Shown here: one piece after another, positions 1-64,000 of the stretch
Position numbering within the stretch: the stretch's first letter is position 1
Layout: each line of letters begins with the position of its first letter
Assembly (NCBI GenBank): GCA_916988195.3
Contig: CAKASQ030000003.1
Coordinates: 1-64,000 of the forward strand
Direction of reading: 5' to 3'
Source: Oscillospiraceae bacterium
Lineage (GTDB): Bacteria > Bacillota > Clostridia > Oscillospirales > Oscillospiraceae
DNA: 64,000 nt
The notes under the pieces: model-generated
Databases searched by the model: none
What the model was told of the DNA's origin: nothing
What the model saw: only the letters and a program-made list of their open reading frames with translations
Position numbers and translations under genes: made by a program

Positions 1-441
1 CCCATGTTTTGGCGTGTAATGGATCTCAAGCTTCTGCGCAATACGGTATGCCTCCTCAGGTGGAAACGCTTTGTAGACAGAGGCGGTAGTATGTGTATTC
101 AAGTTATCCATCACCAAAACGGTTTTATCCGCATCGGCGTAGAGCAGGTCACGGGTCACAAGGTTGCCGTCCTCGGTGAAGCCTTCGCTGGGTTCAATGG
201 TTTCAGCAGGCAGCGGCTCCACGGGGGCAAGGCCGTCCCTCGTCGTCACAAACTCCGCGCCGCTACGCCCGCCTTGCGGCGAGCATTCGCTCTGCTCCGT
301 TGCTCCTCCTCTCCCCACAAAATCTTCCGATTTTGCGGGGTACCCCATATCACCGCCCCCGGCGTAGGCCGTGACCGCCATGCCGCACATCAAAACAGCG
401 GCACAGAGCGCCGCCGTCAGCTTCTTCATCCATTTGTTCAT
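1..441 (-). pseudogene. DUF4366 (CD1107-like) N-terminus fused in frame to IS630-type transposase C-terminus, runs off the window
   Basis: The reading frame starts at 441 (MNKWMKKLTAALCAAV...) and stays open to base 1. Residues 1-28 look like a signal peptide ending near AYA. Residues to about 100 resemble the N-terminal part of a CD1107/DUF4366 ICE surface protein (FTEDGNLVTRDLLY). From about residue 102 the sequence becomes an IS630-family DDE transposase: VLVMDNLNTHT holds the second catalytic Asp and LEIHYTPKHG precedes the position of the catalytic Glu, outside the window. The breakpoint lies near 135-150. The start overlaps the stop of the DUF4315 gene as ATGA, so the DUF4366 part is in its normal operon place. 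It is a broken ICE gene joined to IS debris; a chimeric assembly cannot be excluded. Confidence 0.75.
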
Positions 442-695
442 TCGCTGTCCTCCTTGTCTGTGGGATCGGACTTCGGGACATTCTGTCCCAAAGTGCCGCC
501 GCTCTTGATGGTCTGGAGCAGCATGGGCAGGTCGGTGAGCGAAACGCTCATGCCGCGCACGATCTCTACGATCTCGCTGTTCTCGGCCTCCAGCTTTTTC
601 TGTTCCAGCTCCTTGAGCCGCGCCTGCTGCTCGTTGATCTTGGCCGTGACCTTTTCGATCTCAGCCTGAATTTTCGCGCTTTTGGAGATAGCCAT
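438..695 (-). CDS. DUF4315 family ICE protein
   Basis: An 85-residue protein, mostly one predicted coiled coil (IQAEIEKVTAKINEQQARLK), of the DUF4315 family found between the NlpC/P60 gene and the DUF4366 gene of Tn1549-like elements. Function is unknown. The ATG at 695 has AGGAGGT just upstream (702-707); longer in-frame extensions lie antisense in the neighbouring gene and are rejected. The C-terminal tail (GQNVPKS) is encoded by a copy of a palindromic repeat at 470-494, so the end of the protein seems to have been altered by that repeat. Confidence 0.8.
   Translation of the reverse strand: MAISKSAKIQAEIEKVTAKINEQQARLKELEQKKLEAENSEIVEIVRGMSVSLTDLPMLLQTIKSGGTLGQNVPKSDPTDKEDSE
470..494. repeat. 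Palindromic repeat copy 1 (GGGACA...TGTCCC)
   Basis: An imperfect inverted repeat with core CTTCGGGACATTCTGTCCC, inside the 3' end of the DUF4315 gene, where it encodes GQNVPK on the minus strand. Related copies lie at 2310-2334 and 4649-4671. All three are in the ICE debris and none was seen elsewhere in the window. Confidence 0.75.
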
Positions 696-708
696 AAAAA
701 ACCTCCTG

Positions 709-2358
709 TCAAAACAATTTTCCGTAGGCGTAGAAATGGGACTGCCAGTAACTCGTGTTGAGGTTGGCATAGCTGATGGGGTCGCCACAATGAAGCATCC
801 AGCCGTCGCCCACATAGATACCCACATGGGAGATCCCCGGCGTTTCATAAGTCCCCGTGAAGAACACCAAGTCGCCGGGTTTGGGGCTGCTTGTCCGTGC
901 GGAGATGTTGTATAGCCCCTGCGCCCCCAGCCGCCCAAAGTCCCAGCCGCATTGATTGTAGACATAGCTGACGAAGCCGGAGCAGTCAAAGGATGTGGAT
1001 GGACTGCTGCCGCCCCAAACATAGGGGTATCCCACATACTTCTCCGCCTCTTTCAGAATGGCGGCAAAGGTTTCATCGGCAAGGTAGTCCTCCGGAATCT
1101 CATGCGCCAGGGGCTTATTGGTGTACTTGCCCACATAAGGCGAGGACGGGAACAGGTCGGGACGGTTGCCCAGCGTCGCCATGTAGAGGGCGTACCGGGA
1201 CAGGGTTTCCTCGCCCATGAGGTAAACAGGCAGATGGGAGAGATTGAAGTTTTCCAGCGTGACAGTGCAGATGTAATAATCGTAATACACCCGGTAGGTG
1301 TCGCTGTGGGTGTTGCCGTCCTCGTCTGTCCAAGTGTCCGTTTCCAAGTAATACCGCCGTTCCACCACCACATCCTCGGTCAAAATGTACTGGCGGTCAA
1401 AGAGCATTTGGAGCGTTCCCTGCACCTCGTCCAGCGTCCACTCGCCCTCATGGAGCGCACAGACGATGGATAGCAGCACATAGGGATCGTGTTCAATGGT
1501 GTCAAGGTCAAAATGATATTCGTCATAATCGTGGGTGCGGGTGTAGGTGTCGAGGTAGCGTTGCAGCTCGTCCTCCAGAGCGCAGTAGGCGGCCTCCGCC
1601 CCCAGCAGGTCAGCGTCCTCGGCGGCATAGGTGGACGCGCCGATGGCTCCGGCCACGCCGTTGCCCACCGTCACCAGCGAGGACATACACGATTGCAGCA
1701 CCACCAGCAGAAGAAACGCCGCCAGAAGCAGGAGCAACCCGCCGGGGTGTTCCTTGATGTAGGCGGACACCTTTTCCGTCAGCTTGCCCGTGACGGACGC
1801 CGTACCCTCGGCGGCCTCGGCGGTCTGCCTAGCCGCCTCCCGCGCCTGCTTTGCGTACTGGCGCTTGATCTTCTGCTTTTGCAGATACCGGGACACCGCG
1901 CCGCTCTCCTGCATTTCCGGGTGTTCCTCCACGGTCTTGCGGTAGTAATAATCCGCCGTGGCCTTGATGTGCTTGCTCTCGGCACGCTCCACGCCCTTTG
2001 CCGGGTGTTCCCGGATGGCCTTGCGGAGTTTGCGCCTGCCGAAGCGGTACACGGACTCCGTAGCCAGCTCGGAACGGTGCGCACCCTCCGTGTCGACATT
2101 TTCATGCTCGACCTCATAGAGCTTGCCATGCACAAAGCCGTGGACGCCGTGTCCGGTGGTATAGGCAAGGCGCTTGACCGCACCGGGCTTTTTCGGCGGC
2201 TTCTGCTTTGCCAGCTTCTCCCGGGCGGCGTCCAGCTTCTCGCCCCGGCGCTCCATCCGCAGCTTGGATGCCGTCGTTTGCTCCTGCCGGCTTTTCCGCC
2301 GAAACTTGGACTTCGGGACATTTTGTCCCGAAGTGGGGTTACTCGTCTGTTCGTTCAT
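709..2358 (-). CDS. CD1108-type conjugal protein with NlpC/P60 (C40) peptidase domain
   Basis: A 549-residue membrane-anchored cell-wall hydrolase of the conjugation apparatus. The first ~205 residues are basic and helical, followed by a membrane segment near residues 208-232 (GGLLLLLAAFLLLVVL). A Tyr/Asp-rich middle leads to a C-terminal NlpC/P60 domain (about 430-549) with catalytic Cys in DCSGF (about 459) and His in SHVGIYVGD (about 511); HCG follows near 524. Such enzymes cut peptidoglycan peptides to let the transfer channel pass. The ATG at 2358 is preferred because GGAGG lies 9 bases upstream; a TTG at 2364 has no good site. The 5' end overlaps the virB4 remnant, the usual ICE order. 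Residues GQNVPK near the N-terminus come from palindromic repeat copy 2. Confidence 0.88.
   Translation of the reverse strand: MNEQTSNPTSGQNVPKSKFRRKSRQEQTTASKLRMERRGEKLDAAREKLAKQKPPKKPGAVKRLAYTTGHGVHGFVHGKLYEVEHENVDTEGAHRSELATESVYRFGRRKLRKAIREHPAKGVERAESKHIKATADYYYRKTVEEHPEMQESGAVSRYLQKQKIKRQYAKQAREAARQTAEAAEGTASVTGKLTEKVSAYIKEHPGGLLLLLAAFLLLVVLQSCMSSLVTVGNGVAGAIGASTYAAEDADLLGAEAAYCALEDELQRYLDTYTRTHDYDEYHFDLDTIEHDPYVLLSIVCALHEGEWTLDEVQGTLQMLFDRQYILTEDVVVERRYYLETDTWTDEDGNTHSDTYRVYYDYYICTVTLENFNLSHLPVYLMGEETLSRYALYMATLGNRPDLFPSSPYVGKYTNKPLAHEIPEDYLADETFAAILKEAEKYVGYPYVWGGSSPSTSFDCSGFVSYVYNQCGWDFGRLGAQGLYNISARTSSPKPGDLVFFTGTYETPGISHVGIYVGDGWMLHCGDPISYANLNTSYWQSHFYAYGKLF
2310..2334. repeat. Palindromic repeat copy 2 (perfect inverted repeat)
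   Basis: A perfect palindrome with arms ACTTCGGGACA and TGTCCCGAAGT around TTT, within codons about 9-17 of the NlpC/P60 gene, again encoding GQNVPK. It belongs to the same family as the copies at 470-494 and 4649-4671. Confidence 0.8.
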
Positions 2359-2842
2359 GGGCAAGATCCTCCGGACGGGTCGTCAGCAGGTCATAGATCT
2401 CTCCACGGGGGAAACGGTCTACAAACGGGATGGTGACATTTCCATAGAAGAGCAGGCCCTCGCCGGAATTGGAGTGCGTAATATAGGAGAGCTGATGCTC
2501 GGAAATGCCAAGCTGCTTTGCCAAAATTGCACGGTCGCTCTGCGCCTGCGACAGTAGCACCATGAAATCCGTGTTGTCCAGAATGTTCTCAATCTCACGG
2601 CTGGCCAGCAGGTCTTTCACATTCTGCGTCAGCGCCGAGGGGACACAGCCCTTTTTGCGGAGCATTTTCCATACCGCCACAAAGTAGCTGGCCGTCAACG
2701 GATCACGGAGCAGGATATGGAACTCGTCAAAGTAGCACCAAGTCGCCACGCCCTCGGCATGGTTGGCGTTCACAGCTGCCGTGACAAACTCGTTAGTGGT
2801 GTGCATGGCGATCTTACGGAGGTTTTCGCCCAAGCCCTTTAC
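2339..2842 (-). pseudogene. virB4/TraE-like conjugation ATPase, C-terminal fragment
   Basis: About 165 residues that match the end of VirB4-type ATPases: a Walker-B-like YFDEFHILLRD, then ALTQNVKDLLASREIENIL, LAKQLGISEHQLSY and GEGLLFYGN. The Walker A motif and roughly the first three quarters of the protein are missing. Homology starts abruptly at about 2842, where the sequence becomes an ardA 5' end. The frame is open through the join, and a TTG at 2833 could start translation. The 3' end overlaps the NlpC/P60 gene start, as in intact ICEs. The fragment cannot energise transfer. Confidence 0.85.
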
Positions 2843-2979
2843 CGCACACCGTCCACGCCGATGTTCTTTAAGAGCGATTGCACCTCCTCTGTGGTCGCCG
2901 GAAATTTCAGCGTTTCGCCCACAAGCTGCCCCTCGGCGTATTTGCCGAGGTTGGTGATGTAGGCTTCAAATACCGTCAT
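2839..2979 (-). pseudogene. ardA: ardA antirestriction protein, N-terminal fragment
   Basis: ATG at 2979 begins MTVFEAYITNLGKYAEGQ, the typical start of ICE ArdA proteins. These are DNA mimics that block type I restriction enzymes, and they are usually about 160-170 residues long. Here only 46 residues remain (to GVDGVR), followed by TAA exactly where VirB4-like sequence begins. The start lies inside the 3' end of the methyltransferase gene in another frame. The fragment is too short to work. Confidence 0.75.
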
Positions 2980-4051
2980 TTGCACCTCCTTTTGTCAGCG
3001 CCTCCGCAATCCCCGCCATGATGTATTCGGCACAGGGCAGCGCGATGGCGTTTCCCAATGCCCGGTAGCGGTGGGAGGATAGAATTTCCTTACCGTCCGC
3101 GCCGTACCTTGTCCAGCCTTCCGGCAGCCCCATGAGCCGCTCACATTCTGCTTCCGTGGGAAAGCGGACGCAGCCCCCGGCGGGATCGTCCTCATACCAA
3201 AAGGCAAAGGGTGAAATGCCGCCCGCTAACAGAGTGGGAAAAGGGTCAGTTGGCAGTCCGAAGCTGTTTCGGAACGCTGTTTCCGTCCGCTCCTTGGCGG
3301 ACGCCCGCATACGGAAGCATTGAAAGGGTCGGGTAATTGGTACACGCCGCCCTGCTTCAATAAAAGAGCCTCGATCTCCGCAGGCGGCGGGCAGCCCGCG
3401 ATCTCCGCCAAGTGCAGGAAGTGACTGCATTGTGCGGGGCTTAAAAAGTATTTCGTGGGAACGCCGTCCTCCAAAGTCTGCCACAAGAAAGATGCGCTGC
3501 CGTCGTGCCAGTCTGGGGCTTGCCCAATGCTGGGCGTCCATGAGCCGCCAGCAGAGGTCAGGCGTTCGCCCTCGCACCATTCCGGCTCCTGCCCATCTTC
3601 CAGAAGCAGGCATTGAAACATCGGTGCCTGTGAAAGCGGATAGGACGGCTCTAAAATCCATCCGGTCATTTGATGAAAACGCTCCCATAACGTTTTCCCA
3701 AACAGCGATTGCTGGAAATAGACCATTTGTCGCCTCCCTCATTTCACGGATAATGCGGATGGCTTGAAAGAACAGGCTGGACTTCTCTCCCGCAAGCCCT
3801 TTGCGGTTGCCGATCTGCGAGAGATTTTGACACGGTGAGCCAAAGGTGATGATATGGACGGGCGGGATCTCCCGCCCGTCCAGCTTTGTCACATCCCCCA
3901 AGTGTTCCATATCGGGAAAGTGGCGCTTGGTGATGGAGATAGGGGCTTTTTCGATCTCGCTTGCCCATACCGGCTCAATGCCGCAGCGCACCGCCGCCAG
4001 CGGAAACACGCCGATCCCGTCAAACAGGCTCCCCAGCCGAAGCGCCGTCAT
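2966..4051 (-). CDS. DNA (cytosine-5) methyltransferase of ICE cargo
   Basis: A 361-residue C5-cytosine methyltransferase that transfers methyl from S-adenosylmethionine. Visible motifs: I LGSLFDGIGVF (6-16, AdoMet binding), IV GSPCQNLS with catalytic Cys74, VI ENV (Glu119), VIII RQRIF, and the C-terminal motif RALGNAIALPCAEYI (X). All core motifs are present, so it is probably active; its target sequence cannot be read. It follows the DUF4406 gene by one base and leads into the ardA fragment, a common antirestriction cargo block. No cognate restriction enzyme is nearby, so it most likely acts as a solitary protective methylase. Confidence 0.88.
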   Translation of the reverse strand: MTALRLGSLFDGIGVFPLAAVRCGIEPVWASEIEKAPISITKRHFPDMEHLGDVTKLDGREIPPVHIITFGSPCQNLSQIGNRKGLAGEKSSLFFQAIRIIREMREATNGLFPAIAVWENVMGAFSSNDRMDFRAVLSAFTGTDVSMPASGRWAGAGMVRGRTPDLCWRLMDAQHWASPRLARRQRIFLVADFGGRRSHEILFKPRTMQSLPALGGDRGLPAACGDRGSFIEAGRRVPITRPFQCFRMRASAKERTETAFRNSFGLPTDPFPTLLAGGISPFAFWYEDDPAGGCVRFPTEAECERLMGLPEGWTRYGADGKEILSSHRYRALGNAIALPCAEYIMAGIAEALTKGGANDGI

Positions 4052-4052
4052 C

Positions 4053-4394
4053 TTATCTGCGCCCCTGTCCCTTGACGGTCAAAATGCCCTCAAGGGTGGT
4101 GGCGGTGATTCCGAGCCGCTGGGCAACGGCGATGTCGTTCTTCATGGCCTCGGTGACGGTATGACCGCACACCACCAGCACATGAGAGCGGCGGAGCAGG
4201 TCGCGCCCCATGTCGATACCGCTCTTATGCTCCTCGGGAACGGCGTCATTGAGGAAAAGGGGCTGATAAAGCGTCGGGCAGATAGGCGAAAAGCCCGCCT
4301 CATAGACAGCGCGGCAATACTGCGCCGCCAGCTTTGTGTTTTCGTGGTCGCTACCGCACCACGCGGCGGTAATATACGCAAGGGGTCGTTTCAT
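4053..4394 (-). CDS. DUF4406 family protein (nucleoside deoxyribosyltransferase-like fold)
   Basis: A 113-residue protein: MKRPLAYITAAWCGSDHEN near the start, then FSPICPTLYQPLFL and a conserved GIDMGRDLLRRSHVLVVCG segment. DUF4406 proteins are ICE and phage cargo related to nucleoside 2-deoxyribosyltransferases; substrate and role are unknown. ATG 4394 is chosen for the GGAGG eight bases upstream; a TTG at 4409 overlaps that site. The gene abuts the methyltransferase gene (one base apart), so the two are co-transcribed. Confidence 0.78.
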   Translation of the reverse strand: MKRPLAYITAAWCGSDHENTKLAAQYCRAVYEAGFSPICPTLYQPLFLNDAVPEEHKSGIDMGRDLLRRSHVLVVCGHTVTEAMKNDIAVAQRLGITATTLEGILTVKGQGRR

Positions 4395-4648
4395 TGTAAA
4401 AACCTCCAATTATAATGTAGTAGGTCAGCCCAAACCCCACGCCCTTTCCCATTCTTGGGAAAGGGGGCGGCTCTGGAGGATATACCCCCGTCGCTTGCCG
4501 GAGAAAAAGCATAGCCGGGACAGGCGGTCAAGGGCTGGCCGCTGAAAACAGCGGTGCGATGCACCCTTGACAGCCCGTTCCCGCCCATGCTGAAATACGG
4601 GCGGCGACGGGGGATATAACCCAAAGAGCCATCTGGGGAAACGAAAGA

Positions 4649-4671
4649 CCTCGGGACAAAAAGTCCCAAGG
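4649..4671. repeat. Palindromic repeat copy 3, directly after topB
   Basis: Inverted repeat CCTCGGGAC / GTCCCAAGG around AAAAA, ending at the topB stop codon. On the minus strand it could also act as a hairpin after topB. It is the same family as 470-494 and 2310-2334. The rest of the 4395-4648 gap holds GC-rich hairpins and no gene that I recognise. Confidence 0.7.
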
Positions 4672-6279
4672 TCACTTTTCCAGATCCGTTTTCTTTTCGG
4701 GCTTTCCAAGCTCGGGCGGCTGCTTGGCTTTCCAGTCATCCAGCAGAGAAATGATCTTGTCTTTCATTTCTCTCGGGGACTTGTCCTTGCCGAAATACTT
4801 TTCCAGTTCCGCACTATTGATGATCACCTTGTCTACCTCCTTTTTCTCCTGCGACAGAATATCTTCGGTGTAGGGCTTCGGCGGCTGGGTGAAATGCTCG
4901 GTGACGGAAACCTCCGCGCCGTCAAAAACTTGTCCTTCGGTGAAGTCCGGGAGCGTGCCGCCGTCCCCGTCCGCAGGTCTTTCTTTCAGGGAGGCACGGA
5001 AAATACGGTCGATCTCCCGCCAGCCTTCGGAGAGGATGCGCTTACCCTTTGCGGTGAAGGAATGGCCGCAGCAGTCAAAGGTGGCCGTGACCGCCTCATA
5101 CACATACGGCTCTGCCGACGCACACAGCAGCTTGCAGCAGACAAGGAGGAACAAATTGCGCTCGCCCAGAGGCAGACCCTTGATATCTGCCTTTTCAATC
5201 TCCATCGTGGGGATAATGGCGTGGTGGTCGGATACATCCTTATCGGAGATCATGGTCTCCACCAGCGGGAAGAAATTGCTGATCCCGTCAAAGGACGGCA
5301 CGTTCGCCGCCAGATGGATGACGCAGGAGGCTGTTTCCGCCATGTCGGAAGTCAGATAGCGGCTGTCCGTGCGGGGATAGGTCAGCAGCTTCTTTTCGTA
5401 AAGGCTTTGCGCGTAGTCAAGGGTCTGCTTCGCCGTGTATCCGTACAGGCGGTTTGCCTCCCGCTGCAAGGTGGTAAGGTCATAGAGCTTCGGCGGCTGT
5501 TCCTTCTTCTGCTCCTTCGTGACAGAGGTACAGGTGACGGTCGCACCCTTGCACATGGCCGCTGCCTGTTCCGCCGCTGCCGAATCGGTGAATTTCTCCG
5601 ACACCGCCTCGGCTCCATCCAGCGTCAGGCGCAGCAAATGATATTTTTCCTTGTGGAACAGCGTGATCTTTGCGTCACGCTCCGCCAGCATTGCCAGTGT
5701 GGGGGTCTGAACACGGCCCACATTCAAGGTGCGGTGATAGAGAACGGAGAAAAGGCGCGTGGCGTTGATCCCCACCAGCCAATCCGCTTTCTGGCGGCAG
5801 AGGGCAGATTGATACAATGCTTCATAATCGGCGCCGGGGCGCAGACCAGAAAAGCCCTCCCGGATAGCGCTGTCCTCCATCGAGGAAATCCAGAGACGGA
5901 GGACCGACTTGCGGCAACTAGCCATTTCATACATCAGACGGAAGATCAACTCACCTTCACGTCCGGCATCACAGGCATTGACGATGGTATCCACATCGGG
6001 GCGATTCATCAGAGCACGGAGATTTTCAAAGGCGTCCTCTTTGCCGGGTGCCAGCACATAGCGGAACGGCTCCGGCAGAATGGGGAGATCATCATAGCGC
6101 CATTTCTTGAAACGCTCGTCATAGCCGCCCGCATCCATCGGGGATACCAGGTGCCCTACACACCAGGATACGAGAAGGCCGCTGCCCTCATAAAAGCCAT
6201 CGGCCCTGGATGAAGCACCCAGGGCCGATGCGATAGATTTTGCCACACTCGGTTTTTCTGCGATAATCAGTTTACTCAT
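4672..6279 (-). CDS. topB: DNA topoisomerase III (ICE type), C-terminal part replaced
   Basis: A type IA topoisomerase of 535 residues; ICE TopB proteins are usually near 700. The TOPRIM domain is intact (IIAEKPSVAKSI at the start, NACDAGREGELIF near 101-113) and the active-site Tyr is Y301 in TYPRTDSRYL. Homology holds to KPYTED near residue 473. The last ~62 residues (KEVDKVIINSAELEKYFGKD...) are unlike TopB and probably come from another ICE gene; the join is near 4860. The missing part carries conserved gate-region sequence, so activity is doubtful. GGAGG stands six bases before ATG 6279, and the start overlaps the DUF4366 stop. Confidence 0.85.
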   Translation of the reverse strand: MSKLIIAEKPSVAKSIASALGASSRADGFYEGSGLLVSWCVGHLVSPMDAGGYDERFKKWRYDDLPILPEPFRYVLAPGKEDAFENLRALMNRPDVDTIVNACDAGREGELIFRLMYEMASCRKSVLRLWISSMEDSAIREGFSGLRPGADYEALYQSALCRQKADWLVGINATRLFSVLYHRTLNVGRVQTPTLAMLAERDAKITLFHKEKYHLLRLTLDGAEAVSEKFTDSAAAEQAAAMCKGATVTCTSVTKEQKKEQPPKLYDLTTLQREANRLYGYTAKQTLDYAQSLYEKKLLTYPRTDSRYLTSDMAETASCVIHLAANVPSFDGISNFFPLVETMISDKDVSDHHAIIPTMEIEKADIKGLPLGERNLFLLVCCKLLCASAEPYVYEAVTATFDCCGHSFTAKGKRILSEGWREIDRIFRASLKERPADGDGGTLPDFTEGQVFDGAEVSVTEHFTQPPKPYTEDILSQEKKEVDKVIINSAELEKYFGKDKSPREMKDKIISLLDDWKAKQPPELGKPEKKTDLEK

Positions 6280-7348
6280 TCTTTTCCTCCGTTTCCTCGT
6301 CCTCGGTCAGATATTCTTCTTCATCCTCCAGGTCGAAATCATCCAGATCAGCGGGAACTTTCTTTCCCTGCTTCGGTTTCAGCACCAGGAAATAGACCGC
6401 CGTACCACCTCCGGCTGCAAGGATCAGCAGCACCGCCAGGATTGCCCCAGCATTACTTTTCTTTTCAGGTTCCGGATTCTCCGGCTCGGTGGGCTCCGCA
6501 GCTTTCTGTTCTGTGCCAACACATTCACTGAGGTTTTTTACGCAGACCTGGCAAGCGGTGTTGACCGCTCCGGCCTGGCACTTTTCCGTACAGGTGCAGA
6601 CAATAGGTGTTTCCGCCTTTTCTCCATCCTCCGTAAGCACCATGAGATCGGCTTCATCCACCTGGTTCAGAAAATGCACGGTTTCCTCGCCCTCATCGTC
6701 ACGGTCGATAATGAGATAGAACACGTTGCCGTTCTTCGTTTCCACTGTGATAAACTGCTTGCCGCTGGCAGTAGGGCTGCCGATATCGTCGATCAGCGAC
6801 AGGTTCCCGTCCGGTGTCAGGGCGGCACCGCCATTCAGACCGCCGCCCAGAATCCCCAGCAGATTTTCCAATGTTTCCGCGTCCAGAGAGAAAGAACCTT
6901 CCCCGGAACCAGCCTCGCCGTCACTTACCGTCATATAGCCGGAATAGACATAGCCGACTTTCTCCGGCAGGATGACCTTCAGCCAGTCGCCGTCCGTGCC
7001 GATCACCTTCACGGTTGTTCCGTTGGGAAGCTGAGTGAAGGCGGTATAATCCATTCCAGCGCCCGTGCGGACATTCAGATTGCCGCCGCCCGTGGTGACG
7101 GTGCCGGTCTGCTCAGAGTCATTTTCGCCGGAACTGAACTGGATACCATCCTCGGTGACGGATACCGTGACCTGGCTGCCTGCCAGAGCGGAAAGCAGAT
7201 CAGAGACATCCCCGGCCGTTTCCTGTTCAGTCACGGGCTCTGTGGTTTCCTCGCCGCCGCTGGCAAAGGCGGTGGTAGAAAAAGCGGCAGTGCTGAGCAC
7301 CACCGCCAAAAGAGCCGATACCATTTTTGTCATAAAGTTATGCTTCAT
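6272..7348 (-). CDS. DUF4366 (CD1107-like) ICE surface protein with SH3b domain
   Basis: A 358-residue exported protein: signal peptide (ALLAVVLSTAAFSTTAFA), a bacterial SH3 domain (GGGNLNVRTGAGMDYTAF ... GYVYSGYMTV), then the DUF4366 core (LSLIDDIGSPTASGKQFITV ... VHFLNQVDEADLM), a Cys-rich stretch (VCTCTEKCQ), a C-terminal membrane helix (AILAVLLILAAGGGTAVYFLV) and an acidic tail. It is probably a wall-facing part of the transfer machinery; the exact role is unknown. ATG 7348 has GGAGGG eight bases upstream and overlaps the DUF4315 stop. It is the intact counterpart of the broken gene at 1-441, though clearly a different version. Confidence 0.85.
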   Translation of the reverse strand: MKHNFMTKMVSALLAVVLSTAAFSTTAFASGGEETTEPVTEQETAGDVSDLLSALAGSQVTVSVTEDGIQFSSGENDSEQTGTVTTGGGNLNVRTGAGMDYTAFTQLPNGTTVKVIGTDGDWLKVILPEKVGYVYSGYMTVSDGEAGSGEGSFSLDAETLENLLGILGGGLNGGAALTPDGNLSLIDDIGSPTASGKQFITVETKNGNVFYLIIDRDDEGEETVHFLNQVDEADLMVLTEDGEKAETPIVCTCTEKCQAGAVNTACQVCVKNLSECVGTEQKAAEPTEPENPEPEKKSNAGAILAVLLILAAGGGTAVYFLVLKPKQGKKVPADLDDFDLEDEEEYLTEDEETEEKNE

Positions 7349-7610
7349 CCTCGTATCCCTCCGTTTCCTCATTCTCGGTGTTGCCCTCCTGCAGCATACC
7401 TTCCGGCAGGGAAATCATACCGCTGGCATAGGCTTTCAGGAAGGCGGTCAGTTCCTTGTTATCCATCTTCACGGCTTTCACCATGCGGACGATTTCCAGA
7501 TTTTCTTCCTCCGCAAGCTGGGTCTCCAGCGCACGAAGGCGTTTCTGCTGCTCCGTGATCTTCTCCCGGACCTTCTCAATATCACGTCGGATCTTCTCAG
7601 TAGTTGCCAT
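7338..7610 (-). CDS. DUF4315 family ICE protein (second version)
   Basis: A 90-residue coiled-coil protein (IRRDIEKVREKITEQQKRLR) of the same family as 438-695 but clearly diverged, so it comes from a different ICE lineage rather than a recent duplication. ATG 7610 is preceded by AAGGAG at a slightly long distance. It lies two bases after the stop of the PAPS-reductase-like remnant and overlaps the DUF4366 gene. Confidence 0.8.
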   Translation of the reverse strand: MATTEKIRRDIEKVREKITEQQKRLRALETQLAEEENLEIVRMVKAVKMDNKELTAFLKAYASGMISLPEGMLQEGNTENEETEGYEDEA

Positions 7611-7612
7611 AG

Positions 7613-8197
7613 TCAAATAAACTCCTTTCCAAATCGTTCTCTCCATGAATAGTTGCGTCCAAGCCCCTGAACGGTTTTCAGGTTGGCCCGTGCGTTATCC
7701 TCCAATGCCAGCGCACGCCGGAACAAATCCGGGTAATGCTCCCGCAGATCGATGATCTCCTCCGCCCGCATACTGGGGCAGAAAAAACAGGAGGACTTTC
7801 CCGGCTGCGGCAGGCCAGCCGCCTCGATTGCCCGGATACACGCCTCCCGGTCCCAGCCCCATTCCATCAGGGGATACCACTTGCTGTACTTCGGGTCTGC
7901 CAGATCACGCAGAAGGACCTTATCGCTGCGGTAGTGCTCGCCAGCGTCATAGCCGATGAACTTGACCACCTTTTTCCCGCTGACCCAGACCTTGCGGCAC
8001 GGAGGATAGTTGTTGCAGAACTTTTCCTGCGTCCCGATCTTGTGTTTCAGAGAACACCGCTTGAAGCCGTAGGCGATGGAGGGCAACGTACCGCTTTTCA
8101 AACATTCGTCCTCCAAAGTCAGCCGTCTGCCGTCCTTCGTGGTCTTATAGACCCGTGTGATCTCCGGCATACCGTGATCCTTCAGCCAGCGATCCAT
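7613..8197 (-). pseudogene. PAPS-reductase-family ICE cargo protein, C-terminal part only
   Basis: 194 residues that match the C-terminal part of the phosphoadenosine-phosphosulfate-reductase-like proteins carried by ICEs. It has a Cys cluster (CNNYPPC) and GKSSCFFCPSMRAEEI, which could bind metal or an Fe-S centre. The N-terminal PP-loop (SGGxDS-type) that binds ATP is absent: sequence breaks off at about 8197-8203, where an IS256-family fragment begins. The methionine at 8197 is internal. Insertion or deletion next to the IS destroyed the 5' half. Confidence 0.75.
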
Positions 8198-8200
8198 GAT

Positions 8201-8757
8201 AGGGTCAAATCAGGGAATTGGTCCGCAGCAGCGTGGAGGAAACCCTGAACGAGCTGCTGGAGAAGGAGGCGGAGTCCCTGACACAAGCCGCCCGCTATGA
8301 GCGCAGCGAGGCCCGTCAGGGCTACCGCAGCGGCCACTACGACCGGCCCCTCCGGCGACGTCACGCTCCATATGCCGCGGCTCAAGGGCGTGCCCTTCGA
8401 GACCGCCATCATCGAGCGGTATCGCCGCCGGGAAAGCAGCGTGGAGGAGGCCCTCATCGAGATGTACCTGGCGGGCGTTTCCGTACGCCGCGTGGAGGAC
8501 ATCACCGAGGCGTTGTGGGGCAGCAAGGTCTCGCCCGCCACCATCAGCGAACTGAACAAGAATGCCTACGTTCACATCGAGGATCGGCGCAACCGCCCGT
8601 TACAGGGCGGACGCTATCCGTATGTCTACGTGGACGGTATCTACCAGCGCCGCAACCGGGGGCGGAAAGTACGAAAATGTGGCGATTCTGGTGGCGATTT
8701 CCGTGAATAGAGACGGTTTTCATGAGGTTTTAGACGCTACCGAGGGGATGAAAGGAT
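8201..8757 (+). pseudogene. IS256-family transposase fragment, frameshifted
   Basis: This is a diverged copy of the first half of the transposase at 8871-10061. It lacks the first ~50 bases of the gene, shifts frame near 8345 (after GHYDR) and again near 8660, and stops matching after GMKG at about 8757. The translated pieces run LNELLEKEAESLTQAARYE, ERYRRRESSVEEALIEMYL and VAILVAISVNRDGF. It is inactive, older than the intact neighbour, and marks the edge of the ICE debris. Confidence 0.88.
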
Positions 8758-8759
8758 AA

Positions 8760-10114
8760 GATAATGTACAATAACTTGCGCAAATTGAAAACCGCATAAA
8801 AGAAGACATAGCTTGCAGGCTCTGGTAGAATGAAGTCACGACACACCATTCTGAAAGGAGACAGCAAACTATGTCCGAGAAAATTGTACAGCTGAATGAG
8901 GAAATTATCAAGGGACAGATCAAGGAATTAGTCCGCGGCAGCGTGGAGGAAACCCTGAACGAGCTGCTGGAGAAGGAGGCGGAGTCGCTGACGCAGGCGG
9001 CCCGCTATGAGCGCAGCGAGGCCCGTCAGGGCTACCGCAGCGGGCACTATGACCGCAGCCTCACCACCACCTCCGGCAACGTCACGCTCCACATGCCGCG
9101 GCTCAAGGGCGTGTCCTTCGAGACTGCAATCATCGAGCGGTATCGCCGCCGGGAAAGCAGCGTGGAGGAGGCCCTCATCGAGATGTACCTGGCGGGCGTC
9201 TCCGTGCGCCGGGTAGAGGACATCACGGAGGCACTGTGGGGCAGCAAGGTCTCGCCTGCCACCATCAGCGAGCTGAACAAGAAAGCCTACGTCCACATCG
9301 AGGACTGGCGCAACCGCCCGTTGCAGGGCGGGCGCTATCCATACGTCTACGTGGACGGCATCTACCTGCGCCGCAACTGGGGCGGAGAGTACGAAAATGT
9401 TGCTGTTTTGGTGGCGATCGCCGTGAATGAGGACGGTTTTCGTGAGGTTTTGGGTGCCGCTGAGGGAATGAAAGAGGACAAGGCCAGCTGGGTCAGTTTC
9501 TTCCAGTGGCTCCGCGGACGCGGCTTGGATGGCGTGAAGCTCATCGTCGGCGACAAGTGTGTGGGGATGCTGGAGGCCGTGGGTGAGGTGTTCCCAGATG
9601 CCAAATACCAGCGCTGCACGGTGCATTTCTACCGCAACGTTTTCTCTGTTGTACCCAAATCCAAGGTCAAAATTGTGGCAAAAATGCTCAAGGCGATCCA
9701 CGCCCAGGAGAGCAAAAAAGCGTCCCGCGAGAAGGCAAAGGCTGTTGTTGCCGAGCTGCGCGCCATGAAACTGAAGGAAGCTGCCAAGACGGTCGAGGAC
9801 GGCATTGAGGAGACGCTGACCTACTGCGATTTCCCCGGCGAGCACTGGACGCGCATCCGTACCAACAACGTGATCGAGCGGCTGAACCGTGAGATCCGCC
9901 GCAGGACTCGCGTGGTGGGGGCGTTCCCCGATGGCAACTCTGCCCTGATGCTGGCCTGCGCCCGGCTGCGCCACGTGGCTGGCACCCAGTGGGGCAACAA
10001 GAAATACATGAACATGAAGCACTTGGAGGCGGCTCTGGACGACGTCTCCGTTGCCTGCTGACTTCACTCAGCCGGAGCCTGCAAACAATTTTGCGCATAA
10101 ATCTTGACGGCACC
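8760..10114 (+). mobile_element. IS256-family insertion sequence, complete
   Basis: About 1.35 kb with one transposase gene. The octamer AAGGATAA sits at 8752-8759 and at 10115-10122 and is a candidate target-site duplication (IS256 elements make 8-9 bp). The ends share an imperfect inverted repeat: TTGCGCAAATTG near 8777 on the left against ATGCGCAAAATTG on the complement of the right end. A second inner pair carries TTGCAGGCTC (8813 on the left, near 10080 on the right). Exact ends are inferred by eye. Confidence 0.7.
8871..10061 (+). CDS. IS256-family (mutator-type) transposase
   Basis: A complete 396-residue DDE transposase. Catalytic motifs are visible: first Asp in YPYVYVDGIYL, second Asp in VKLIVGDKCVGML, and the Glu in NNVIERLNREIRRRTRVVG. 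This is followed by GAFPDGNSALML, typical of the family. Upstream GAAAGGAG supports ATG 8871. Unlike the fragment at 8201-8757 it has no frameshift, so the element may still be active. Confidence 0.95.
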   Translation: MSEKIVQLNEEIIKGQIKELVRGSVEETLNELLEKEAESLTQAARYERSEARQGYRSGHYDRSLTTTSGNVTLHMPRLKGVSFETAIIERYRRRESSVEEALIEMYLAGVSVRRVEDITEALWGSKVSPATISELNKKAYVHIEDWRNRPLQGGRYPYVYVDGIYLRRNWGGEYENVAVLVAIAVNEDGFREVLGAAEGMKEDKASWVSFFQWLRGRGLDGVKLIVGDKCVGMLEAVGEVFPDAKYQRCTVHFYRNVFSVVPKSKVKIVAKMLKAIHAQESKKASREKAKAVVAELRAMKLKEAAKTVEDGIEETLTYCDFPGEHWTRIRTNNVIERLNREIRRRTRVVGAFPDGNSALMLACARLRHVAGTQWGNKKYMNMKHLEAALDDVSVAC

Positions 10115-10229
10115 AAGGATAATCTTCAATATACGAACCCGCGCTGTTCTCACTCGGGGCCGCGTGGGCATAAAATGCCCCGGCTGGTGTTGCAAACGCC
10201 ACCCGGGTTTTTGCGATCTTCAGATGGGA

Positions 10230-10883
10230 TCAGACGCTTTCCACCACGGTCACATAGCGCGCCGCGCGCTGCGCGATCGCGTCGTAATCCTCGTTGGCGA
10301 CATCCGCTTTGGTGACCAGGATGCTGCCGATGCCGGCGCCGGCCATTCCGGCGTTCAGGTAATCGCCGAGGTTCTCCGGCGTAACACCGCTGACCGCCAA
10401 AAGCGGGATGTGGTTGATGGGGGCACGGACGGCCTTGATATACTTCAGGTCGACGCAGTCCGCCGGGAAGAGCTTGACGAAGTCCGCTCCGGCCTGATAA
10501 GCGCCTGCGATCTCAGACGGCGTAAATGCGCCGGGAATCGAGATCAGGCCCACGGCCTTCGTCGTGCGGATGATCGCGGTGTCCACATTCGGCGAGATGA
10601 TATATTCTGCCCCGGCCTCCGCTGCGAGCTTCAGCTGTGCCTCGGTCATAACCGTGCCCGCGCCGACATGCAGCCGACCATCGAACGCTTCGCGCACGAT
10701 GCGGATCTGCTCCGCTGTCACCGCATGCGGAGTCTTTCCGGACTGGTCAAACGTGATCTCCATGAAGCGGAAGCCGCCGCGGTAGATCGCGTCCGCGATC
10801 TTTGTGATCTTTTCCGTCGGTGCGCCGCGGACGATCGAAATGAGCTTTTTCTCGCGCAGCCGCGCGCAGAGATCCTGTGCCAT
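10230..10883 (-). CDS. eda: KDPG/KHG aldolase (second paralogue)
   Basis: A 217-residue class I aldolase that splits 2-keto-3-deoxy-6-phosphogluconate into pyruvate and glyceraldehyde-3-phosphate. It shows FMEITFDQ with the catalytic Glu, HVGAGTVMTEAQL, IISPNVD, and the Schiff-base Lys in DFVKLFPAD. ATG 10883 has GGAAG seven bases upstream. It is last in the kdg operon. It differs from the first aldolase (13238-14212) in sequence and lacks the extra domain, so the two may act on different 2-keto-3-deoxy acids. The 10115-10229 gap below it holds no gene. Confidence 0.88.
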   Translation of the reverse strand: MAQDLCARLREKKLISIVRGAPTEKITKIADAIYRGGFRFMEITFDQSGKTPHAVTAEQIRIVREAFDGRLHVGAGTVMTEAQLKLAAEAGAEYIISPNVDTAIIRTTKAVGLISIPGAFTPSEIAGAYQAGADFVKLFPADCVDLKYIKAVRAPINHIPLLAVSGVTPENLGDYLNAGMAGAGIGSILVTKADVANEDYDAIAQRAARYVTVVESV

Positions 10884-11025
10884 AGAACATCTTCCTTTCA
10901 AAGCAATAAGTTCAAATGCAGCACAGCGCTGCACAGGAACGCTCAACGCAGTCAATCATTCAGGTACAGCGCTGTGAGCCTGCCGTCGGCAGGAGCGGAA
11001 AAAGGTGTAAAATGGAAAAAAAATA

Positions 11026-12180
11026 TCAGAGTGATTTGCAGAAGGCATCGATGCGGCGGAGCGCCTCATGCAGGTTCTCATCCGAGCAGGTATATGCGAT
11101 ACGGATGAAGCCTTCGCCGCATTCGCCAAAGGCGCTGCCCGGAATGCAGACGACCCTCTGCTCGTCGAGCAGGCGGTTGCAGAACTCGACGCTGCTCAGG
11201 CCGAAGCTGCTGATATCGGCAAAGACATAGAACGCGCCGTTCGGGCGGTTGCAGCGGATGCCGTCGATTTTGGCAAGGCCGTCAAGCAGGATACTGCGGC
11301 GGCGCTCAAAGACCTGACGCAGTTCTTCGCACAGCTCCGGATGGTCGAGCGCGACGGTCGCCGCGTACTGGCCGGGGGCGTTGGCGCAGGCATTGAAGTT
11401 CTCCTGGCACTTGGTCATACGGTCGACGATCTCCGCCGGGGCCGCGACAAAGCCGATGCGCCAGCCGGTCATGGCATAGGACTTCGAGAAGCTGTTGACA
11501 ATGACCGTGCGCTCCTTCATGCCTGGGAACGAGGCAATGCAGGGTGCCTCTTCTCCGGCGTAGAGCAGGGTGTTGTAGACGTCATCGGAGATGACCATCA
11601 GGTCGTGCTTGACGGCCAGCTCCGCGATCTTCGCCATCGTCTCGCGCGTCATAACGGAGCCGGTGGGGTTGTTCGGGGTGTTGATCATCAGCGCCTTGGT
11701 GTGCGGCGTAATGAGCTTTTCGATAGTCTCCGGCTGCATTTCAAAGTTATGCTCCAGATCCGTGGGAACGCGGACTGCCGTGCCATCGCAGTACGCAACC
11801 TGCGCAACGTAGTTCAGCCACTGCGGGTCCTGGATCAGGATCTCGTCGCCCTTGTTCAGCAGGACAAGGAACAGCAGACTCAGTGCGCCCATGCCGCCGT
11901 TGGTGATGATGATCTCCGTGTTCGGGTCGTAGTGCAGATCCTTCAGATAGGACTTTTCGGCGATGGCCTGACGGAACGAGAGCGTACCGGCGTTCGGCGT
12001 ATAATGCGTGATGCCCTTGTCGAGCGCTTCCTTGCAGGCCTCACAGACCAGCTTCGGCGTCGGCATATCCGGCTCACCAATGCCGAGACTGATGACGCCG
12101 GTCATGGTGTTCGCGCGGTCGAACATGGCGCGGATGGCGCCCTGCTTCAGAGTTTTGGCTTTTTCATTGATCCATTCCAT
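11026..12180 (-). CDS. PLP-dependent aminotransferase, class I/II (aspartate aminotransferase-like)
   Basis: A 384-residue fold-type I aminotransferase. Motifs include GIGEPDMPTP at the start, NGGMGALSLLFLVLL for PLP phosphate contact, NTPNNPTGSVMTRE, SDDVYNTLLY, and the PLP Lys in NSFSKSYAMTGWRIGF. Substrate cannot be set from sequence. Its place between KDG kinase and an aldolase suggests that an amino sugar acid or a 2-oxo acid made by the aldolases is transaminated; it may also be a general alanine/aspartate enzyme. Confidence 0.85.
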   Translation of the reverse strand: MEWINEKAKTLKQGAIRAMFDRANTMTGVISLGIGEPDMPTPKLVCEACKEALDKGITHYTPNAGTLSFRQAIAEKSYLKDLHYDPNTEIIITNGGMGALSLLFLVLLNKGDEILIQDPQWLNYVAQVAYCDGTAVRVPTDLEHNFEMQPETIEKLITPHTKALMINTPNNPTGSVMTRETMAKIAELAVKHDLMVISDDVYNTLLYAGEEAPCIASFPGMKERTVIVNSFSKSYAMTGWRIGFVAAPAEIVDRMTKCQENFNACANAPGQYAATVALDHPELCEELRQVFERRRSILLDGLAKIDGIRCNRPNGAFYVFADISSFGLSSVEFCNRLLDEQRVVCIPGSAFGECGEGFIRIAYTCSDENLHEALRRIDAFCKSL

Positions 12181-12199
12181 GATGCTGATGCTCTCCTTT

Positions 12200-13225
12200 T
12201 TATCTCTGCACTCTGCCGGTGCCGTCGCCGCCCATAAGCTTCGTCACATCGGAGACGGAAACACGGTTGAAATCTCCGATGACGCTGTGCTTGAGGCAGC
12301 TTGCTGCAACCGCAAACTCGAGCGCAGACTGCTTGTCCTCATAATGGTTCAGGCCGTAGATCAGGCCGCCTGCAAACGAGTCGCCGCCGCCCACGCGGTC
12401 GATGATGTCCCGAATCTCGTACTTTTTAGACACATAGAAGTCCTTGCCGTCATTGAGGCACGCTGCCCAGCCGTTCCAGTCGGCACTGTGGCTCTCACGG
12501 AGCGTGATGGCGATGCACTTCATGTCCGGATAGGCTTCCAAAACTTTGTTGCCGAGCGCGCGGTACTTTTCGCGATCCAGCTCGCCGGATTCAACGTTCA
12601 CATCGACCGTAATTTCGAGCGATTTCTGCACGTCTTCTTCGTTGGCGATCGCCACATCGACATATTTTGCAAGCTCTCGCATGACCTCGCTGGCTTTCTT
12701 GCCGTATTTCCAGAGGTTCTTGCGGTAGTTGAGGTCACAGGAAACCGTGATGTTCCGCTTCTTCGCTTCCTTGACGGACTCAAGAGACAGCTCCATTGCG
12801 GATTCGGAAATCGCAGGCGTAATGCCTGTGATGTGGAACCACTCCACACCCTCGAACGCTCTGTCCCAGTCAATATCGCCGGGCTTTGCCAGCGCGATCG
12901 AGGAATACGCGCGGTCATAGACGACCTTGCTCGGCAGCTGGTTCGCGCCACCCTCTAAGTAGTAAATGCCCATGCGCCCATCGCCGCGGACGATCTTCTT
13001 TGTGCCCACGCCAAAATAGCGCAGCTCGCGGATGCAGGCGTCTGCAATATCGTTCTGTGGCAGAACGGTCAGGAATTCCGCGTCCATGCCGTAGTTTGCA
13101 AGGGAGACTGCCACGTTGGCTTCGCCGCCGCCGAAGGTAGCCTCGAGCATCGGACTTTGGAAGAAGCGCTCGTGTCCCGGCGCTTTCAGGCGGAGCATAA
13201 TTTCACCAAATGTCAGAACTTTCAT
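12200..13225 (-). CDS. kdgK: 2-keto-3-deoxygluconate kinase (PfkB family)
   Basis: A 341-residue PfkB-family kinase making KDPG from KDG and ATP. It shows [11 protein letters not shown], the glycine-rich [17 protein letters not shown], the signature [15 protein letters not shown] with catalytic Asp, and a C-terminal GRVQR tail. It is 12 bases behind the aldolase-VOC gene, so the kinase and the aldolase that uses its product are made together. AGGAGG precedes ATG 13225. A paralogue with the same C-terminal tail lies at 30339-31436. Confidence 0.9.
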
Positions 13226-13237
13226 CTTCGCCCCTCC

Positions 13238-14212
13238 TTACTTTTGCAGCAGATGCACGGCAAAGCCGCCGAATTCCTCTTTGAGGTATGCAACTGTCAT
13301 ACGGCCGTTTTTGTACTTTGCCGAGCTTTCGTCATATGCAAAGCCCTTCTTTGCAAGCTCTGCCACCGCCAGCTCCACAGAGTTGGTGCGGATCGCAATA
13401 TGACCGTTTTTGCCCTTGAACATGGTCTTCATGACCTCGATGCCGCTGGATGCAAACATCGAAGAGCTGCCATCTTTGACAGGTAGGCCAAACGCTTCGT
13501 TCAGCTTCTCGCACACTGCGGACGCCACTGCGGCATCTTCGCAGTTGACGCCGATGTGCGCAACCTCAAAGCCGAGCGCGGCAGATCTTGCCTGCTTGCA
13601 AAGCTCCGTGATCTTCTCAAAATTACCCGCCGCGATGTCCGCCTTCGGGCAGACCCAGCTGCCGCCGACCGCGTGAATAAAGGGCGCGGCAATGAACTCG
13701 CCGATATTCTGCCCGTTGACGCCGCCGGTCGGGATGAATTTGATCCCGCCGAACGGACCCGAGAGCGCCTTCATCGCGGACAGACCGCCGTAAACGCCAG
13801 CCGGGAAGAACTTCACAACGTTTAAACCCAGCTTCATTGCCGCCATGATTTCCGTCGGCGTTACGCAGCCGGGCGTCACGGCAACGCCGTTTTCCACGCA
13901 CCAGCGGACGACCTCTTCGTCAAAGCCCGGCGAGACGATAAATTTGGCACCGCATTCGACAGCCTTTTTGCACTGCTCGAGCGTGATGACCGTTCCTGCG
14001 CCAACTAACATGTCGGGGCAGCTTTCCGCGACCGCCTTGATCGAATCCGCAGCCGCCGCCGTGCGGAACGTGATTTCCATCACGTCCACGCCTCCGGCAA
14101 GCAGAGCCTTTGCCGTCGCGACCGCATCTTTTGCGTCGTCCAATACGACAACCGGCACGATTGCCGCTTCTCTTATCTGACACAATACATTTCTGTCATT
14201 TATATACACCAT
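13238..14212 (-). CDS. eda: KDPG aldolase fused to a glyoxalase-like (VOC) domain
   Basis: A 324-residue fusion. Residues ~1-210 are a KDPG/KHG aldolase (VMEITFRTAAAA with Glu, LVGAGTVITLEQCKKA, Schiff-base Lys in NVVKFFPAG, FIPTGGV). Residues ~215-324 form a VOC-type domain (FEVAHIGVN, SGIEVMKTMFKGKNGHIAI, FGGFAVHLLQK). The C-terminal domain matches the free-standing protein at 29967-30326. ATG 14212 has GAGGAAG eight bases upstream. It is first in the operon with kdgK. The added domain's role is unknown; binding or isomerising a keto-sugar acid is a guess. Confidence 0.88.
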   Translation of the reverse strand: MVYINDRNVLCQIREAAIVPVVVLDDAKDAVATAKALLAGGVDVMEITFRTAAAADSIKAVAESCPDMLVGAGTVITLEQCKKAVECGAKFIVSPGFDEEVVRWCVENGVAVTPGCVTPTEIMAAMKLGLNVVKFFPAGVYGGLSAMKALSGPFGGIKFIPTGGVNGQNIGEFIAAPFIHAVGGSWVCPKADIAAGNFEKITELCKQARSAALGFEVAHIGVNCEDAAVASAVCEKLNEAFGLPVKDGSSSMFASSGIEVMKTMFKGKNGHIAIRTNSVELAVAELAKKGFAYDESSAKYKNGRMTVAYLKEEFGGFAVHLLQK

Positions 14213-14290
14213 ACTTGTAGCTTCCTCATAAAATGTCGTTATCATTTTCAAAGTTTTATCAAGGTCTGTTCCACTCGGCTATACACGCCC

Positions 14291-15625
14291 TTAAACATTG
14301 ATCCGCGAAAATATCTCCTGTCTATAAGTTTCCGCATCATGTAAAATTTTCTCTTCATCCAACGTAAGAACTTCTCGATTTCTCATAACAACCTTTCCGT
14401 TGATGATTGAGTCTGTAACATCGCTGGCGCGAACACCTTCGACAAGCACATTGATCAAACTGCTGGTTGGCCAGATATGCGGCTGCATCACATTTATTAA
14501 AATAATATCAGCAAGATAGCCTTCCTGAATGCGTCCAATCCGGTCTTCCATGCGAGCAGCCCGTGCACCACCCCAAATCAGCATGTTTAAGAGTTCCTTT
14601 ATCGTCAAAACAACCGGATCAAATATTGCAAGTCCCTGTGATGCCTGCACTGTAAAACGCAGCAGGCGTAGTTCTTCAAACAAATCCAGATTGCAGCCAG
14701 ATGCTCCGTCGCTGCCAATTCCAATGGAAATTCCTCGGTTCAGCAGCGCTGGCGTTTTTGGAATCCCATGATTGCCAAGATTTGCTCGCGGGCAGTGGCA
14801 TAGCCGTGCGCCGCACTGTGCTAAAAGATCCATGTCTCGTTCAGAGAGCAGAACATTGTGTGCACAGACAAGTCGTTCGTTTGCGAGCCCAAACTGCTCC
14901 AGCACCTCAATGGGACGTTTTTTGAAATTCTGCAAGCAATAACTGATCTCATCTTTGTGTTCAGCCAAATGAGCATGCACACCCACACCGAGTTCGGCTG
15001 ACCTTGCAGCAATTGCTTCCAACAGTGCCGGACTGCAACTCATAATCTGCCGCATCGCATACCATACCTGCAGTCTCCCATCTCCCGCACCATTATAGTC
15101 GCGGTACAGAGCCTCTGTTCGCGAAATGCATTCATTCGCGGTCTGTTGCCAGGATGCCGGGATAAACGCGCCCTGATCCATTGTTGATCTTGTCAGCACA
15201 GCACGAATGCCAGATTCAATGGCAGCCTCGGCCACAGAATGCATATGGTTTCCGCCTGCCTCAATCCCTGTTGTAATTCCGGATTTAATCTGTTGAAGAT
15301 ACGTTAATTTACCGGAAATGTAGCATTCTCGCTCTGTCAGCGAGCTTTCAAACGGAACCAGTATCCTGGTCCATACCATCGGATACTCATCCGCCAATCT
15401 GCCTCGCAACAGATACTGGCAGGCATGAACATGGCTATCCACTAGTCCCGGCATTGCAAGTTTCCCGTTGCCTCTTATAACAGTATCAGAAGCAAACAGA
15501 CACTGCGAATCATTCCCCACAGCTACAATCTTATTGTCACAGATCGCAATATACTGATCATCAGCAATATCGTACTGCGGAGTCAAAACACGAACGTTCC
15601 TTACCAGAATGTCACATTTTTGCAT
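14291..15625 (-). CDS. Amidohydrolase, TRZ/ATZ deaminase type
   Basis: A 444-residue metal-dependent hydrolase. Metal ligands are visible: HVH in PGLVDSHVHACQYLLRG, HAHLAEH, and GSDGASG with the key Asp; CAHNV lies between them. Closest type is the TRZ/ATZ group, which includes methylthioadenosine/adenosylhomocysteine deaminases and guanine or triazine deaminases. The substrate is likely a nitrogen heterocycle or amino-substituted compound brought in by the transporter just upstream. ATG 15625 follows GAGGGAGA. The 79-base gap to the KDPG aldolase gene has no clear terminator, so read-through is possible. Confidence 0.8.
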   Translation of the reverse strand: MQKCDILVRNVRVLTPQYDIADDQYIAICDNKIVAVGNDSQCLFASDTVIRGNGKLAMPGLVDSHVHACQYLLRGRLADEYPMVWTRILVPFESSLTERECYISGKLTYLQQIKSGITTGIEAGGNHMHSVAEAAIESGIRAVLTRSTMDQGAFIPASWQQTANECISRTEALYRDYNGAGDGRLQVWYAMRQIMSCSPALLEAIAARSAELGVGVHAHLAEHKDEISYCLQNFKKRPIEVLEQFGLANERLVCAHNVLLSERDMDLLAQCGARLCHCPRANLGNHGIPKTPALLNRGISIGIGSDGASGCNLDLFEELRLLRFTVQASQGLAIFDPVVLTIKELLNMLIWGGARAARMEDRIGRIQEGYLADIILINVMQPHIWPTSSLINVLVEGVRASDVTDSIINGKVVMRNREVLTLDEEKILHDAETYRQEIFSRINV

Positions 15626-15730
15626 TTTGCTTTCTCCCTCTATGATCTCTGTACCAAACTCAAAGCCAATCGCATTCCAGAATTTGTGGCAGTATTTGAG
15701 CAATTGGTTTAACAAAGAACAAGTCTTCCA

Positions 15731-16729
15731 TTAAACCCTTTCCGATTGACGACGAAGCAGCGTTACAATAATTACAGAACTGATCATCATAAGGCCCTCT
15801 ACGGTATATTTCAGCCATGTGCTCGCCTCCATCATGATCATTCCATTTGTTACCAAAGTCACCAGAACTGCTGCTAAAAGTGTTCCGGGAACATTGAATA
15901 TTCCCTTTTTCAGGAACGTTCCACCCATTACAGTAACCATAACCGCCAAAAGCTGGTAGCTCTCTGCCATATTGGGGCCTGCTCCATTTGACATTGAGGC
16001 CTGAATAATACCGCTGATTCCACACATGGTTGCAGACATAATAAAGGCAATCAGTTTATACTTTTTTGTCTGAATACCCATATAATCGCATGCCGTTTGG
16101 TTTGATCCAATTGCGAACAAAATCTTTCCAAGTTTTGTAAATTCAAGCAAGAACAGGATGATCGCACCAACACACACCAAAACGACAAACGGCATGGGAA
16201 AAATGCCAAACAAATAATGCTGTCCAAGATATGTATAGACATCGCTATCCCAGACGCGATAAAGCGTTGTACCATCAGTGATCCAGTACGCGATTCCTTT
16301 TACAACCAACGACGAACTTAGCGTCGCAAGAAAAGCCGGAATGCCTACAGTTAAATGCAAAAAGGCATTAAAAGCTCCCATTAAAGTAGCGGCAAGAATC
16401 CCCACAAACATGGCGCCAACATAATTGTTAAGAATTCTGGAGTCAAGAAGTACCGACATAGTACATGCGGCAATCGTCATTGCAGATCCAGCGGAAAAAT
16501 CCACTTCCCCTGTTGCCATGACACACGTCAGACCACAGCCTGCAATTGCAGCAAGGCAGGCATTGCTTAAGATGCCCAGAAGATTATTTGCACGTAAAAA
16601 ATTTGGCTGCATCAGACCAAAAAACAGAGTCATTGATGCGGTTAAGATCAGCAACCACCAGCGACCGAATACATTTACGGATGTACGAGCCAGCGGCCTG
16701 TTTTGTGCAGTTGAATGAGCTTCGTTCAC
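15731..16729 (-). CDS. ABC transporter permease (ribose type), second of a pair
   Basis: A 332-residue polytopic permease of the RbsC/BPD_transp_2 group with the signature TGEVDFSAGSAMTIAACTM and a later AIGSNQTACDYMGI segment. GTG 16729 is preferred because AGGAGG lies nine bases upstream; the TTG at 16738 would touch it. It sits 15 bases behind the first permease, so the two should form a heterodimer fed by one ATPase gene. That layout is also seen in nucleoside-type importers. Confidence 0.87.
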   Translation of the reverse strand: MNEAHSTAQNRPLARTSVNVFGRWWLLILTASMTLFFGLMQPNFLRANNLLGILSNACLAAIAGCGLTCVMATGEVDFSAGSAMTIAACTMSVLLDSRILNNYVGAMFVGILAATLMGAFNAFLHLTVGIPAFLATLSSSLVVKGIAYWITDGTTLYRVWDSDVYTYLGQHYLFGIFPMPFVVLVCVGAIILFLLEFTKLGKILFAIGSNQTACDYMGIQTKKYKLIAFIMSATMCGISGIIQASMSNGAGPNMAESYQLLAVMVTVMGGTFLKKGIFNVPGTLLAAVLVTLVTNGMIMMEASTWLKYTVEGLMMISSVIIVTLLRRQSERV

Positions 16730-16743
16730 AATACACAACCTCC

Positions 16744-17772
16744 TTAAATGTCAAATTTGACTTTTGGCAGACCTTCCTGCCGAATCGTCGCAATGATTCC
16801 GATTGCAGTCATGAAAACAAGACCTTCAACAAGGCTCTTGATATAAATGGAACTGCCGATTGTACCATATACGCCATTTGTAATTATTGTTGTCAAAAGG
16901 ATTCCAACGACGCAGCCCGGAACATTATATTTTCCAGGTGTTTTATACGTTGCGCCAAGTAAACAGCAAATCTGAGCTGGAAGCTGCAAATCTATTCCCA
17001 TCTGAACGGATGTCTGAAAGTTTCTGGATGAGTGCAGAATTCCGCCAATACCGGCTAAAAGCGCTCCAATTGCAAAGGAGAGCACCTGCATTCTGACGAC
17101 CGGAATTCCGACATTTTTTGCCGCTGACCGATTCGCGCCTGTAGCATAGATATAACGGCCTGTTTTCGTATGCTCGAGGAAAATATAGCACGCAACACAG
17201 ATTACCAGAAAAATCAGGCAGCAATACGGAATAACATTTCGAATTTTCCCCTGACCCAGCAGCTTATATGTTTCGCCCCAATTGTTAGAATAGAAGATTG
17301 TATTATTTGTTAGAAACGAAATTGCTCCGCTCAACAACGATCGGATAGCCATGGTTCCGACAAATGCCGGTACCCCAATTCTAACTGTGATAAAGGCGTT
17401 AAGCAGTCCCACAAGCACGGCCGCTGCAAGTGCAATAAATACTGCCGGAATATACCAGTTTGGGCTAGCGTTGGCCATAATTGCGCCAAGAACAGCCGCT
17501 GAAAAGCCAGCTGTAGCTCCAATGGACAAGTCGAAATTTCCTGTTGTCAGTTCCATCATAAGTCCAAGTGCAATAATGCCCTGTATAGATGCCGTTGACA
17601 AAATTGATGTTATTCCAAAGGAGGAAAAAACATTTGGATTCAACACATAAAATAAAAGAGCCAACCCCAAACCCACCAGAAGCAGGAAATGGCAGAGTAT
17701 CCATTGCCCTACCGTTTCCGGTTTTTTGCAATCATGTCCCTGTTTTGAAAGAGCATTCTCAACCTTCCTCAT
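16744..17772 (-). CDS. ABC transporter permease (ribose type), first of a pair
   Basis: A 342-residue polytopic membrane protein of the RbsC group: TTGNFDLSIGATAGFSAAVLG is the family signature, and ATGANRSAAKNVGI the ATPase-facing loop. The ATG overlaps the ATPase stop (ATGA), so the genes are translationally coupled. It differs clearly from the second permease, so this is not a recent duplication. Confidence 0.88.
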   Translation of the reverse strand: MRKVENALSKQGHDCKKPETVGQWILCHFLLLVGLGLALLFYVLNPNVFSSFGITSILSTASIQGIIALGLMMELTTGNFDLSIGATAGFSAAVLGAIMANASPNWYIPAVFIALAAAVLVGLLNAFITVRIGVPAFVGTMAIRSLLSGAISFLTNNTIFYSNNWGETYKLLGQGKIRNVIPYCCLIFLVICVACYIFLEHTKTGRYIYATGANRSAAKNVGIPVVRMQVLSFAIGALLAGIGGILHSSRNFQTSVQMGIDLQLPAQICCLLGATYKTPGKYNVPGCVVGILLTTIITNGVYGTIGSSIYIKSLVEGLVFMTAIGIIATIRQEGLPKVKFDI

Positions 17773-19283
17773 AGTTTTCTCCCCCTGACTGCAGTTTCTA
17801 CAATTCTCTTTTTATCGAACTCGTCACGTTCAAAATGATCTACGCAGTCTCCATTTGCAAAAACATAAAGCCTGTCGCACACTGCAAACAACTCGTCCAG
17901 TTCTGACGAAACCATCATAATGCATAGATTTTTCTCCTGCGTTAATGTCCGCAGCTTTTGATAGACCTGATATTTGGCCCCGATGTCCATGCCTGTTGTC
18001 GGCTCATCAATAATCATCAATTTGATCCCCTTCAGCGCAACAGACCTTCCTATGATAATCTTCTGCATGTTTCCGCCGCTGAGAGAAATGATTGGCTGAG
18101 AAACGTTTCTGTATTTCACGCTGTTGTCAGAAAGAACCTGCTCTGCAAAGGCATTGCTCTTCTTCCTGTCAATGATTTTCAAGAATCGGTTCGACAGTAA
18201 TTCATCCAAAAAGAGATTGCAGATATTGTCTGTTAGAGAAAGCCCACGGAATAAGCCCTCCATTCGCTTTTCTGGCGTTAAGATCATGCCTTCCTGGATC
18301 ATCTGCCGCGGCTTCGGCTTGGTGATTTCTTTACCGTTGAAAATATAATGAATATTTTTAGAATATCGAAGGCCGAACAAGCATTGCATGCATTCCGTTC
18401 GTCCAGCTCCAACGAGGCCATAAAATCCAACGACTTCGCCCGGGTATGCTTTAACTGAAATATTATGTACTTTTCCTCCGTAATGAATTTCTTCCACCTC
18501 AAGCAGCGGCTGCTTGTCCTTGGTCGGTGTTTGTGAAATTATTAACGGCTTAATTTTATCCTGACGCAGCATCGCATCGATACACATTTCCTGCGTCAAC
18601 TCGTTCGACGGAGCAAACAGAACATTTTGTCCATCTGTGAAAACAGCAATCTTATCGGCAATTTCATAGACTTCTTCGAATTTATGAGAAATGAAAATAA
18701 TAGCGATTTCTCGTTCTGATTTAATACGCTGAATGAATTGCAAAAACGGTTCAATTTCTCCTTGTCCGAGTGATGCCGTCGGCTCATCCAGAATCAGAAT
18801 TTTGGGGTTGGTGCGTAAGGCGCGCATGATTTCAATAAGCTGTTGTTCCCCTGCGCCCATCTGCTCAACCGGCGTATTCAGGTCAACGCTCAGCCCAAGG
18901 TCGTGCTTGATTTGCTCTGCCAACGAGTTTAGTCCTTTTCCGTCAATCAGTCCACTGCGGCACGGCTCATGTCCCAGACAAATGTTCTGAGCGCCTGTCA
19001 ACATACCCACAAGATTTCTCTCCTGATAGACCATACTAATTCCACGCGATATAGAATCAGCCGGTGTCTGAAACCGGACTTCTTCTCCTTCTACAGCAAT
19101 GCTTCCCTTGTCCGGATGATAAATACCAGTCAGCATTTTGCAAAACGTGCTCTTGCCCGCGCCGTTTTCTCCTACAATCGCCAGGATTTCATGCTTATCC
19201 AGTGATAAAGATATGTCTTTATTTGCAGCAACATCGCCGAAGTATTTCGTTAATCCTTTCACTTCCAAAACAGCTTGTTTCAT
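17769..19283 (-). CDS. ABC transporter ATPase, tandem (RbsA-like)
   Basis: A 504-residue protein with two ABC domains. N-terminal half: Walker A GENGAGKST, signature-like MGAGEQQLIEIM, Walker B ILILDEPTASLG. C-terminal half: degenerate Walker A GLVGAGRTE, signature LSGGNMQKIIIGR, Walker B LMIIDEPTTG. This asymmetry is normal for sugar and nucleoside importers. ATG 19283 has GGGAG seven bases upstream. It powers the two permeases that follow. Confidence 0.9.
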   Translation of the reverse strand: MKQAVLEVKGLTKYFGDVAANKDISLSLDKHEILAIVGENGAGKSTFCKMLTGIYHPDKGSIAVEGEEVRFQTPADSISRGISMVYQERNLVGMLTGAQNICLGHEPCRSGLIDGKGLNSLAEQIKHDLGLSVDLNTPVEQMGAGEQQLIEIMRALRTNPKILILDEPTASLGQGEIEPFLQFIQRIKSEREIAIIFISHKFEEVYEIADKIAVFTDGQNVLFAPSNELTQEMCIDAMLRQDKIKPLIISQTPTKDKQPLLEVEEIHYGGKVHNISVKAYPGEVVGFYGLVGAGRTECMQCLFGLRYSKNIHYIFNGKEITKPKPRQMIQEGMILTPEKRMEGLFRGLSLTDNICNLFLDELLSNRFLKIIDRKKSNAFAEQVLSDNSVKYRNVSQPIISLSGGNMQKIIIGRSVALKGIKLMIIDEPTTGMDIGAKYQVYQKLRTLTQEKNLCIMMVSSELDELFAVCDRLYVFANGDCVDHFERDEFDKKRIVETAVRGRKL

Positions 19284-19311
19284 AATCATTCTCCCATATC
19301 AAGCTTGCAAA

Positions 19312-19346
19312 GGGGCTACCTCAAAGTTCCTTCTTGAGGTAGCCCC
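19312..19346 (-). terminator. Strong hairpin between binding-protein and ATPase genes
   Basis: A perfect 13-bp stem (GGGGCTACCTCAA / TTGAGGTAGCCCC) with a 9-base loop, seven bases after the binding-protein stop. There is no long T-run, so it more likely protects the upstream mRNA or partly stops transcription, raising binding-protein dose over the membrane parts. Confidence 0.75.
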
Positions 19347-19352
19347 GAGTTG

Positions 19353-20597
19353 TTAACCTTCGTAAGCTTCAACCATGTAAATTCCAGGACCATCCGTCCA
19401 GTCCCACCATGCCGCTTCACCTGTAACGGAGGCATCATAGTAGTCAAATGCGCAATGAATCGATGTACCAATTGCCGGGACATTGTCTTTTGTCACAATG
19501 CTTCCCTCTGTGTAAATCGCATTTCCTGCCTTATCAAGAAGGCATCCCGGATCCCCCGGATTCATGCCTTCAATTTGAATCTGGCGAACAAGCTCCGACA
19601 TTTGATGTGCAAACAGCTCCATCGGTTGTGCATAGCTATACTTAAGCGGAGAGTCATCGCGGATATACGCCCAGCTCTGTTTGCCGCCATCAATACCGAT
19701 CACAAAGCATTTTTCACCGTTCGGGTCACCATTTGCCTTGATAACTTCTGCAGCGCCCATTGCGCCGTTGTCGCCATAAGAGAAAATGCAGTTAATCTCA
19801 TCACCATATTTTTGCAGCCACGTGCGAGCCATTTCCTGACCTGCCATCATGGAACTTCCAAGAGACGTCAGCAGCGCAGATACGTCATCTGTAACAACAA
19901 GCTTCATGTTGGGGCGGAACTCGCCTTCCAGATAGCCAATAACAGGGAACATACGCTCACTCGATGCGAGCTGGCTGTCGCAGCGAATCGCAGCAATGTC
20001 AAGATCCCAGTTGTAGTCAATGCCCACACGATACAGCAACTGCATTGTTGCAACAGAGCCTGGAATGCCAATATCCGTGATAATGCCCTGGTCAATTGAT
20101 CCAATAATGCTGTAAACGCCAATTTCCATCTCTCTTGCCGTCTTGTAGAGGTCTACGTGCGTTTCCACCGACATCGGGTTAATTAGAACGATTGCATGGA
20201 CGTTTTGGTTGATCAGGCTCATAAACGCATCGTTGTAGTTCGCCTCTGTTTCATAATAGACAGGCACGTAGTCCCAACCACGATGTGCGCACTCGATCTG
20301 AAGCTGGTGATCAATTCTCTTGATTGATTCCGCAGAAACATCTTTTGTGATGGCTCCCATACGGAACGTTTCGCCTTCCGCAAGGGTTTTGGGTCTGACA
20401 AAGGCATCAAACGAATCCGAACTAACTTTTGTAGCCTCAGTTGCTTCGGTTGCCTCAGTTGCTTCCGTTTCACGCTCTTCGGCTGAAGTCACCGGACTGC
20501 CTTGGCTGTCATCGCTTGCCGCTTCTTTTCCAGCACAGCCCATCAGCGATACCAGAAGCATTACGGCTACCATCAAACACGCAATTGTTCTTTTCAT
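19353..20597 (-). CDS. ABC transporter substrate-binding lipoprotein (sugar type)
   Basis: A 414-residue lipoprotein with signal peptide and lipobox (VMLLVSLMGCAGKE, Cys21), then a low-complexity linker rich in Glu/Ala/Thr with an ATEATEATEAT repeat. The rest is a periplasmic-binding-protein type 1 fold (FRMGAITKDVSAESI; ALVLI-like INPMSVETHVDL; CIFSYGDNGAMGAAEVIKANG; CFVIGIDGGKQSW). The fold is of the ribose/AI-2 class, but the ligand is not evident. GGAGGAAAAA precedes the ATG. It is followed by a strong hairpin and the ATPase gene. Confidence 0.88.
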   Translation of the reverse strand: MKRTIACLMVAVMLLVSLMGCAGKEAASDDSQGSPVTSAEERETEATEATEATEATKVSSDSFDAFVRPKTLAEGETFRMGAITKDVSAESIKRIDHQLQIECAHRGWDYVPVYYETEANYNDAFMSLINQNVHAIVLINPMSVETHVDLYKTAREMEIGVYSIIGSIDQGIITDIGIPGSVATMQLLYRVGIDYNWDLDIAAIRCDSQLASSERMFPVIGYLEGEFRPNMKLVVTDDVSALLTSLGSSMMAGQEMARTWLQKYGDEINCIFSYGDNGAMGAAEVIKANGDPNGEKCFVIGIDGGKQSWAYIRDDSPLKYSYAQPMELFAHQMSELVRQIQIEGMNPGDPGCLLDKAGNAIYTEGSIVTKDNVPAIGTSIHCAFDYYDASVTGEAAWWDWTDGPGIYMVEAYEG

Positions 20598-20676
20598 TTT
20601 TTCCTCCTGTTTTTTCTGCTTTAAGCAGTTATTGACTGTATTATCATTTGCGAAGATTTTCGCATCTCAGTTCCAC

Positions 20677-21828
20677 TCACTCCAGGAGCGCCGGAAAATA
20701 AATGCGCGGAACCCGTGCGGAAATTGCACATGTTACATCGCCCGGAGCTGTCTGATTCACACCGCCAAGTTCCATCGCGCTGACTTCATTTTCCCCGTCC
20801 ACGCCAAGTAGAATTGCGTAATCGCCTTCTTTTACGTCTGGCACATTGCTGATATCTGCCATAAAGTAGTCCATGCATATTTTCCCGATAACCGGAGCGT
20901 AAACGCCGTTCAAAAGAACTCTCGAACGATTCGAGTAATTCTGTTTGTAGCCGTCTGCATATCCTGCTGCTATAACGGCAATCTTTATCGCTTTTTCAGT
21001 GCGATACATGCGATCATAACTGACGCTCTCTCCCTGCGGTACATCATGGATTTGTAAAACGCGCGCACGCCAGCAAATTGCCGGCAGAAGTCCGAGCCGT
21101 TTGCGATATTCGTCGGAAATACATTGACCCAAAACAGTCATGCCAGTCCGTACCATATCCAGTTCCATTTCCGGATGTGTAAGAAACGCGGAAGTGCTGC
21201 AGCAATGGCGCAGTCCCAGCGAAAACCCAAGATGTTCCATGCGTTCGCAAAAGCTTACAAATGTAGAATATTGCGTTTGCGTAAAAGCTTGGTCATCCAA
21301 ATTCTCAGATCCGGCGCAAGCAAAATGCGTATACACCCCTTCGATCTTTAATGAAGGCATTTTAAAAATACGCCCTGCTTCTTCGCAAGCATTCTCTACA
21401 GAGAATGTCCGGCAGCGAATGCCGGTTCGGTTCAGGCCTGTATCGACCTTCACATGGCACAAGACCGACTGACCACTTCGCTCACATTCCCGCTGTATCT
21501 GTTCTGCATAAGAAACAGAGCTTATTGTCAGTGTAAATTCATTTTGACAAACCGTATTTATCTCGTTCGGATCGACGGGACCAAGGAGCAATACTGGCGT
21601 CCGGAGACCTGTGCGCCGAATCATCAGCGCCTCTTGTAACGTTGCCACTGCAAACATATCCGCATTCCTACATGCAATCGCACATTGCTCGATGCCATGT
21701 CCATACGCATTTGCCTTCAGAACAACCATCAGTTTGCATCCTTTTTTGATTGTTGCCCGTACTAATTCAAGATTGTTTCTAATGTGATTCAAATTGACCT
21801 GTGCATAATTTCGATAGTATTCGCCCAT
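20677..21828 (-). CDS. alr: Alanine racemase family enzyme, PLP-dependent
   Basis: A fold-type III racemase of about 383 residues. The PLP Lys lies in LMVVLKANAYGHG, the second catalytic Tyr in GESVSYDRMY, and typical GLNRTGIR, AAGYADGY and GKICMDYFM motifs are present. The start is uncertain: the ATG at 21828 gives a normal N-terminus (EYYRNYAQVNLNHIRNN) and has GGGG nine bases upstream, while the ATGs at 21843 and 21846 have none. Because it heads a transporter-amidohydrolase operon and faces a DauR-like regulator, it is probably catabolic and may racemise another amino acid. Confidence 0.85.
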   Translation of the reverse strand: MGEYYRNYAQVNLNHIRNNLELVRATIKKGCKLMVVLKANAYGHGIEQCAIACRNADMFAVATLQEALMIRRTGLRTPVLLLGPVDPNEINTVCQNEFTLTISSVSYAEQIQRECERSGQSVLCHVKVDTGLNRTGIRCRTFSVENACEEAGRIFKMPSLKIEGVYTHFACAGSENLDDQAFTQTQYSTFVSFCERMEHLGFSLGLRHCCSTSAFLTHPEMELDMVRTGMTVLGQCISDEYRKRLGLLPAICWRARVLQIHDVPQGESVSYDRMYRTEKAIKIAVIAAGYADGYKQNYSNRSRVLLNGVYAPVIGKICMDYFMADISNVPDVKEGDYAILLGVDGENEVSAMELGGVNQTAPGDVTCAISARVPRIYFPALLE

Positions 21829-22025
21829 GTATTCAAGCCCCATCATCTTACATTGTGTTTGATTTCTTTGTTGTTTTCAGAATTTTTTATGTTCATATCA
21901 TACAACGCTTTCTTTTCCTTGTCAATATTATTTTCATAATTTTCGCTAAAATTCTTACTTTATTTTTGTTCTACGACATGCTATTATAATAGTAACTACA
22001 TATATTGACATTGGAGGATTATGAC

Positions 22026-22697
22026 GTGGGAGACTTTGCAATGAATTATTGCTCTATGCAGCCTTGGATTCATCAGATTTTGGACCTGTTGGAAGCGCAT
22101 TTCGGATCTAGCGTTGAATTTGTAGTTCATGATCTAACATTGAATTATGAGCATACCATTGTCGATATTCGAAACGGAGAAATTACAGGAAGGCAGATTG
22201 GCGATACTGGAGATATTCTTGGTCTGCAGGTCCTCCGTGGAACAGAAAATAATTCTGATGATAATTTTTATCAGAATATCTCTTTCACAAAGGATGGACG
22301 GACTGTTCGTTCCTCCACGCTATTTTTGCGCGATACGCAAGGAACACCTACTGTTTGCATTGCCATTAATGAAGATATTACAAAATATACCGAATTCGAG
22401 CATGTGCTACAAAGCAAAATGCAAATTCCTTCTGACGCTTCAACAAACGCAAGCCTCGGTAAGGGGAACGTAAATGACATGCTGGATTATTTGATCAGCC
22501 AAGCACAACTCTCGATTGGAAAGAACACTGCTCTGATGACGAAGGAAGATAAAATTGCATATATCCATTTTCTTGACGAGCATGGCGCTTTTTTAATTAC
22601 AAAATCCGGTCAGCGCATCTGTGAAGCACTCAGTATTTCAAAATACACGTTATATAATTATCTTGAAATTTCAAGAGAAGTTGCTAAAAAAAATTGA
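22026..22697 (+). CDS. YheO/DauR-like transcriptional regulator (PAS + HTH)
   Basis: A 223-residue regulator: N-terminal YheO-like PAS domain (LEAHFGSSVEFVVHDL ... DIRNGEITGRQIGD ... RSSTLFLRDTQGTPTVCIAIN) and a C-terminal DauR-type helix-turn-helix (ITKSGQRICEALSISKYTLY). The relative DauR represses D-arginine catabolism. GTG 22026 is chosen because GGAGG lies eight bases upstream; ATG 22041 is in the same frame. It is divergent from alr across an AT-rich gap with TATAAT at 21985-21990. It probably senses a (D-)amino-acid-like ligand and controls the minus-strand operon. Confidence 0.83.
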   Translation: MGDFAMNYCSMQPWIHQILDLLEAHFGSSVEFVVHDLTLNYEHTIVDIRNGEITGRQIGDTGDILGLQVLRGTENNSDDNFYQNISFTKDGRTVRSSTLFLRDTQGTPTVCIAINEDITKYTEFEHVLQSKMQIPSDASTNASLGKGNVNDMLDYLISQAQLSIGKNTALMTKEDKIAYIHFLDEHGAFLITKSGQRICEALSISKYTLYNYLEISREVAKKN

Positions 22698-22884
22698 TCG
22701 TATCAGTACACGGGTTGCCAAAATACAGCCGCACCCCCTGACCCAGATTGTGACCCAAGTGCGCGCGAAAGCGTGTGGACGCGGTGGGCAAATTGCTGTG
22801 AAATTCCGCACTTTTCGCTGACTGAACGGACGGATTTAACGTGAAAACGCCTAATATCACAAGCCGATCGCAGCTGGCAGTCAT

Positions 22885-22918
22885 GAGGTCAGCGGTTCGA
22901 TCCCGCTTATCCCCACCA
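22885..22918 (+). other. tRNA 3'-end remnant, probable attachment site of an excised or decayed ICE
   Basis: The stretch GAGGTC followed by AGCGGTTCGATCCCGCT is a perfect variable-loop plus T-arm, and TTATCCCCACCA matches an acceptor 3' strand with CCA. Nothing upstream can complete a tRNA: the bases before do not form an anticodon arm. It is directly followed by a terminator, as a tRNA gene would be. Integrases that target tRNA 3' ends leave such copies. The bases 22698-22884 before it show no gene I recognise. Confidence 0.6.
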
Positions 22919-22954
22919 AAAAAGGCTTGTTTTCAAATGAAAACAAGCCTTTTT
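22919..22954. terminator. Intrinsic terminator, bidirectional
   Basis: A perfect stem AAAAAGGCTTGTTTTC / GAAAACAAGCCTTTTT with an AAAT loop, with T-runs available on both strands. It lies next to the tRNA 3' remnant. Confidence 0.88.
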
Positions 22955-23141
22955 CATAACCTTTTTGATGTTTTTGACATATCGCCGTTATTTTGCGCCC
23001 CCAGCGGTTGTACCCACTTCAGCCATACCCCCGCAAAAATTGAATAAAAAGTTCGTAAAGAGCTGCTAAATTGGACATTTATGCGAAAACGTGAATGTCC
23101 ATTTTTTTATTTCCAAAATTCCGCATATCGAGGTGATTTTC

Positions 23142-23279
23142 ATGCAAACACAAGTCAATTTCTCCTACTTTTACGGTGAAGAATCCGAACAGTTCAGCTA
23201 CTTCCGGATTCCGAGATTGTTGGTGCGCAGCAAGAAATTCAAGACGCTCTCCACCGACGCGAAGCTGCTTTACGGCCTG
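23142..23279 (+). pseudogene. ICE/plasmid replication initiator RepA, N-terminal fragment
   Basis: ATG 23142, preceded by GAGGTGA, begins MQTQVNFSYFYGEESEQFSY, then FRIPRLLVRSKKFKTLSTDA and KLLYGL. This is the conserved start of RepA_N-type initiators in Tn1549-like elements. Homology stops at 23279, where the sequence becomes the 3' end of an oppositely oriented MerR gene. Only 46 of several hundred residues remain. Confidence 0.78.
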
Positions 23280-23560
23280 ATACCCCCTAAGGTTTTGTTT
23301 CGCTTTTCTTCCATCATCCGCAGCCGTTTTTTGGTGCTGTCCGGCTGCTCCAGAAGCAGGCGCATATAGGTTTCTGCTTCTTCGGTGGTAAAGCCAATGT
23401 CGTGCAGCGTCAGAATGATACTGAGCCACTCCAAATCTTCGTCATCGTATTGCCATACACCCATCACTTTTTTGACTGCGTCGCACAGTCCCCAGCTCTT
23501 ATACTCCTGCAAGATGGAAACCGGGATATTGTAGTGCTCGCTTGCTTCCTGCTGCGTCAT
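23270..23560 (-). CDS. MerR-family regulator, C-terminus probably cut
   Basis: A 96-residue protein with a MerR-type winged helix (MTQQEASEHYNIPVSILQEY ... WQYDDEDLEWLSIILTLHDIG) followed by part of the dimerisation helix (EEAETYMRLLLEQPDSTKK). The last few residues (GGIRP) are encoded by the repA remnant, so the original end was lost at the join near 23280. ATG 23560 has GGGAG eight bases upstream. Without its effector domain it may still bind the inverted repeat ahead of it. Target genes are unknown. Confidence 0.65.
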   Translation of the reverse strand: MTQQEASEHYNIPVSILQEYKSWGLCDAVKKVMGVWQYDDEDLEWLSIILTLHDIGFTTEEAETYMRLLLEQPDSTKKRLRMMEEKRNKTLGGIRP

Positions 23561-23585
23561 CCGATCAACTCCCGAACATAAAAAG

Positions 23586-23612
23586 TACAGGCACCCTCTC
23601 TGGATGCCTGTA
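23586..23612 (-). promoter_or_regulatory. Inverted repeat, candidate MerR operator
   Basis: TACAGGCACCC-TCTCT-GGATGCCTGTA, a near-perfect 11-bp inverted repeat 26 bases upstream of the MerR start. Spacing and position suit autoregulation by the MerR protein; this is inferred from layout only. Confidence 0.45.
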
Positions 23613-23667
23613 TTGTATAACGCTTTTTCTGCTATGTCGAATACCCATTTTGAGAAAACATAAATGC

Positions 23668-24534
23668 TTAAATCGCATTTTTGAGAAAGTCGAGAAATTG
23701 ATCCGCCGCCGGTGAGCAGGTCTGATCCTTCTTCCACGCCAACACCGTTCCGGTTTCCAGCTTTGGAGAAAGCGGCACAAATTCCAGCGCATCAGAGAGA
23801 TTTCCAAAATCATAGCACAGCGCCGCGCCCACACCGTTTTTTACCATGTTGGCCGCGTTCAAAATCAGGTTAAATGTGGCTGCAACTTCGATTTTGTCGT
23901 ATGTATCGCCGAACCACCCCGCAAGCTCGTTGCGGACGCTTTCGCGGCTGCTAAGAAGAAGCGGAACACCCAACAAATCGTTCGGCGTGACCGTGCTTTT
24001 CTGTGCCAGCGGATGCTCCTTTGGCAGCAGTACGCCCCAACGGTCCTTTTGCGGCGTTCGCAGAAAAGCATATCGGCCAATGTCCACCGGCTCGGTCAGA
24101 AGCCCCATGTCCAGCAGCCCCTTTTCAATGCGCTCCTTCACATCGTCGGCGTTGGCACTGTAAATACGGAACTGCACTTGACGGTGCAGCCTGCGGAACG
24201 CACGAATGTGTTCCGAGAGAAAGGTCATGCCCACGGATTCGCCACAGCCGATAGCGATCTCACCCGTCAGTTCCGTATCGAGGTGCTGCAGCTCCCGTTC
24301 GGCCTTGTCCGCCAACTCCACGATCTCCTGCGCCCGACGGCGCAGCAGCATCCCGTCATCCGTCAGGACAACACGGTACTGACTGCGGCGAAAGAGCTTG
24401 ACGCCGAGTTCCTCCTCCAGCTGCATGAGCTGGCGGGAAAGGGTCGGCTGCGTCACATGCAGGAGCGCCGCCGCTTTTGTGATATTTTCCTCCCGCGCCA
24501 CCGCGAGAAAATAGCGTAAGACGCGCAGTTCCAT
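23668..24534 (-). CDS. LysR-family transcriptional regulator
   Basis: A 288-residue LysR protein: N-terminal winged helix (MELRVLRYFLAVAREENITK, then AALLHVTQPTLSRQLMQLEE) and a substrate-binding domain (GEIAIGCGESVGMTFLSEHI, LLPKEHPLAQKS, GVGAALCYDF). No divergent partner gene is adjacent, so its target cannot be named. It shares the minus strand with the repair genes upstream, 93 bases away. Confidence 0.9.
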   Translation of the reverse strand: MELRVLRYFLAVAREENITKAAALLHVTQPTLSRQLMQLEEELGVKLFRRSQYRVVLTDDGMLLRRRAQEIVELADKAERELQHLDTELTGEIAIGCGESVGMTFLSEHIRAFRRLHRQVQFRIYSANADDVKERIEKGLLDMGLLTEPVDIGRYAFLRTPQKDRWGVLLPKEHPLAQKSTVTPNDLLGVPLLLSSRESVRNELAGWFGDTYDKIEVAATFNLILNAANMVKNGVGAALCYDFGNLSDALEFVPLSPKLETGTVLAWKKDQTCSPAADQFLDFLKNAI

Positions 24535-24627
24535 ACGATCACCTCGGGAAAATCATAGCGCAAGGCAGGCATTTTTACAAGGCAAATATGCTCCATCCGT
24601 TTTTTGTAGCCTCATCGGAAGATTTCA

Positions 24628-25161
24628 TTATCGCGCCGTGCCTTTCTTCGGCACAAAAAAACCGCGCATATCGGCATGCTCCAGCTCCAGAAGCTTCACC
24701 TTTTTGTCAATGCCCCCGGCGTAGCCCGTGAGACTCCCGTTCGTACCGACGACCCGGTGACAGGGAATGATGATGGAAATTTCGTTATGCCCCACCGCGC
24801 CGCCGACCGCCTGCGCGGACATTCGGGGAAGCTTCTGTTTTTCTGCGAGTTTGCACGCGATCTCGCCGTAGGTTGTGGTCTTTCCGTAGGGAACCTGTAG
24901 CAGGAGCTCCCACACCAACTGCCGGAACGCAGAGCCAACGGGGTGCAGCGGCGGCAGAAAGTCCGGCTCCTTTCCGGTAAAATAAATGTCCAGCCAGCGC
25001 TTCGCCTCAAGCAGAACCGGCAGCTCCCGTTCCTCCCGCTCCGAAGACAGTCCGCGCGCAAAATATTTCTGCCCATCGAACCACAAGCCGGTCAGTCCGA
25101 TCTCGTCCGCCGCCAGCAGGATACCGCCAAGCGGCGAATCGTAATGCTGTATAAATGTCAC
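24628..25161 (-). CDS. ogt: Methylated-DNA--protein-cysteine methyltransferase
   Basis: A 177-residue suicide enzyme that removes O6-alkyl groups from guanine. The acceptor Cys lies in IIIPCHRVVGTNGSLTGYAGG, after the helix-turn-helix segment (QVPYGKTTTYGEIACKLA) and the Asn-hinge region. GTG 25161 is preferred: GGAGG lies eight bases upstream, and the N-terminus MTFIQHYDSPLGGILLA fits the family. It starts four bases after the glycosylase gene, so the two alkylation-repair enzymes form an operon. Confidence 0.9.
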   Translation of the reverse strand: MTFIQHYDSPLGGILLAADEIGLTGLWFDGQKYFARGLSSEREERELPVLLEAKRWLDIYFTGKEPDFLPPLHPVGSAFRQLVWELLLQVPYGKTTTYGEIACKLAEKQKLPRMSAQAVGGAVGHNEISIIIPCHRVVGTNGSLTGYAGGIDKKVKLLELEHADMRGFFVPKKGTAR

Positions 25162-25165
25162 GCTA

Positions 25166-25807
25166 TCATCCTCCGTTTTTCGGTTTGTAATCCTGCATTT
25201 CCGGGATCGCACCGCCGGCCACGGCCCAGAGATACAGGCTTGCCACGCTTCCATACGGGCTGAACCGTCTGCGATATCTTTCGAACCGTTCACGGTCAAT
25301 TTCCCGGTGGTGATAGACCATACGAAGCCCGCGCCGGATGGCAAGATCGTCGTAGCTGAAGATATCCGGGCGCTGCAAGCAAAAGAGCAGGATCATCTCT
25401 GCCGTCCAGACGCCGATTCCTTTGAGGCTGCTGAGCGCCCGGATCGCGTCTTCATCGTTCATGCACTCCACAGCGTTCAGATCAAATGCGCCTGTGTGGA
25501 CCTTTTCGGCAAAATCCGTGATATATTCTGCCTTACGGAACGTCATACCGAGCGCCTGCAATTGGGGCACGCCCGCCTTCAGAATGGTTTCGGCATGGAC
25601 TTCACCCAGCGTATCTTGTATTCGCTGCCAAATGGTCGCCTGCGCTTTCGTGGATATCTGCTGGCCAATGATGTGGTGAACGACGGATGAAAAAAGGTTC
25701 GGGTCTACTGCGCGGTCGATCTGCCCGATGCGGTCTATGACAGCGCCAAGCCGCTTGTCTTTCTGCCGCAAATAGGAAAGCTCTCGTTCTCCGTATGCAA
25801 AATACAC
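25166..25807 (-). CDS. DNA-3-methyladenine glycosylase II-like (HhH-GPD)
   Basis: A 213-residue AlkA-type glycosylase that removes alkylated bases. It has VVHHIIGQQISTKAQ, the helix-hairpin-helix ALSSLKGIGVWTAEMILL, and the catalytic Asp in DIFSYDDLAIRRGL. The GTG at 25807 has AGGAGG nine bases away, while a GTG at 25816 touches that site, so the shorter form is chosen. It is coupled to ogt. The gap 25817-26037 above it holds nothing recognisable. Confidence 0.87.
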   Translation of the reverse strand: MYFAYGERELSYLRQKDKRLGAVIDRIGQIDRAVDPNLFSSVVHHIIGQQISTKAQATIWQRIQDTLGEVHAETILKAGVPQLQALGMTFRKAEYITDFAEKVHTGAFDLNAVECMNDEDAIRALSSLKGIGVWTAEMILLFCLQRPDIFSYDDLAIRRGLRMVYHHREIDRERFERYRRRFSPYGSVASLYLWAVAGGAIPEMQDYKPKNGG

Positions 25808-26037
25808 GTTTCTCACCCTCCTGCATCCCGTTCAAATTGTGATATTATTATGCTGCATATTCTCGTGCGAGATCACGCCGAGGCAAAAATGCGTGCATCA
25901 CCCCACCGCCAGCCGCACAAAATGCCACGCATATCCTTTCCCGGCAGCATCGATTGGATGCCAAAGGGGAAACGCAAAACTAATTATACACCCCGCCCGG
26001 TTTCTGCACAAGCACCTTGCGGAAAAACGCCGCCGTG

Positions 26038-26440
26038 CTACGTGCCCTTCCGTTTCCCGACAAGGCGGTTGCATACGAGAAGCGCTGTGGTTGTAATCAA
26101 CACACACAAAACGGCCATCGCGCAGCCGCTCGACACGCTCCCCTGCTCAAACTCGCGGTTAATATACGTTGAAACGACCAAGGTATTCGGCGGTGCGATG
26201 AAGCTTGCCGTCACGAGCTCGCGGAAGGCGATGATGAAGATCATCATCCACCCGGCAAAAATGCCGCGCGAGATCATCGGAAGCGTAACGCGCCGGAACA
26301 CATACGAAGGCGTACCGCCGAAGACCCGTCCCGCCTGCAAGAGGCTGTCGTTGATCTGGGTAAAGGCGGAGGTCACATACTGCACCGTGTAGGGAAGATA
26401 CAGAACCACGTAGGCCAGCACCATGATCCAGATCGTGTTA
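26038..26440 (-). pseudogene. Iron-type ABC transporter permease, C-terminal fragment
   Basis: About 130 residues of an AfuB/FbpB-like permease: LAYVVLYLPYTVQYVTSAF, the EAA-type loop (AGRVFGGTPSYVFRRVTLP), and SFIAPPNTLVVSTYI. The N-terminal two thirds are missing. At about 26440 the sequence changes to an AT-rich foreign segment. The partner ATPase is cut at the other edge of the same segment (27002-27403), so one event destroyed both genes. Confidence 0.8.
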
Positions 26441-26694
26441 TAAATCCTATTTTAGGATTAGGCGCAACTTTTGCGCTAGCGATTCTTACCAGTTTTCAGA
26501 GCTATGATCCACATTCCATGTGCGCTTCTTATAAGAAGAATCAATATGTGCACAAAAATAAAGGCGCTTTTGTAACAATCGAGAAGAGTGTTCTCATGTA
26601 TGACATGGAATTATGGCCGCAAGCAGACTACGCAGGCACATCCGTTAGCAGGATTGCCTATAAAGTTACGCTGTGGGAGAACGGCGAGGCATGA
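26440..26694 (+). pseudogene. Unrecognised protein, 3' part only, in a foreign insert
   Basis: An open frame without its own start, about 84 codons: ...ALAILTSFQSYDPHSMCASY, VHKNKGAFVTIEKSVLMYDM, ELWPQADYAGTSVSRIAYKV, TLWENGEA. I do not recognise the family. It overlaps the next gene as ATGA, so the two were translationally coupled in their source. Base use is visibly AT-richer than around it. A 7-bp inverted repeat (AATCCTA ttt TAGGATT) at 26443-26459 sits at the left edge. Confidence 0.5.
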
Positions 26695-26891
26695 TAGGAA
26701 AAGTTAACATGTCGTTGAAAATATCCATTATCGCATCACTATTGATCATTGGAATAACAAATTTTTTGGGTACGAACGAATGGTTAACCCTTGGCCAATT
26801 AGTTAGAATTTGCAGTTTACTGGCAGGGACCGTTGTCGGTGCGTCAATCTATGCAGTTCGCACTATTAAAAAAGCTGATAGAGAAAGTTGA
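26691..26891 (+). CDS. Small membrane protein, unknown, in a foreign insert
   Basis: A 66-residue protein with two hydrophobic helices (SLKISIIASLLIIGITNFLG and LVRICSLLAGTVVGASIYAV) and a charged tail (RTIKKADRES). The ATG overlaps the TGA of the preceding frame. It is followed by a hairpin. Size and layout would suit a phage holin or a toxin/immunity membrane peptide, but nothing proves either. Confidence 0.5.
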   Translation: MIGKVNMSLKISIIASLLIIGITNFLGTNEWLTLGQLVRICSLLAGTVVGASIYAVRTIKKADRES

Positions 26892-26898
26892 GAAAATG

Positions 26899-26931
26899 AG
26901 CGGCACTTTTGCGCAGAGCAAGAGTGCCGCT
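26899..26931 (+). terminator. Hairpin after the small membrane protein gene
   Basis: Stem AGCGGCACT / AGTGCCGCT (9 bp) with a 15-base loop, eight bases after the stop codon at 26891. The following T-content is weak, so efficiency is uncertain. The remaining insert to 27001 has no gene. Confidence 0.5.
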
Positions 26932-27001
26932 TATCTTGATATTTTGTTGCCAATTGTATATTTGCGGAACAAGCTTTGATATAACCGACACATTTCGCTT
27001 G

Positions 27002-27403
27002 CTAGCGCGTTTCAAAATCCTCCAGATGCACCACGCGCAGCGCCTCGCGTACTCTGGTCTGAAGGTCCTTCGTATCTTTTCTCGCGCGCAGGCCGAACGC
27101 AACGTTTTCAAACACCGTCATGTGTGGCCAGAGGGCGAAGTCCTGAAACACAAAGCCAAGGCCTCGCTTTTCCGGCGGCAGGTTGATTCGCTTCTCCCGG
27201 GAAAATACGCACGTGCCGTCAAAATAGATCTCGCCATCATCCGGCGTTTCCAACCCCGCGATCATCCGCAGAAGCGTCGTCTTGCCGCAGCCAGAGGGAC
27301 CGAGCAGCGTCGTGAAGCTGCCGCTGTCAATCGTGAGAGATGTCGGCCGTATGACCTGCTTTTTCTCAAAGCGCTTCGTAATTCCATGCAGACGTATTTC
27401 CAT
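27002..27403 (-). pseudogene. Iron-type ABC transporter ATPase, N-terminal fragment
   Basis: 133 residues: MEIRLHGITKRFEKKQ, Walker A GPSGCGKTTLLRM, the Q-loop region FVFQDFALWPHMTVFENVAFG, then a break after LEDFETR. The ABC signature (LSGGQ), Walker B and H-loop are missing. GAGG lies six bases before ATG 27403, and TGGTATACT upstream looks like an extended -10. The gene would have been an FbpC/PotA-like ATPase partnering the permease fragment at 26038-26440. Confidence 0.82.
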
Positions 27404-27485
27404 ACCGTTCCTCTTTTCTGTACGTGGGCCAGTATACCAGAGCCGTGTAAAGTCGGTATGCAGCGGAATGTAAAATGATTGTAAG

Positions 27486-27525
27486 AAAAAGGCTGCCACC
27501 CAAAATTTGGGTGGCAGCCTTTTTT
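27486..27525 (-). terminator. Intrinsic terminator after gnd
   Basis: Stem AAAAAGGCTGCCACCC / GGGTGGCAGCCTTTTT with an AAAATTT loop, ending the long catabolic operon on the minus strand just after the gnd stop. T-runs on both strands make it bidirectional. Confidence 0.92.
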
Positions 27526-27546
27526 CGAAACCAACAGTGGTTTTAT

Positions 27547-29001
27547 TTACGCATTGTAGGTGGAGGCGGCGGTATTGCCGCCGTGGCCGGTCCAGTTGGT
27601 GTGGAAGAACTCGCCTCTGGGGCTATCGAGCCGCTCATAGGTATGTGCACCGAAATAGTCGCGCTGCGCCTGCAATAAATTCGCAGGCAGGCGGTCGGTG
27701 GTGTAGCCGTCAAAATAGCTCAGTGCCGCCGTCATAGCGGGCGCCGGAACGCCGTACTGCACGGCTGCCGCTGCGACCTTGCGCCAGGCCGGAATGAGCT
27801 TCTGCATGGTTTCCTTAAAATACGGGTCGAGCAGGAGATTGCTGAGCTCCGGATTTTTATCATACGCTTCCTTGATTTTGCCGAGGAAGACCGAGCGGAT
27901 GATGCAGCCGCCGCGCCACATGAGGGCAATGCCGCCGTAGTTCAGGTTCCAGCCATAGGTCTTTGCTGCCGTGCGCATGAGGGTGTAGCCTTGGGCGTAG
28001 GAGATGATCTTGGAGGCATAGAGCGCCTGCCGGATTGCCTCGACCATTTCCGCCTTGTCGCCAGTAAAGGCCGGAATCGTGCGGGCGTACTCCTTGGATG
28101 CTTCGACGCGCTCGGATTTCATCGCGGACAGGCAGCGAGCGAAGACTGCTTCGCCGATGAGCGTCAGCGGCACGCCCTCGTCCAGCGCGGCGATACCTGT
28201 CCATTTTCCCGTACCCTTCTGACCGGCAGTGTCGAGAATCTTTTCTACAATGGGCTGACCGTCGGTGTCCTTGTAGGCAAGGATATCGCGGGTAATCTCA
28301 ATTAAGTAAGAATCCAGCTCCGTCTTGTTCCATGCGGCAAAGACCTCGTGCATTTCATCGTCGGACATGCCAAGAAGGTCGCGCATGAGCTGATACGCCT
28401 CGCAAATTAACTGCATGTCGCCGTACTCAATGCCGTTATGCACCATCTTGACGAAGTGCCCTGCGCCATTCTCGCCGACCCAGTCACAGCAGGGACTGCC
28501 GTCCTCGACTTTCGCGCAGATGGCCTGGAAAATGGGCTTCACATACGGCCACGCGGCGGGGCTGCCGCCCGGCATCATGCTGGGACCTTTTAAAGCGCCC
28601 TCTTCACCGCCGGATACGCCGGTGCCGATGTAGAGCTTGCCCTTGGATTCCACATATTTTGTTCTGCGGATGGTGTCCGGGAAGTGGGAGTTGCCGCCGT
28701 CAATTAAAATATCGCCGTCGTCGAGGACCGGCAGAAGCTGCTCGATCATGTCGTCCACAGCCTGCCCGGCTTTTACCATCATGAACACCTTGCGCGGCTT
28801 TTCGAGGTTCGCAACCAGCTCTTCGAGCGTGTGGCAGCCGATGATATTCTTGCCCGCGGCACGGCCACTTACGAACTTGTCCACTTTTTCGGTCGTGCGG
28901 TTGAAAACCGCCACCGTGAAGCCCTTCGACTCCATGTTCATGACGAGGTTCTCCCCCATCACGGCAAGGCCGATGAGGCCAATATCTGCTTTTTGTTTCA
29001 T
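27547..29001 (-). CDS. gnd: 6-phosphogluconate dehydrogenase, decarboxylating
   Basis: A 484-residue enzyme that oxidises 6-phosphogluconate to ribulose-5-phosphate and CO2. It has the Rossmann motif [31 protein letters not shown] suggesting NADP, the [13 protein letters not shown] substrate loop, [11 protein letters not shown], and [17 protein letters not shown] with catalytic Lys and Glu. ATG 29001 follows GAGGTGACT. It is last in the sugar-acid operon, 21 bases behind the dehydrogenase gene, so it consumes what that pathway makes. Confidence 0.95.
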
Positions 29002-29022
29002 AGTCACCTCTATCGCACCCGG

Positions 29023-29970
29023 TTACTTTACTCTGTAGCCGCAGTCCGTTCCGGACAGCTCCCGGATCACATTATCGACCGCGAGCATGCCCATCCGCTT
29101 TGTGGCGTCCACGGTGTGCGAGCCCGTATGCGGCAGCAAAATTGCGTTGGGCGCGGTCAGAAGCGGAGAGTCTTTCAGCGGCTCCTGCTCAAACGCGTCG
29201 AATGCCGCTGCCGCAAGCTTGCCGCTTTGCAGCGCTTCCGCAGCCGCCGCCTCATCGACCAGACCACCGCGGGCAGCGTTGATGAGGATCGCGCCATCCT
29301 TCATGGAGAAGATGCGCTCTCTGGAAATGATGTTCTTTGTCGACTCCATATACGGCACATGCACCGAAACGATATCGCAGTTTCTCACGATGAAGTCAAT
29401 ATCCGCCGCAAGGACGTTGTGCTCCTTCGCGTAGGCCTCGTTCATAAACGGGTCATACGCGTAGGTCGTCATGCCGATCCCGTTCGTGAGCCTGCCGAGC
29501 TGCTTGCCGATCGCGCCGTAGCCGATGATACCGACCGTTTTTCCGAACAGCTCCATCCCGTTGATGGGGGCCCACGCGCCGCCTCTCACCTGTCCGTCCT
29601 GCACGGTGATGCGCCGCGCGCAGTCCAGCATCAGGCCAAGCGCAAGCTCCGCGACCGATACGGCCATCACGCCCGGCGTGTAGGTGACCGTAATGCCCGC
29701 CTTTGACGCCGCTGCGGTATCTACCTTGTCATAGCCGACGCCCCATCTGGAGATGACCTTCAGCTGCGGGCAGTTTTCTATGACCTTTGCCGTGACATTG
29801 TCAAGCCCCGCTACATAGCCGTCGCAGCCGTCCAACAGCGCGATCAACTCGTCCTCTGTAAAGGGCTTTTCGGGCCTCACCGCTTTCACCTCGGCAAAGC
29901 GCTCCAATTTTTCTCTCGCCTCGTCGTTTACGCTGTTTTTGAACGACCTCGGCGTTACCAGTATTTTCAT
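29023..29970 (-). CDS. D-isomer-specific 2-hydroxyacid dehydrogenase, possible 2-keto-6-phosphogluconate reductase
   Basis: A 315-residue NAD(P)-dependent dehydrogenase. Rossmann motif GKTVGIIGYGAIGKQLGRL, Arg in INAARGGLVDEAAA, Glu in FDAFEQEPL and His in LLPHTGSHT form the usual Arg-Glu-His catalytic set. The family includes phosphoglycerate dehydrogenase and the KguD-type reductases. Between a KdgK-like kinase and gnd, the likeliest job is reducing 2-keto-6-phosphogluconate to 6-phosphogluconate. This is inferred from position; 3-phosphoglycerate dehydrogenase remains possible. It overlaps the VOC gene by four bases. Confidence 0.85.
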   Translation of the reverse strand: MKILVTPRSFKNSVNDEAREKLERFAEVKAVRPEKPFTEDELIALLDGCDGYVAGLDNVTAKVIENCPQLKVISRWGVGYDKVDTAAASKAGITVTYTPGVMAVSVAELALGLMLDCARRITVQDGQVRGGAWAPINGMELFGKTVGIIGYGAIGKQLGRLTNGIGMTTYAYDPFMNEAYAKEHNVLAADIDFIVRNCDIVSVHVPYMESTKNIISRERIFSMKDGAILINAARGGLVDEAAAAEALQSGKLAAAAFDAFEQEPLKDSPLLTAPNAILLPHTGSHTVDATKRMGMLAVDNVIRELSGTDCGYRVK

Positions 29971-30326
29971 TTCAGTTCCTTTCTGACCAGATGCAGCGCA
30001 AAGCCCGCGAGCTCATGGTCCAGATAGACGATCTTTTTCCCGTTCTCGTCCCATTCCGTTGTTGCCGGGTCGAAGCGCAGTCCCTTTCCTTCCAGATACG
30101 CGACCGCCGCGTCGATATCCTGCGTTCCGATCGCAATGTGTCCGTTCCTTCCAAGGTAGCCGCCCTTGATGACCTCGATGACGTTTCCCGTGATGTAAGA
30201 CTTCGCGCCCTCCTGCGAGGAAATGCCGAACGCGGTCTGCATGAGCTGCGTAATGTCTCTTGCCTCGGCCTCTCCCGCCGTATTCATGGCGATGTGCGCG
30301 ATGCAAAATTTCGGTTGCTTTTCCAT
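29967..30326 (-). CDS. VOC-family protein, homologue of the domain fused to KDPG aldolase
   Basis: A 119-residue glyoxalase/bleomycin-type fold: FCIAHIAMNTAGEAEARDI, GNVIEVIKGGYLGRNGHIAI, IVYLDHELAGFALHLVRKEL. It matches residues ~215-324 of the aldolase fusion at 13238-14212 (shared AHI-x-x-N, NGHIAI, FA-V/L-HL motifs). No function is known to me. It lies between the kinase and the dehydrogenase, overlapping the latter, which ties it to keto-sugar-acid metabolism. An epimerase, lactonase or ligand sensor role are all open. Confidence 0.75.
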   Translation of the reverse strand: MEKQPKFCIAHIAMNTAGEAEARDITQLMQTAFGISSQEGAKSYITGNVIEVIKGGYLGRNGHIAIGTQDIDAAVAYLEGKGLRFDPATTEWDENGKKIVYLDHELAGFALHLVRKELK

Positions 30327-30338
30327 AGCTTCGCGCCT

Positions 30339-31436
30339 CTATCGCTGCACGCGCGCGCCCGCGCCCGCCATCAGCGCCTCGACTTCCTTTTTAGACGCCA
30401 TCGACGTATCGCCCGGAGTCGTCATGGCCAGAGCGCCATGTGCCGCGCCATAGTCTACCGCGCGCTGCGCATCCTGCGTCGTCATCAGGCCGTAGATAAA
30501 GCCCGCTGCAAAGGAGTCTCCGCCGCCGACGCGGTCGAGAATTTCCAGATCATTGTACTTCTGCGACAGGTAAACTTCGCCATCGCACCAGCACATTGCG
30601 CCCCAGTCGTTTCTCGTTGCGGTCTTCACGGTCCGAAGCGTCGTCGCCACGGCCTTGAAATTGGGGTATGTCTTTGCGGCCTCGCCCACCATTCGCTTGT
30701 AGCCCTCGAGGTTCAGCGATTTGAGGTCCTTGTCGTTTCCTTCGATTTCGAAGCCAAGACAGGCCGTAAAGTCCTCCTCGTTTCCGATCATAACGTCAAC
30801 ATACTTCGCGATCTCGCGGTTGACCTCCTGCGCCCGCGCCTTGCCGCCGATGGATTTCCACATGGACGGCCGGTAGTTGAGGTCATAGGAGACGATCGTC
30901 CCGTATTTCTTCGCGGTCTTGATGGCCTCGATGACAGCCTCATTCGTCTTTTCGGAAATTGCGGCGTAAATGCCGCCGGTATGGAACCAGCGCGCGCCGA
31001 GCGTTCCGAAAATATAGTCAAAATCGTAGTCCTGCGCGCCCAGATGCGACACGGCGGTATTTGCCCGGTCGGAGCAGCCGACCGCGCCCCGGATGCCGAA
31101 ACCCCGCTCGGTAAAATTGATGGCGTTTCTCGAGCTTCTTCCGATTCCGTCAAAGTCCAGCCAGCGGATGAGCGACGTGTCGACCCCGCCCTGGCTGACC
31201 ATGTCCTCCAGAAGCCTTCCCACTTCGTTGTTCGTAAACGCCGTAATGACCGAGGTCTTCATGCCGAAGCATTTCCGAAGGCCTCTTGCGACGTTGTACT
31301 CGCCGCCGCCTTCCCAGGCTGCAAAGTGCCGCGCTGTTTTGATTCTGCCCTCGCCCGGGTCGAGCCGGAGCAGGATCTCGCCCATGGAAACCTCGTCAAA
31401 GGCGTAGGTGCCTTGCTGTTTTAATTGTAATTCCAC
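30339..31436 (-). CDS. PfkB-family sugar-acid kinase, KdgK paralogue (possible 2-ketogluconate kinase)
   Basis: A 365-residue kinase. It has [53 protein letters not shown] with the catalytic Asp, and the KdgK-like C-terminal ARVQR. It is longer than KdgK at 12200-13225. GTG 31436 has AAGGA just upstream; further N-terminal frame overlaps the permease gene and is rejected. In this operon, with a 2-hydroxyacid dehydrogenase and gnd, the likely substrate is a 2-keto-gluconate-type acid, by inference. Confidence 0.83.
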   Translation of the reverse strand: MELQLKQQGTYAFDEVSMGEILLRLDPGEGRIKTARHFAAWEGGGEYNVARGLRKCFGMKTSVITAFTNNEVGRLLEDMVSQGGVDTSLIRWLDFDGIGRSSRNAINFTERGFGIRGAVGCSDRANTAVSHLGAQDYDFDYIFGTLGARWFHTGGIYAAISEKTNEAVIEAIKTAKKYGTIVSYDLNYRPSMWKSIGGKARAQEVNREIAKYVDVMIGNEEDFTACLGFEIEGNDKDLKSLNLEGYKRMVGEAAKTYPNFKAVATTLRTVKTATRNDWGAMCWCDGEVYLSQKYNDLEILDRVGGGDSFAAGFIYGLMTTQDAQRAVDYGAAHGALAMTTPGDTSMASKKEVEALMAGAGARVQR

Positions 31437-31458
31437 GTTTTTTCCTTCTTTACACGCT

Positions 31459-32433
31459 TTACACGGATCTCTTTTTCTTCGTCTTTCTGGTATCGACGTA
31501 CACAACCACCAGCACCAGAACACCGAGAATGACCTGCTGCCAGAACGAGTTGATACCATTGAGGTTCAGACCGTTTCGCAGGACCGCGACCACCAGCGCG
31601 CCGATGACCGCGCCAAAGATCGTGCCCTCGCCGCCTGCCATGCTCACGCCGCCGACGACGGAAGCGAAAATACCTTCAAACTCGTAGCCCTCGCCGGTGT
31701 TCGCCTGAATGGACACCATGCGGCAGAGCATGACGATACCTGCCATACCGGCCATCAGACCGGTGATGCTCTGCGCCAGCAGCTTCACCTTCTGCACGTT
31801 GATACCGGACATCTTCGCCGTCTCGGCGTTGCTGCCCACGGCGTAGACGCTTCTGCCGAATACGGTGTGCCGCAGGACAAAGTTCAGAGCGATCGCCATC
31901 ACCAGCACCAGATAGACCGGAACCGGGATACCGAGGAACTTGCCGTTGCCGATATAAGTCAGCGTCGCAAGCGCTTCGTCGGAAATCGTGCCGCGCAGGG
32001 TGATGGTCGCGCCGTTGTTCAGAAGCTTCAGCGCACCTCTGTAGACCCACTGGCCGCCAAGGGTCGCAATAAATGGAATGAGATCGAGCTTCGTAATGAG
32101 AAGACCGTTGATGAGGCCGCACACTGCGCCGACCAAAACGCCGAGAATCAGGGCCACCGGAACGGGCAGGTTCAGATACGTCATGGCCATGCAGGCGATG
32201 CCGCCCGTCAGACCCACGATGGAGCCGGCCGAAAGATCGATGCCGTCGATGATGATGGCAAAGCTCATGCCCATGGCAAGGAGCATATACACAGACGCGC
32301 TCAGCAGAATCTGTGTGAAGTTTGCCATGCTTCTAAAGCTTGGCGTAATGATGAACAGAATGATCATCGACGCTGCGAAAATACCGATGGGGCCCAGCCC
32401 GGATAATTTCTTTTGATTCAATAATTTATTCAT
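31459..32433 (-). CDS. ABC transporter permease (ribose type)
   Basis: A 324-residue polytopic RbsC-type permease: IIDGIDLSAGSIVGLTGGIA is the family signature, and AVGSNAETAKMSGINVQKVK the coupling loop. It is the single permease of this importer, so it works as a homodimer. It is 15 bases behind the ATPase gene. Confidence 0.92.
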   Translation of the reverse strand: MNKLLNQKKLSGLGPIGIFAASMIILFIITPSFRSMANFTQILLSASVYMLLAMGMSFAIIIDGIDLSAGSIVGLTGGIACMAMTYLNLPVPVALILGVLVGAVCGLINGLLITKLDLIPFIATLGGQWVYRGALKLLNNGATITLRGTISDEALATLTYIGNGKFLGIPVPVYLVLVMAIALNFVLRHTVFGRSVYAVGSNAETAKMSGINVQKVKLLAQSITGLMAGMAGIVMLCRMVSIQANTGEGYEFEGIFASVVGGVSMAGGEGTIFGAVIGALVVAVLRNGLNLNGINSFWQQVILGVLVLVVVYVDTRKTKKKRSV

Positions 32434-32448
32434 GATTCCATTTCCTTT

Positions 32449-33939
32449 TTACGAAAGCTTTCCGGTTGCGTATTTCATGATGGTTTCAGAGTCCGCGTCC
32501 TTCCGGTCGAGCACTGCGGTCACACGGCCGTCTTTAAAGACGGCGACGCGGTCGCTCATGCCGAGGATCTCCGGAAGGTCCGAAGAGATCATGATGATCG
32601 CGATGCCCTGATCGGACAGATCGTTCATGAGAGAATAAATTTCATACTTCGCGCCGACGTCAATGCCGCGGGTCGGCTCGTCGAAGACCATCACCTTCGC
32701 CGTTCTTGTCAGCCACTTGCCGATGATGACCTTCTGCTGGTTGCCGCCGGAGAGGTTCATGACCTTCTGGTCGATGGAGGGCGTGCGGATATTGAGCTTC
32801 TTGCAGTACTCCTGCGCGTTGCTCTTCGCCTTTGCCTCCTGCATCCTGCCGCGCTTGGAAAACTTCCGCAGGGAGGCCATCGTAATGTTTTCCTCCACGC
32901 TCAGTCCCAGCGCCGCGCCGTCAAACTTTCGGTTTTCCGTCATATACACGAAGCCCGCCGCGATGGCCTCGGAGGGATTTTTGAAGGTATACTCCCTGCC
33001 CTCGATCTTCACGTGCTTCTCATCCGCCTCGTCCGCGCCGAACAACGCGCGAAGCGTCTCCGTCCGGCCGGCGCCGACCAGACCCGCAATGCCGAGGATC
33101 TCGCCCTTTCTGACGTCCAGGTGCTTCACGTCAAGCTTTGTGCCCTGCCGGATGTTGTCCGCTTCAAAGACGACCTCGCCGATCGTTCTTTTATATGTAG
33201 GATAGATGTTGGATAATTCTCTGCCGACCATCAGGCTGATGATCTCGTTATCGTTCGTATCCTTGTAGTCCATGGTTTTTACGCGCGTGCCGTCCCGCAT
33301 GACCGTGATCCGGTCGGCAATTACGGGAAGCTCCTCGAGCCGGTGGGAAATATAGATGATTCCCACGCCCTTTTTCTTCAGCGCAAAAATAATTTTGAAC
33401 AGCCGTTCAATTTCGTTTTCGGTCAGGGACGAGGTCGGCTCGTCAAACACGACGATCCTGCATCCCTTGGATGTGACCTTTGTGATCTCCACCATCTGCT
33501 GATCTGCAATCGACAGATCCTTCATCGGCGTATCGGACGGAATCCGCAGACCTACCGCTTCTTCCATCAACCGGGCTGCTTCCTCGTGGGCAAAGCGGTC
33601 GTCGATGACGCCGTGCTTATTTTTGATGCAGCCAAGAAAAATATTATTCGCGATGTCCAGATGCGGACAGACGCTCAGCTCCTGGAACACAACGCCGATG
33701 CCCTTGCTCAGCGCATCCGCGGGGCCGTTGATTTTCGTCGGAACGCCGTCGATGACGATCTCGCCGCCATCGGGCTGATGGATCCCGTAGAGGGTCTTGA
33801 TCAGCGTCGACTTTCCTGCGCCGTTCTCTCCCACAAGCGCGTGTACCTCGCCCGCTTTCAAATCGATGGAAAATCCATTCAGCGCCTTTACGCCGGGAAA
33901 GGACTTCGAAATATTTCGCATTTCTAACAACATTGCCAT
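32449..33939 (-). CDS. ABC transporter ATPase, tandem (RbsA-like)
   Basis: A 496-residue double ABC ATPase. First half: GENGAGKSTLIKTLYG, DLSIADQQMVEI in the signature place, IVVFDEPTSSLTE. Second half: GLVGAGRTETLRALFG, LSGGNQQKVIIGKWL, VMVFDEPTRGID. ATG 33939 is preferred with AGGTG six bases upstream. It is separated from the binding-protein gene by a strong hairpin. Confidence 0.93.
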   Translation of the reverse strand: MAMLLEMRNISKSFPGVKALNGFSIDLKAGEVHALVGENGAGKSTLIKTLYGIHQPDGGEIVIDGVPTKINGPADALSKGIGVVFQELSVCPHLDIANNIFLGCIKNKHGVIDDRFAHEEAARLMEEAVGLRIPSDTPMKDLSIADQQMVEITKVTSKGCRIVVFDEPTSSLTENEIERLFKIIFALKKKGVGIIYISHRLEELPVIADRITVMRDGTRVKTMDYKDTNDNEIISLMVGRELSNIYPTYKRTIGEVVFEADNIRQGTKLDVKHLDVRKGEILGIAGLVGAGRTETLRALFGADEADEKHVKIEGREYTFKNPSEAIAAGFVYMTENRKFDGAALGLSVEENITMASLRKFSKRGRMQEAKAKSNAQEYCKKLNIRTPSIDQKVMNLSGGNQQKVIIGKWLTRTAKVMVFDEPTRGIDVGAKYEIYSLMNDLSDQGIAIIMISSDLPEILGMSDRVAVFKDGRVTAVLDRKDADSETIMKYATGKLS

Positions 33940-33958
33940 TTGGTACACCTTTCATGTA

Positions 33959-33983
33959 CTATGGGGGGATAATCCCCCCATAG
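33959..33983 (-). terminator. Strong hairpin between binding-protein and ATPase genes
   Basis: A perfect 10-bp stem CTATGGGGGG / CCCCCCATAG with an ATAAT loop, in the 83-base gap between the two genes. There is no T-run. It sits at the same place in the operon as the hairpin at 19312-19346. Confidence 0.75.
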
Positions 33984-34022
33984 CAGCTAAATTATCGTCC
34001 GGGTTTCTACGCTTTCGTTCGC

Positions 34023-35087
34023 TCAGTTCAGGTGCTCCAGCGGGAAGAGGATGGCCTGCATGTCCTCGTCGTCCAGCTTGTCTCTCGGGACGATGGTGCA
34101 GCCGGTATCGACCATGCCGTGCTCAAGCTCCACGCCGTTGGCCGCGTCAGCCGCTGCCTTGTACGCCATGTAGCCCATCTGGTACGGCTGCTGGACAGTC
34201 AGGAAGTTGATCACGCCGTCTTCCATCAGAGAAACGGTGTTCTTGTTCGCGTCGAAGCCGCCGACAAAGATATCCTCTCTGCCGAGCTGGATGAGCGCGG
34301 TGCCAACGCCCGCAGTACGGTTCTCGTCAACTGCGAAGATGCCCTTGATGTCGGGGTTTGCCGTGATGGCATCGACGCACTGGGTCGTGCAGAGGTTGAT
34401 ATCCGCTTCGCTGTAGAGGGTGCCGAGGACCTCGATGTTCGGATAGGCTTCTTTCATTCTCGCCTCAAAGCCCGTCACACGGTCGGCAACGGAAGCCTTC
34501 GCGGGAGAATCGGAGAAGATGTAAACCTGGCCCTCTTCGCCCATCAGCGCAGCCAGCTCGTCCGCTGCCATCGCGCCGGCGGCGACGTTATCGGTCATGA
34601 ACGACTGGAGATAGTCCTCCGTGGGGATGGCGGTATCGGCGATGATCAGCGGAATACCGGCCTTCTGGATTTCCTGGCAGGCGGAGACAAGCGCGTCGCC
34701 GCTCACAGGGGCAAGGACGATCGCGTCCGGCTTGGAGTTGATGACGTCCATCACGGTTTCGATCTGAACGCCGGCTTCTTCCTTGGACGGATAGACAACT
34801 CTCGGCGTCATGCCAAGCTCGGTCGCCGCGTTTTCAAAGCCCGCCTGAACGATGCTCCAGTAGTCCGCAACGCCCTTGGGGATGAACACGATGTCAAGGC
34901 TCTTTGCTTCTTCAGTTGCAGGGGCTTCCTCAGCTTCAGAGGTTTCTTCTGCCGTTTCAGCAGCAGCGGGCTCGGCGGCCGTTTCTTCGGCTGCGGGCGC
35001 AGCTGTTTCGGTTTTCGCGGGCGAGCTGCACGCGGCAAGTGCCAGCAGCATGGCTGCTGCAAGCAGGATGGATAACACTTTCTTCAT
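34023..35087 (-). CDS. ABC transporter substrate-binding lipoprotein (ribose type)
   Basis: A 354-residue lipoprotein: signal and lipobox (AAAMLLALAACSSP, Cys20), a Glu/Ala-rich linker, then a type 1 periplasmic-binding fold (SLDIVFIPKGVADYWSIVQA, DAIVLAPVSGDALVSAC, GIFAVDENRTAGVGTALIQL, IFVGGFDANKN). It delivers the substrate of the sugar-acid operon; ligand inferred, not visible. AGGAGG precedes the ATG. Confidence 0.9.
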   Translation of the reverse strand: MKKVLSILLAAAMLLALAACSSPAKTETAAPAAEETAAEPAAAETAEETSEAEEAPATEEAKSLDIVFIPKGVADYWSIVQAGFENAATELGMTPRVVYPSKEEAGVQIETVMDVINSKPDAIVLAPVSGDALVSACQEIQKAGIPLIIADTAIPTEDYLQSFMTDNVAAGAMAADELAALMGEEGQVYIFSDSPAKASVADRVTGFEARMKEAYPNIEVLGTLYSEADINLCTTQCVDAITANPDIKGIFAVDENRTAGVGTALIQLGREDIFVGGFDANKNTVSLMEDGVINFLTVQQPYQMGYMAYKAAADAANGVELEHGMVDTGCTIVPRDKLDDEDMQAILFPLEHLN

Positions 35088-35150
35088 AATTTTTCCTCCT
35101 AAGTATATTTAATTATGCACTGCATAATTAAGACAAGATCATCGGCTGTA

Positions 35151-36092
35151 TCAGCCCTTTTTGTTGATTGCTCCGTCCGGCAGAATCGCATGCACGCCGC
35201 GCACGCCGTTGACGATCTGCGTCACATGCTCGTCGACAACAAGACTTGCCATCGCGAGCGCCTCCTGGAACGTCATATCGTAGAGCTTCCCAATGAGATT
35301 TGCCATCTCCGTGAGCGCCTCATACGCCGCGTTGGTGAGGTCCGTATCGAACCCGAAGGTCACCCACGCGCTCTGCGTGCGCAGAATCGGATTGCGGATC
35401 GTCTCATGCACGATCCGGAACGTCAGATCGACCTTGTCGAGCGTGCACTCGATGGCCGTTCCGCCCAATTCGCCGTCGCCCTGTAAGGCATGCCCGTCTC
35501 CGACGTAGAAATACGCGCCCTCGCACATGACAGGAAGATAAATCGTGCTTCCTGCCGTGGCCAGCTTGCAGTCCAGATTGCCGCCGACATTCCGCGGCGG
35601 GTGCGTCGAGTGAATGCCGGGCTGTTCCGGCGCGAGCCCCACAACCCCAAGGAACGGACGAATGGCGACGACATGTCCCTGATTGCTGACCGCACGCCGC
35701 GTCTCATTGTCGATGTCCCAGTTCAGGAAATACTCCGGAAGCTCGGAAATGTTCAGCCGCTTCATGTGGTCCTTATCCGCAAAGCCAACGCGGCTCCAGC
35801 CCCAATTGGCCGTCCGGCACTCGTTGATTCTGACCGCCAGCGTATCGCCCGGCTTCGCGCCTTCGACGTAGATCGGCCCGATCAGGCAGTGCCCCGCGTC
35901 CCGCTGCGCATCCTTCCCTTCAAAGAAGCTGCCCGCGCCCGTCTTGGGAACCGGCGGCTTTCCGAGGTGCCAGTCGCCATCTAACACGTTGCAGATCACG
36001 CTGTCTCCGTCCGCGATGCGCGCGACCGGAGCCTTACTGCAATCAAACGAGCCGGTGATATTCTTTCTCTCACAATCCAACGTAACAACCAT
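35151..36092 (-). CDS. Acetamidase/formamidase family protein
   Basis: A 313-residue enzyme of the FmdA/AmdA family (GPIYVEGAKPGDTLAVRI, IRPFLGVVGLAPEQPG, HPPRNVGGNLDCKL, PVMCEGAYFYVGDGHALQGDGE, VVDEHVTQIVNGVRGVHAIL). Members hydrolyse formamide, acetamide or related small amides with bound zinc or calcium. Its place ahead of a sugar-acid importer suggests that the substrate taken up carries an amide or formyl group. GAGGAG stands five bases before the ATG; 12 bases behind the HD gene. Confidence 0.87.
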   Translation of the reverse strand: MVVTLDCERKNITGSFDCSKAPVARIADGDSVICNVLDGDWHLGKPPVPKTGAGSFFEGKDAQRDAGHCLIGPIYVEGAKPGDTLAVRINECRTANWGWSRVGFADKDHMKRLNISELPEYFLNWDIDNETRRAVSNQGHVVAIRPFLGVVGLAPEQPGIHSTHPPRNVGGNLDCKLATAGSTIYLPVMCEGAYFYVGDGHALQGDGELGGTAIECTLDKVDLTFRIVHETIRNPILRTQSAWVTFGFDTDLTNAAYEALTEMANLIGKLYDMTFQEALAMASLVVDEHVTQIVNGVRGVHAILPDGAINKKG

Positions 36093-36104
36093 ATTGACTC
36101 CTCT

Positions 36105-36599
36105 TTATAACCGGAACATCGTTTTGCAGAGCTTCGTTCCCGACGCTGTCTTGAAGATTTTTTCCAGAACCTTCGACGCGACCGACTCGTCCGAATGCTC
36201 ATATAGGTTGACGAGAAAATCTGCCTCGATCAGAATCTGCAAGTCGATCCCCTGAATATTGGAATAGGTGTGATGATGCGCGATCAGATATTTAACTCTC
36301 TCGATCACATCCTCCGGGAAATGGAGCTCCTTGAGCATAATTTCTGCCTCGCCGGGGCCGAGCTCCTGCTGGAGCCTGCCGTTCGACGCGTGATACAACT
36401 CCTCCGCCTTTTTGATGCCGATGTCGTGCGTGTAGGCTGCCGTCTCCAAAATGAACATGGTCTTCTCGTCCAGCTTTTCCTGTCTGCCGATATAGGCGGC
36501 GTAGCTGTGTACCTTTGTGAAGTGCTGGATGCGCTCGGGCTGCCCCTCGTACATCTCGACCATCTTCAGAAATACGTTGTCCAGATTCTCTCTTGTCAT
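36105..36599 (-). CDS. HD-domain hydrolase, first gene of the catabolic operon
   Basis: A 164-residue HD-superfamily protein: His in VHSYAAYIG, the HD pair in AAYTHDIGIKK, further His in LIAHHHTYSN and a late Asp in ILIEADFLVN make a complete metal site. Such proteins are metal-dependent phosphohydrolases. Substrate is unknown; dephosphorylating a sugar-phosphate or a nucleotide signal are both possible. It is transcribed from the promoter at 36699-36727 under LacI-type operators. Confidence 0.8.
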   Translation of the reverse strand: MTRENLDNVFLKMVEMYEGQPERIQHFTKVHSYAAYIGRQEKLDEKTMFILETAAYTHDIGIKKAEELYHASNGRLQQELGPGEAEIMLKELHFPEDVIERVKYLIAHHHTYSNIQGIDLQILIEADFLVNLYEHSDESVASKVLEKIFKTASGTKLCKTMFRL

Positions 36600-36614
36600 A
36601 TCACGGTTCCTTTC

Positions 36615-36628
36615 GGCAATCGATTGCC
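36615..36628. promoter_or_regulatory. LacI-type operator O2, in the 5' UTR of the catabolic operon
   Basis: Perfect palindrome GGCAATCGATTGCC, 16 bases upstream of the HD gene. The core GCAATCGATTGC has the central CG of LacI/GalR-family operators and recurs at 36680-36693. Confidence 0.82.
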
Positions 36629-36679
36629 AAAATTTTTAAAAAAGAAACGCAACCGACGGCTTGCGGTTTGAAATGTTCT

Positions 36680-36693
36680 TGCAATCGATTGCA
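36680..36693. promoter_or_regulatory. LacI-type operator O1, at the transcription start of the catabolic operon
   Basis: Perfect palindrome TGCAATCGATTGCA, beginning six bases downstream of the -10 box of the minus-strand promoter. That is the classical place for repression. It shares its core with 36615-36628. Confidence 0.85.
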
Positions 36694-36698
36694 TCCAT

Positions 36699-36727
36699 AG
36701 TGTACTACGCCGGTTTTTCTTTGTCAA
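36699..36727 (-). promoter_or_regulatory. Promoter of the sugar-acid operon
   Basis: On the minus strand, -35 TTGACA (36722-36727) and -10 TACACT (36699-36704) with a 17-base spacer. It drives the HD gene and everything down to gnd. Confidence 0.85.
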
Positions 36728-36847
36728 CAAAATTCGCCCCTTCATTTTGCATAAAGATTTTTCGATTTTTTCAGCACTATGCTGTTTTTCCAATTCTCTG
36801 TTTGAATTTTCGCCAGGATTTCAGAAACATCTGAAATCTTTTTATAA

Positions 36848-36857
36848 AATCGATTGC
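36848..36857. promoter_or_regulatory. Half-like LacI operator near the lacI promoter
   Basis: AATCGATTGC, matching ten of the twelve core bases of the two full operators, about 30 bases upstream of the lacI -35. It may allow looping or weak autoregulation. Confidence 0.5.
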
Positions 36858-36886
36858 AAAGAATTCAAATATCCGAAATAATTCTC

Positions 36887-36915
36887 TTGTCGAATCTACC
36901 CCGATATGATATAGT
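36887..36915 (+). promoter_or_regulatory. Promoter of the LacI regulator gene
   Basis: -35 TTGTCG (36887-36892) and -10 TATAGT (36910-36915) with a 17-base spacer. The leader to the ATG is about 160 bases long and shows no gene. Confidence 0.65.
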
Positions 36916-37079
36916 GGATGCAAATCGCAAGAATTTCCAGAGCAATATGTCCACTCGGCCGTGTGTTTGCTCCATAGCACCCGCACAAAGCAAACCACCC
37001 AACCAGCATTCCAGCTTTTACGCTGCATCTCAAGCCGCAGGGACGTTTGAAGCCCCTTGCAGCAGACAGGACAGGATTT

Positions 37080-38063
37080 ATGACAATTTACGACATTGCA
37101 ACCGCTGCGGGCGTTTCCGCGAGCACCGTTTCCCGCGTCATCAACCACAAAAGCGGTATTCGAAAAGAAACCCGCGAAAAAATTGAAAAGCTGATCGAGG
37201 AGTACAACTATTCCCCGAACGTCGCGGCGCGGGGGCTTGTGATGCAGTCGTCGAAGATGATTGGAATTCTTCTGGTCGATATCCGTGTCGTGCACCATAT
37301 CGACAACGCCTTCGCCATCGAGCAGGAGCTTGCAAAGCGGGGATACTGTTCCATCATCATGAGTACCGGCGCGGACGAGGCGAACATCGGCTCGTGCATC
37401 CGGCAGCTCGAGCAGCGGCGCGTGGAGGGCATTGCGCTCATCGGCTCGATGTTCATGGCAAAGAGCACCTATCACACGATCAAAACCTATCTGCCGAACA
37501 TTCCGGTCGTCATCATCAACGGCTACATTGACCTTCCGAACGTCACGGGAATCATTGCCGACGAGGAAAGCGGCGTAAAAGACTGCGTGGCGCTGCTGGC
37601 AAGGAAGGGCCGGAAGAACATCGTCTACGTAAACGACGCGGACTCCCCCGCAAACCGCAACAAACGGAAGGGCTTTCTGGCCGGGATCCGCGCGCTCGGC
37701 TATCCGCAGAACAAAATCTACGAAGCGGCAACCAGCTACGCCTCCGGCTATGAGATCACGAAGGATATCCTCCGCGAGGACCCGTCTGTCGACGGCATCA
37801 TCTATTCTGTTGACCTCACCGCGACCGGCGGTCTGCGCGCGCTGCTCGAGAGCGGCCGCAAGGTTCCCGAAGACATCAGCGTCATCGGCGTCGATAACAG
37901 TATCTATGCGAAAATTTCCTATCCGCAGCTGACCTCTCTGGATAATAACGCGGAGTCTCAGAGCAAGCTTGCGGTCGATCTTCTGATCAAGGCGCTGAAC
38001 AACGAGCCGCACGAAAGAAGTGTCCTGCTGAAAACCCACATTGTCGAGCGGGAAACAACATAA
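37080..38063 (+). CDS. LacI-family transcriptional repressor of the sugar-acid operon
   Basis: A 327-residue LacI/GalR protein: the helix-turn-helix and hinge (MTIYDIATAAGVSASTVSRV, NYSPNVAARGL) followed by a sugar-binding-protein-like effector domain (GIIADEESGVKDCVALLARK, RKGFLAGIRALGYP, ISVIGVDNSIYAKISYPQLT). ATG 37080 has AGGA five bases upstream and starts exactly at the family's N-terminus. It is divergent from the operon whose promoter bears matching palindromes, so it is the likely local repressor. PtxS, which controls 2-ketogluconate genes elsewhere, is of the same family. Confidence 0.9.
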   Translation: MTIYDIATAAGVSASTVSRVINHKSGIRKETREKIEKLIEEYNYSPNVAARGLVMQSSKMIGILLVDIRVVHHIDNAFAIEQELAKRGYCSIIMSTGADEANIGSCIRQLEQRRVEGIALIGSMFMAKSTYHTIKTYLPNIPVVIINGYIDLPNVTGIIADEESGVKDCVALLARKGRKNIVYVNDADSPANRNKRKGFLAGIRALGYPQNKIYEAATSYASGYEITKDILREDPSVDGIIYSVDLTATGGLRALLESGRKVPEDISVIGVDNSIYAKISYPQLTSLDNNAESQSKLAVDLLIKALNNEPHERSVLLKTHIVERETT

Positions 38064-38097
38064 CCGCGCTCTGTCTAAAAAACGTTCCCATTTGCGC

Positions 38098-38138
38098 AAA
38101 AATACGCTGCCGGCAATCGCCGGCAGCGTATTTCGTTT
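38098..38138. terminator. Bidirectional terminator between lacI and transketolase genes
   Basis: Perfect 14-bp stem AATACGCTGCCGGC / GCCGGCAGCGTATT with an AATC loop. A-run on the left and T-rich tail on the right serve both convergent genes. Confidence 0.88.
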
Positions 38139-38170
38139 TGCAGGGAGCCATGCAGCCCCTGTTTGATTTT

Positions 38171-39118
38171 TTAGCCCTTGACCAGTTCGCGCGCGACTGC
38201 CTCCACGTGCTCGGCGCTCAGGCCAAACTGCTTGAGAAGCGCGGCGGCGGGGCCGGAATGGCCAAACTCGTCATTGACGCCGATGCGGCGAAGCTTCGTC
38301 GGGCACTTCTCGCTGAGCACAGCCGCGACTGCCTCGCCGAGGCCGCCGATGATGTTGTGCTCTTCGCAGGTGATGACCTTGCCGCACTCCTTGGCCGCCT
38401 TGAGAACAATCTCCTCGTCGAGGGGCTTGATGGTGCAGATGTTGATAACGCGGGCGTGGATGCCCTCTTTCGCGAGATTCTCCGCAGCCGTCAAAGCTTC
38501 CGCAACCATAAGGCCCGTTGCGATGATGGCAACATCGTTGCCGTCCGTGAGCTGCTCGCCCTTGCCGATCTGGAAGGTGTAGCTCTGCGCGTCGTGGAAC
38601 ACCGGCGTTGCCAGACGGCCCAGGCGGATATAAACGGGGCCTTCATACGCGTAGGCTGCCTTTACGGCGGCTCTTGCCTCTACATCGTCGCTCGGCGACA
38701 GGACCGTCATGCCGGGAATCGAGCGCATCAGCGCAAAATCCTCGCAGCACTGGTGGCTCGCGCCGTCTTCGCCGACGGAGATGCCGCCGTGCGTCGCCGC
38801 GATCTTCACATTCAGGTGCGGGTAGCCCACGGAGTTGCGGATCTGCTCAAAAGCTCTGCCCGCGGCAAACATCGCGAAGCTGCTGGCAAAGGGAACGAGG
38901 CCCATCGTGGATAAACCCGCAGCCACGCCGATCATGTTGCACTCGGCAATGCCGCAGTTGAAATGGCGCTCGGGGAACGCCTTCTTGAAGGTTCCGGTTT
39001 TCGTTGCAGCGGCAAGGTCCGCATCCAGCACGACCAGGTCGTCCGCGCCGTTCTGAGCCAGCTCAACCAGCGCATTGCCGTAGCTGTCACGGGTCGCGAT
39101 TTTTTTCACTTCACTCAT
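38171..39118 (-). CDS. Transketolase, C-terminal subunit
   Basis: A 315-residue subunit of split transketolase holding the Pyr and C-terminal domains: NCGIAECNMIGVAAGLSTMG with the Glu that activates thiamine diphosphate, ATHGGISVGEDGASHQ, and SPSDDVEARAAVKAAY. It exchanges two-carbon units in the pentose phosphate pathway, which fits ribulose-5-phosphate made by gnd across the operator region. The ATG overlaps the stop of the N-terminal subunit. Confidence 0.93.
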   Translation of the reverse strand: MSEVKKIATRDSYGNALVELAQNGADDLVVLDADLAAATKTGTFKKAFPERHFNCGIAECNMIGVAAGLSTMGLVPFASSFAMFAAGRAFEQIRNSVGYPHLNVKIAATHGGISVGEDGASHQCCEDFALMRSIPGMTVLSPSDDVEARAAVKAAYAYEGPVYIRLGRLATPVFHDAQSYTFQIGKGEQLTDGNDVAIIATGLMVAEALTAAENLAKEGIHARVINICTIKPLDEEIVLKAAKECGKVITCEEHNIIGGLGEAVAAVLSEKCPTKLRRIGVNDEFGHSGPAAALLKQFGLSAEHVEAVARELVKG

Positions 39119-39963
39119 TTCGCTGCCTCCAGTTCTGCCATGGCCGCATGCAGCTCCTCCATAGCCTGTTTGTATTCTTCGTCATTGGGTGCTTTGCCGT
39201 GCCAGCCGACCTGATTTTCCATGAAGCTCACGCCCTTGCCCTTGGTGGTGTGCATCAGGATGCAGGTAGGCTTGCCGGTGCAGGCATGGAAGGCCTCAAA
39301 CGCCTTTTCGATCTGGTCAAAGTCGTGGCCGTCGATGGAGATCGTCTGGAAGCCGAAGGCCTTTGCTTTCTCATCCACAGGCGCGGTATTCATCACATCG
39401 CAGGTGCGGCCGTCAATCTGCAGGCCGTTGAGATCGATGACCATACAGAAGTTATCGAGCTTGTAATGGGCCGCAAAGAGCATTGCCTCCCAGACCTCGC
39501 CCTCAGCGATCTCGCCGTCGCCAAGAAGCGTGTAGACATTTACGTCCTGATGCAGATATTTTGCGCCCTTGGCCATGCCCGCCGCGGCGGAAATACCCTG
39601 TCCAAGGCTGCCGGTAGACATATCCACGCCGGGAACCGTGTTCATGTTGGGGTGGCCCTGCAGGTAGCTGTCAATGTGCCGCAGCGTGGGCAGATCCTCG
39701 ACCGGGAAAAATCCGCGATATGCAAGCGCGGCATAAAGGCCCGGCGCGGTATGACCCTTGGAGAGGACAAAGCGGTCGCGCTTCGGATCCTTGGGGTTCT
39801 TCGGGTCGATCCGCAGTTCCCGGTTATACAGGTAAGCAAACAGGTCCGCAGCAGACAGGCTTCCGCCGGGATGGCCGGCCTTGGCTCCATGGGTGGACTC
39901 GATCACGCCCATACGGACCTGGCAGGCTTTTTTCTTTAATGCAAGCTTCATTTCCTCTGTCAA
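39115..39963 (-). CDS. Transketolase, N-terminal subunit
   Basis: A 282-residue subunit carrying the thiamine diphosphate pyrophosphate-binding domain: STHGAKAGHPGGSLSAADLF, SKGHTAPGLYAAL, and the metal-binding GDGEIAEGEVWEA ... MVIDLNGLQIDG. The TTG at 39963, with AAGG about nine bases upstream, gives LTEEMKLALKKKA. ATG 39951 is the alternative, and a longer frame to 40011 lacks support. It is coupled with the C-terminal subunit. Confidence 0.92.
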   Translation of the reverse strand: MTEEMKLALKKKACQVRMGVIESTHGAKAGHPGGSLSAADLFAYLYNRELRIDPKNPKDPKRDRFVLSKGHTAPGLYAALAYRGFFPVEDLPTLRHIDSYLQGHPNMNTVPGVDMSTGSLGQGISAAAGMAKGAKYLHQDVNVYTLLGDGEIAEGEVWEAMLFAAHYKLDNFCMVIDLNGLQIDGRTCDVMNTAPVDEKAKAFGFQTISIDGHDFDQIEKAFEAFHACTGKPTCILMHTTKGKGVSFMENQVGWHGKAPNDEEYKQAMEELHAAMAELEAAK

Positions 39964-40046
39964 AGAAACGCACCTTCCTTTATTTCCGTTGATTTTTGTT
40001 TTTTCTTGCAAACAAGTAACGCCTCAAGCGTATTTTGTCAGTTTGT

Positions 40047-40075
40047 ATTTTACTACAAAATTCTGTTCTGCGCAA
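40047..40075 (-). promoter_or_regulatory. Candidate promoter of the transketolase operon
   Basis: Minus strand -35 TTGCGC (40070-40075) and -10 TAAAAT (40047-40052), 17-base spacer. None of the LacI-type palindromes lies near it. The rest of 39964-40259 holds no gene. Confidence 0.45.
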
Positions 40076-40259
40076 GCTTGAATATGGCAGCCTTCGCGCT
40101 GTCTGCGATAAGGACCTCCAGCTTATACTTCTGCTGCTTTTCGGCAGCGCGGACAAATACCGGCAATGCCGTGTAAAGTCAGAGCGCACCTGCAGGTAAA
40201 ATTGTTGTAAATGCTGCCCGGATTGCATTGCGTTTTCTCCGGTGCGGGCGGAGGCTCCC

Positions 40260-40287
40260 TTGACATATGAAGGGCTTGTCCTATAAT
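40260..40287 (+). promoter_or_regulatory. Promoter of the RpiR regulator gene
   Basis: -35 TTGACA (40260-40265), -10 TATAAT (40282-40287), 16-base spacer, 45 bases ahead of the ATG at 40332. Confidence 0.8.
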
Positions 40288-40331
40288 GTATGAAGTTGGA
40301 TTGGAACATACGGATGGATGGGGGACTGTGT

Positions 40332-41072
40332 ATGGGAGACAATTATTTTCTGCTGACAAATTTACTTTCTGAGGACGAACGCAAGGTGATCACCAGTATC
40401 ACCGCGCACATTGAGCGCGGCGAAAAGCGCGCGGGCATTCAGCAGATCGCCGCCGAGAACTATCTCTCCACGGCAAGCATCATCAAAATGTGCAAGCGTC
40501 TTGGCTTCGACGGCTACAGCGAGCTCTATTACCACCTCAGCCGTCAGCTGACCGGCACGGACAAACGGACGGAGGACACGCTCGGAAGCTTCGTCGACAA
40601 TTACTCAGACGAGCTTGTCAGCAGCTTCTGCGAGCTGCTGCGCGCGCGCCGAAAGGGCAAAATCTTTACAACCGGCGAGGGCTTTTCCAATATTGTCGGC
40701 ACGTATATCGTCCAGCGTATGTCCATCTGCGGCTTCATGGCCTTCAGCAACGTCCACTTTTACGACTATATGATCTTTCAGGAGGCGCAGCAGAGCGCGG
40801 ACGCGGACGAGCGCGACATCATGTTTGCCGTCAGCCAGAGCGGCGAAACGGAGCCGGTTTTAAACGACGTACGGCACGCAAAGCAGCACGGGCAGAAGAT
40901 CATCTCCTTCACGCGCCGCAGCGATTCCACGCTCGCGCAGCTCTCCGACCTTGTCTTTGTCGTCGACGGGGCAAAGCAGACGCTGGCAGGCAGTCTTCCG
41001 AATCCGTTTTTCGGGCATATCATCCTGATCTTTGAAGAGCTGATGGCCAGATTCTTCTCCCAGACGCAATAA
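40332..41072 (+). CDS. MurR/RpiR-family transcriptional regulator
   Basis: A 246-residue regulator with an N-terminal RpiR helix-turn-helix (GIQQIAAENYLSTASIIKMC KRLG region) and a C-terminal SIS domain (GKIFTTGEGFSNIVGTYIVQ; MFAVSQSGETEPVL; QTLAGSLPNP). SIS domains bind phosphosugars, so it may sense a phosphorylated ligand. It stands directly upstream of, and on the same strand as, the phn-type importer and phosphoesterase, its likely targets. ATG 40332 has GGGGGAC five bases ahead. Confidence 0.87.
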   Translation: MGDNYFLLTNLLSEDERKVITSITAHIERGEKRAGIQQIAAENYLSTASIIKMCKRLGFDGYSELYYHLSRQLTGTDKRTEDTLGSFVDNYSDELVSSFCELLRARRKGKIFTTGEGFSNIVGTYIVQRMSICGFMAFSNVHFYDYMIFQEAQQSADADERDIMFAVSQSGETEPVLNDVRHAKQHGQKIISFTRRSDSTLAQLSDLVFVVDGAKQTLAGSLPNPFFGHIILIFEELMARFFSQTQ

Positions 41073-41115
41073 ATACTTTTTTTACGAAAGCGGAAATTTT
41101 TTTCTTCAAGGGATG

Positions 41116-41124
41116 TGTTATAAT
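41116..41124 (+). promoter_or_regulatory. Extended -10 promoter ahead of the binding-protein gene
   Basis: TGTTATAAT is an extended -10 box about 105 bases upstream of the phnD-like start, with no good -35. A weak -35 would suit activation or repression by the adjacent RpiR protein. Confidence 0.5.
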
Positions 41125-41228
41125 CAAGCTGCGGCAGAAAGAACCGGAATTCGCCGCGAAACCTGCTCCGGCGCTTCCGCCCGGAAACCGCTGCGAAGCA
41201 GAGCAATGAATATATGGAGGATCAATCA

Positions 41229-42356
41229 ATGAAGAAGAGTCTTGCACTTCTGCTTGCGCTTGTCATGCTGCTCGGCATTCTGGCCGGCTGCGCCGCAAGC
41301 AGCACCACCGAACCGGCTGAGAGCACCGCAGAAACCACTGCTCCCGCCGAAACCGCGCAAACCGAAGAACCCGCCGCCGAGTCCACCGAAACCGAGGAAC
41401 CGGCCGCAAAGTCCATCGAAACCCTGAAGGTCGCCTTCGTTCCCTCCCGCGAGCCGCAGGAGATCATCACCGCGACCGAACCCCTCAAGGAGCTTCTGAA
41501 GACGGAGCTCGCCAAAGAAGGCTACGACGTCGGCGAAGTTGAGATCACCGTCGGCACCACCTATGAGGCAGTCGGCGAAGGCCTCGAGGCCGGCACCATC
41601 GACGTTGGCCTCATTCCCGGCGGCACGTACGTTCTGTACGACGACGGCGCAGAGGTCATCCTGACCGCGACCCGCGACGGCCTGAGCAAGGACTCCGACG
41701 ACGCCAAGGACTGGAACGACGGTCAGCCCACCGAGGCTTCCGACAAACAGGCTGTCTCCTATCGCGCGCTGTTCATCGCAGGCCCGTCTGAAAAGGGTCA
41801 GGAGCTGGCCGCCAAGGTCAACGCTGGGGAAGAGCTGACGTGGGACGATCTGAACAGCGCCAACTGGAGCGTCATGGGCACGTCCTCCCCTGCCGGTTAC
41901 ATCTACCCCGCTCTGTGGCTCCAGGACCGCTACGGCAAGGGCATTTCCGATCTGAGCAGCGCCGTCCAGTCCGACTCCTACGCGAGCGCATTCGCCCGTC
42001 TGGCCTCCGGTCAGGTCGATATCCTTGTGACCTACGCCGACGCGCGCCGCGACTATGCCGAGCGCTGGAACTCCGAGTTTGGCCGCGAGGGCTCCATCTG
42101 GGAAGAGACGAACGTCATCGGCGTGACCGCCCCGATCTACAACGACACCATCTCCGTCAGCAAGAACTCCGAGATCATGGACGCTGACCTGATTGCCGCG
42201 CTTCAGGACGCTTTCATCAACATCGGCAACACCGAAGAAGGCAAGGCCGTCATCGCCATCTACAGCCACAACGGCTATCAGAAAGCGCAGGCTTCCGACT
42301 ATGACAACGAGCGCGCCGCGCAGAAGCTCATTCAGGAGCTGACCGCAGCAAACTAA
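41229..42356 (+). CDS. phnD: Phosphonate-type ABC transporter binding lipoprotein
   Basis: A 375-residue lipoprotein: signal and lipobox (LVMLLGILAGCAAS, Cys21), a linker rich in Glu/Thr/Ala/Pro, then a PhnD fold (LKVAFVPSREPQEIITATEP, VDVGLIPGGTYVLY, VMGTSSPAGYIYPALWL, DILVTYADARRDYAERW). PhnD proteins bind phosphonates, phosphite or phosphate esters; the ligand here is open. GGAGG lies eight bases before ATG 41229. A hairpin separates it from phnC. Confidence 0.9.
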   Translation: MKKSLALLLALVMLLGILAGCAASSTTEPAESTAETTAPAETAQTEEPAAESTETEEPAAKSIETLKVAFVPSREPQEIITATEPLKELLKTELAKEGYDVGEVEITVGTTYEAVGEGLEAGTIDVGLIPGGTYVLYDDGAEVILTATRDGLSKDSDDAKDWNDGQPTEASDKQAVSYRALFIAGPSEKGQELAAKVNAGEELTWDDLNSANWSVMGTSSPAGYIYPALWLQDRYGKGISDLSSAVQSDSYASAFARLASGQVDILVTYADARRDYAERWNSEFGREGSIWEETNVIGVTAPIYNDTISVSKNSEIMDADLIAALQDAFINIGNTEEGKAVIAIYSHNGYQKAQASDYDNERAAQKLIQELTAAN

Positions 42357-42370
42357 ATTGAACTTTCCCA

Positions 42371-42428
42371 CGCGGGGAGGACTTGCACGGCAGATACCTT
42401 CCGCTGTGCGGTCTTCCCCGCGCTTTTT
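42371..42428 (+). terminator. Hairpin with T-run between binding-protein and ATPase genes
   Basis: A long imperfect stem (CGCGGGGAGGAC ... GTCTTCCCCGCG) followed by TTTTT, 15 bases after the phnD-like stop. As phnC has no promoter I can see after it, this should be a leaky terminator that lowers expression of the later genes. Confidence 0.75.
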
Positions 42429-42513
42429 ACCATCAGGGGTCCAGCCGAAACCTGTCAGCAGGAATCGCCCGCGCTGCCGGACTTCCGCTGCACCCCGGAA
42501 ATGAGGACGCTTT

Positions 42514-43272
42514 ATGATCATATTTGACCACGTATCCAAGGTATATCCCAACGGCACGGTCGGCCTCGACGACGTGAGCCTGCGCATTGAAGACGGCGAG
42601 TTTGTCGCGATCATCGGCCGCTCCGGCGCAGGAAAATCGACGCTCCTGCGCGCTGTGAACCGGATGCACCAGATCACCTCCGGGAGCCTTACCGTAAACG
42701 GTACCGACGTGACCGGGCTTTCCGGCAAACCCCTTCGCAAGTTCCGGCGCGGAATCGGCATGGTGTTCCAGTCTTTTAATCTCGTCACGCGCACGAGCGT
42801 CATTAAAAACGTGCTTTCTGCCTGCGTGCCGGACATGCCGTTCTGGCGCGTGCTTCTGGGTGCGTTCCGCAAAGAGGATAAAATCCGGGCGCTCGAGTCC
42901 CTTGACAAGGTCGGCATTCTGGACAAGGCCTATATGCGCGCTGACCAACTCTCCGGCGGCCAGCAGCAGCGCGTCGCGCTGGCGCGCACCCTGACGCAGA
43001 ACCCGCACATCATTCTGGCAGACGAGCCCGTCGCCGCGCTTGACCCCGTGACGGCCAAACAGGTCATGGAAGACTTTGTGCACATCAATCAGGAGCTTGG
43101 CATTTCGATTTTGCTGAACATCCACCACGTGGAGCTGGCGCTCGAGTACGCCGACCGCATCATCGGCATCCGCGCCGGTAAAATCGTCTACGACGGGCCG
43201 TCAAAGCAAGTCGATCAGGCGGTTCTGGATACGATCTACGGAGAGGACATCGCATCGGAGGCTGCCGTATGA
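42514..43272 (+). CDS. phnC: Phosphonate-type ABC transporter ATPase
   Basis: A 252-residue ABC ATPase: Walker [19 protein letters not shown]-loop [10 protein letters not shown], signature [16 protein letters not shown], Walker [15 protein letters not shown]-loop [11 protein letters not shown]. The PhnC type is shown by length and by the two permeases that follow. GAGG precedes ATG 42514. Its stop overlaps the next start (ATGA). Confidence 0.92.
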
Positions 43273-44090
43273 GCCTGTATGACCGCATCTTCCGCCCCCG
43301 GCGCTACAGGCTTTCCGACGGGACCGTCGTCGAAGAAAAGCGCAGCCGCGCGCCGCTGGTGATTCTGATTCTGGTGGTTCTGACGGCCGTGTCTGTCCGG
43401 ATCACCGGCTTCAACTTCTCGGTCCTTGTGAAAAAAGGCAGCAAGTTCTTTGACATTCTCAAGGCAATGTTCCCGCCCAATACCGCATATTTAGGAAAGA
43501 TCTGGCAGCCACTGCTGGACACGATCAAAATGTCCTTCCTCGGCTCTTTTATTGGCGCGGTGCTTGCCATTCCGTTTGCCATCGCCGCGGCAAGCAACAT
43601 TGTGACGAACCGCGTTGTGGTCTTTCTCGTGCGCTTGTTTTTGAGTCTTGTTCGGACGCTTCCGACGCTTGTCTGCGCGCTGATTGCAACCTACATCTTT
43701 GGCCTTGGCACCATGGCCGGTACCTGCGCCATCGCAGTCTTCACGTTTGCCTACGTCGGAAAGCAGCTCTTTGAGATCATTGAAACCGTCGACATGGGCC
43801 CGTATGAGGCGATGGAGGCGCTTGGCGCAACGAAGCTCCGCGCGTTTGTCACGGCGGTTTTCCCGCAGGTTCTGCCGACCTATCTGTCGGTATCGCTGTT
43901 CTGTCTCGAGGGTAACGTGCGCTACGCGTCGATCCTCGGCTATGTCGGCGCGGGCGGCCTTGGCCTTATCATGAACGAAAAAATCGGCTGGCGCGAGTAT
44001 GACAGCCTCGGCATGATCCTCATTGTGCTGTTTGTCACCGTCATGATCATCGAAGCGGTCAGCCACGCGCTGCGCAAGCGCCTGACGTAG
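43269..44090 (+). CDS. phnE: Phosphonate-type ABC transporter permease 1
   Basis: A 273-residue membrane protein with about five to six helices and the EAA coupling motif (MGPYEAMEALGATKLRAFVT), GNVRYASILGYVGAGGLGLI near the end. It is coupled with phnC by ATGA overlap. Together with the second permease it forms the channel. Confidence 0.9.
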   Translation: MSLYDRIFRPRRYRLSDGTVVEEKRSRAPLVILILVVLTAVSVRITGFNFSVLVKKGSKFFDILKAMFPPNTAYLGKIWQPLLDTIKMSFLGSFIGAVLAIPFAIAAASNIVTNRVVVFLVRLFLSLVRTLPTLVCALIATYIFGLGTMAGTCAIAVFTFAYVGKQLFEIIETVDMGPYEAMEALGATKLRAFVTAVFPQVLPTYLSVSLFCLEGNVRYASILGYVGAGGLGLIMNEKIGWREYDSLGMILIVLFVTVMIIEAVSHALRKRLT

Positions 44091-44103
44091 GGAGGAGACG
44101 GCA

Positions 44104-44913
44104 ATGAACGAAAAAATTCAAAAGGCCTACGCCTCCGCGCCCAAGACGTGGCTCTGGCAGCTGCTGGCGGCGTTCTGCGTCGCGTGTCTGCTTGCCTGGT
44201 CCGGCTCGGCCGTCCGGGTGAGTAATCCAACCGGAAACGGGCTGGAGGTCGCGGGAAACATTCTCTCTGGCATTTTCCACCCGTCGGCAAAGCTTCTGTT
44301 CACGCTCGGTACAGACGGCGTGCCGTACCTTCTGTTAGAGACGTTCTGCATCGCATTCCTGGGCACGATCGTCGGCGCGGTCATTTCGCTTCCCCTGTCG
44401 TTCCTGTCTGCCAGCAATCTGGTCCCCAAGGCCGTGGCACTCGTCGGGCGTGTTCTGATTGCGGCCATCCGCACGATCCCGGCCTTTGTCTATGGCCTGA
44501 TGTTCATCCGCGTCACGGGTCCCGGACCGTTTGCAGGCCTTCTCACGATGTCCCTGTGCTCGATCGGCATGGTATCCAAAATGTTCATCGAGAGCATTGA
44601 GGACCTCGACAAGCGGATTCTGGAATCTCTCGATGCGGCAGGCTGCACGACGTTCCAGAAGATCCGCTACGGCATTTTGCCGCAGCTGACTGCGGACTTT
44701 ACCTCCACGATCATCTACCGCTTCGACATGAACCTGCGCGACGCGACGGTTCTTGGTCTTGTCGGAGCCGGCGGCATCGGTGCGCCGCTGATTTTCGCCA
44801 TGAGCTCGTACCGCTGGAACGAGGTCGGCGCGATTTTGCTGGGGCTTATTGTGCTGGTGCTCATCATCGAGTGGATCTCGGCAAAAATCCGCGTCAAGCT
44901 GGCTCGGGGGTAA
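44104..44913 (+). CDS. phnE: Phosphonate-type ABC transporter permease 2
   Basis: A 269-residue permease of the same family (KRILESLDAAGCTTFQKIRY coupling motif; MNLRDATVLGLVGAGGIGAP). It differs from permease 1, so the channel is a heterodimer as in other PhnE1/PhnE2 systems. GGAGGAGA precedes the ATG. Confidence 0.9.
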   Translation: MNEKIQKAYASAPKTWLWQLLAAFCVACLLAWSGSAVRVSNPTGNGLEVAGNILSGIFHPSAKLLFTLGTDGVPYLLLETFCIAFLGTIVGAVISLPLSFLSASNLVPKAVALVGRVLIAAIRTIPAFVYGLMFIRVTGPGPFAGLLTMSLCSIGMVSKMFIESIEDLDKRILESLDAAGCTTFQKIRYGILPQLTADFTSTIIYRFDMNLRDATVLGLVGAGGIGAPLIFAMSSYRWNEVGAILLGLIVLVLIIEWISAKIRVKLARG

Positions 44914-44917
44914 GGCG

Positions 44918-46432
44918 ATGCAGGAACGAAAGCTGACGATTTACTTTACCTCCGATCTTCACAGCTACATCTACCCCACCGACTACCGCAGCCAGACAGA
45001 AAAAGATCTCGGCCTTTTCAAATGCGCCAGCCGGTTCCAAAAGGACGGCGACACGCTCATCATCGACGGCGGAGATCTTCTGCAGGGCTCGCCGTTCGGG
45101 GCCTATTGCCACGATACGATCGGAAGCGCTGAGAAATTTGCCGAGATCATGAACCGCTGCGGATACGACTATGTGACGCTCGGGAACCACGATTTCAACT
45201 ACGGCATGGCATATCTGGACAGCTATCTTGATGCGCTGCATGCCAGATGCGTCTGCCAGAATGTCCGCCGGGCCGATGGCTCCACTCGCTTCCCCGCGCG
45301 GGTACATACGCTCGAAAACGGGCTCCGCGTCGGCATTGTCGGTATTGTGACCGACTACGTGAACATCTGGGAGCGCCCGGAGCACCTGTCCGGCATTACG
45401 ATCGAAGACCCACTTCCGGCGGCAGCCAGTGCGCTCGCGCTGCTAAAAGGCAACGTCGATCTCACGGTGTGCGTCTATCACGGCGGCTTTGAGCGTGACC
45501 TTGCAAGCGGCCGGACGCTTTCGGCTACGCGCGAGAATGTCGCGTATCGGATTTGTCAGGAGCTGGGCTTTGATATTCTCCTGACCGGCCACCAGCATAT
45601 GTCCGTGCCTGGGCAGATGGTGCAGGGTACCTTTGTCGTCCAGCCGTCTGACAAGGGGCAGGAATTTTTGAAGGTGGAAGCCGCCGTATCGGATGACGGC
45701 GCGCAATTTTCCAGCCGGACGATCCATGCGGGAGGCCCCTGCCGCCCGGAATGGCTGGCGGAATTTTCCGGCATGGAGCGCGGCGCGCAGGACTGGCTCG
45801 ACGAGGTCGTGGGGCACCTGCCGGAGCCGATGACGATCGATACCCCGCTGCATATGGCCGCCTCTGGAAACCCGCTAGCCGATCTGTTTAACACCGTACA
45901 GCTTCTGGCGAGCGGCGCGCAGATCTCCGTCACAAGTCTTGCAAACGATCCGGCGGGCCTTCCGCAGACCGTGCGGCGCAGAGACATTCTGAATGCGTAC
46001 CCGTACACGAATACGCTCACTGTGATGCAAATCACGGGCGCGGTTCTGCGCCGGGCGATGGAGCGCAGCGCGGAATACTTCACAAAGGGCGAAGACGGCT
46101 CGCTTGCCATCTCAGACGCCTTTTTGAAGCCGAAAGTCGAGCATTACAACTACGACTACTACGCGGGCGTGCACTACGTCTTTGACTGTTCCAAACCGGT
46201 CGGCCAGCGCGTGACAGAACTCAGCGTGAACGGAAAGTCCGTCGCTGCCGACGACGTTTTTACCGCCTGCCTCAGCAGCTACCGCGCCAGCGGCACGGGA
46301 GGCTACGACTGCTATTCCGGCTGCCCGGTGCTGCGCGAAATTGGGACGGAAATGTCCGACCTGCTGCTGGACTTTTTTAAAGACCCAAACGCGCCGGAGC
46401 GCATCGTCCCCTGTGATTTCCGCGTCATCTAA
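44918..46432 (+). CDS. Cytoplasmic 5'-nucleotidase/UshA-like metallophosphoesterase
   Basis: A 504-residue two-domain protein. The N-terminal metallophosphatase has its full metal set: YFTSDLHSYI (DxH), IDGGDLLQGSPF, LGNHDFNYG, VYHGG, LLTGHQHMSV. The C-terminal 5'-nucleotidase domain follows (AASGNPLADLFNTVQL; NAYPYTNTLTVMQITG). No signal peptide or wall anchor is present, unlike secreted UshA, so it acts in the cytoplasm. It starts four bases after phnE2. The unit looks like import of a phosphate ester followed by internal dephosphorylation. Confidence 0.87.
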   Translation: MQERKLTIYFTSDLHSYIYPTDYRSQTEKDLGLFKCASRFQKDGDTLIIDGGDLLQGSPFGAYCHDTIGSAEKFAEIMNRCGYDYVTLGNHDFNYGMAYLDSYLDALHARCVCQNVRRADGSTRFPARVHTLENGLRVGIVGIVTDYVNIWERPEHLSGITIEDPLPAAASALALLKGNVDLTVCVYHGGFERDLASGRTLSATRENVAYRICQELGFDILLTGHQHMSVPGQMVQGTFVVQPSDKGQEFLKVEAAVSDDGAQFSSRTIHAGGPCRPEWLAEFSGMERGAQDWLDEVVGHLPEPMTIDTPLHMAASGNPLADLFNTVQLLASGAQISVTSLANDPAGLPQTVRRRDILNAYPYTNTLTVMQITGAVLRRAMERSAEYFTKGEDGSLAISDAFLKPKVEHYNYDYYAGVHYVFDCSKPVGQRVTELSVNGKSVAADDVFTACLSSYRASGTGGYDCYSGCPVLREIGTEMSDLLLDFFKDPNAPERIVPCDFRVI

Positions 46433-46441
46433 AAAAAACTC

Positions 46442-46485
46442 AAGCGCCGGAGAGGATGTTCTATATCCCCTCCGGCGCTTTTTTA
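46442..46485 (+). terminator. Intrinsic terminator after the phosphoesterase gene
   Basis: Stem AAGCGCCGGAG / CTCCGGCGCTT with a 17-base loop and TTTTTT tail. Confidence 0.9.
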
Positions 46486-46511
46486 GGTCGCAAATGCATC
46501 TGTACTTCCCA

Positions 46512-46540
46512 TTGACAAGTGCGTCCGCGTTTCGTATAAT
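46512..46540 (+). promoter_or_regulatory. Consensus promoter of the TetR-family gene
   Basis: TTGACA (46512-46517), 17-base spacer, TATAAT (46535-46540): a perfect sigma-A promoter. Downstream to the start codon lie repeated ATCAT/ATATAT motifs that may be the repressor's own site. Confidence 0.88.
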
Positions 46541-46602
46541 TCCGATGTAAATCATCTAATATATATCATATCATCTATTTTTTGATAGAAAGGGTGCGGG
46601 CA

Positions 46603-47235
46603 ATGGCTCCGAAAAACAAGTTTACAAAGGACGAGATGGTCGCGGCGGCGCTGCGCGTCGTGCGGGCAAAGGGCGCGGACGGTCTGACCGCCAAAACAAT
46701 CGCCGACGAGCTCGGCACATCCACACAGCCGATTTTCACCGCCTTCGGCTCCATGGGCGGCATCCGGCAGGCGGTCTATGCTGCCGCCGTGCGCGTGTAC
46801 GACGACTATACCAAAATCGGTTTGCAGGAAAAAATTCCGTTTCTCGGCGTCGGCACGCAGTACATCCGCTTCGCGCGGGAGGAGCCCGAGCTCTACCGGC
46901 TTCTGTTTCTGACGCAGACGCAGGAATTCAGTGCCATGCAGGCCATGCGGCATTTGCAGGCGCTCGTCCGCCCGACGTTAATTGCCGTGTACCACATCAC
47001 TGCGGACGATGCGGATCTCTATTTCCGGAACCTGTGGCTTGTGGTGCACAGCCTGTCGACGCTGATCGTGACCGGCGACTGCCCGTATCGGGATCAGGAA
47101 ATCGGCCAGATCCTGACCGGCTTCAGCTTAAGCACCTGCAAGGCCATCAAGGAAATTCCGGGCTTTGCAGCGGGAACGTATGACCGCGACGCAGTCTTCC
47201 GCGCGCTGGTCAGCCGGGACGCAGCAGGGTTTTGA
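46603..47235 (+). CDS. TetR/AcrR-family regulator
   Basis: A 210-residue regulator with an N-terminal TetR helix-turn-helix (KDEMVAAALRVVRAKGADGL; TAKTIADELGTSTQPIFTAF) and a C-terminal WHG-type effector domain (EEPELYRLLFLTQTQEFSAM). It is alone on its strand with its own strong promoter. The neighbours are unrelated, so its target is unknown. ATG 46603 is preceded by AAAGGG. Confidence 0.85.
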   Translation: MAPKNKFTKDEMVAAALRVVRAKGADGLTAKTIADELGTSTQPIFTAFGSMGGIRQAVYAAAVRVYDDYTKIGLQEKIPFLGVGTQYIRFAREEPELYRLLFLTQTQEFSAMQAMRHLQALVRPTLIAVYHITADDADLYFRNLWLVVHSLSTLIVTGDCPYRDQEIGQILTGFSLSTCKAIKEIPGFAAGTYDRDAVFRALVSRDAAGF

Positions 47236-47246
47236 TCCAAAAACAG

Positions 47247-47293
47247 AAAACGGCAGGAAGGTTCCATTCAGAATCGTCCTGCCGTTTTGTTTT
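47247..47293. terminator. Terminator between convergent TetR and asparaginase genes
   Basis: Stem AAAACGGCAGGA / TCCTGCCGTTTT with an 18-base loop and T-rich flanks on both strands. Confidence 0.85.
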
Positions 47294-47294
47294 C

Positions 47295-48308
47295 TTATTC
47301 CGTAAGCTCGCCGCGTAAATTTTTCTGCATCTGCGATTTCACAAACGCCATATCGTCCGAGACAGACATCAGATAGTAGCTCTTGGCAAGGGCGGCCTCC
47401 GTCGTCATGTCCCGGCCGTTGACCGCGCCGACTCTTCGCAGCGCGGAGCTTGCCGCATAGGTCCCGAGGCTCACCGCGCCCTGGCTGCACTGCGAGCAGA
47501 CGGTGATGATCGTGCCGTTCTGATACGCCCGTTCAATGATCGGCAGCAGCGCGTTCTGCGCAGAGCCCGGAATATTGCCCGCGCCGAAGGTCTCGAGCAC
47601 CACGCCCTTTAATTTATCCGTCATCAGCGACGCAAAATAGTCGAACTGAATGCCCGGGAAAATTTTGATCACGCCGATGGGGAGCTCCTTAAACGGCTGA
47701 AAGCGGAACGCTTCCTCGCTCGCCGGGCGAAGGACCCGTTTTTTGTATTCGATCTGAATGCCGGCATGGGCCAGCGGCGCATCGTTCGGCGACTCGAAGG
47801 CCTCAAACTGGTCGGACGAGCGCTTCGTGCTCCGGTTGCCGCGCAAAAGAACGCCATTAAAGTAGATGCAGACCTCGTGGACCTGTCCGGAGGCGGCGAT
47901 AAGAAGCGAGCTGATAATGTTGTCGCGTCCGTCGCTTCGGATTTGCCCCAGCGGAATCTGCGAGCCGGTAAAGATCACGGGCTTTGAGAGGTTTTCCAGC
48001 ATGAAAGAAATCGCCGACGCAGAGTACGCCATCGTGTCCGTACCATGGAGGACGACAAAGCCGTCATAATCTTCGTACCGCTCAGCAATGGCGCTTCCGA
48101 TCTGGTTCCATTCGCGGACTGTAATGTCTGAGGAATCGAGCAGCGGTTCAAACTCCACCACGTCCCACGCGGGCATATCCGCCCAGTACAGATCCGGGAT
48201 GGCACGGAGCAGATCTAAAAACACGCCGCTCGAGGGAACGTAGCCTTTTTCGCTTGGCACCATGCCGATGGTGCCGCCGGTGTAGAGAATGCAGATGCGC
48301 TTTTTCAT
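47295..48308 (-). CDS. ansA: L-asparaginase, type I (cytoplasmic)
   Basis: A 337-residue asparaginase that hydrolyses asparagine to aspartate and ammonia. Both catalytic Thr are visible: ILYTGGTIGMVPSEKG and VVLHGTDTMAYSASAISFML (TDT). PVIFTGSQIPLGQIRSDGRDN is also typical. No signal peptide, hence the cytosolic type. AGGAAG lies upstream of the ATG; 21 bases behind tex. Confidence 0.93.
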   Translation of the reverse strand: MKKRICILYTGGTIGMVPSEKGYVPSSGVFLDLLRAIPDLYWADMPAWDVVEFEPLLDSSDITVREWNQIGSAIAERYEDYDGFVVLHGTDTMAYSASAISFMLENLSKPVIFTGSQIPLGQIRSDGRDNIISSLLIAASGQVHEVCIYFNGVLLRGNRSTKRSSDQFEAFESPNDAPLAHAGIQIEYKKRVLRPASEEAFRFQPFKELPIGVIKIFPGIQFDYFASLMTDKLKGVVLETFGAGNIPGSAQNALLPIIERAYQNGTIITVCSQCSQGAVSLGTYAASSALRRVGAVNGRDMTTEAALAKSYYLMSVSDDMAFVKSQMQKNLRGELTE

Positions 48309-48329
48309 AAGAGCCGCTTCCTTTCTTCT

Positions 48330-50480
48330 TTATACGCCTTTCATCGTGAGGCTGATGCGCTTGCGCTTTTCGTCGACTTCCAGCACCTTGACCTTCACCA
48401 CGTCACCGACCGAGACGACCTCGGAGGGGTGACGGATATACTTGTTGCAGACCTGCGAGATATGCACCAGGCCGTCCTGATGCACGCCGATATCCACAAA
48501 AACGCCGAAGTCGATGACGTTTCGCACCGTGCCGCTGAGCTCCATGCCGGGCTTCAGGTCCTTCAGCTCCAGAACATCCGTACGCAGAATCGGCGCGGGC
48601 AGCTCGTCTCTGGGGTCGCGCCCGGGCTTGACGAGCTCCTTCACAATATCCTGCATCGTCGGAACGCCAATCTCACACGCCTGCGCCAGCTTCTCCTCGC
48701 CGTAGAGCTTCACGCGCGCAGGGAGCTCCCTCAGCTTCTCCGTTCCGACATCCGAGAGCTTGAGACCGCACAAGGTGAGCATCTGCTCGGCCGCTTTATA
48801 AGACTCGGGATGCACGCCGGTATTGTCCAGCACCTTGCCGCTCTCCGGCACGCGCAAAAAGCCCGCCGCCTGCTCAAACGCCTTAGGGCCTAATTTTGGC
48901 ACCTTTTTCAGCTGTGCGCGCGAGGTAAAGGCGCCGTTTTCCTCACGGTAGAGAACGATATTTTTGGCCGTCGTCACATTGAGGCCGGAAACCTGCCGGA
49001 GCAGCGGCTGGGACGCCGTGTTCACATCCACGCCGACCGCGTTGACGCAGCTTTCGACCACTGCGCCAAGCGCACTGTCGAGCTCCTTCTCTGGCATATC
49101 GTGCTGATACTGCCCCACACCGATGGCCTTGGGGTCAATCTTCACGAGCTCTGCCAAGGGGTCCTGCAGCCGTCTGGCAATTGACACCGCCGAGCGGAGG
49201 TTCACGTCGAACTGCGGAAATTCCTCGGCTGCCAGCTTTGAAGCCGAGTAAACCGACGCGCCCGCTTCATTGACGATCATATACGATACCCCGGGGCACT
49301 TCCGAATGAGCTCGACCGCCATTGCCTCCGTTTCGCGCGAGGCTGTGCCGTTGCCAATCGCCAAATGCTTCACGCCGTGCTTGTCGATGAGCCGCTTGAG
49401 GGTATCGATCGCCTCCTGCTTTTTGCGCTCGGAGAACGTCGGGTAGACGACCGTCGTATCGAGCACCTTGCCCGTCGCGTCGATGACGGCCACCTTGCAG
49501 CCGTGCGCGTAGCCGGGGTCGAGCCCCATTGTGACAAAGCCTTTCACGGGCGGCTGCATGAGAAGCGGCCGGAGGTTGAGCGCAAAGTTGCGAATCGCCG
49601 CCTCGTTTGCCGCGTCGGTCAGCATCGTCCGGAGCTCGCGCTCCATGCTGGGCGCAAGAAGCCGGTCGTAGCTGTCTTCCGCCGCCGCAGCCAGAAATGC
49701 CATCGCAGGCGAGCCGGGCTTTACGACGCGTCTTTGAATCAGCTGCATCGCTTCCATCCGGTCCAGATCCAGCGCGACCTTCAAATAGCCCTCCTTCTCG
49801 CCCCGGTTGAGGGCCAGCACCTGATGGCTCTGGAGCTTCGAGACGGGCTGATGGAAGTCGTAATAAAGCCGGTAAACGGAGTCCTCGTCCTCCTTCGCGG
49901 CCTTACTCTCGCACAGGGCGCTTTTCTGCATCCGCGCGCGCAGGCTCTTGCGAAGCTCCGCGTCGTCGGAAATCCGCTCGGCGATGATGTCGCTCGCGCC
50001 GGAAAGCGCGTCTTCGATTGTCTCCACGCCCAAGTCGGGATTTAAGAAGTCCTTCGCCAGTTCCTCGGGCGCTTTCCCATTCCTGTCCTGCGCAAAAATC
50101 GCGTCCGCCAGCGGCTCGAGGCCTTTTTCCTTGGCGACGGTTGCGCGCGTGCGGCGCTTCTGCTTGTACGGCCGGTACAGGTCCTCAACCTCGGCGAGCG
50201 TCGCGGCATTGTCAATCGAGCGTGCCAGCTCGTCCGTCAGCTTGCCCTGCGCCTCGACGGCAGATTTTACTTCGTCCCGGCGCTGCTGCAAATTGCGCAG
50301 ATACTGGAGTCTTGTCTCGAGCGTCCGAAGCGCCGTGTCGTCCATCGCACCGTGCGCCTCCTTGCGGTAGCGGGCAATAAAGGGAATGGTGTTGCCTTCA
50401 TCCAAAAGCGTCACCACGTTGTTCACATATTCTTCCTTGCAGCCCAGCTCTTCGGCCAGCAGCTGTATGATTGTCTTCAT
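48330..50480 (-). CDS. tex: Tex-family RNA-binding transcription accessory protein
   Basis: A 716-residue Tex protein with the normal domain order: N-terminal helical part (DEGNTIPFIARYRKEAHGAM), YqgF-like domain (VTMGLDPGYAHGCKVAVIDA), helix-hairpin-helix pair (VDVNTASQPLLRQVSGLN), and C-terminal S1 RNA-binding domain (GTVRNVIDFGVFVDIGVHQD). ATG 50480 fits the family start; a 24-base upstream extension is not needed. Confidence 0.95.
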   Translation of the reverse strand: MKTIIQLLAEELGCKEEYVNNVVTLLDEGNTIPFIARYRKEAHGAMDDTALRTLETRLQYLRNLQQRRDEVKSAVEAQGKLTDELARSIDNAATLAEVEDLYRPYKQKRRTRATVAKEKGLEPLADAIFAQDRNGKAPEELAKDFLNPDLGVETIEDALSGASDIIAERISDDAELRKSLRARMQKSALCESKAAKEDEDSVYRLYYDFHQPVSKLQSHQVLALNRGEKEGYLKVALDLDRMEAMQLIQRRVVKPGSPAMAFLAAAAEDSYDRLLAPSMERELRTMLTDAANEAAIRNFALNLRPLLMQPPVKGFVTMGLDPGYAHGCKVAVIDATGKVLDTTVVYPTFSERKKQEAIDTLKRLIDKHGVKHLAIGNGTASRETEAMAVELIRKCPGVSYMIVNEAGASVYSASKLAAEEFPQFDVNLRSAVSIARRLQDPLAELVKIDPKAIGVGQYQHDMPEKELDSALGAVVESCVNAVGVDVNTASQPLLRQVSGLNVTTAKNIVLYREENGAFTSRAQLKKVPKLGPKAFEQAAGFLRVPESGKVLDNTGVHPESYKAAEQMLTLCGLKLSDVGTEKLRELPARVKLYGEEKLAQACEIGVPTMQDIVKELVKPGRDPRDELPAPILRTDVLELKDLKPGMELSGTVRNVIDFGVFVDIGVHQDGLVHISQVCNKYIRHPSEVVSVGDVVKVKVLEVDEKRKRISLTMKGV

Positions 50481-50548
50481 TCGGTTCTCCTTTCGCCGCC
50501 GCACCTCGGCAATTTGCCGGTTTTCCGCGCTGCGCGGACAGCGAAATT

Positions 50549-50581
50549 AGTATATCATAAATCCCGGAAATATGATATACT
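50549..50581. promoter_or_regulatory. Inverted repeat between tex and the HAD gene holding two -10 boxes
   Basis: AGTATATCAT (50549-50558) and ATGATATACT (50572-50581), a perfect 10-bp inverted repeat with 13 bases between. Each arm contains TATACT reading outward, so it can serve as -10 for both divergent genes. No good -35 boxes are seen. Confidence 0.5.
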
Positions 50582-50607
50582 GGAAAAAACGAAAAAGCGA
50601 GGCTGCC

Positions 50608-51288
50608 ATGAGATTTGATACGGTTCTGATTGACGTCGACGATACCCTCTTCGATTTCCGCAAAAGCTCCTTCGAGGCCTTGGTCAAGGCCTTTGCCGAA
50701 ATCGGCGTCACATTCACCGAGGAAGATATGCTAAAGTACGAAGTCTTCAACGACCAGATGTGGAAGAGCTACGAGCTGGGCGAAATTGAAAAGGATTTTA
50801 TCTATGCCGAGCGCTTCCGCCGCTATTTTGCGTCCATCGGCTTGGACGCTGACCCCGTGGCGATCAACCGGCGCTATCTTCTCGAGCTTGCCGAAGGACG
50901 GAACTTTATGCCGCACTGCAAAGAATTACTGCAGGCGCTGCACGGGAAATACCTCGTCGTCGTTGTCACAAACGGCGATACCTACGCGCAGGAGCGGCGG
51001 ATTGAACGTTCCGGCATGGCGCAGTATTTTGATTACGTTTTCATCTCCGAGCAGCTCGGCACCAAAAAGCCCGAGAAGGATTTTTACGACAAGGTTTTCG
51101 CGCAAATCGGAGAAAGCCGCCGCAAAAGCGCCATCATGGTAGGCGACAGTCTGTCCTCCGACATGCAGGGCGGCCGCAACGCCGGGATTCCCACATGCTT
51201 CTACGGAACGCGCGAAAACGCCGACGAACGGTGCGACTACGTCATCGAAGATCTTCTTGATCTTCTTCCGATACTGAAAAACAGCTGA
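50608..51288 (+). CDS. HAD-superfamily hydrolase, YjjG-type 5'-nucleotidase
   Basis: A 226-residue HAD phosphatase: motif I LIDVDDTLFDF with the nucleophile Asp, motif II VVVVTNGD, motif III Lys in GTKKPEKDFY, motif IV IMVGDSLSSDMQGG. The YjjG group dephosphorylates pyrimidine nucleoside monophosphates, including damaged ones. ATG 50608 has GAGG five bases upstream. Confidence 0.88.
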   Translation: MRFDTVLIDVDDTLFDFRKSSFEALVKAFAEIGVTFTEEDMLKYEVFNDQMWKSYELGEIEKDFIYAERFRRYFASIGLDADPVAINRRYLLELAEGRNFMPHCKELLQALHGKYLVVVVTNGDTYAQERRIERSGMAQYFDYVFISEQLGTKKPEKDFYDKVFAQIGESRRKSAIMVGDSLSSDMQGGRNAGIPTCFYGTRENADERCDYVIEDLLDLLPILKNS

Positions 51289-51294
51289 ACACAC

Positions 51295-51327
51295 AAACGC
51301 CAGTCCGCAATTGCGGGCTGGCGTTTC
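51295..51327 (+). terminator. Hairpin after the HAD gene
   Basis: Stem AAACGCCAG-T-CCGCAA / TTGCGG-G-CTGGCGTTT seven bases after the stop, with a moderately T-rich tail. Confidence 0.75.
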
Positions 51328-51368
51328 CGCGTTTCTATCCGATTCTTGCGCCTATTTTCGACAAATGC

Positions 51369-51474
51369 GTAGGGGTCGATGCCCACATCGACCCGGCAGT
51401 ATAAACCTTTTTTACGGAAATCTTCGGCGAATTCGAGGGTTTCTAATGGGGCGATGTAGGCATCGCCCCCTACG
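51369..51474. repeat. Interspersed palindromic repeat pair
   Basis: A 27-base unit at 51369-51395 (starts GTAGGGGTCGATGCCC, ends ACATCGACCCG) and an opposite-facing relative at 51447-51474 (GGGGCGATGTAGGCATCG, then CCCCCTACG). The first unit recurs exactly at 63858-63884. Each can fold into a hairpin. They lie between genes that face each other. Confidence 0.8.
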
Positions 51475-51523
51475 AATCTCCCGGAAGCGCGCAGAAATCC
51501 TGTAGGGCCGAACGCTCTTAATT

Positions 51524-52219
51524 TTATAAAAACGCGGGTTGCAAGTCCTCGTAGAGCTTTCCTGTGCGGTTATAACCTTGCGGAAGATACCGAACGGAGT
51601 GGATCGTGGGCTTCGGCAAGCCGAACCTGGGATTATAACCGAAGAGGTTTACGTACCGCTCCAGATCCTGCTCCTCTTGCTCCATCGCGGCAAGCAGCTC
51701 AAGCGTGGCGCGCGCATCGTCAATGGCCCTGTGCGTGTTCTGCGTCTTGAGCTGGTACGCGTCGACGGCGTTGCAGAGCTTATGCGGAAACGGACGGCGG
51801 TCCTTGTAAACCGTGAGCGCGTCCAGCATCTTCGCGCCCCGGAGCACATCCGCCATGCCGAACTGCGCAAGAAAATAATACAAAAAGCACAGATCGAACT
51901 GCGCGTTGTATGCAACGATCAGCGTCCGCTCGCCGAACATCCGGGAAAACATCTCCGCCGCCTGCCGTTTGGAAATTCCATCGTCCAGCAGCATCCGCTC
52001 GGTAATGCCCGTGAGCTCGACGATCTTATCGGGCAAATGCCGCCCCTCGGAGAGCCGGACGAACTCGTCCATCGTCTCCAGCTCGCAGAGCCCATTTACA
52101 TCCTGCCCAGCCTTCAGAACGGCCAGCTCAATGATCTCGTCTTTTCTGCACGAAATGCCGGTCGTCTCCGTGTCGAGCACCAGCACCGCATCATACGCTT
52201 CAAAAATATGGTCCAGCAT
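51524..52219 (-). CDS. 3'-5' exonuclease (DnaQ/PolC epsilon-like)
   Basis: A 231-residue DEDDh exonuclease: Exo I VLVLDTETTGISCRKDE, Exo II IVAYNAQFDLCFLYYF, Exo III NTHRAIDDARATLELL. A C-terminal tail (GYNPRFGLPKPTIHSVRYLP) follows. It may proofread or trim DNA; as a stand-alone enzyme its partner is unknown. ATG 52219 has GGAGG six bases upstream. Confidence 0.88.
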   Translation of the reverse strand: MLDHIFEAYDAVLVLDTETTGISCRKDEIIELAVLKAGQDVNGLCELETMDEFVRLSEGRHLPDKIVELTGITERMLLDDGISKRQAAEMFSRMFGERTLIVAYNAQFDLCFLYYFLAQFGMADVLRGAKMLDALTVYKDRRPFPHKLCNAVDAYQLKTQNTHRAIDDARATLELLAAMEQEEQDLERYVNLFGYNPRFGLPKPTIHSVRYLPQGYNRTGKLYEDLQPAFL

Positions 52220-52300
52220 ATGTTTCCTCCAAAATTTTCTTCGCCCATTGTAGCACATCCTGCCGCAATTTTCGAGTCCCTGGAGAAAAAATGCCGCGCA

Positions 52301-52549
52301 TCAGTGCCCCGCGACGCTCTCAATTTCCTGCAATTCGAAGCGGTATTCCTGCTTCGCATCCGGGTACTTTTCCCTGTCGACCGGCTCTAAAAACATGGTC
52401 ATTGGCCGCACCCAAAGCCCACCGTCTGCGTAGAGCTTGCGGTAGATGACAACGGCTTCTCCCGTCTCCGAATCGTGCGCCGCGGCTTCCACTACATAAT
52501 AGTCACCCTTAAAATGGCGGTACACCCGCCCGATCTGAACTTCTCGCAT
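52301..52549 (-). CDS. DUF1653 domain protein
   Basis: An 82-residue protein of the DUF1653 family (VQIGRVYRHFKGDYYVVEAA; VVIYRKLYADGGLWVRPMTM; FLEPVD). Function is unknown. ATG 52549 has GGAGG just upstream; a frame reaching 52612 runs through a terminator and is rejected. Confidence 0.82.
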   Translation of the reverse strand: MREVQIGRVYRHFKGDYYVVEAAAHDSETGEAVVIYRKLYADGGLWVRPMTMFLEPVDREKYPDAKQEYRFELQEIESVAGH

Positions 52550-52567
52550 GCTCTTTCCTCCTGACGC

Positions 52568-52603
52568 AAAAAACGGTATGGCCGGACTGGTCATACCGTT
52601 TTT
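52568..52603 (-). terminator. Intrinsic terminator after the CD1247-like gene
   Basis: Stem AAAAAACGGTATG / CATACCGTTTTT with A and T runs, 13 bases after the stop of the gene ending at 52617. Confidence 0.9.
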
Positions 52604-52616
52604 GGATTGCATGGTG

Positions 52617-53066
52617 TTATTCCTTCGGCTCTTCCTCGTCCTCTTCCAGATCGAACTCCAGCTCTTCGCCGCAGTTCGGGCAGACAGTGGAGCCTTCGTC
52701 GAGCATCTGCTCGTCGATAGTGATCTCCTCGCCGCAGGTCGGGCACTTCACCTCGTAAAGCACCTCGTCGTCGCCGAAGTCGTACTCGTCGTCTTCCACG
52801 TCATCCTCGTCCTCGTCGTAGTCCTCGTAATCGTCGTCATCCTCGTCGTCGAGCAGATAGTCGTCGATGTTGTCGAGGTCCTCTTCGATGCAGTCGAGCT
52901 CATCCGAGATCGTGTCCACCACGTCCTCGAGATCGGAAACCGTCTCTGCAACGTCGGAGAGCATGTCGACGATCGCGGCAATCATCTTGCCCTCGTCCTT
53001 CTCGGTGTCCAGCTTCAGGCCATCCATCAGGCCCTTGAGATAAGCAGATTTTTCGGAAAGCGTCAT
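52617..53066 (-). CDS. CD1247-type acidic protein with zinc ribbon
   Basis: A 149-residue protein: an N-terminal helical domain (SEKSAYLKGLMDGLKLDTEK) shared with Clostridioides CD1247, a highly acidic linker, and a C-terminal zinc ribbon with two CPxCG knuckles (VKCPTCGEEITI; VCPNCGEELEF). Function is unknown. It is 26 bases behind efp and probably co-transcribed. The acidic run is low complexity. Confidence 0.82.
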   Translation of the reverse strand: MTLSEKSAYLKGLMDGLKLDTEKDEGKMIAAIVDMLSDVAETVSDLEDVVDTISDELDCIEEDLDNIDDYLLDDEDDDDYEDYDEDEDDVEDDEYDFGDDEVLYEVKCPTCGEEITIDEQMLDEGSTVCPNCGEELEFDLEEDEEEPKE

Positions 53067-53092
53067 AGTCTTGCTCCTTTCAGCGCAGCGTA

Positions 53093-53662
53093 TTAGCCCT
53101 TTGCACGACCCAGATATTCGCCCGTGCGGGTGTCGATCTGAATCTTGTCGCCCTCGTTGATGAACAGGGGAACCTTGATCTCCGCGCCGGTTTCGACGGT
53201 CGCGGGCTTGGTGACATTGGTTGCGGTATCGCCCTTGACGCCCGGGTCAGCCTTGGTGACGACGAGCTCGACGAAGTTCGGAGTCTCAATGCCGAAGACG
53301 TTGCCCTTGTAGCTCAGCAGCTTGCAGACGGTGTTCTCCTTGATGAAGCGGAAGGAGCTGTCGAGGGTGTCCTTGCTGATGGGGATCATGTCGTAGGTCT
53401 CGAGGTCCATGAAGTAATACAGATCGCCGTCGTTGTAGCTGTACTCATAGTCCTTGCGCTCGATGAATGCTTCTTCAAACTTCGCAGTGGGGTTGAACGA
53501 CGTTTCGGTCACAGCGCCGGTCACGATGTTCTTCATCTTCGTGCGCACGAAAGCCGCGCCCTTGCCGGGCTTGACGTGCTGGAACTCGACGACCTGCATG
53601 ATCTTGCCGTCCATCTCGAAAGTCTTACCGTTTCTGAAATCACCGGCGGTAATGGTTGCCAT
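53093..53662 (-). CDS. efp: Elongation factor P
   Basis: A 189-residue three-domain EF-P, which relieves ribosome stalling at polyproline. The tip loop [10 protein letters not shown] places Lys34 at the usual modification site. The N-terminus ([17 protein letters not shown]) and end ([19 protein letters not shown]) are standard. GGAGG precedes the ATG. Confidence 0.97.
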
Positions 53663-53754
53663 ATCCTGTTTCCTCCAATATGTGTAAATCTAAAACTACA
53701 TATGCAATAGCTTATACAATTCTACAACAAGTAGTCGTATTTTTCAAGCGGCTA

Positions 53755-54822
53755 TCACAAAATAATCAAATTTTTCGGGCTCTTTGTGAGGATCTCGCAG
53801 CCGTCCTTCGTCAGCACGGTCACATCCTCGATGCGGACGCCGAATTTGCCGGGCAGATAGATACCGGGCTCGGCCGAAACGACCGCGTTTTCAGGCATCG
53901 GCTCTTCGTTTCTGGTGTTGGCGTTGGGCGCTTCGTGGATGAGAATGCCGAGGCTGTGGCCGTAGCCGTGGCCGAAGTATTCGCCGTAGCCCGCGTCCGC
54001 GATGACCTTGCGCGCCGCGCCGTCGATGGCCTTACCGCTCACGCCGGCCTTTGTCGCCGCGATACCGGCCAGCTGCGCCTTGAGAACGGTCTTATAGACC
54101 TTGTCCATCTCCTCGGTCACGAAGCCGAGCGCGACGGTTCTGGTCATGTCCGAGCAGTAGCCCTTGTAGATGCAGCCAAAGTCCATCGTGATAAAGTCGC
54201 CAAACTGAAGCTCGCGGTCACCCGGCACGCCGTGGGGCATGCTCGTATTGGGGCCGGAGACGACAATGGGGTCAAAGGACAGGCCGTCAGCCCCGTTTTT
54301 ATAGAGTCTGTAAATAAGCTCCGCGCGCAGGTCCTTTTCGGTCATGCCCGCGCAGATGACCTTCTGAAGCTGCGTGAATGTGAGGTCGGTGATCTCCTGC
54401 GCCTTGCGCATGAGCTCCAGCTCCCACGGCTCCTTCGAGGCGCGGAAGGCGTCGATTTTCTTCTGCATCGGGACCAGCACCGCGTGCAGCGCATGCTGGA
54501 ACTCGAGGAACGTTGCGTAGCTCATATCAAGCTCTTCGAAGCCGAGCTTTTTGATCGTGTGCTCGCCGATGACCTCGTTGATGCGCGCAATGTCGCTCGA
54601 ACCGGGATGGGTCATGCGGACGGTGAATGCAGGAAGGTTGTTTTCAGCAGCCTCAATGTAGCGGCTGTCAGTAAAATAATACGCGCCCTCCTTCGTCACA
54701 ACGGCAACGCCCTCGGCCACACCATACTGCGCCGCGTAGAGCCGGTTATATTCGCTCGTTAAAAGCAGCGCGTCGACCTCGCCGGTTTCCAGCAGACTCT
54801 TGTACTTTTCAATGTTTTTCAT
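53755..54822 (-). CDS. Xaa-Pro aminopeptidase (M24 family)
   Basis: A 355-residue M24 metallopeptidase with an N-terminal creatinase-like domain (DALLLTSEYNRLYAAQYG). The metal ligands are visible: Asp in ITMDFGCIYKGYCSDMTRTV, His in GHGYGHSLGILIHEAP, Glu in SAEPGIYLPGKFGVRIED. It removes N-terminal residues before proline. ATG 54822 has AGGAGA upstream and overlaps the yqeG-like gene. Placement next to efp is common in Firmicutes. Confidence 0.93.
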   Translation of the reverse strand: MKNIEKYKSLLETGEVDALLLTSEYNRLYAAQYGVAEGVAVVTKEGAYYFTDSRYIEAAENNLPAFTVRMTHPGSSDIARINEVIGEHTIKKLGFEELDMSYATFLEFQHALHAVLVPMQKKIDAFRASKEPWELELMRKAQEITDLTFTQLQKVICAGMTEKDLRAELIYRLYKNGADGLSFDPIVVSGPNTSMPHGVPGDRELQFGDFITMDFGCIYKGYCSDMTRTVALGFVTEEMDKVYKTVLKAQLAGIAATKAGVSGKAIDGAARKVIADAGYGEYFGHGYGHSLGILIHEAPNANTRNEEPMPENAVVSAEPGIYLPGKFGVRIEDVTVLTKDGCEILTKSPKNLIIL

Positions 54823-55318
54823 AGCGTATTCTCCTTTTTCCCCATGCGATAAAGGGAAGCTCCGCGACATGCCGCAGCTTCAGCCATATCGTATGATTAT
54901 CAATTGCAGAGACTAAAATGGACGTCAGCCCCGCGCAGTTTGCGCCCAGGACATCCGTGTAGATCTGGTCCCCCACCAGCGCCGCCTGCGACGGTCTCAG
55001 ATGAAAGCGCGTCAGGCACTCGGAAATACCCTTCTGAAAGGGCTTTTTCGCGTGCGTGACGCAGTCTAACCCATACGTCTTGCAGAACGTCACCACGCGG
55101 GGCTTTTTGCTGTTGGACACGACGCAAAGGCCGATGCCGGAGGCTTTCATTGCTTCTATCCACGCGCGCATCTTTTCCGTCGGCACGTCCGTTGTATACG
55201 GCACAATGGTATTGTCAAAATCCATCATCAGAAACGTAATGCCGCGCGAACGCAGCGCCTCGGCCGTCACGTCGGTCAGCGCCGGAAAGATCAGATCGGG
55301 AACCAAACAAAAAGCCAT
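54809..55318 (-). CDS. yqeG: YqeG-family HAD IIIA phosphatase
   Basis: A 169-residue HAD protein: motif I LMMDFDNTIVPYTTD, motif II LCVVSNSKKPRV, motif III Lys in HAKKPFQKGI, motif IV AALVGDQIYTDVLGAN. The physiological substrate is not established. ATG 55318 has AGG upstream; the TTG two codons earlier is less likely. It overlaps the peptidase gene by 14 bases. Confidence 0.9.
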   Translation of the reverse strand: MAFCLVPDLIFPALTDVTAEALRSRGITFLMMDFDNTIVPYTTDVPTEKMRAWIEAMKASGIGLCVVSNSKKPRVVTFCKTYGLDCVTHAKKPFQKGISECLTRFHLRPSQAALVGDQIYTDVLGANCAGLTSILVSAIDNHTIWLKLRHVAELPFIAWGKRRIRYEKH

Positions 55319-55442
55319 CTTCAACCTGCCAAACTGAGAACTCGGCAGAAGAGCGCGCTCTTTGCCTGTAAACCGGTATCATTATATCACAAATCGGCGT
55401 GTGCTGTCTACGTATGCACCGTGATTTCTCTCTCATACGCGC

Positions 55443-55475
55443 AAAAAGTCTCCTCACCTTTCGGCGAGGAGACTT
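55443..55475 (-). terminator. Intrinsic terminator after rpsU
   Basis: On the minus strand, stem AAGTCTCCTC / GAGGAGACTT with a 10-base loop, then TTTG, 26 bases after the rpsU stop. Confidence 0.88.
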
Positions 55476-55500
55476 AACATGCGTATACTGAGGGAAAGAA

Positions 55501-55683
55501 TCAATAGAACTTCTTTCTGTTCTTACGAGCAGCTTCAGACTTCTGCTTACGCTTCAGGCTGGGGCTGACATAATGCTCTCTCTTCTTGACCTCGGCGATC
55601 ACACCAGCCTTTGCACAGCTGCGCTTGAACCGCTTCAGAGCATTCTCCAAGGACTCGCCTTCCTTGACGCGAACTTCAGACAT
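55501..55683 (-). CDS. rpsU: 30S ribosomal protein S21
   Basis: A 60-residue basic protein: [20 protein letters not shown], then [20 protein letters not shown] and a Lys/Arg-rich tail, normal for S21. ATG 55683 has GGAGGG just upstream. It has its own consensus promoter and terminator, so it is a single-gene unit. Confidence 0.97.
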
Positions 55684-55753
55684 CGTTTTCCCTCCCTCCG
55701 GCGCAACCGGCTCTGTCCAGGTTGCTTTCAGGGCCAAATTCATTGGCTAGATT

Positions 55754-55782
55754 ATTATAGTCACGGCATGTCAAATTGTCAA
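55754..55782 (-). promoter_or_regulatory. Consensus promoter of rpsU
   Basis: On the minus strand TTGACA (55777-55782), 17-base spacer, TATAAT (55754-55759). Confidence 0.9.
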
Positions 55783-55850
55783 GAATTTTTTCCGGGAATT
55801 TGATTTTTTCCACAGCCGCTGTTGCAGAAAAAGCAGCAAACCGGCTTCCC

Positions 55851-58349
55851 TTATTTTACAATGAGGTTCACGAGCTTGTTCTTGACTAAGATTACCTTGA
55901 CGATCTGCTTGCCCTCGGTAAACTTTGCGACCTTCTCCTGCTTGAGCGCTTCGGAGACGATGAAGTCCTGCTCACTGTCCACAGGGACGTTGATCGTGCC
56001 TCTGAGCTTGCCGAGCACCTGCACGGCCATCTCGACATGGGACGAGGTGGTCTTGCTCTCGTCGAACTCCGGCCACGGCATCTGCATCGCCATCTTGTCG
56101 GTCTCGGAAGCGCAGCCGGTCAGCTCCCACATTTCTTCGACCATGTGCGGGGCAAACGGGCTGAGCATCAGCATCAGCATCTCAAGGTCGCCCTTCGTCA
56201 GGCCGTTTGCGTAGAACTCGTTGACCATCGTCATGAGTGCGGCGATCGCCGTGTTCATCTTGAGCTCGTCGATGTCCTGCGTGACCTTGCGGATGGTCTT
56301 GTGGATGATGGCTTCGTTCTTTTCGCTGAGTTCCTTGGAATCGGTCGCCATGTCCATCAGGTTCCAGCAGCGGTCCAAAAAGCGCTTCGAGCCCTTGACC
56401 GCGTCGTCCGACCACGTCGCGACCTTTTCAAAGTCGCCGATGAACATGATATAAAGCCGCATCGTGTCCGCGCCGTAGGCCTTCACGACGTCGTCGGGAT
56501 TGACAACGTTGCCGAGCGACTTCGACATCTTGACTGCCGGGCGCAGCGCCTGATTGCCGTACTTTTCGATGAGCGCCTGCTTTTCTTCCTCGGTTTTCGC
56601 ATTGCCCACATAGTGCGGGTTCTGGCCGAGGATCATGCCGTGGCTCGTGCGCTTGGCGTAGGGCTCCTTGGTGTGGACGACGCCGATATCGTACAGGAAC
56701 TTGTGCCAGAATCTCGAATACAGCAGATGCAGCGTCGTGTGCTCCATACCGCCGTTGTACCAGTCGACCGGTCCCCAATATGTTTCTGCTTCCTTGGACA
56801 CGGGCTTTTCCGTATCATGCGGGTCCATATAGCGAAGATAGTACCACGAAGAGCCGGCCCACTGCGGCATGGTGTCGGTCTCGCGCTTTGCGGGGCCGCC
56901 GCAGCACGGGCAGGTGGTGTTGACCCAGTCGGTCATCTTGGAGATGGGGCTCTCGCCGTCGTCGGTCGGCTCATAGCTCTCGACCTGCGGCAGAACCAGC
57001 GGCAGCTGCTCCTCGGGCACGGGCACCCAGCCGCACTTGGGGCAGGAGATCATCGGAATGGGCTCGCCCCAGTAGCGCTGGCGGGAGAAGACCCAGTCGC
57101 GGAGCTTGTAGTTGACCTTTTCGTGGCCCCAGCCCTGCTCTACTGCGTATTTCTTCATCGCGGGGATGGCCTCTTTGACCGTCATGCCATTGAGGAATCC
57201 GGAGTTGACCATGATGCCGGTGTCGTCCTTGAGGGTAAACGCTTCTTTTGTGATGTCGCCGCCCTTGACGACCTCGACGATCGGAAGGCCAAACTTCGTC
57301 GCGAAGTCCCAGTCGCGCTGGTCGTGGCCCGGAACGCCCATGACGATACCGGTACCGTAGCCCATGAGGACATAGTCGGAAACGAACATCGGAACGACCT
57401 TGCCCGTCGCGGGGTTGACGACCTCAATGCCGTCGAGGCGGATGCCGGTCTTGTCGTGGTTCAGTTCGCCGCGCTCAAAGTCGGATTTCCGCGCTGCGGC
57501 CTGCTGATACTCTTCCACGTCCGCCCAGTTTTTGATGAGCGGCTTCCACTTCTTGAGAAGCGGATGCTCGGGGGAAATGACGGTATACGTCACGCCGAAG
57601 AGCGTATCGACACGGGTCGTGTAGACCGTGATGTCGTCCTCGGTGTTGGTCTTGAAGGTAACCTCGGTACCGGTCGAGCGGCCGATCCAGTTCTTCTGCT
57701 GGGTCTTGACGCGCTCAATGTAGTCCAGGCCGTCGAGATCGTCGATCAGGCGGTCTGCATATTTCGTGATGCGCAGCATCCACTGGCTCTTTTCCTTGCG
57801 GATGACCGGCGCGCCGCAGCGCTCACACACACCCTCGACAACTTCTTCGTTTGCCAGCACGCATTTGCAGCTCGTGCACCAGTTGACGGGCATCGTGGTC
57901 TTGTATGCCAGCCCGTGCTTGTACATCTGGAGGAAGATCCACTGCGTCCACTTATAATATTCGGGGTCCGTCGTGTCGACAACGCGGTCCCAGTCGAAGC
58001 TGTAGCCGAGCATCTTGAGCTGGCGGGTGAAGTTTTCGATGTTCTTCTTCGTGACAATTGCCGGATGGATGTGGTTCTTGATGGCGAAGTTCTCGGTCGG
58101 CAGTCCGAACGCGTCAAAGCCGATCGGGTTCAGGACGTTGTAGCCCTGCATGCGCTTTTTGCGGCAGATGATGTCCATCGCCGTAAAGGGTCTCGGGTGG
58201 CCGACATGAAGGCCGGCGGCCGACGGATACGGGAACTCGATGAGGCCGTAGAACTTCGGTCTCGGATCGCCGGTCACGGCGGCGTAGGGCTTTGTTTCTT
58301 CCCACTTTTTCTGCCATTTGGCTTCAATGGCTGCAAAATCGTATTTCAT
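55851..58349 (-). CDS. leuS: Leucyl-tRNA synthetase
   Basis: An 832-residue class I synthetase. HxGH-type motif in SAAGLHVGHPRPFTAMDI, KMSKS in PAVKMSKSLGNVVNPDD, two Cys-pair zinc-binding regions (WCTSCKCVLANEEV; SCPKCGWVPVP), and the CP1 editing domain in between. ATG 58349 has AAGGAG seven bases upstream. Expression is governed by a T-box leader. Confidence 0.97.
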   Translation of the reverse strand: MKYDFAAIEAKWQKKWEETKPYAAVTGDPRPKFYGLIEFPYPSAAGLHVGHPRPFTAMDIICRKKRMQGYNVLNPIGFDAFGLPTENFAIKNHIHPAIVTKKNIENFTRQLKMLGYSFDWDRVVDTTDPEYYKWTQWIFLQMYKHGLAYKTTMPVNWCTSCKCVLANEEVVEGVCERCGAPVIRKEKSQWMLRITKYADRLIDDLDGLDYIERVKTQQKNWIGRSTGTEVTFKTNTEDDITVYTTRVDTLFGVTYTVISPEHPLLKKWKPLIKNWADVEEYQQAAARKSDFERGELNHDKTGIRLDGIEVVNPATGKVVPMFVSDYVLMGYGTGIVMGVPGHDQRDWDFATKFGLPIVEVVKGGDITKEAFTLKDDTGIMVNSGFLNGMTVKEAIPAMKKYAVEQGWGHEKVNYKLRDWVFSRQRYWGEPIPMISCPKCGWVPVPEEQLPLVLPQVESYEPTDDGESPISKMTDWVNTTCPCCGGPAKRETDTMPQWAGSSWYYLRYMDPHDTEKPVSKEAETYWGPVDWYNGGMEHTTLHLLYSRFWHKFLYDIGVVHTKEPYAKRTSHGMILGQNPHYVGNAKTEEEKQALIEKYGNQALRPAVKMSKSLGNVVNPDDVVKAYGADTMRLYIMFIGDFEKVATWSDDAVKGSKRFLDRCWNLMDMATDSKELSEKNEAIIHKTIRKVTQDIDELKMNTAIAALMTMVNEFYANGLTKGDLEMLMLMLSPFAPHMVEEMWELTGCASETDKMAMQMPWPEFDESKTTSSHVEMAVQVLGKLRGTINVPVDSEQDFIVSEALKQEKVAKFTEGKQIVKVILVKNKLVNLIVK

Positions 58350-58420
58350 AACAGACTCCTTTGTCAGATTATTCACAAGACTGGTCCGCAGACGCAATTG
58401 TGTGATGCTGCCTTAACAAC

Positions 58421-58659
58421 AAAACACCCCTGACTGCGTGCGCAGTCAGGGGCGTAGGTTACGCGGTACCACCCTGATTCCGTCATGTTCATGACGCTCA
58501 GTGACCTCTCACGCGGTCAGCCGTCCTTCCCTACTTGGTTTCAGGAAGACCGCTCCGGAGCGAGCTGCACGCCGCCTCTTACCTGCTTTCACCCACCGCA
58601 GGCTCTCTGAAAGATTCCAGACGCACATTGTTCTCCATCAAAGCGTTTGTCGATATTAC
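58421..58659 (-). ncRNA. T-box leader riboswitch of leuS
   Basis: On the minus strand the T-box core AGGGTGGTACCGCG (58461-58475) holds TGGT, which pairs with the ACCA end of uncharged tRNA-Leu. It is followed by a terminator stem (CGCCCCTGACTGCG / CGCAGTCAGGGG) and TTTT at 58421-58452. Upstream GCCTGCGGTGGGTGAAAGCAG looks like the conserved Stem I-distal part. The leucine specifier codon could not be placed with certainty. Uncharged tRNA should prevent termination and raise leuS expression. Confidence 0.9.
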
Positions 58660-58665
58660 CCCGCT

Positions 58666-58694
58666 ATTGTACGCAGAAGTTCCCGATTTGTCAA
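58666..58694 (-). promoter_or_regulatory. Promoter of the leuS T-box transcript
   Basis: Minus strand TTGACA (58689-58694), 17-base spacer, TACAAT (58666-58671). It overlaps the rsfS stop codon. Confidence 0.87.
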
Positions 58695-59056
58695 GCGTCG
58701 TGCGTCAGAATCGAGGATAAATTCACAACTTTTCCGTCCTGCCAGAGGCGCTCTAAGTCATAGAAGCTTCTCGTCTCCGCCGTAAACACGTGCACGACCA
58801 CGCAGCCGAAGTCCATCAGCACCCACGTGCCGCCGCGGTGGCCTTCGCGGTTCAGAAGCGGCTCGCCCGCCGCGTCCATTGCCTCTTCTACTGCGTCGCA
58901 GAGGGTCTTGACATGCGTGTTGCTCGTTGCCGTGCAGATCAGAAAATAGTCTGCCAGCGTCGAAACGTCGGCAATTTCAATCAGACTGATATCCTTTCCG
59001 AGCTTGCTGTCGAGCGCCTTGGCGGCAATCGCCGCAACTTCCTTTGCAGAAATCAT
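58691..59056 (-). CDS. rsfS: Ribosome silencing factor
   Basis: A 121-residue RsfS/YbeB protein that binds L14 and keeps subunits apart: EIADVSTLADYFLICTATSN, HRGGTWVLMDFGCVVVHVFT, FYDLERLWQD. ATG 59056 has GAAAGGA eight bases upstream; ATG 59065 overlaps that site. Confidence 0.93.
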   Translation of the reverse strand: MISAKEVAAIAAKALDSKLGKDISLIEIADVSTLADYFLICTATSNTHVKTLCDAVEEAMDAAGEPLLNREGHRGGTWVLMDFGCVVVHVFTAETRSFYDLERLWQDGKVVNLSSILTHDA

Positions 59057-59073
59057 GGTTTCCATCCTTTCTT

Positions 59074-60414
59074 TTACGGCGTTTCGTCCGTCTGTGTGAT
59101 ATCTTCAAATAATTCGTCCGGGCCCATCCAGTTTTCCTGGCCTTCCTCCGGCGTTTCTTCCGGCGGCACATCCGGGTTTTCCGACTCCGTATCGTCCGGA
59201 TTTTTGTCCTCCGGTACCTCTTCATCCGGCGGTTCCTCACCGGTTTCCCCCGGATTTTCCAGCTCTGTCGGTTCTTCGGCAGGTTCTGGCTCTGCGGGCT
59301 TCTGATACGATCTTGCAGCCTCCGGCGTAATGACATTCACGGTATCAAGTGTCACGGGCGCGTCATAGGGATTGAACGATTCGTTTACCACCTGCACGAG
59401 CTTCCCCGCATACAGGGGATAATACGACCCGCCGTTGATCATTGCGCCCTCGCCCTCGAGCGTATAGGTCTTCATCGCGTCAAAATTGCACTGCATGAGC
59501 GCCTTCGCAAAATAGAGCATGTTTCCCACCGTGAGGTCGGTCGTCACATACGTGCTGAACACGTCAGCAAATTCCTTGAGTTTCGTGAGGCTCGATACGC
59601 TCAGGACCTTCTTGGCAAGCGCCCGCAAAAATTCCTGCTGCACCTTCGTGCGCTGGATATCCTGCGACGCGTAGCCCTTGCGGAAGCGCACAAGCTCCAT
59701 GGCCTTTTCGCCGTCCAAAAGCTGCTTTCCCGCCTTGAGGTCGATATGCAGGTTCTGCGTGGGGTCCTGATAATACATGTCCTGCGGCACGTCAAACTCC
59801 ACGCCGTCGACTAAGTCGACCGTCTCGCGGAACGCCTCGAGATTTACCAGCACGTAGCCATCCAGCTCGAAGCCCAGCATCGCGCCGAGCCGCTTGGAAA
59901 GCCGCGCCATACCGTCTGCGCCGCCGCCCGCGTAAACAGAATTGATTTTCATAATGCCGCCGTTTCCGGTCAAAACGACCGTATCGCGCGGGACGCTCAT
60001 GAGCGCAACGTCGTGCGTTTCCTCGTCCAGATGCGCGACAATGATCGTATCCGTGCGGTAGCCGTCGTCGTCCGTGCCGCAGATGAGGATGTTGTATACG
60101 CCTTCCCTGTGGCTCGCGGGAAGCTCCAGTTCTTCCTCGATCTCTTCGCCGGTATCCTCATCGACCTTCGTCACAACATGCTTGATCGTCGGGAGCTTGA
60201 TCTCCGGTTCTTTCGTCTCTTCCGCCTCCGGCTGGGTTTCCACGACCGGCTCGGTCTTCTGCGGCGGCCGGACGACCGTTTTGTAAATACCGACACCCAG
60301 CCCGATCAGAACGGCCAGCGCCAGAACGATCCCGAGCGCGCCCTTCTGACGGCCTGTCAATCTCTTTTTTTCCCGCGGCGCTTCAAAATGGCCGTGGTGT
60401 TTTTCATGGTTCAT
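59074..60414 (-). CDS. LytR-CpsA-Psr (LCP) family cell-wall protein
   Basis: A 446-residue membrane protein: short basic cytoplasmic part, one membrane helix (GALGIVLALAVLIGLGVGIY), then an LCP domain (GTDDDGYRTDTIIVAHLDEE; ALMSVPRDTVVLTG; KINSVYAGGGADGMARLSKR; LVRFRKGYASQDIQRTKVQQ) and a long Pro/Glu/Asp-rich C-terminal tail. LCP enzymes attach polymers such as teichoic acids to peptidoglycan. It is coupled to nadD/yqeK one base away. Confidence 0.93.
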   Translation of the reverse strand: MNHEKHHGHFEAPREKKRLTGRQKGALGIVLALAVLIGLGVGIYKTVVRPPQKTEPVVETQPEAEETKEPEIKLPTIKHVVTKVDEDTGEEIEEELELPASHREGVYNILICGTDDDGYRTDTIIVAHLDEETHDVALMSVPRDTVVLTGNGGIMKINSVYAGGGADGMARLSKRLGAMLGFELDGYVLVNLEAFRETVDLVDGVEFDVPQDMYYQDPTQNLHIDLKAGKQLLDGEKAMELVRFRKGYASQDIQRTKVQQEFLRALAKKVLSVSSLTKLKEFADVFSTYVTTDLTVGNMLYFAKALMQCNFDAMKTYTLEGEGAMINGGSYYPLYAGKLVQVVNESFNPYDAPVTLDTVNVITPEAARSYQKPAEPEPAEEPTELENPGETGEEPPDEEVPEDKNPDDTESENPDVPPEETPEEGQENWMGPDELFEDITQTDETP

Positions 60415-60415
60415 G

Positions 60416-61612
60416 CTAACTTGATTTCCTTTCGCTCAGCAAAAACGCGCGCGCCCGAACAGAGTCCTCGCACACAGCGAAGCCCTCCTCCTGCAAATGT
60501 GCGATTGTCCGCTCCAATGCCAGCAACACGCCCTCGTCGAGATCCTTTTCCGCCGCCGCTCGAATTGCTTCTACGCCGGTGTACGTGCGGTTGGGCTCGA
60601 TCATATCGGCAAGATAGACGATTTTCTCGAGCTTTGTCATATTGGGCTTTCCCGTTGTGTGCCACTCGATGGCGCTTTGAACCGCCTCGCACTCGCCGAA
60701 AATTTCCCGCGCGGCTGCCGCGCCGGTTTTTGCGTGCAATAGCTGCGGGTTCGCGCGCTCAAAATCCGTGAGATCGACGTTCCATTTTTCGGCCAGCAGC
60801 AGCTGCTGCTTCGCGTTTAGCGCTTTCGTTACATCGTGCAAAATCCCCGCCCGTGCGGCAAGCGTTTCATCCGCTCCATATTTTTTCGCCATTTCCCGCG
60901 CCGTTTCGCACACGCCGATGGCATGCGGCACGCGAGAAGACTTGTGAAGAGCAAGGCTCACATCCTTTAATCGTTCAAACGAGAGGCCCTTGTCGTTTTC
61001 TCCCACACCGTAGAGTCCTTCGGCTTCAATTTCGCGCAGCACCGCCTCCGGCAGATACGGCGCGGCAATCCCGAAACGAAGAAGCCGTCTGGCCTCGGTC
61101 GAGGAAATGTCGAAGCAGTCGTTTTCCAGCAGCACCGGTCTTTCTCCGAACTGGGCTTCCAGCGTGTCCGCCTGCTTTAAAAGACTCTCTCGATTTTTGG
61201 CATCGGCGTCGTAGCGGGAAAAGCAGACGAGACGCGCGTTTTTCGCGATCTCCTCCGGGCAGTACCAGTCCTGAAACGACAAGAACATATCCGTTCCCAT
61301 CATAAGATACATCTCGCCCTGTTTATATTGTTCCTTGAGCGCGCGGATGGTATCCACCGTATAGCTTTTTCCCTCGCGCCGGAGCTCCATGTCCAGCACC
61401 GCAAAGCCGGGAAGCTGCGAAAACGCAAGCTGCGTGAGCTTCAGGCGCTCCATGGCCGTCGCCGAGCCGCTCGCCATCTGTTTGTGCGGCGGAATACTGG
61501 CCGGGATGACCAGAACGCGTTCTAAGCCCAGCGCTCTTTTGCACGCCTGCGCCGCGCGCACATGCCCCAGATGCGGCGGGTTGAAGCTGCCGCCGTATAC
61601 GCCGATCTTCAT
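60416..61612 (-). CDS. nadD: Nicotinate-nucleotide adenylyltransferase fused to YqeK-like HD hydrolase
   Basis: A 398-residue fusion. Residues 1-~200 are NadD (IGVYGGSFNPPHLGHVRAAQ; LMMGTDMFLSFQDWY; DISSTEARRLLRFG), making deamido-NAD. Residues ~205-398 are an HD-domain protein of the YqeK type (VPHAIGVCETAREMAKKYGA; AGILHDVTKALN; AIEWHTTGKPNMTKLEKIVY LADMIEPNR region), a diadenosine tetraphosphatase family. In most Firmicutes these are two adjacent genes. No internal stop or frameshift separates them here. Confidence 0.93.
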   Translation of the reverse strand: MKIGVYGGSFNPPHLGHVRAAQACKRALGLERVLVIPASIPPHKQMASGSATAMERLKLTQLAFSQLPGFAVLDMELRREGKSYTVDTIRALKEQYKQGEMYLMMGTDMFLSFQDWYCPEEIAKNARLVCFSRYDADAKNRESLLKQADTLEAQFGERPVLLENDCFDISSTEARRLLRFGIAAPYLPEAVLREIEAEGLYGVGENDKGLSFERLKDVSLALHKSSRVPHAIGVCETAREMAKKYGADETLAARAGILHDVTKALNAKQQLLLAEKWNVDLTDFERANPQLLHAKTGAAAAREIFGECEAVQSAIEWHTTGKPNMTKLEKIVYLADMIEPNRTYTGVEAIRAAAEKDLDEGVLLALERTIAHLQEEGFAVCEDSVRARAFLLSERKSS

Positions 61613-61616
61613 CCTA

Positions 61617-62075
61617 TCAGCCTTCCTGCTGTTTTCTTCTCTCGATGGCAGCCTTTACGGCTGCCTCGTGGAAATACTCCTTCTGCTGCTTGCGGCGCTC
61701 TTTCGCCTGCTGCTTGCGGCGGGTGATGCCGGCCTTGACGGGATTATAGTTGCCGGAGACCTTTTTGGGGCTAGATGCCTTCTTTTCCGCCTTCTTCTTT
61801 TCCTGCTCGACCTTCTCGGATTTCCGCCAGATCACGAACTTCGAACCCACAACCTGAATGCCCTCTGCGCCCGTCGCTTCGCAAAGTGCGTCGCAGACCT
61901 CGCGCGGGGTCATCATCGCCGTTTCCAGCACGCGGCCCTTCACCAGCTCGTGAATGTCCAGCAGCTTTTCCGCTTCGGCGACCAGCGTTTCCGATACGCC
62001 GCCCTTGCCGACCATCAGCGTCGTGTCAATTGTATTGGCCTGCGCGCGAAGCGCAGCGCGTTCCTTACTTGTCAT
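61617..62075 (-). CDS. yhbY: Ribosome assembly RNA-binding protein YhbY, with extended tail
   Basis: A 152-residue CRM-domain protein (LRAQANTIDTTLMVGKGGVS; VLETAMMTPREVCDALCEAT; GIQVVGSKFVIWRKSEK) that binds pre-50S particles. The usual length is about 95-100; here a basic tail of ~55 residues rich in Lys/Arg/Gln follows. ATG 62075 has GAGG eight bases upstream. Confidence 0.92.
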   Translation of the reverse strand: MTSKERAALRAQANTIDTTLMVGKGGVSETLVAEAEKLLDIHELVKGRVLETAMMTPREVCDALCEATGAEGIQVVGSKFVIWRKSEKVEQEKKKAEKKASSPKKVSGNYNPVKAGITRRKQQAKERRKQQKEYFHEAAVKAAIERRKQQEG

Positions 62076-62148
62076 GTATGTTACCTCATTCCATCGAACG
62101 CCCCGGTTTTTTCCTTGGACGGACAGCGTCGTTCGTCCCTGCGGAGCG

Positions 62149-62742
62149 TCATTTTTCCTGCATCTGCTGATATTTTCTGCAAAAATCCTGCAAGGCGCGC
62201 GCCCTGTGGGAAATTGCGTTTTTCTGCTCACTCGGAAGCTCGGCATACGTCATGCCAAGCTCGGGAAGATAGAAGACCGGGTCGTAGCCGAAGCCGTTTT
62301 CCCCGTGTACCTCGCGCGTGATCACGCCCGGACACTCTCCGCGCGCAACGATCTTGCGCCCGTCCGGCCAGAGGCAGGTGATGACGCAGACAAATTTTGC
62401 CGTGCGCTTGTCGTCCGGTACGTCTTTCATGTTCTCCAGCAAAAATGCCGTGCGCTCGCCATCGGACGATTTATGGCCGTACCGCGCGGAATACACGCCC
62501 GGCGCGCCGTCCAGCGCGTCCACCATCAGCCCTGAATCGTCCGCCAGAACCGGCAGTCCGGAGGCTTTCATGACGGCCTCGGCCTTTAAAAGCGAGTTTT
62601 CTTCAAACGTCGTGCCCGTCTCGTCCACGTCGATATCGAGCCCATATTCTGATTCCAGCGCGATCTTAAAGCCGTGCTGCGACAAAATCACGGAGAGCTC
62701 CGTGAGCTTATGCGGATTTTTGCTTGCCAGAATGACTTTCAT
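62149..62742 (-). CDS. rdgB: dITP/XTP pyrophosphatase (RdgB/HAM1)
   Basis: A 197-residue Maf/HAM1 enzyme that removes ITP and XTP from the nucleotide pool: ILASKNPHKLTELSVIL, GTTFEENSLLKAEAVMKASG, VLADDSGLMVDALDGAPGVY, ENGFGYDPVFYLPEL, ISHRARALQDF. All core motifs are present. Confidence 0.96.
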   Translation of the reverse strand: MKVILASKNPHKLTELSVILSQHGFKIALESEYGLDIDVDETGTTFEENSLLKAEAVMKASGLPVLADDSGLMVDALDGAPGVYSARYGHKSSDGERTAFLLENMKDVPDDKRTAKFVCVITCLWPDGRKIVARGECPGVITREVHGENGFGYDPVFYLPELGMTYAELPSEQKNAISHRARALQDFCRKYQQMQEK

Positions 62743-62753
62743 GCCGCGCCTCC

Positions 62754-63644
62754 TTAAATCAGGGCTTCCACGAAGCTGTGCGCGTCAAAGGCCATCAGAT
62801 CGTCCATCTGCTCGCCCACGCCGACAAATTTGACCGGGATCTTGAGCGTATTGGATACGGCGATGACCACACCGCCCTTGGCCGTGCCATCGAGCTTCGT
62901 TACGACCATGCCCGTCACGCCCGCGATCTGGCTGAACTGTTCGGCCTGAATGAGGCCGTTCTGTCCGGTCGTGCCGTCGAGCACCAGAAGAACCTCCTTG
63001 CTGGCGTTGGGGAGCTCGCGGTCAATGATGCGCGAGATTTTGCCGAGCTCGTTCATGAGGTTCTGCTTGTTGTGGAGCCGGCCCGCCGTGTCGCAGATGA
63101 TCACGTCCGAGCTTCTCGCCTTCGCCGCCGCGATCGCGTCAAAGAGCACCGACGCGGGATCTGCGCCCTCGTGCTGGCGGATGATGTCCACATGCGCGCG
63201 GTTCGACCAGATTTCCAGCTGATCGGCCGCCGCCGCGCGGAACGTATCGCCCGCGCATAAAAGCACCTTTTTCCCGCTCTCACGAAGAAGGTTCGCGAGC
63301 TTCCCGATCGTCGTCGTCTTGCCCACGCCATTCACGCCGATGACGAGAATGACGGACGGCTTTGTGGAAAGGTCGAGCGTTGTCTTGCCCACGTCCATCA
63401 TGCCCTCGAGCACCTCTCGAAGGGCGAGCTTTGCCTCCTCGACGGTCTTGATGTGCCGCTCGCGCACGACGCTCCGAAGCTTTCCCATTGCCTCCTCGGT
63501 CGTCTGCATACCGAGGTCCGCGAGAATCAGGCTCTCTTCCAGATCGTCGTAAAATTCGTCGTCCAGCTCCGAGGCCGTGAAGACGCTCGAAATGGAGCTT
63601 GCCGTCTTGCTCAGGCCCTGCTTCAGTTTTTCAAAAAATCCCAT
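62754..63644 (-). CDS. ftsY: Signal recognition particle receptor FtsY
   Basis: A 296-residue SRP receptor GTPase with NG domain only and no long acidic A domain, as in many Firmicutes. G1 VIGVNGVGKTTTIGKLA, DTFRAAAADQLEIW, DTAGRLHNKQNLMNEL, TKLDGTAKGG, GVGEQMDDLMAFD. ATG 63644 has GAGG eight bases upstream. It lies downstream of smc, the usual order. Confidence 0.96.
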   Translation of the reverse strand: MGFFEKLKQGLSKTASSISSVFTASELDDEFYDDLEESLILADLGMQTTEEAMGKLRSVVRERHIKTVEEAKLALREVLEGMMDVGKTTLDLSTKPSVILVIGVNGVGKTTTIGKLANLLRESGKKVLLCAGDTFRAAAADQLEIWSNRAHVDIIRQHEGADPASVLFDAIAAAKARSSDVIICDTAGRLHNKQNLMNELGKISRIIDRELPNASKEVLLVLDGTTGQNGLIQAEQFSQIAGVTGMVVTKLDGTAKGGVVIAVSNTLKIPVKFVGVGEQMDDLMAFDAHSFVEALI

Positions 63645-63724
63645 ATATCTATCCTCTTTTCGGTTCATTGACTCTATAAGGGGTGCACGCCCCGCAAAAT
63701 TCCCACAATCTTACGTGGCATTCA

Positions 63725-63884
63725 TAGGGGCGGACGCCTCTGTCCGCCCAAGGAAACCATCGTTTTCGCCATAGATTTTCGCATTTTGATTCATTTTTCT
63801 GCGGGCGGACAGGGTCGTCCGCCCCTACGGATTTTTGCGTTCTTCCAGTGCTGTCCGTAGGGGTCGATGCCCACATCGACCCGT
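63725..63884. repeat. Cluster of interspersed palindromic repeats between smc and ftsY
   Basis: Three units: 63725-63749 (TAGGGGCGGACGCC, TCTGTCCGCCC), 63803-63830 in the opposite sense (GGGCGGACAGGGTCG, TCCGCCCCTACGG), and 63858-63884, identical to 51369-51395. Each starts or ends with a TAGGGG-type box and folds into a hairpin. The 63645-63912 gap contains no gene. Confidence 0.8.
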
Positions 63885-63912
63885 TTCCCGCATTTTTGGA
63901 AACATTTCGTGT

Positions 63913-64000
63913 TTATGCCGTAATGCCCAACTGCTTTTGAAGCTCATCCAAGTCCAGATGCAGAATTTTAGAGATGCCCTGCTCCTGCATTGTCACGCCG
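63913..64000 (-). CDS. smc: Chromosome segregation protein SMC, last 28 codons (partial)
   Basis: The frame entering from the right edge reads GVTMQEQGISKILHLDLDEL and stops at 63913. GVTM-E-G-SK-like endings and the place just upstream of ftsY point to the C-terminus of SMC. Too little is visible for more. Confidence 0.7.
   Translation of the reverse strand, partial: GVTMQEQGISKILHLDLDELQKQLGITA

Follow-up and report, generated by a model that had tools for sequence, protein, structure and literature searches.

What is the function of an operon that opens with an alanine racemase homologue and continues with a sugar-type importer and an amidohydrolase? The locus lies in the window, the whole stretch of 64,000 nucleotides from a gut Oscillospiraceae bacterium that was analysed here. 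An earlier note had described six minus-strand genes headed by alr, divergent from a gene encoding a YheO-PAS/DauR-type regulator. All seven ORFs are present at the coordinates that it gave and their families hold up, as does the well-placed GTG start of the regulator, which has a GGAGG 8 nt upstream of 22026. Position 14291 is not the end of the unit, and the seven genes are the front of a longer one. Past the amidohydrolase, on the same strand at 10230-14251, lie genes for a KDPG aldolase, a KDG kinase, an aminotransferase and a second KDPG-type aldolase. This makes a ten-gene minus-strand unit running from alr through the second aldolase, with the regulator divergent on the plus strand. Its features, with identities to copies in the relatives' genomes G062, G031 and G125, are as follows.

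22026..22697, plus strand: regulator with YheO-PAS and DauR-type HTH domains (PF08348 and PF13309, each above cut-off), starting at GTG and divergent from the operon
21897..21925, minus strand: predicted operon promoter TTGACA-17-TATGAT (consensus scan, 11/12 matches)
20677..21846, minus strand: PLP enzyme of the Alr family, Gly in place of Tyr354; probable start at 21828
19353..20597, minus strand: solute-binding lipoprotein of a rare family (borderline PF13407)
17769..19289, minus strand: ATPase of a sugar-type ABC importer, with two ABC domains (profiles; 56% identity to the G062 copy)
16744..17772, minus strand: ABC importer permease 1 (PF02653; 44% identity to the G062 copy)
15731..16738, minus strand: ABC importer permease 2 (PF02653; 46% identity to the G062 copy)
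14291..15628, minus strand: cog0402 (TRZ/ATZ-type) amidohydrolase, metal and deaminase residues complete
13238..14212, minus strand: KDPG/KHG aldolase with a C-terminal extension (profiles; 65% identity to the G062 copy)
12200..13225, minus strand: 2-keto-3-deoxygluconate (KDG) kinase of the PfkB family (best solved relative 2afb)
11026..12180, minus strand: fold-type-I PLP aminotransferase-like enzyme (98% identity in G125, 70% in G031)
10230..10883, minus strand: second KDPG/KHG-type aldolase, probable last gene (PF01081)

The four downstream genes are separated by 12, 19 and 142 bp and, because of the gene spacing and the common strand, the ten genes are probably co-transcribed. The near-consensus promoter found 5' of alr by consensus scan, reading from 21925 to 21897, is a prediction, since such a scan does not prove function. 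A search for inverted repeats in the interval between alr and the regulator gene returned nothing beyond one 7-nt palindrome.

As for the racemase homologue, it scores 296.6 bits against TIGR00492, for which the curated cutoff is 168, and also matches PF01168 and PF00842. Its PLP lysine (K44), catalytic tyrosine (Y277) and PLP-binding arginine (R233), roles that were assigned via correspondence to Geobacillus Alr, are all kept in the alignment, and these residues are likewise retained in the Alrs encoded by related clusters in G062 and G031. By contrast with this conserved catalytic set, Tyr354 of the Geobacillus enzyme, the residue associated with alanine specificity in Alr sensu stricto (PMC3485190), is replaced by Gly in all three proteins, and the position of Ile352 is occupied by Ala or Thr. 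All ordinary Alrs of the family that we compared keep Tyr354, a divergent paralogue on contig C77 being unscorable at this position. Loss of the Tyr354 equivalent is known in lysine, broad-specificity and serine racemases (VanT) (PMC3485190). Since one solved alanine racemase has a Gln at position 354, loss of the Tyr alone is a hint and no proof of a new substrate. In the tree, the window Alr groups with those of G062 and G031 on a long branch with moderate support (85/68). Only these three stand out in an Alr-type search of 330 family genomes, at 713-718 bits compared with at most 356 for the rest, a gap that is exaggerated by a search model built from the same three sequences. The window's own genome encodes, in addition, a Tyr-type (canonical) Alr on contig C36 and the divergent one on C77, so that the window alr is not its sole racemase. 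That idea, which the earlier note had raised against its own reading, is thereby ruled out. The C77 paralogue (L037 11411-12502) is a curiosity in itself, with a different C-terminal part and a very long branch in the tree, and it neighbours a gene that we take to encode a FemAB-type aminoacyltransferase.

The surroundings of these enzymes are equally distinctive. A KDG kinase and/or KDPG aldolase gene is linked to the Gly354-type Alr at all three loci (window, G062 and G031), where the same enzyme set occurs in three different arrangements, while the pathway genes are absent from nine of nine ordinary Alr neighbourhoods. Genes at the relatives' loci were called with a codon-usage caller. The G062 cluster starts with an IclR gene, followed by RidA-type, binding protein, ATPase, two permease, deacylase-like and Alr genes. 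After Alr come three more deacylase-like genes, a KDPG aldolase, an EF_0837-type deacetylase and a stretch that we read as a second such deacetylase. The cluster ends with a DgaE-like gene, a second KDPG aldolase, a KDG kinase and a hydroxyacid dehydrogenase. The DgaE-like (D-glucosaminate-ammonia-lyase-like) gene scores 187 of 385 bits, well under the family cutoff. In G031, which belongs to the same genus, the regulator (53% identity) is divergent from Alr, and a deacylase-like gene, the aminotransferase (70%) and the KDG kinase (79%) follow. We call these genes deacylase-like for a presumed resemblance to D-aminoacylases; by profile they are no more than amidohydrolase-family members (PF07969, PRK09061). 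Locus L035 (10143-17835) shows an unusual expansion, four deacylase-like amidohydrolase genes lying in tandem or near-tandem around one alr. Conservation of the seven-gene set, to which the earlier note had looked, does not extend to the full set. We found no second copy of it, sub-blocks alone recurring in the two relatives (importer and Alr in G062, regulator and Alr in G031), and we rejected the seven genes as a conserved unit.

The genes downstream of the amidohydrolase, which the earlier note had left outside its coordinates, are the best clue to the pathway. The KDG kinase matches the solved KDG kinase 2afb with 338 bits (E 4.9e-100), and scores below the NCBIfam equivalog cutoffs. The unit contains two PF01081 aldolases, and hence the KDPG aldolase function of DgaF. 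Since another KDPG aldolase, the third of the genome, is encoded on contig C22, the cassette is not the only source of this activity.

The importer has an RbsA/AraG-type ATPase and two PF02653 permeases, and its binding protein reaches PF13407 only at the borderline (37.1 bits, cut-off 35.1). The binding protein belongs to a rare family with one relative, at 51% identity, in G062, which turned up again in a goat-rectum MAG assigned to Oscillospiraceae. Order-level (394) and class-level (391) genome draws gave no further match at E <= 1e-15. A contig scan with the two-sequence alignment returned the G062 locus only, using two narrow peptide patterns that make absence a weak result. Inferring the ligand from the fold of the binding protein was discarded, the predicted model having a pLDDT of 46. 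For the regulator, the earlier note had pointed to the control of D-arginine catabolism by DauR, and nothing in the unit points specifically to D-arginine.

Among the genes of the unit, the amidohydrolase is the hardest to account for. Its HxH, His, Glu, His and Asp residues (H66, H68, H220, E223, H257 and D307) are invariant in the alignment, and a longer form with a TTG start, extending to 15715, is less likely. It falls below every NCBIfam equivalog cutoff, the best being 5'-deoxyadenosine deaminase (PRK07228, 318.5 of 522 bits), and its best-scoring profiles are nucleoside and purine deaminases. Its nearest relative (66% identity) is encoded in G062 on a different contig from the cluster, divergent from an AzgA-like permease, and the cluster that holds a relative with 48% identity in G160 also has genes for a nucleoside hydrolase and for an importer of BMP type; we named these three neighbours by reading their sequences. 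Neither G062 nor G031 has the amidohydrolase in its Alr cluster, and in its movements this gene is not tied to the importer.

Base composition divides the unit. GC3 is 0.36-0.49 from the regulator to the amidohydrolase and 0.70-0.82 in the two aldolases, the kinase and the aminotransferase. The aldolase-kinase-aminotransferase cassette recurs in G125, from another genus; the proteins are 93-98% identical, and the DNA is 90.8% identical across window positions 11033-14158. This homology starts inside the aldolase gene, at 14158, and the reading frame is kept across the junction; therefore, the low-GC segment appears to carry its own aldolase 5' end. This suggests that, in the donor of that segment, an aldolase gene stood at the same point, and the aldolase gene was probably the recombination point. 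In G125 (L100 6967-15650), the cassette is preceded by an Amidohydro_2 gene and what we take, from its sequence, to be a BMP-type importer, with no Alr. The import half is swapped as a module between the window and G125, and the operon has been assembled horizontally.

We favor, tentatively and at somewhat short of an even chance, the reading that this is a catabolic operon under a divergent YheO/DauR-like regulator, draining an amino sugar acid via KDG and KDPG to pyruvate. The compound entering through the sugar-type importer would be a D-configured amino compound; the likeliest is an (N-acylated) 2-amino-2-deoxy-aldonate, for example D-glucosaminate, which is a D-amino acid at C2. The amidohydrolase might release the amino acid, a step that is plausible in the relatives with deacylase-like genes and less supported in the window. 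The Alr-family enzyme, its pocket opened by the change of Tyr354 to Gly, would then invert C2 or strip the amine by beta-elimination; a promiscuous beta-lyase activity has been described for Escherichia coli Alr (PMC5025676). The fold-type-I PLP enzyme would finish nitrogen removal, by transamination or elimination, and the resulting 2-keto-3-deoxy acid would be phosphorylated by the KDG kinase, after which the KDPG aldolase would split it into pyruvate and glyceraldehyde-3-phosphate. What we infer here is which substrate is used, which reaction Alr catalyses and what the aminotransferase and amidohydrolase contribute. D-glucosaminate is proposed because several lines converge on it, namely the sugar-type importer, the deacylase-like genes of the relatives, the opened pocket of a PLP enzyme related to racemases, the DgaE-like enzyme of one relative, and the KDG kinase together with the KDPG aldolase. 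Against it, the window unit contains no deacylase, the amidohydrolase that it does have seems connected with purines or nucleosides, only three Gly354-type Alr loci are known, and in G125 the cassette occurs without Alr. Bolder, and rather doubtful, is the more general idea that an Alr-fold enzyme has come to act on amino sugar acids, either epimerising them at C2 or deaminating them by beta-elimination, in a route that feeds (N-acylated) amino sugar acids into the Entner-Doudoroff pathway, with swappable import and hydrolase modules placed before a common cassette of KDPG aldolase, KDG kinase and aminotransferase. If true, a new class of substrates would be known for a relative of alanine racemase, it would be seen by what means gut Oscillospiraceae could live on amino sugar acids or D-amino-acid conjugates, and a gene annotated 'alr' with Gly at 354 might encode a catabolic enzyme and not a cell-wall racemase.

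Some of the same evidence would also fit a general salvage of D-amino acids, in which these or their N-acyl forms are imported, turned into L-forms by a broad-specificity racemase and then deaminated by the aminotransferase, while the KDG/KDPG genes are mere neighbours that serve another sugar acid. The deacylase-like genes next to Alr in two relatives, the DauR-like regulator and a Tyr354 position opened as in Lyr and Bar (PMC3485190) all agree with this. However, the importer resembles sugar importers, and a KDG kinase and/or KDPG aldolase accompanies all three such Alrs in differing orders, which leaves this explanation a minor chance. The earlier note had proposed uptake and breakdown of a D-amino-acid conjugate or an amino-bearing heterocycle. 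Its D-amino-acid part is favored by context, Alr occurring with deacylase-like and KDG/KDPG genes in two relatives, while the heterocycle part is weak, the amidohydrolase being the only gene to speak for it. Were the importer to deliver a purine-like ligand for deamination by the amidohydrolase, with alr incidental, the nucleoside and purine deaminase profiles, the purine- and nucleoside-type neighbours of the amidohydrolase relatives and the BMP-type importer before the G125 cassette would find an explanation. This is improbable, since the closest known relative of the importer sits in an Alr/deacylase cluster that lacks this amidohydrolase, and the latter moves independently of the importer.

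The composition step and mosaic structure, with mobile-element genes on the left and a tRNA fragment on the right, might instead mean that recombination placed an unrelated import operon before a sugar-acid cassette, with no single pathway. Chance would have to account for the equivalent gene sets of G062 and G031, with their different orders, and for a junction that preserves the frame within the aldolase gene; we regard it as distinctly unlikely. That the enzyme is a VanT-type racemase serving the cell wall or resistance, or that it protects against D-cycloserine, has next to no probability. Although the top NCBIfam score of the window Alr is for the VanT-G C-terminal model, its 312.7 bits fall under the cutoff of 460, the ORF has no VanT membrane domain, the specificity site holds Gly and not Asn, the unit contains no other van gene and the neighbours are catabolic.

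The favored route to pyruvate can be compared with known systems; we found no operon of this kind in the open-access literature. We take dauBAR, for D-arginine catabolism, to be similar in having a regulator of the YheO-PAS/HTH family beside D-amino-acid-type genes; no flavin D-amino-acid (D-arginine) dehydrogenase domain is present among the genes of the window unit. D-glucosaminate catabolism by Salmonella dgaABCDEF finishes at the same KDPG aldolase step and also uses a PLP enzyme to remove the amine of a D-amino acid (PMC9529869), with a further likeness in the DgaE-like gene of G062. However, uptake there is by a PTS rather than an ABC importer, the window's genome has no match to a DgaE-type ammonia lyase, and the window unit adds an Alr relative and a KDG kinase. 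Lyr/Bar and VanT share the Alr fold and a replaced Tyr354 equivalent, with Thr, Ala and Asn where the window enzyme has Gly (PMC3485190). In contrast to these, the window Alr belongs with TIGR00492 by score and retains Lys where the carbamylated lysine is placed. Like the cog0402 deaminases of 5'-deoxyadenosine, SAH/MTA and guanine, the amidohydrolase keeps the metal ligands and the deaminase Glu, and it differs from them in its scores below every equivalog cutoff and in its operon context.

A plasmid origin was considered and rejected, the matches being limited to DNA segments of ~40-65 bp in the aminotransferase, with no protein match for the binding protein. Beyond the operon on the left, the window contains ICE-like mobile-element genes at 709-8197 (an NlpC/P60 protein, a TraG-like fragment, a DNA topoisomerase, CD1107-like and DUF4315 genes) and a Mutator-family transposase at 8871-10061. 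On the other side, a short plus-strand stretch at 23143-23290 reads like the cut-off N-terminus of a RepA_N-type replication initiator, of which 45 residues gave no match in Pfam. Between this stretch and the regulator lies a perfect tRNA 3'-end fragment (22887-22918). ARAGORN detected no intact tRNA in the window, and near-identical ends are found on contigs C22 and C68; the fragment may mark an old integration site.
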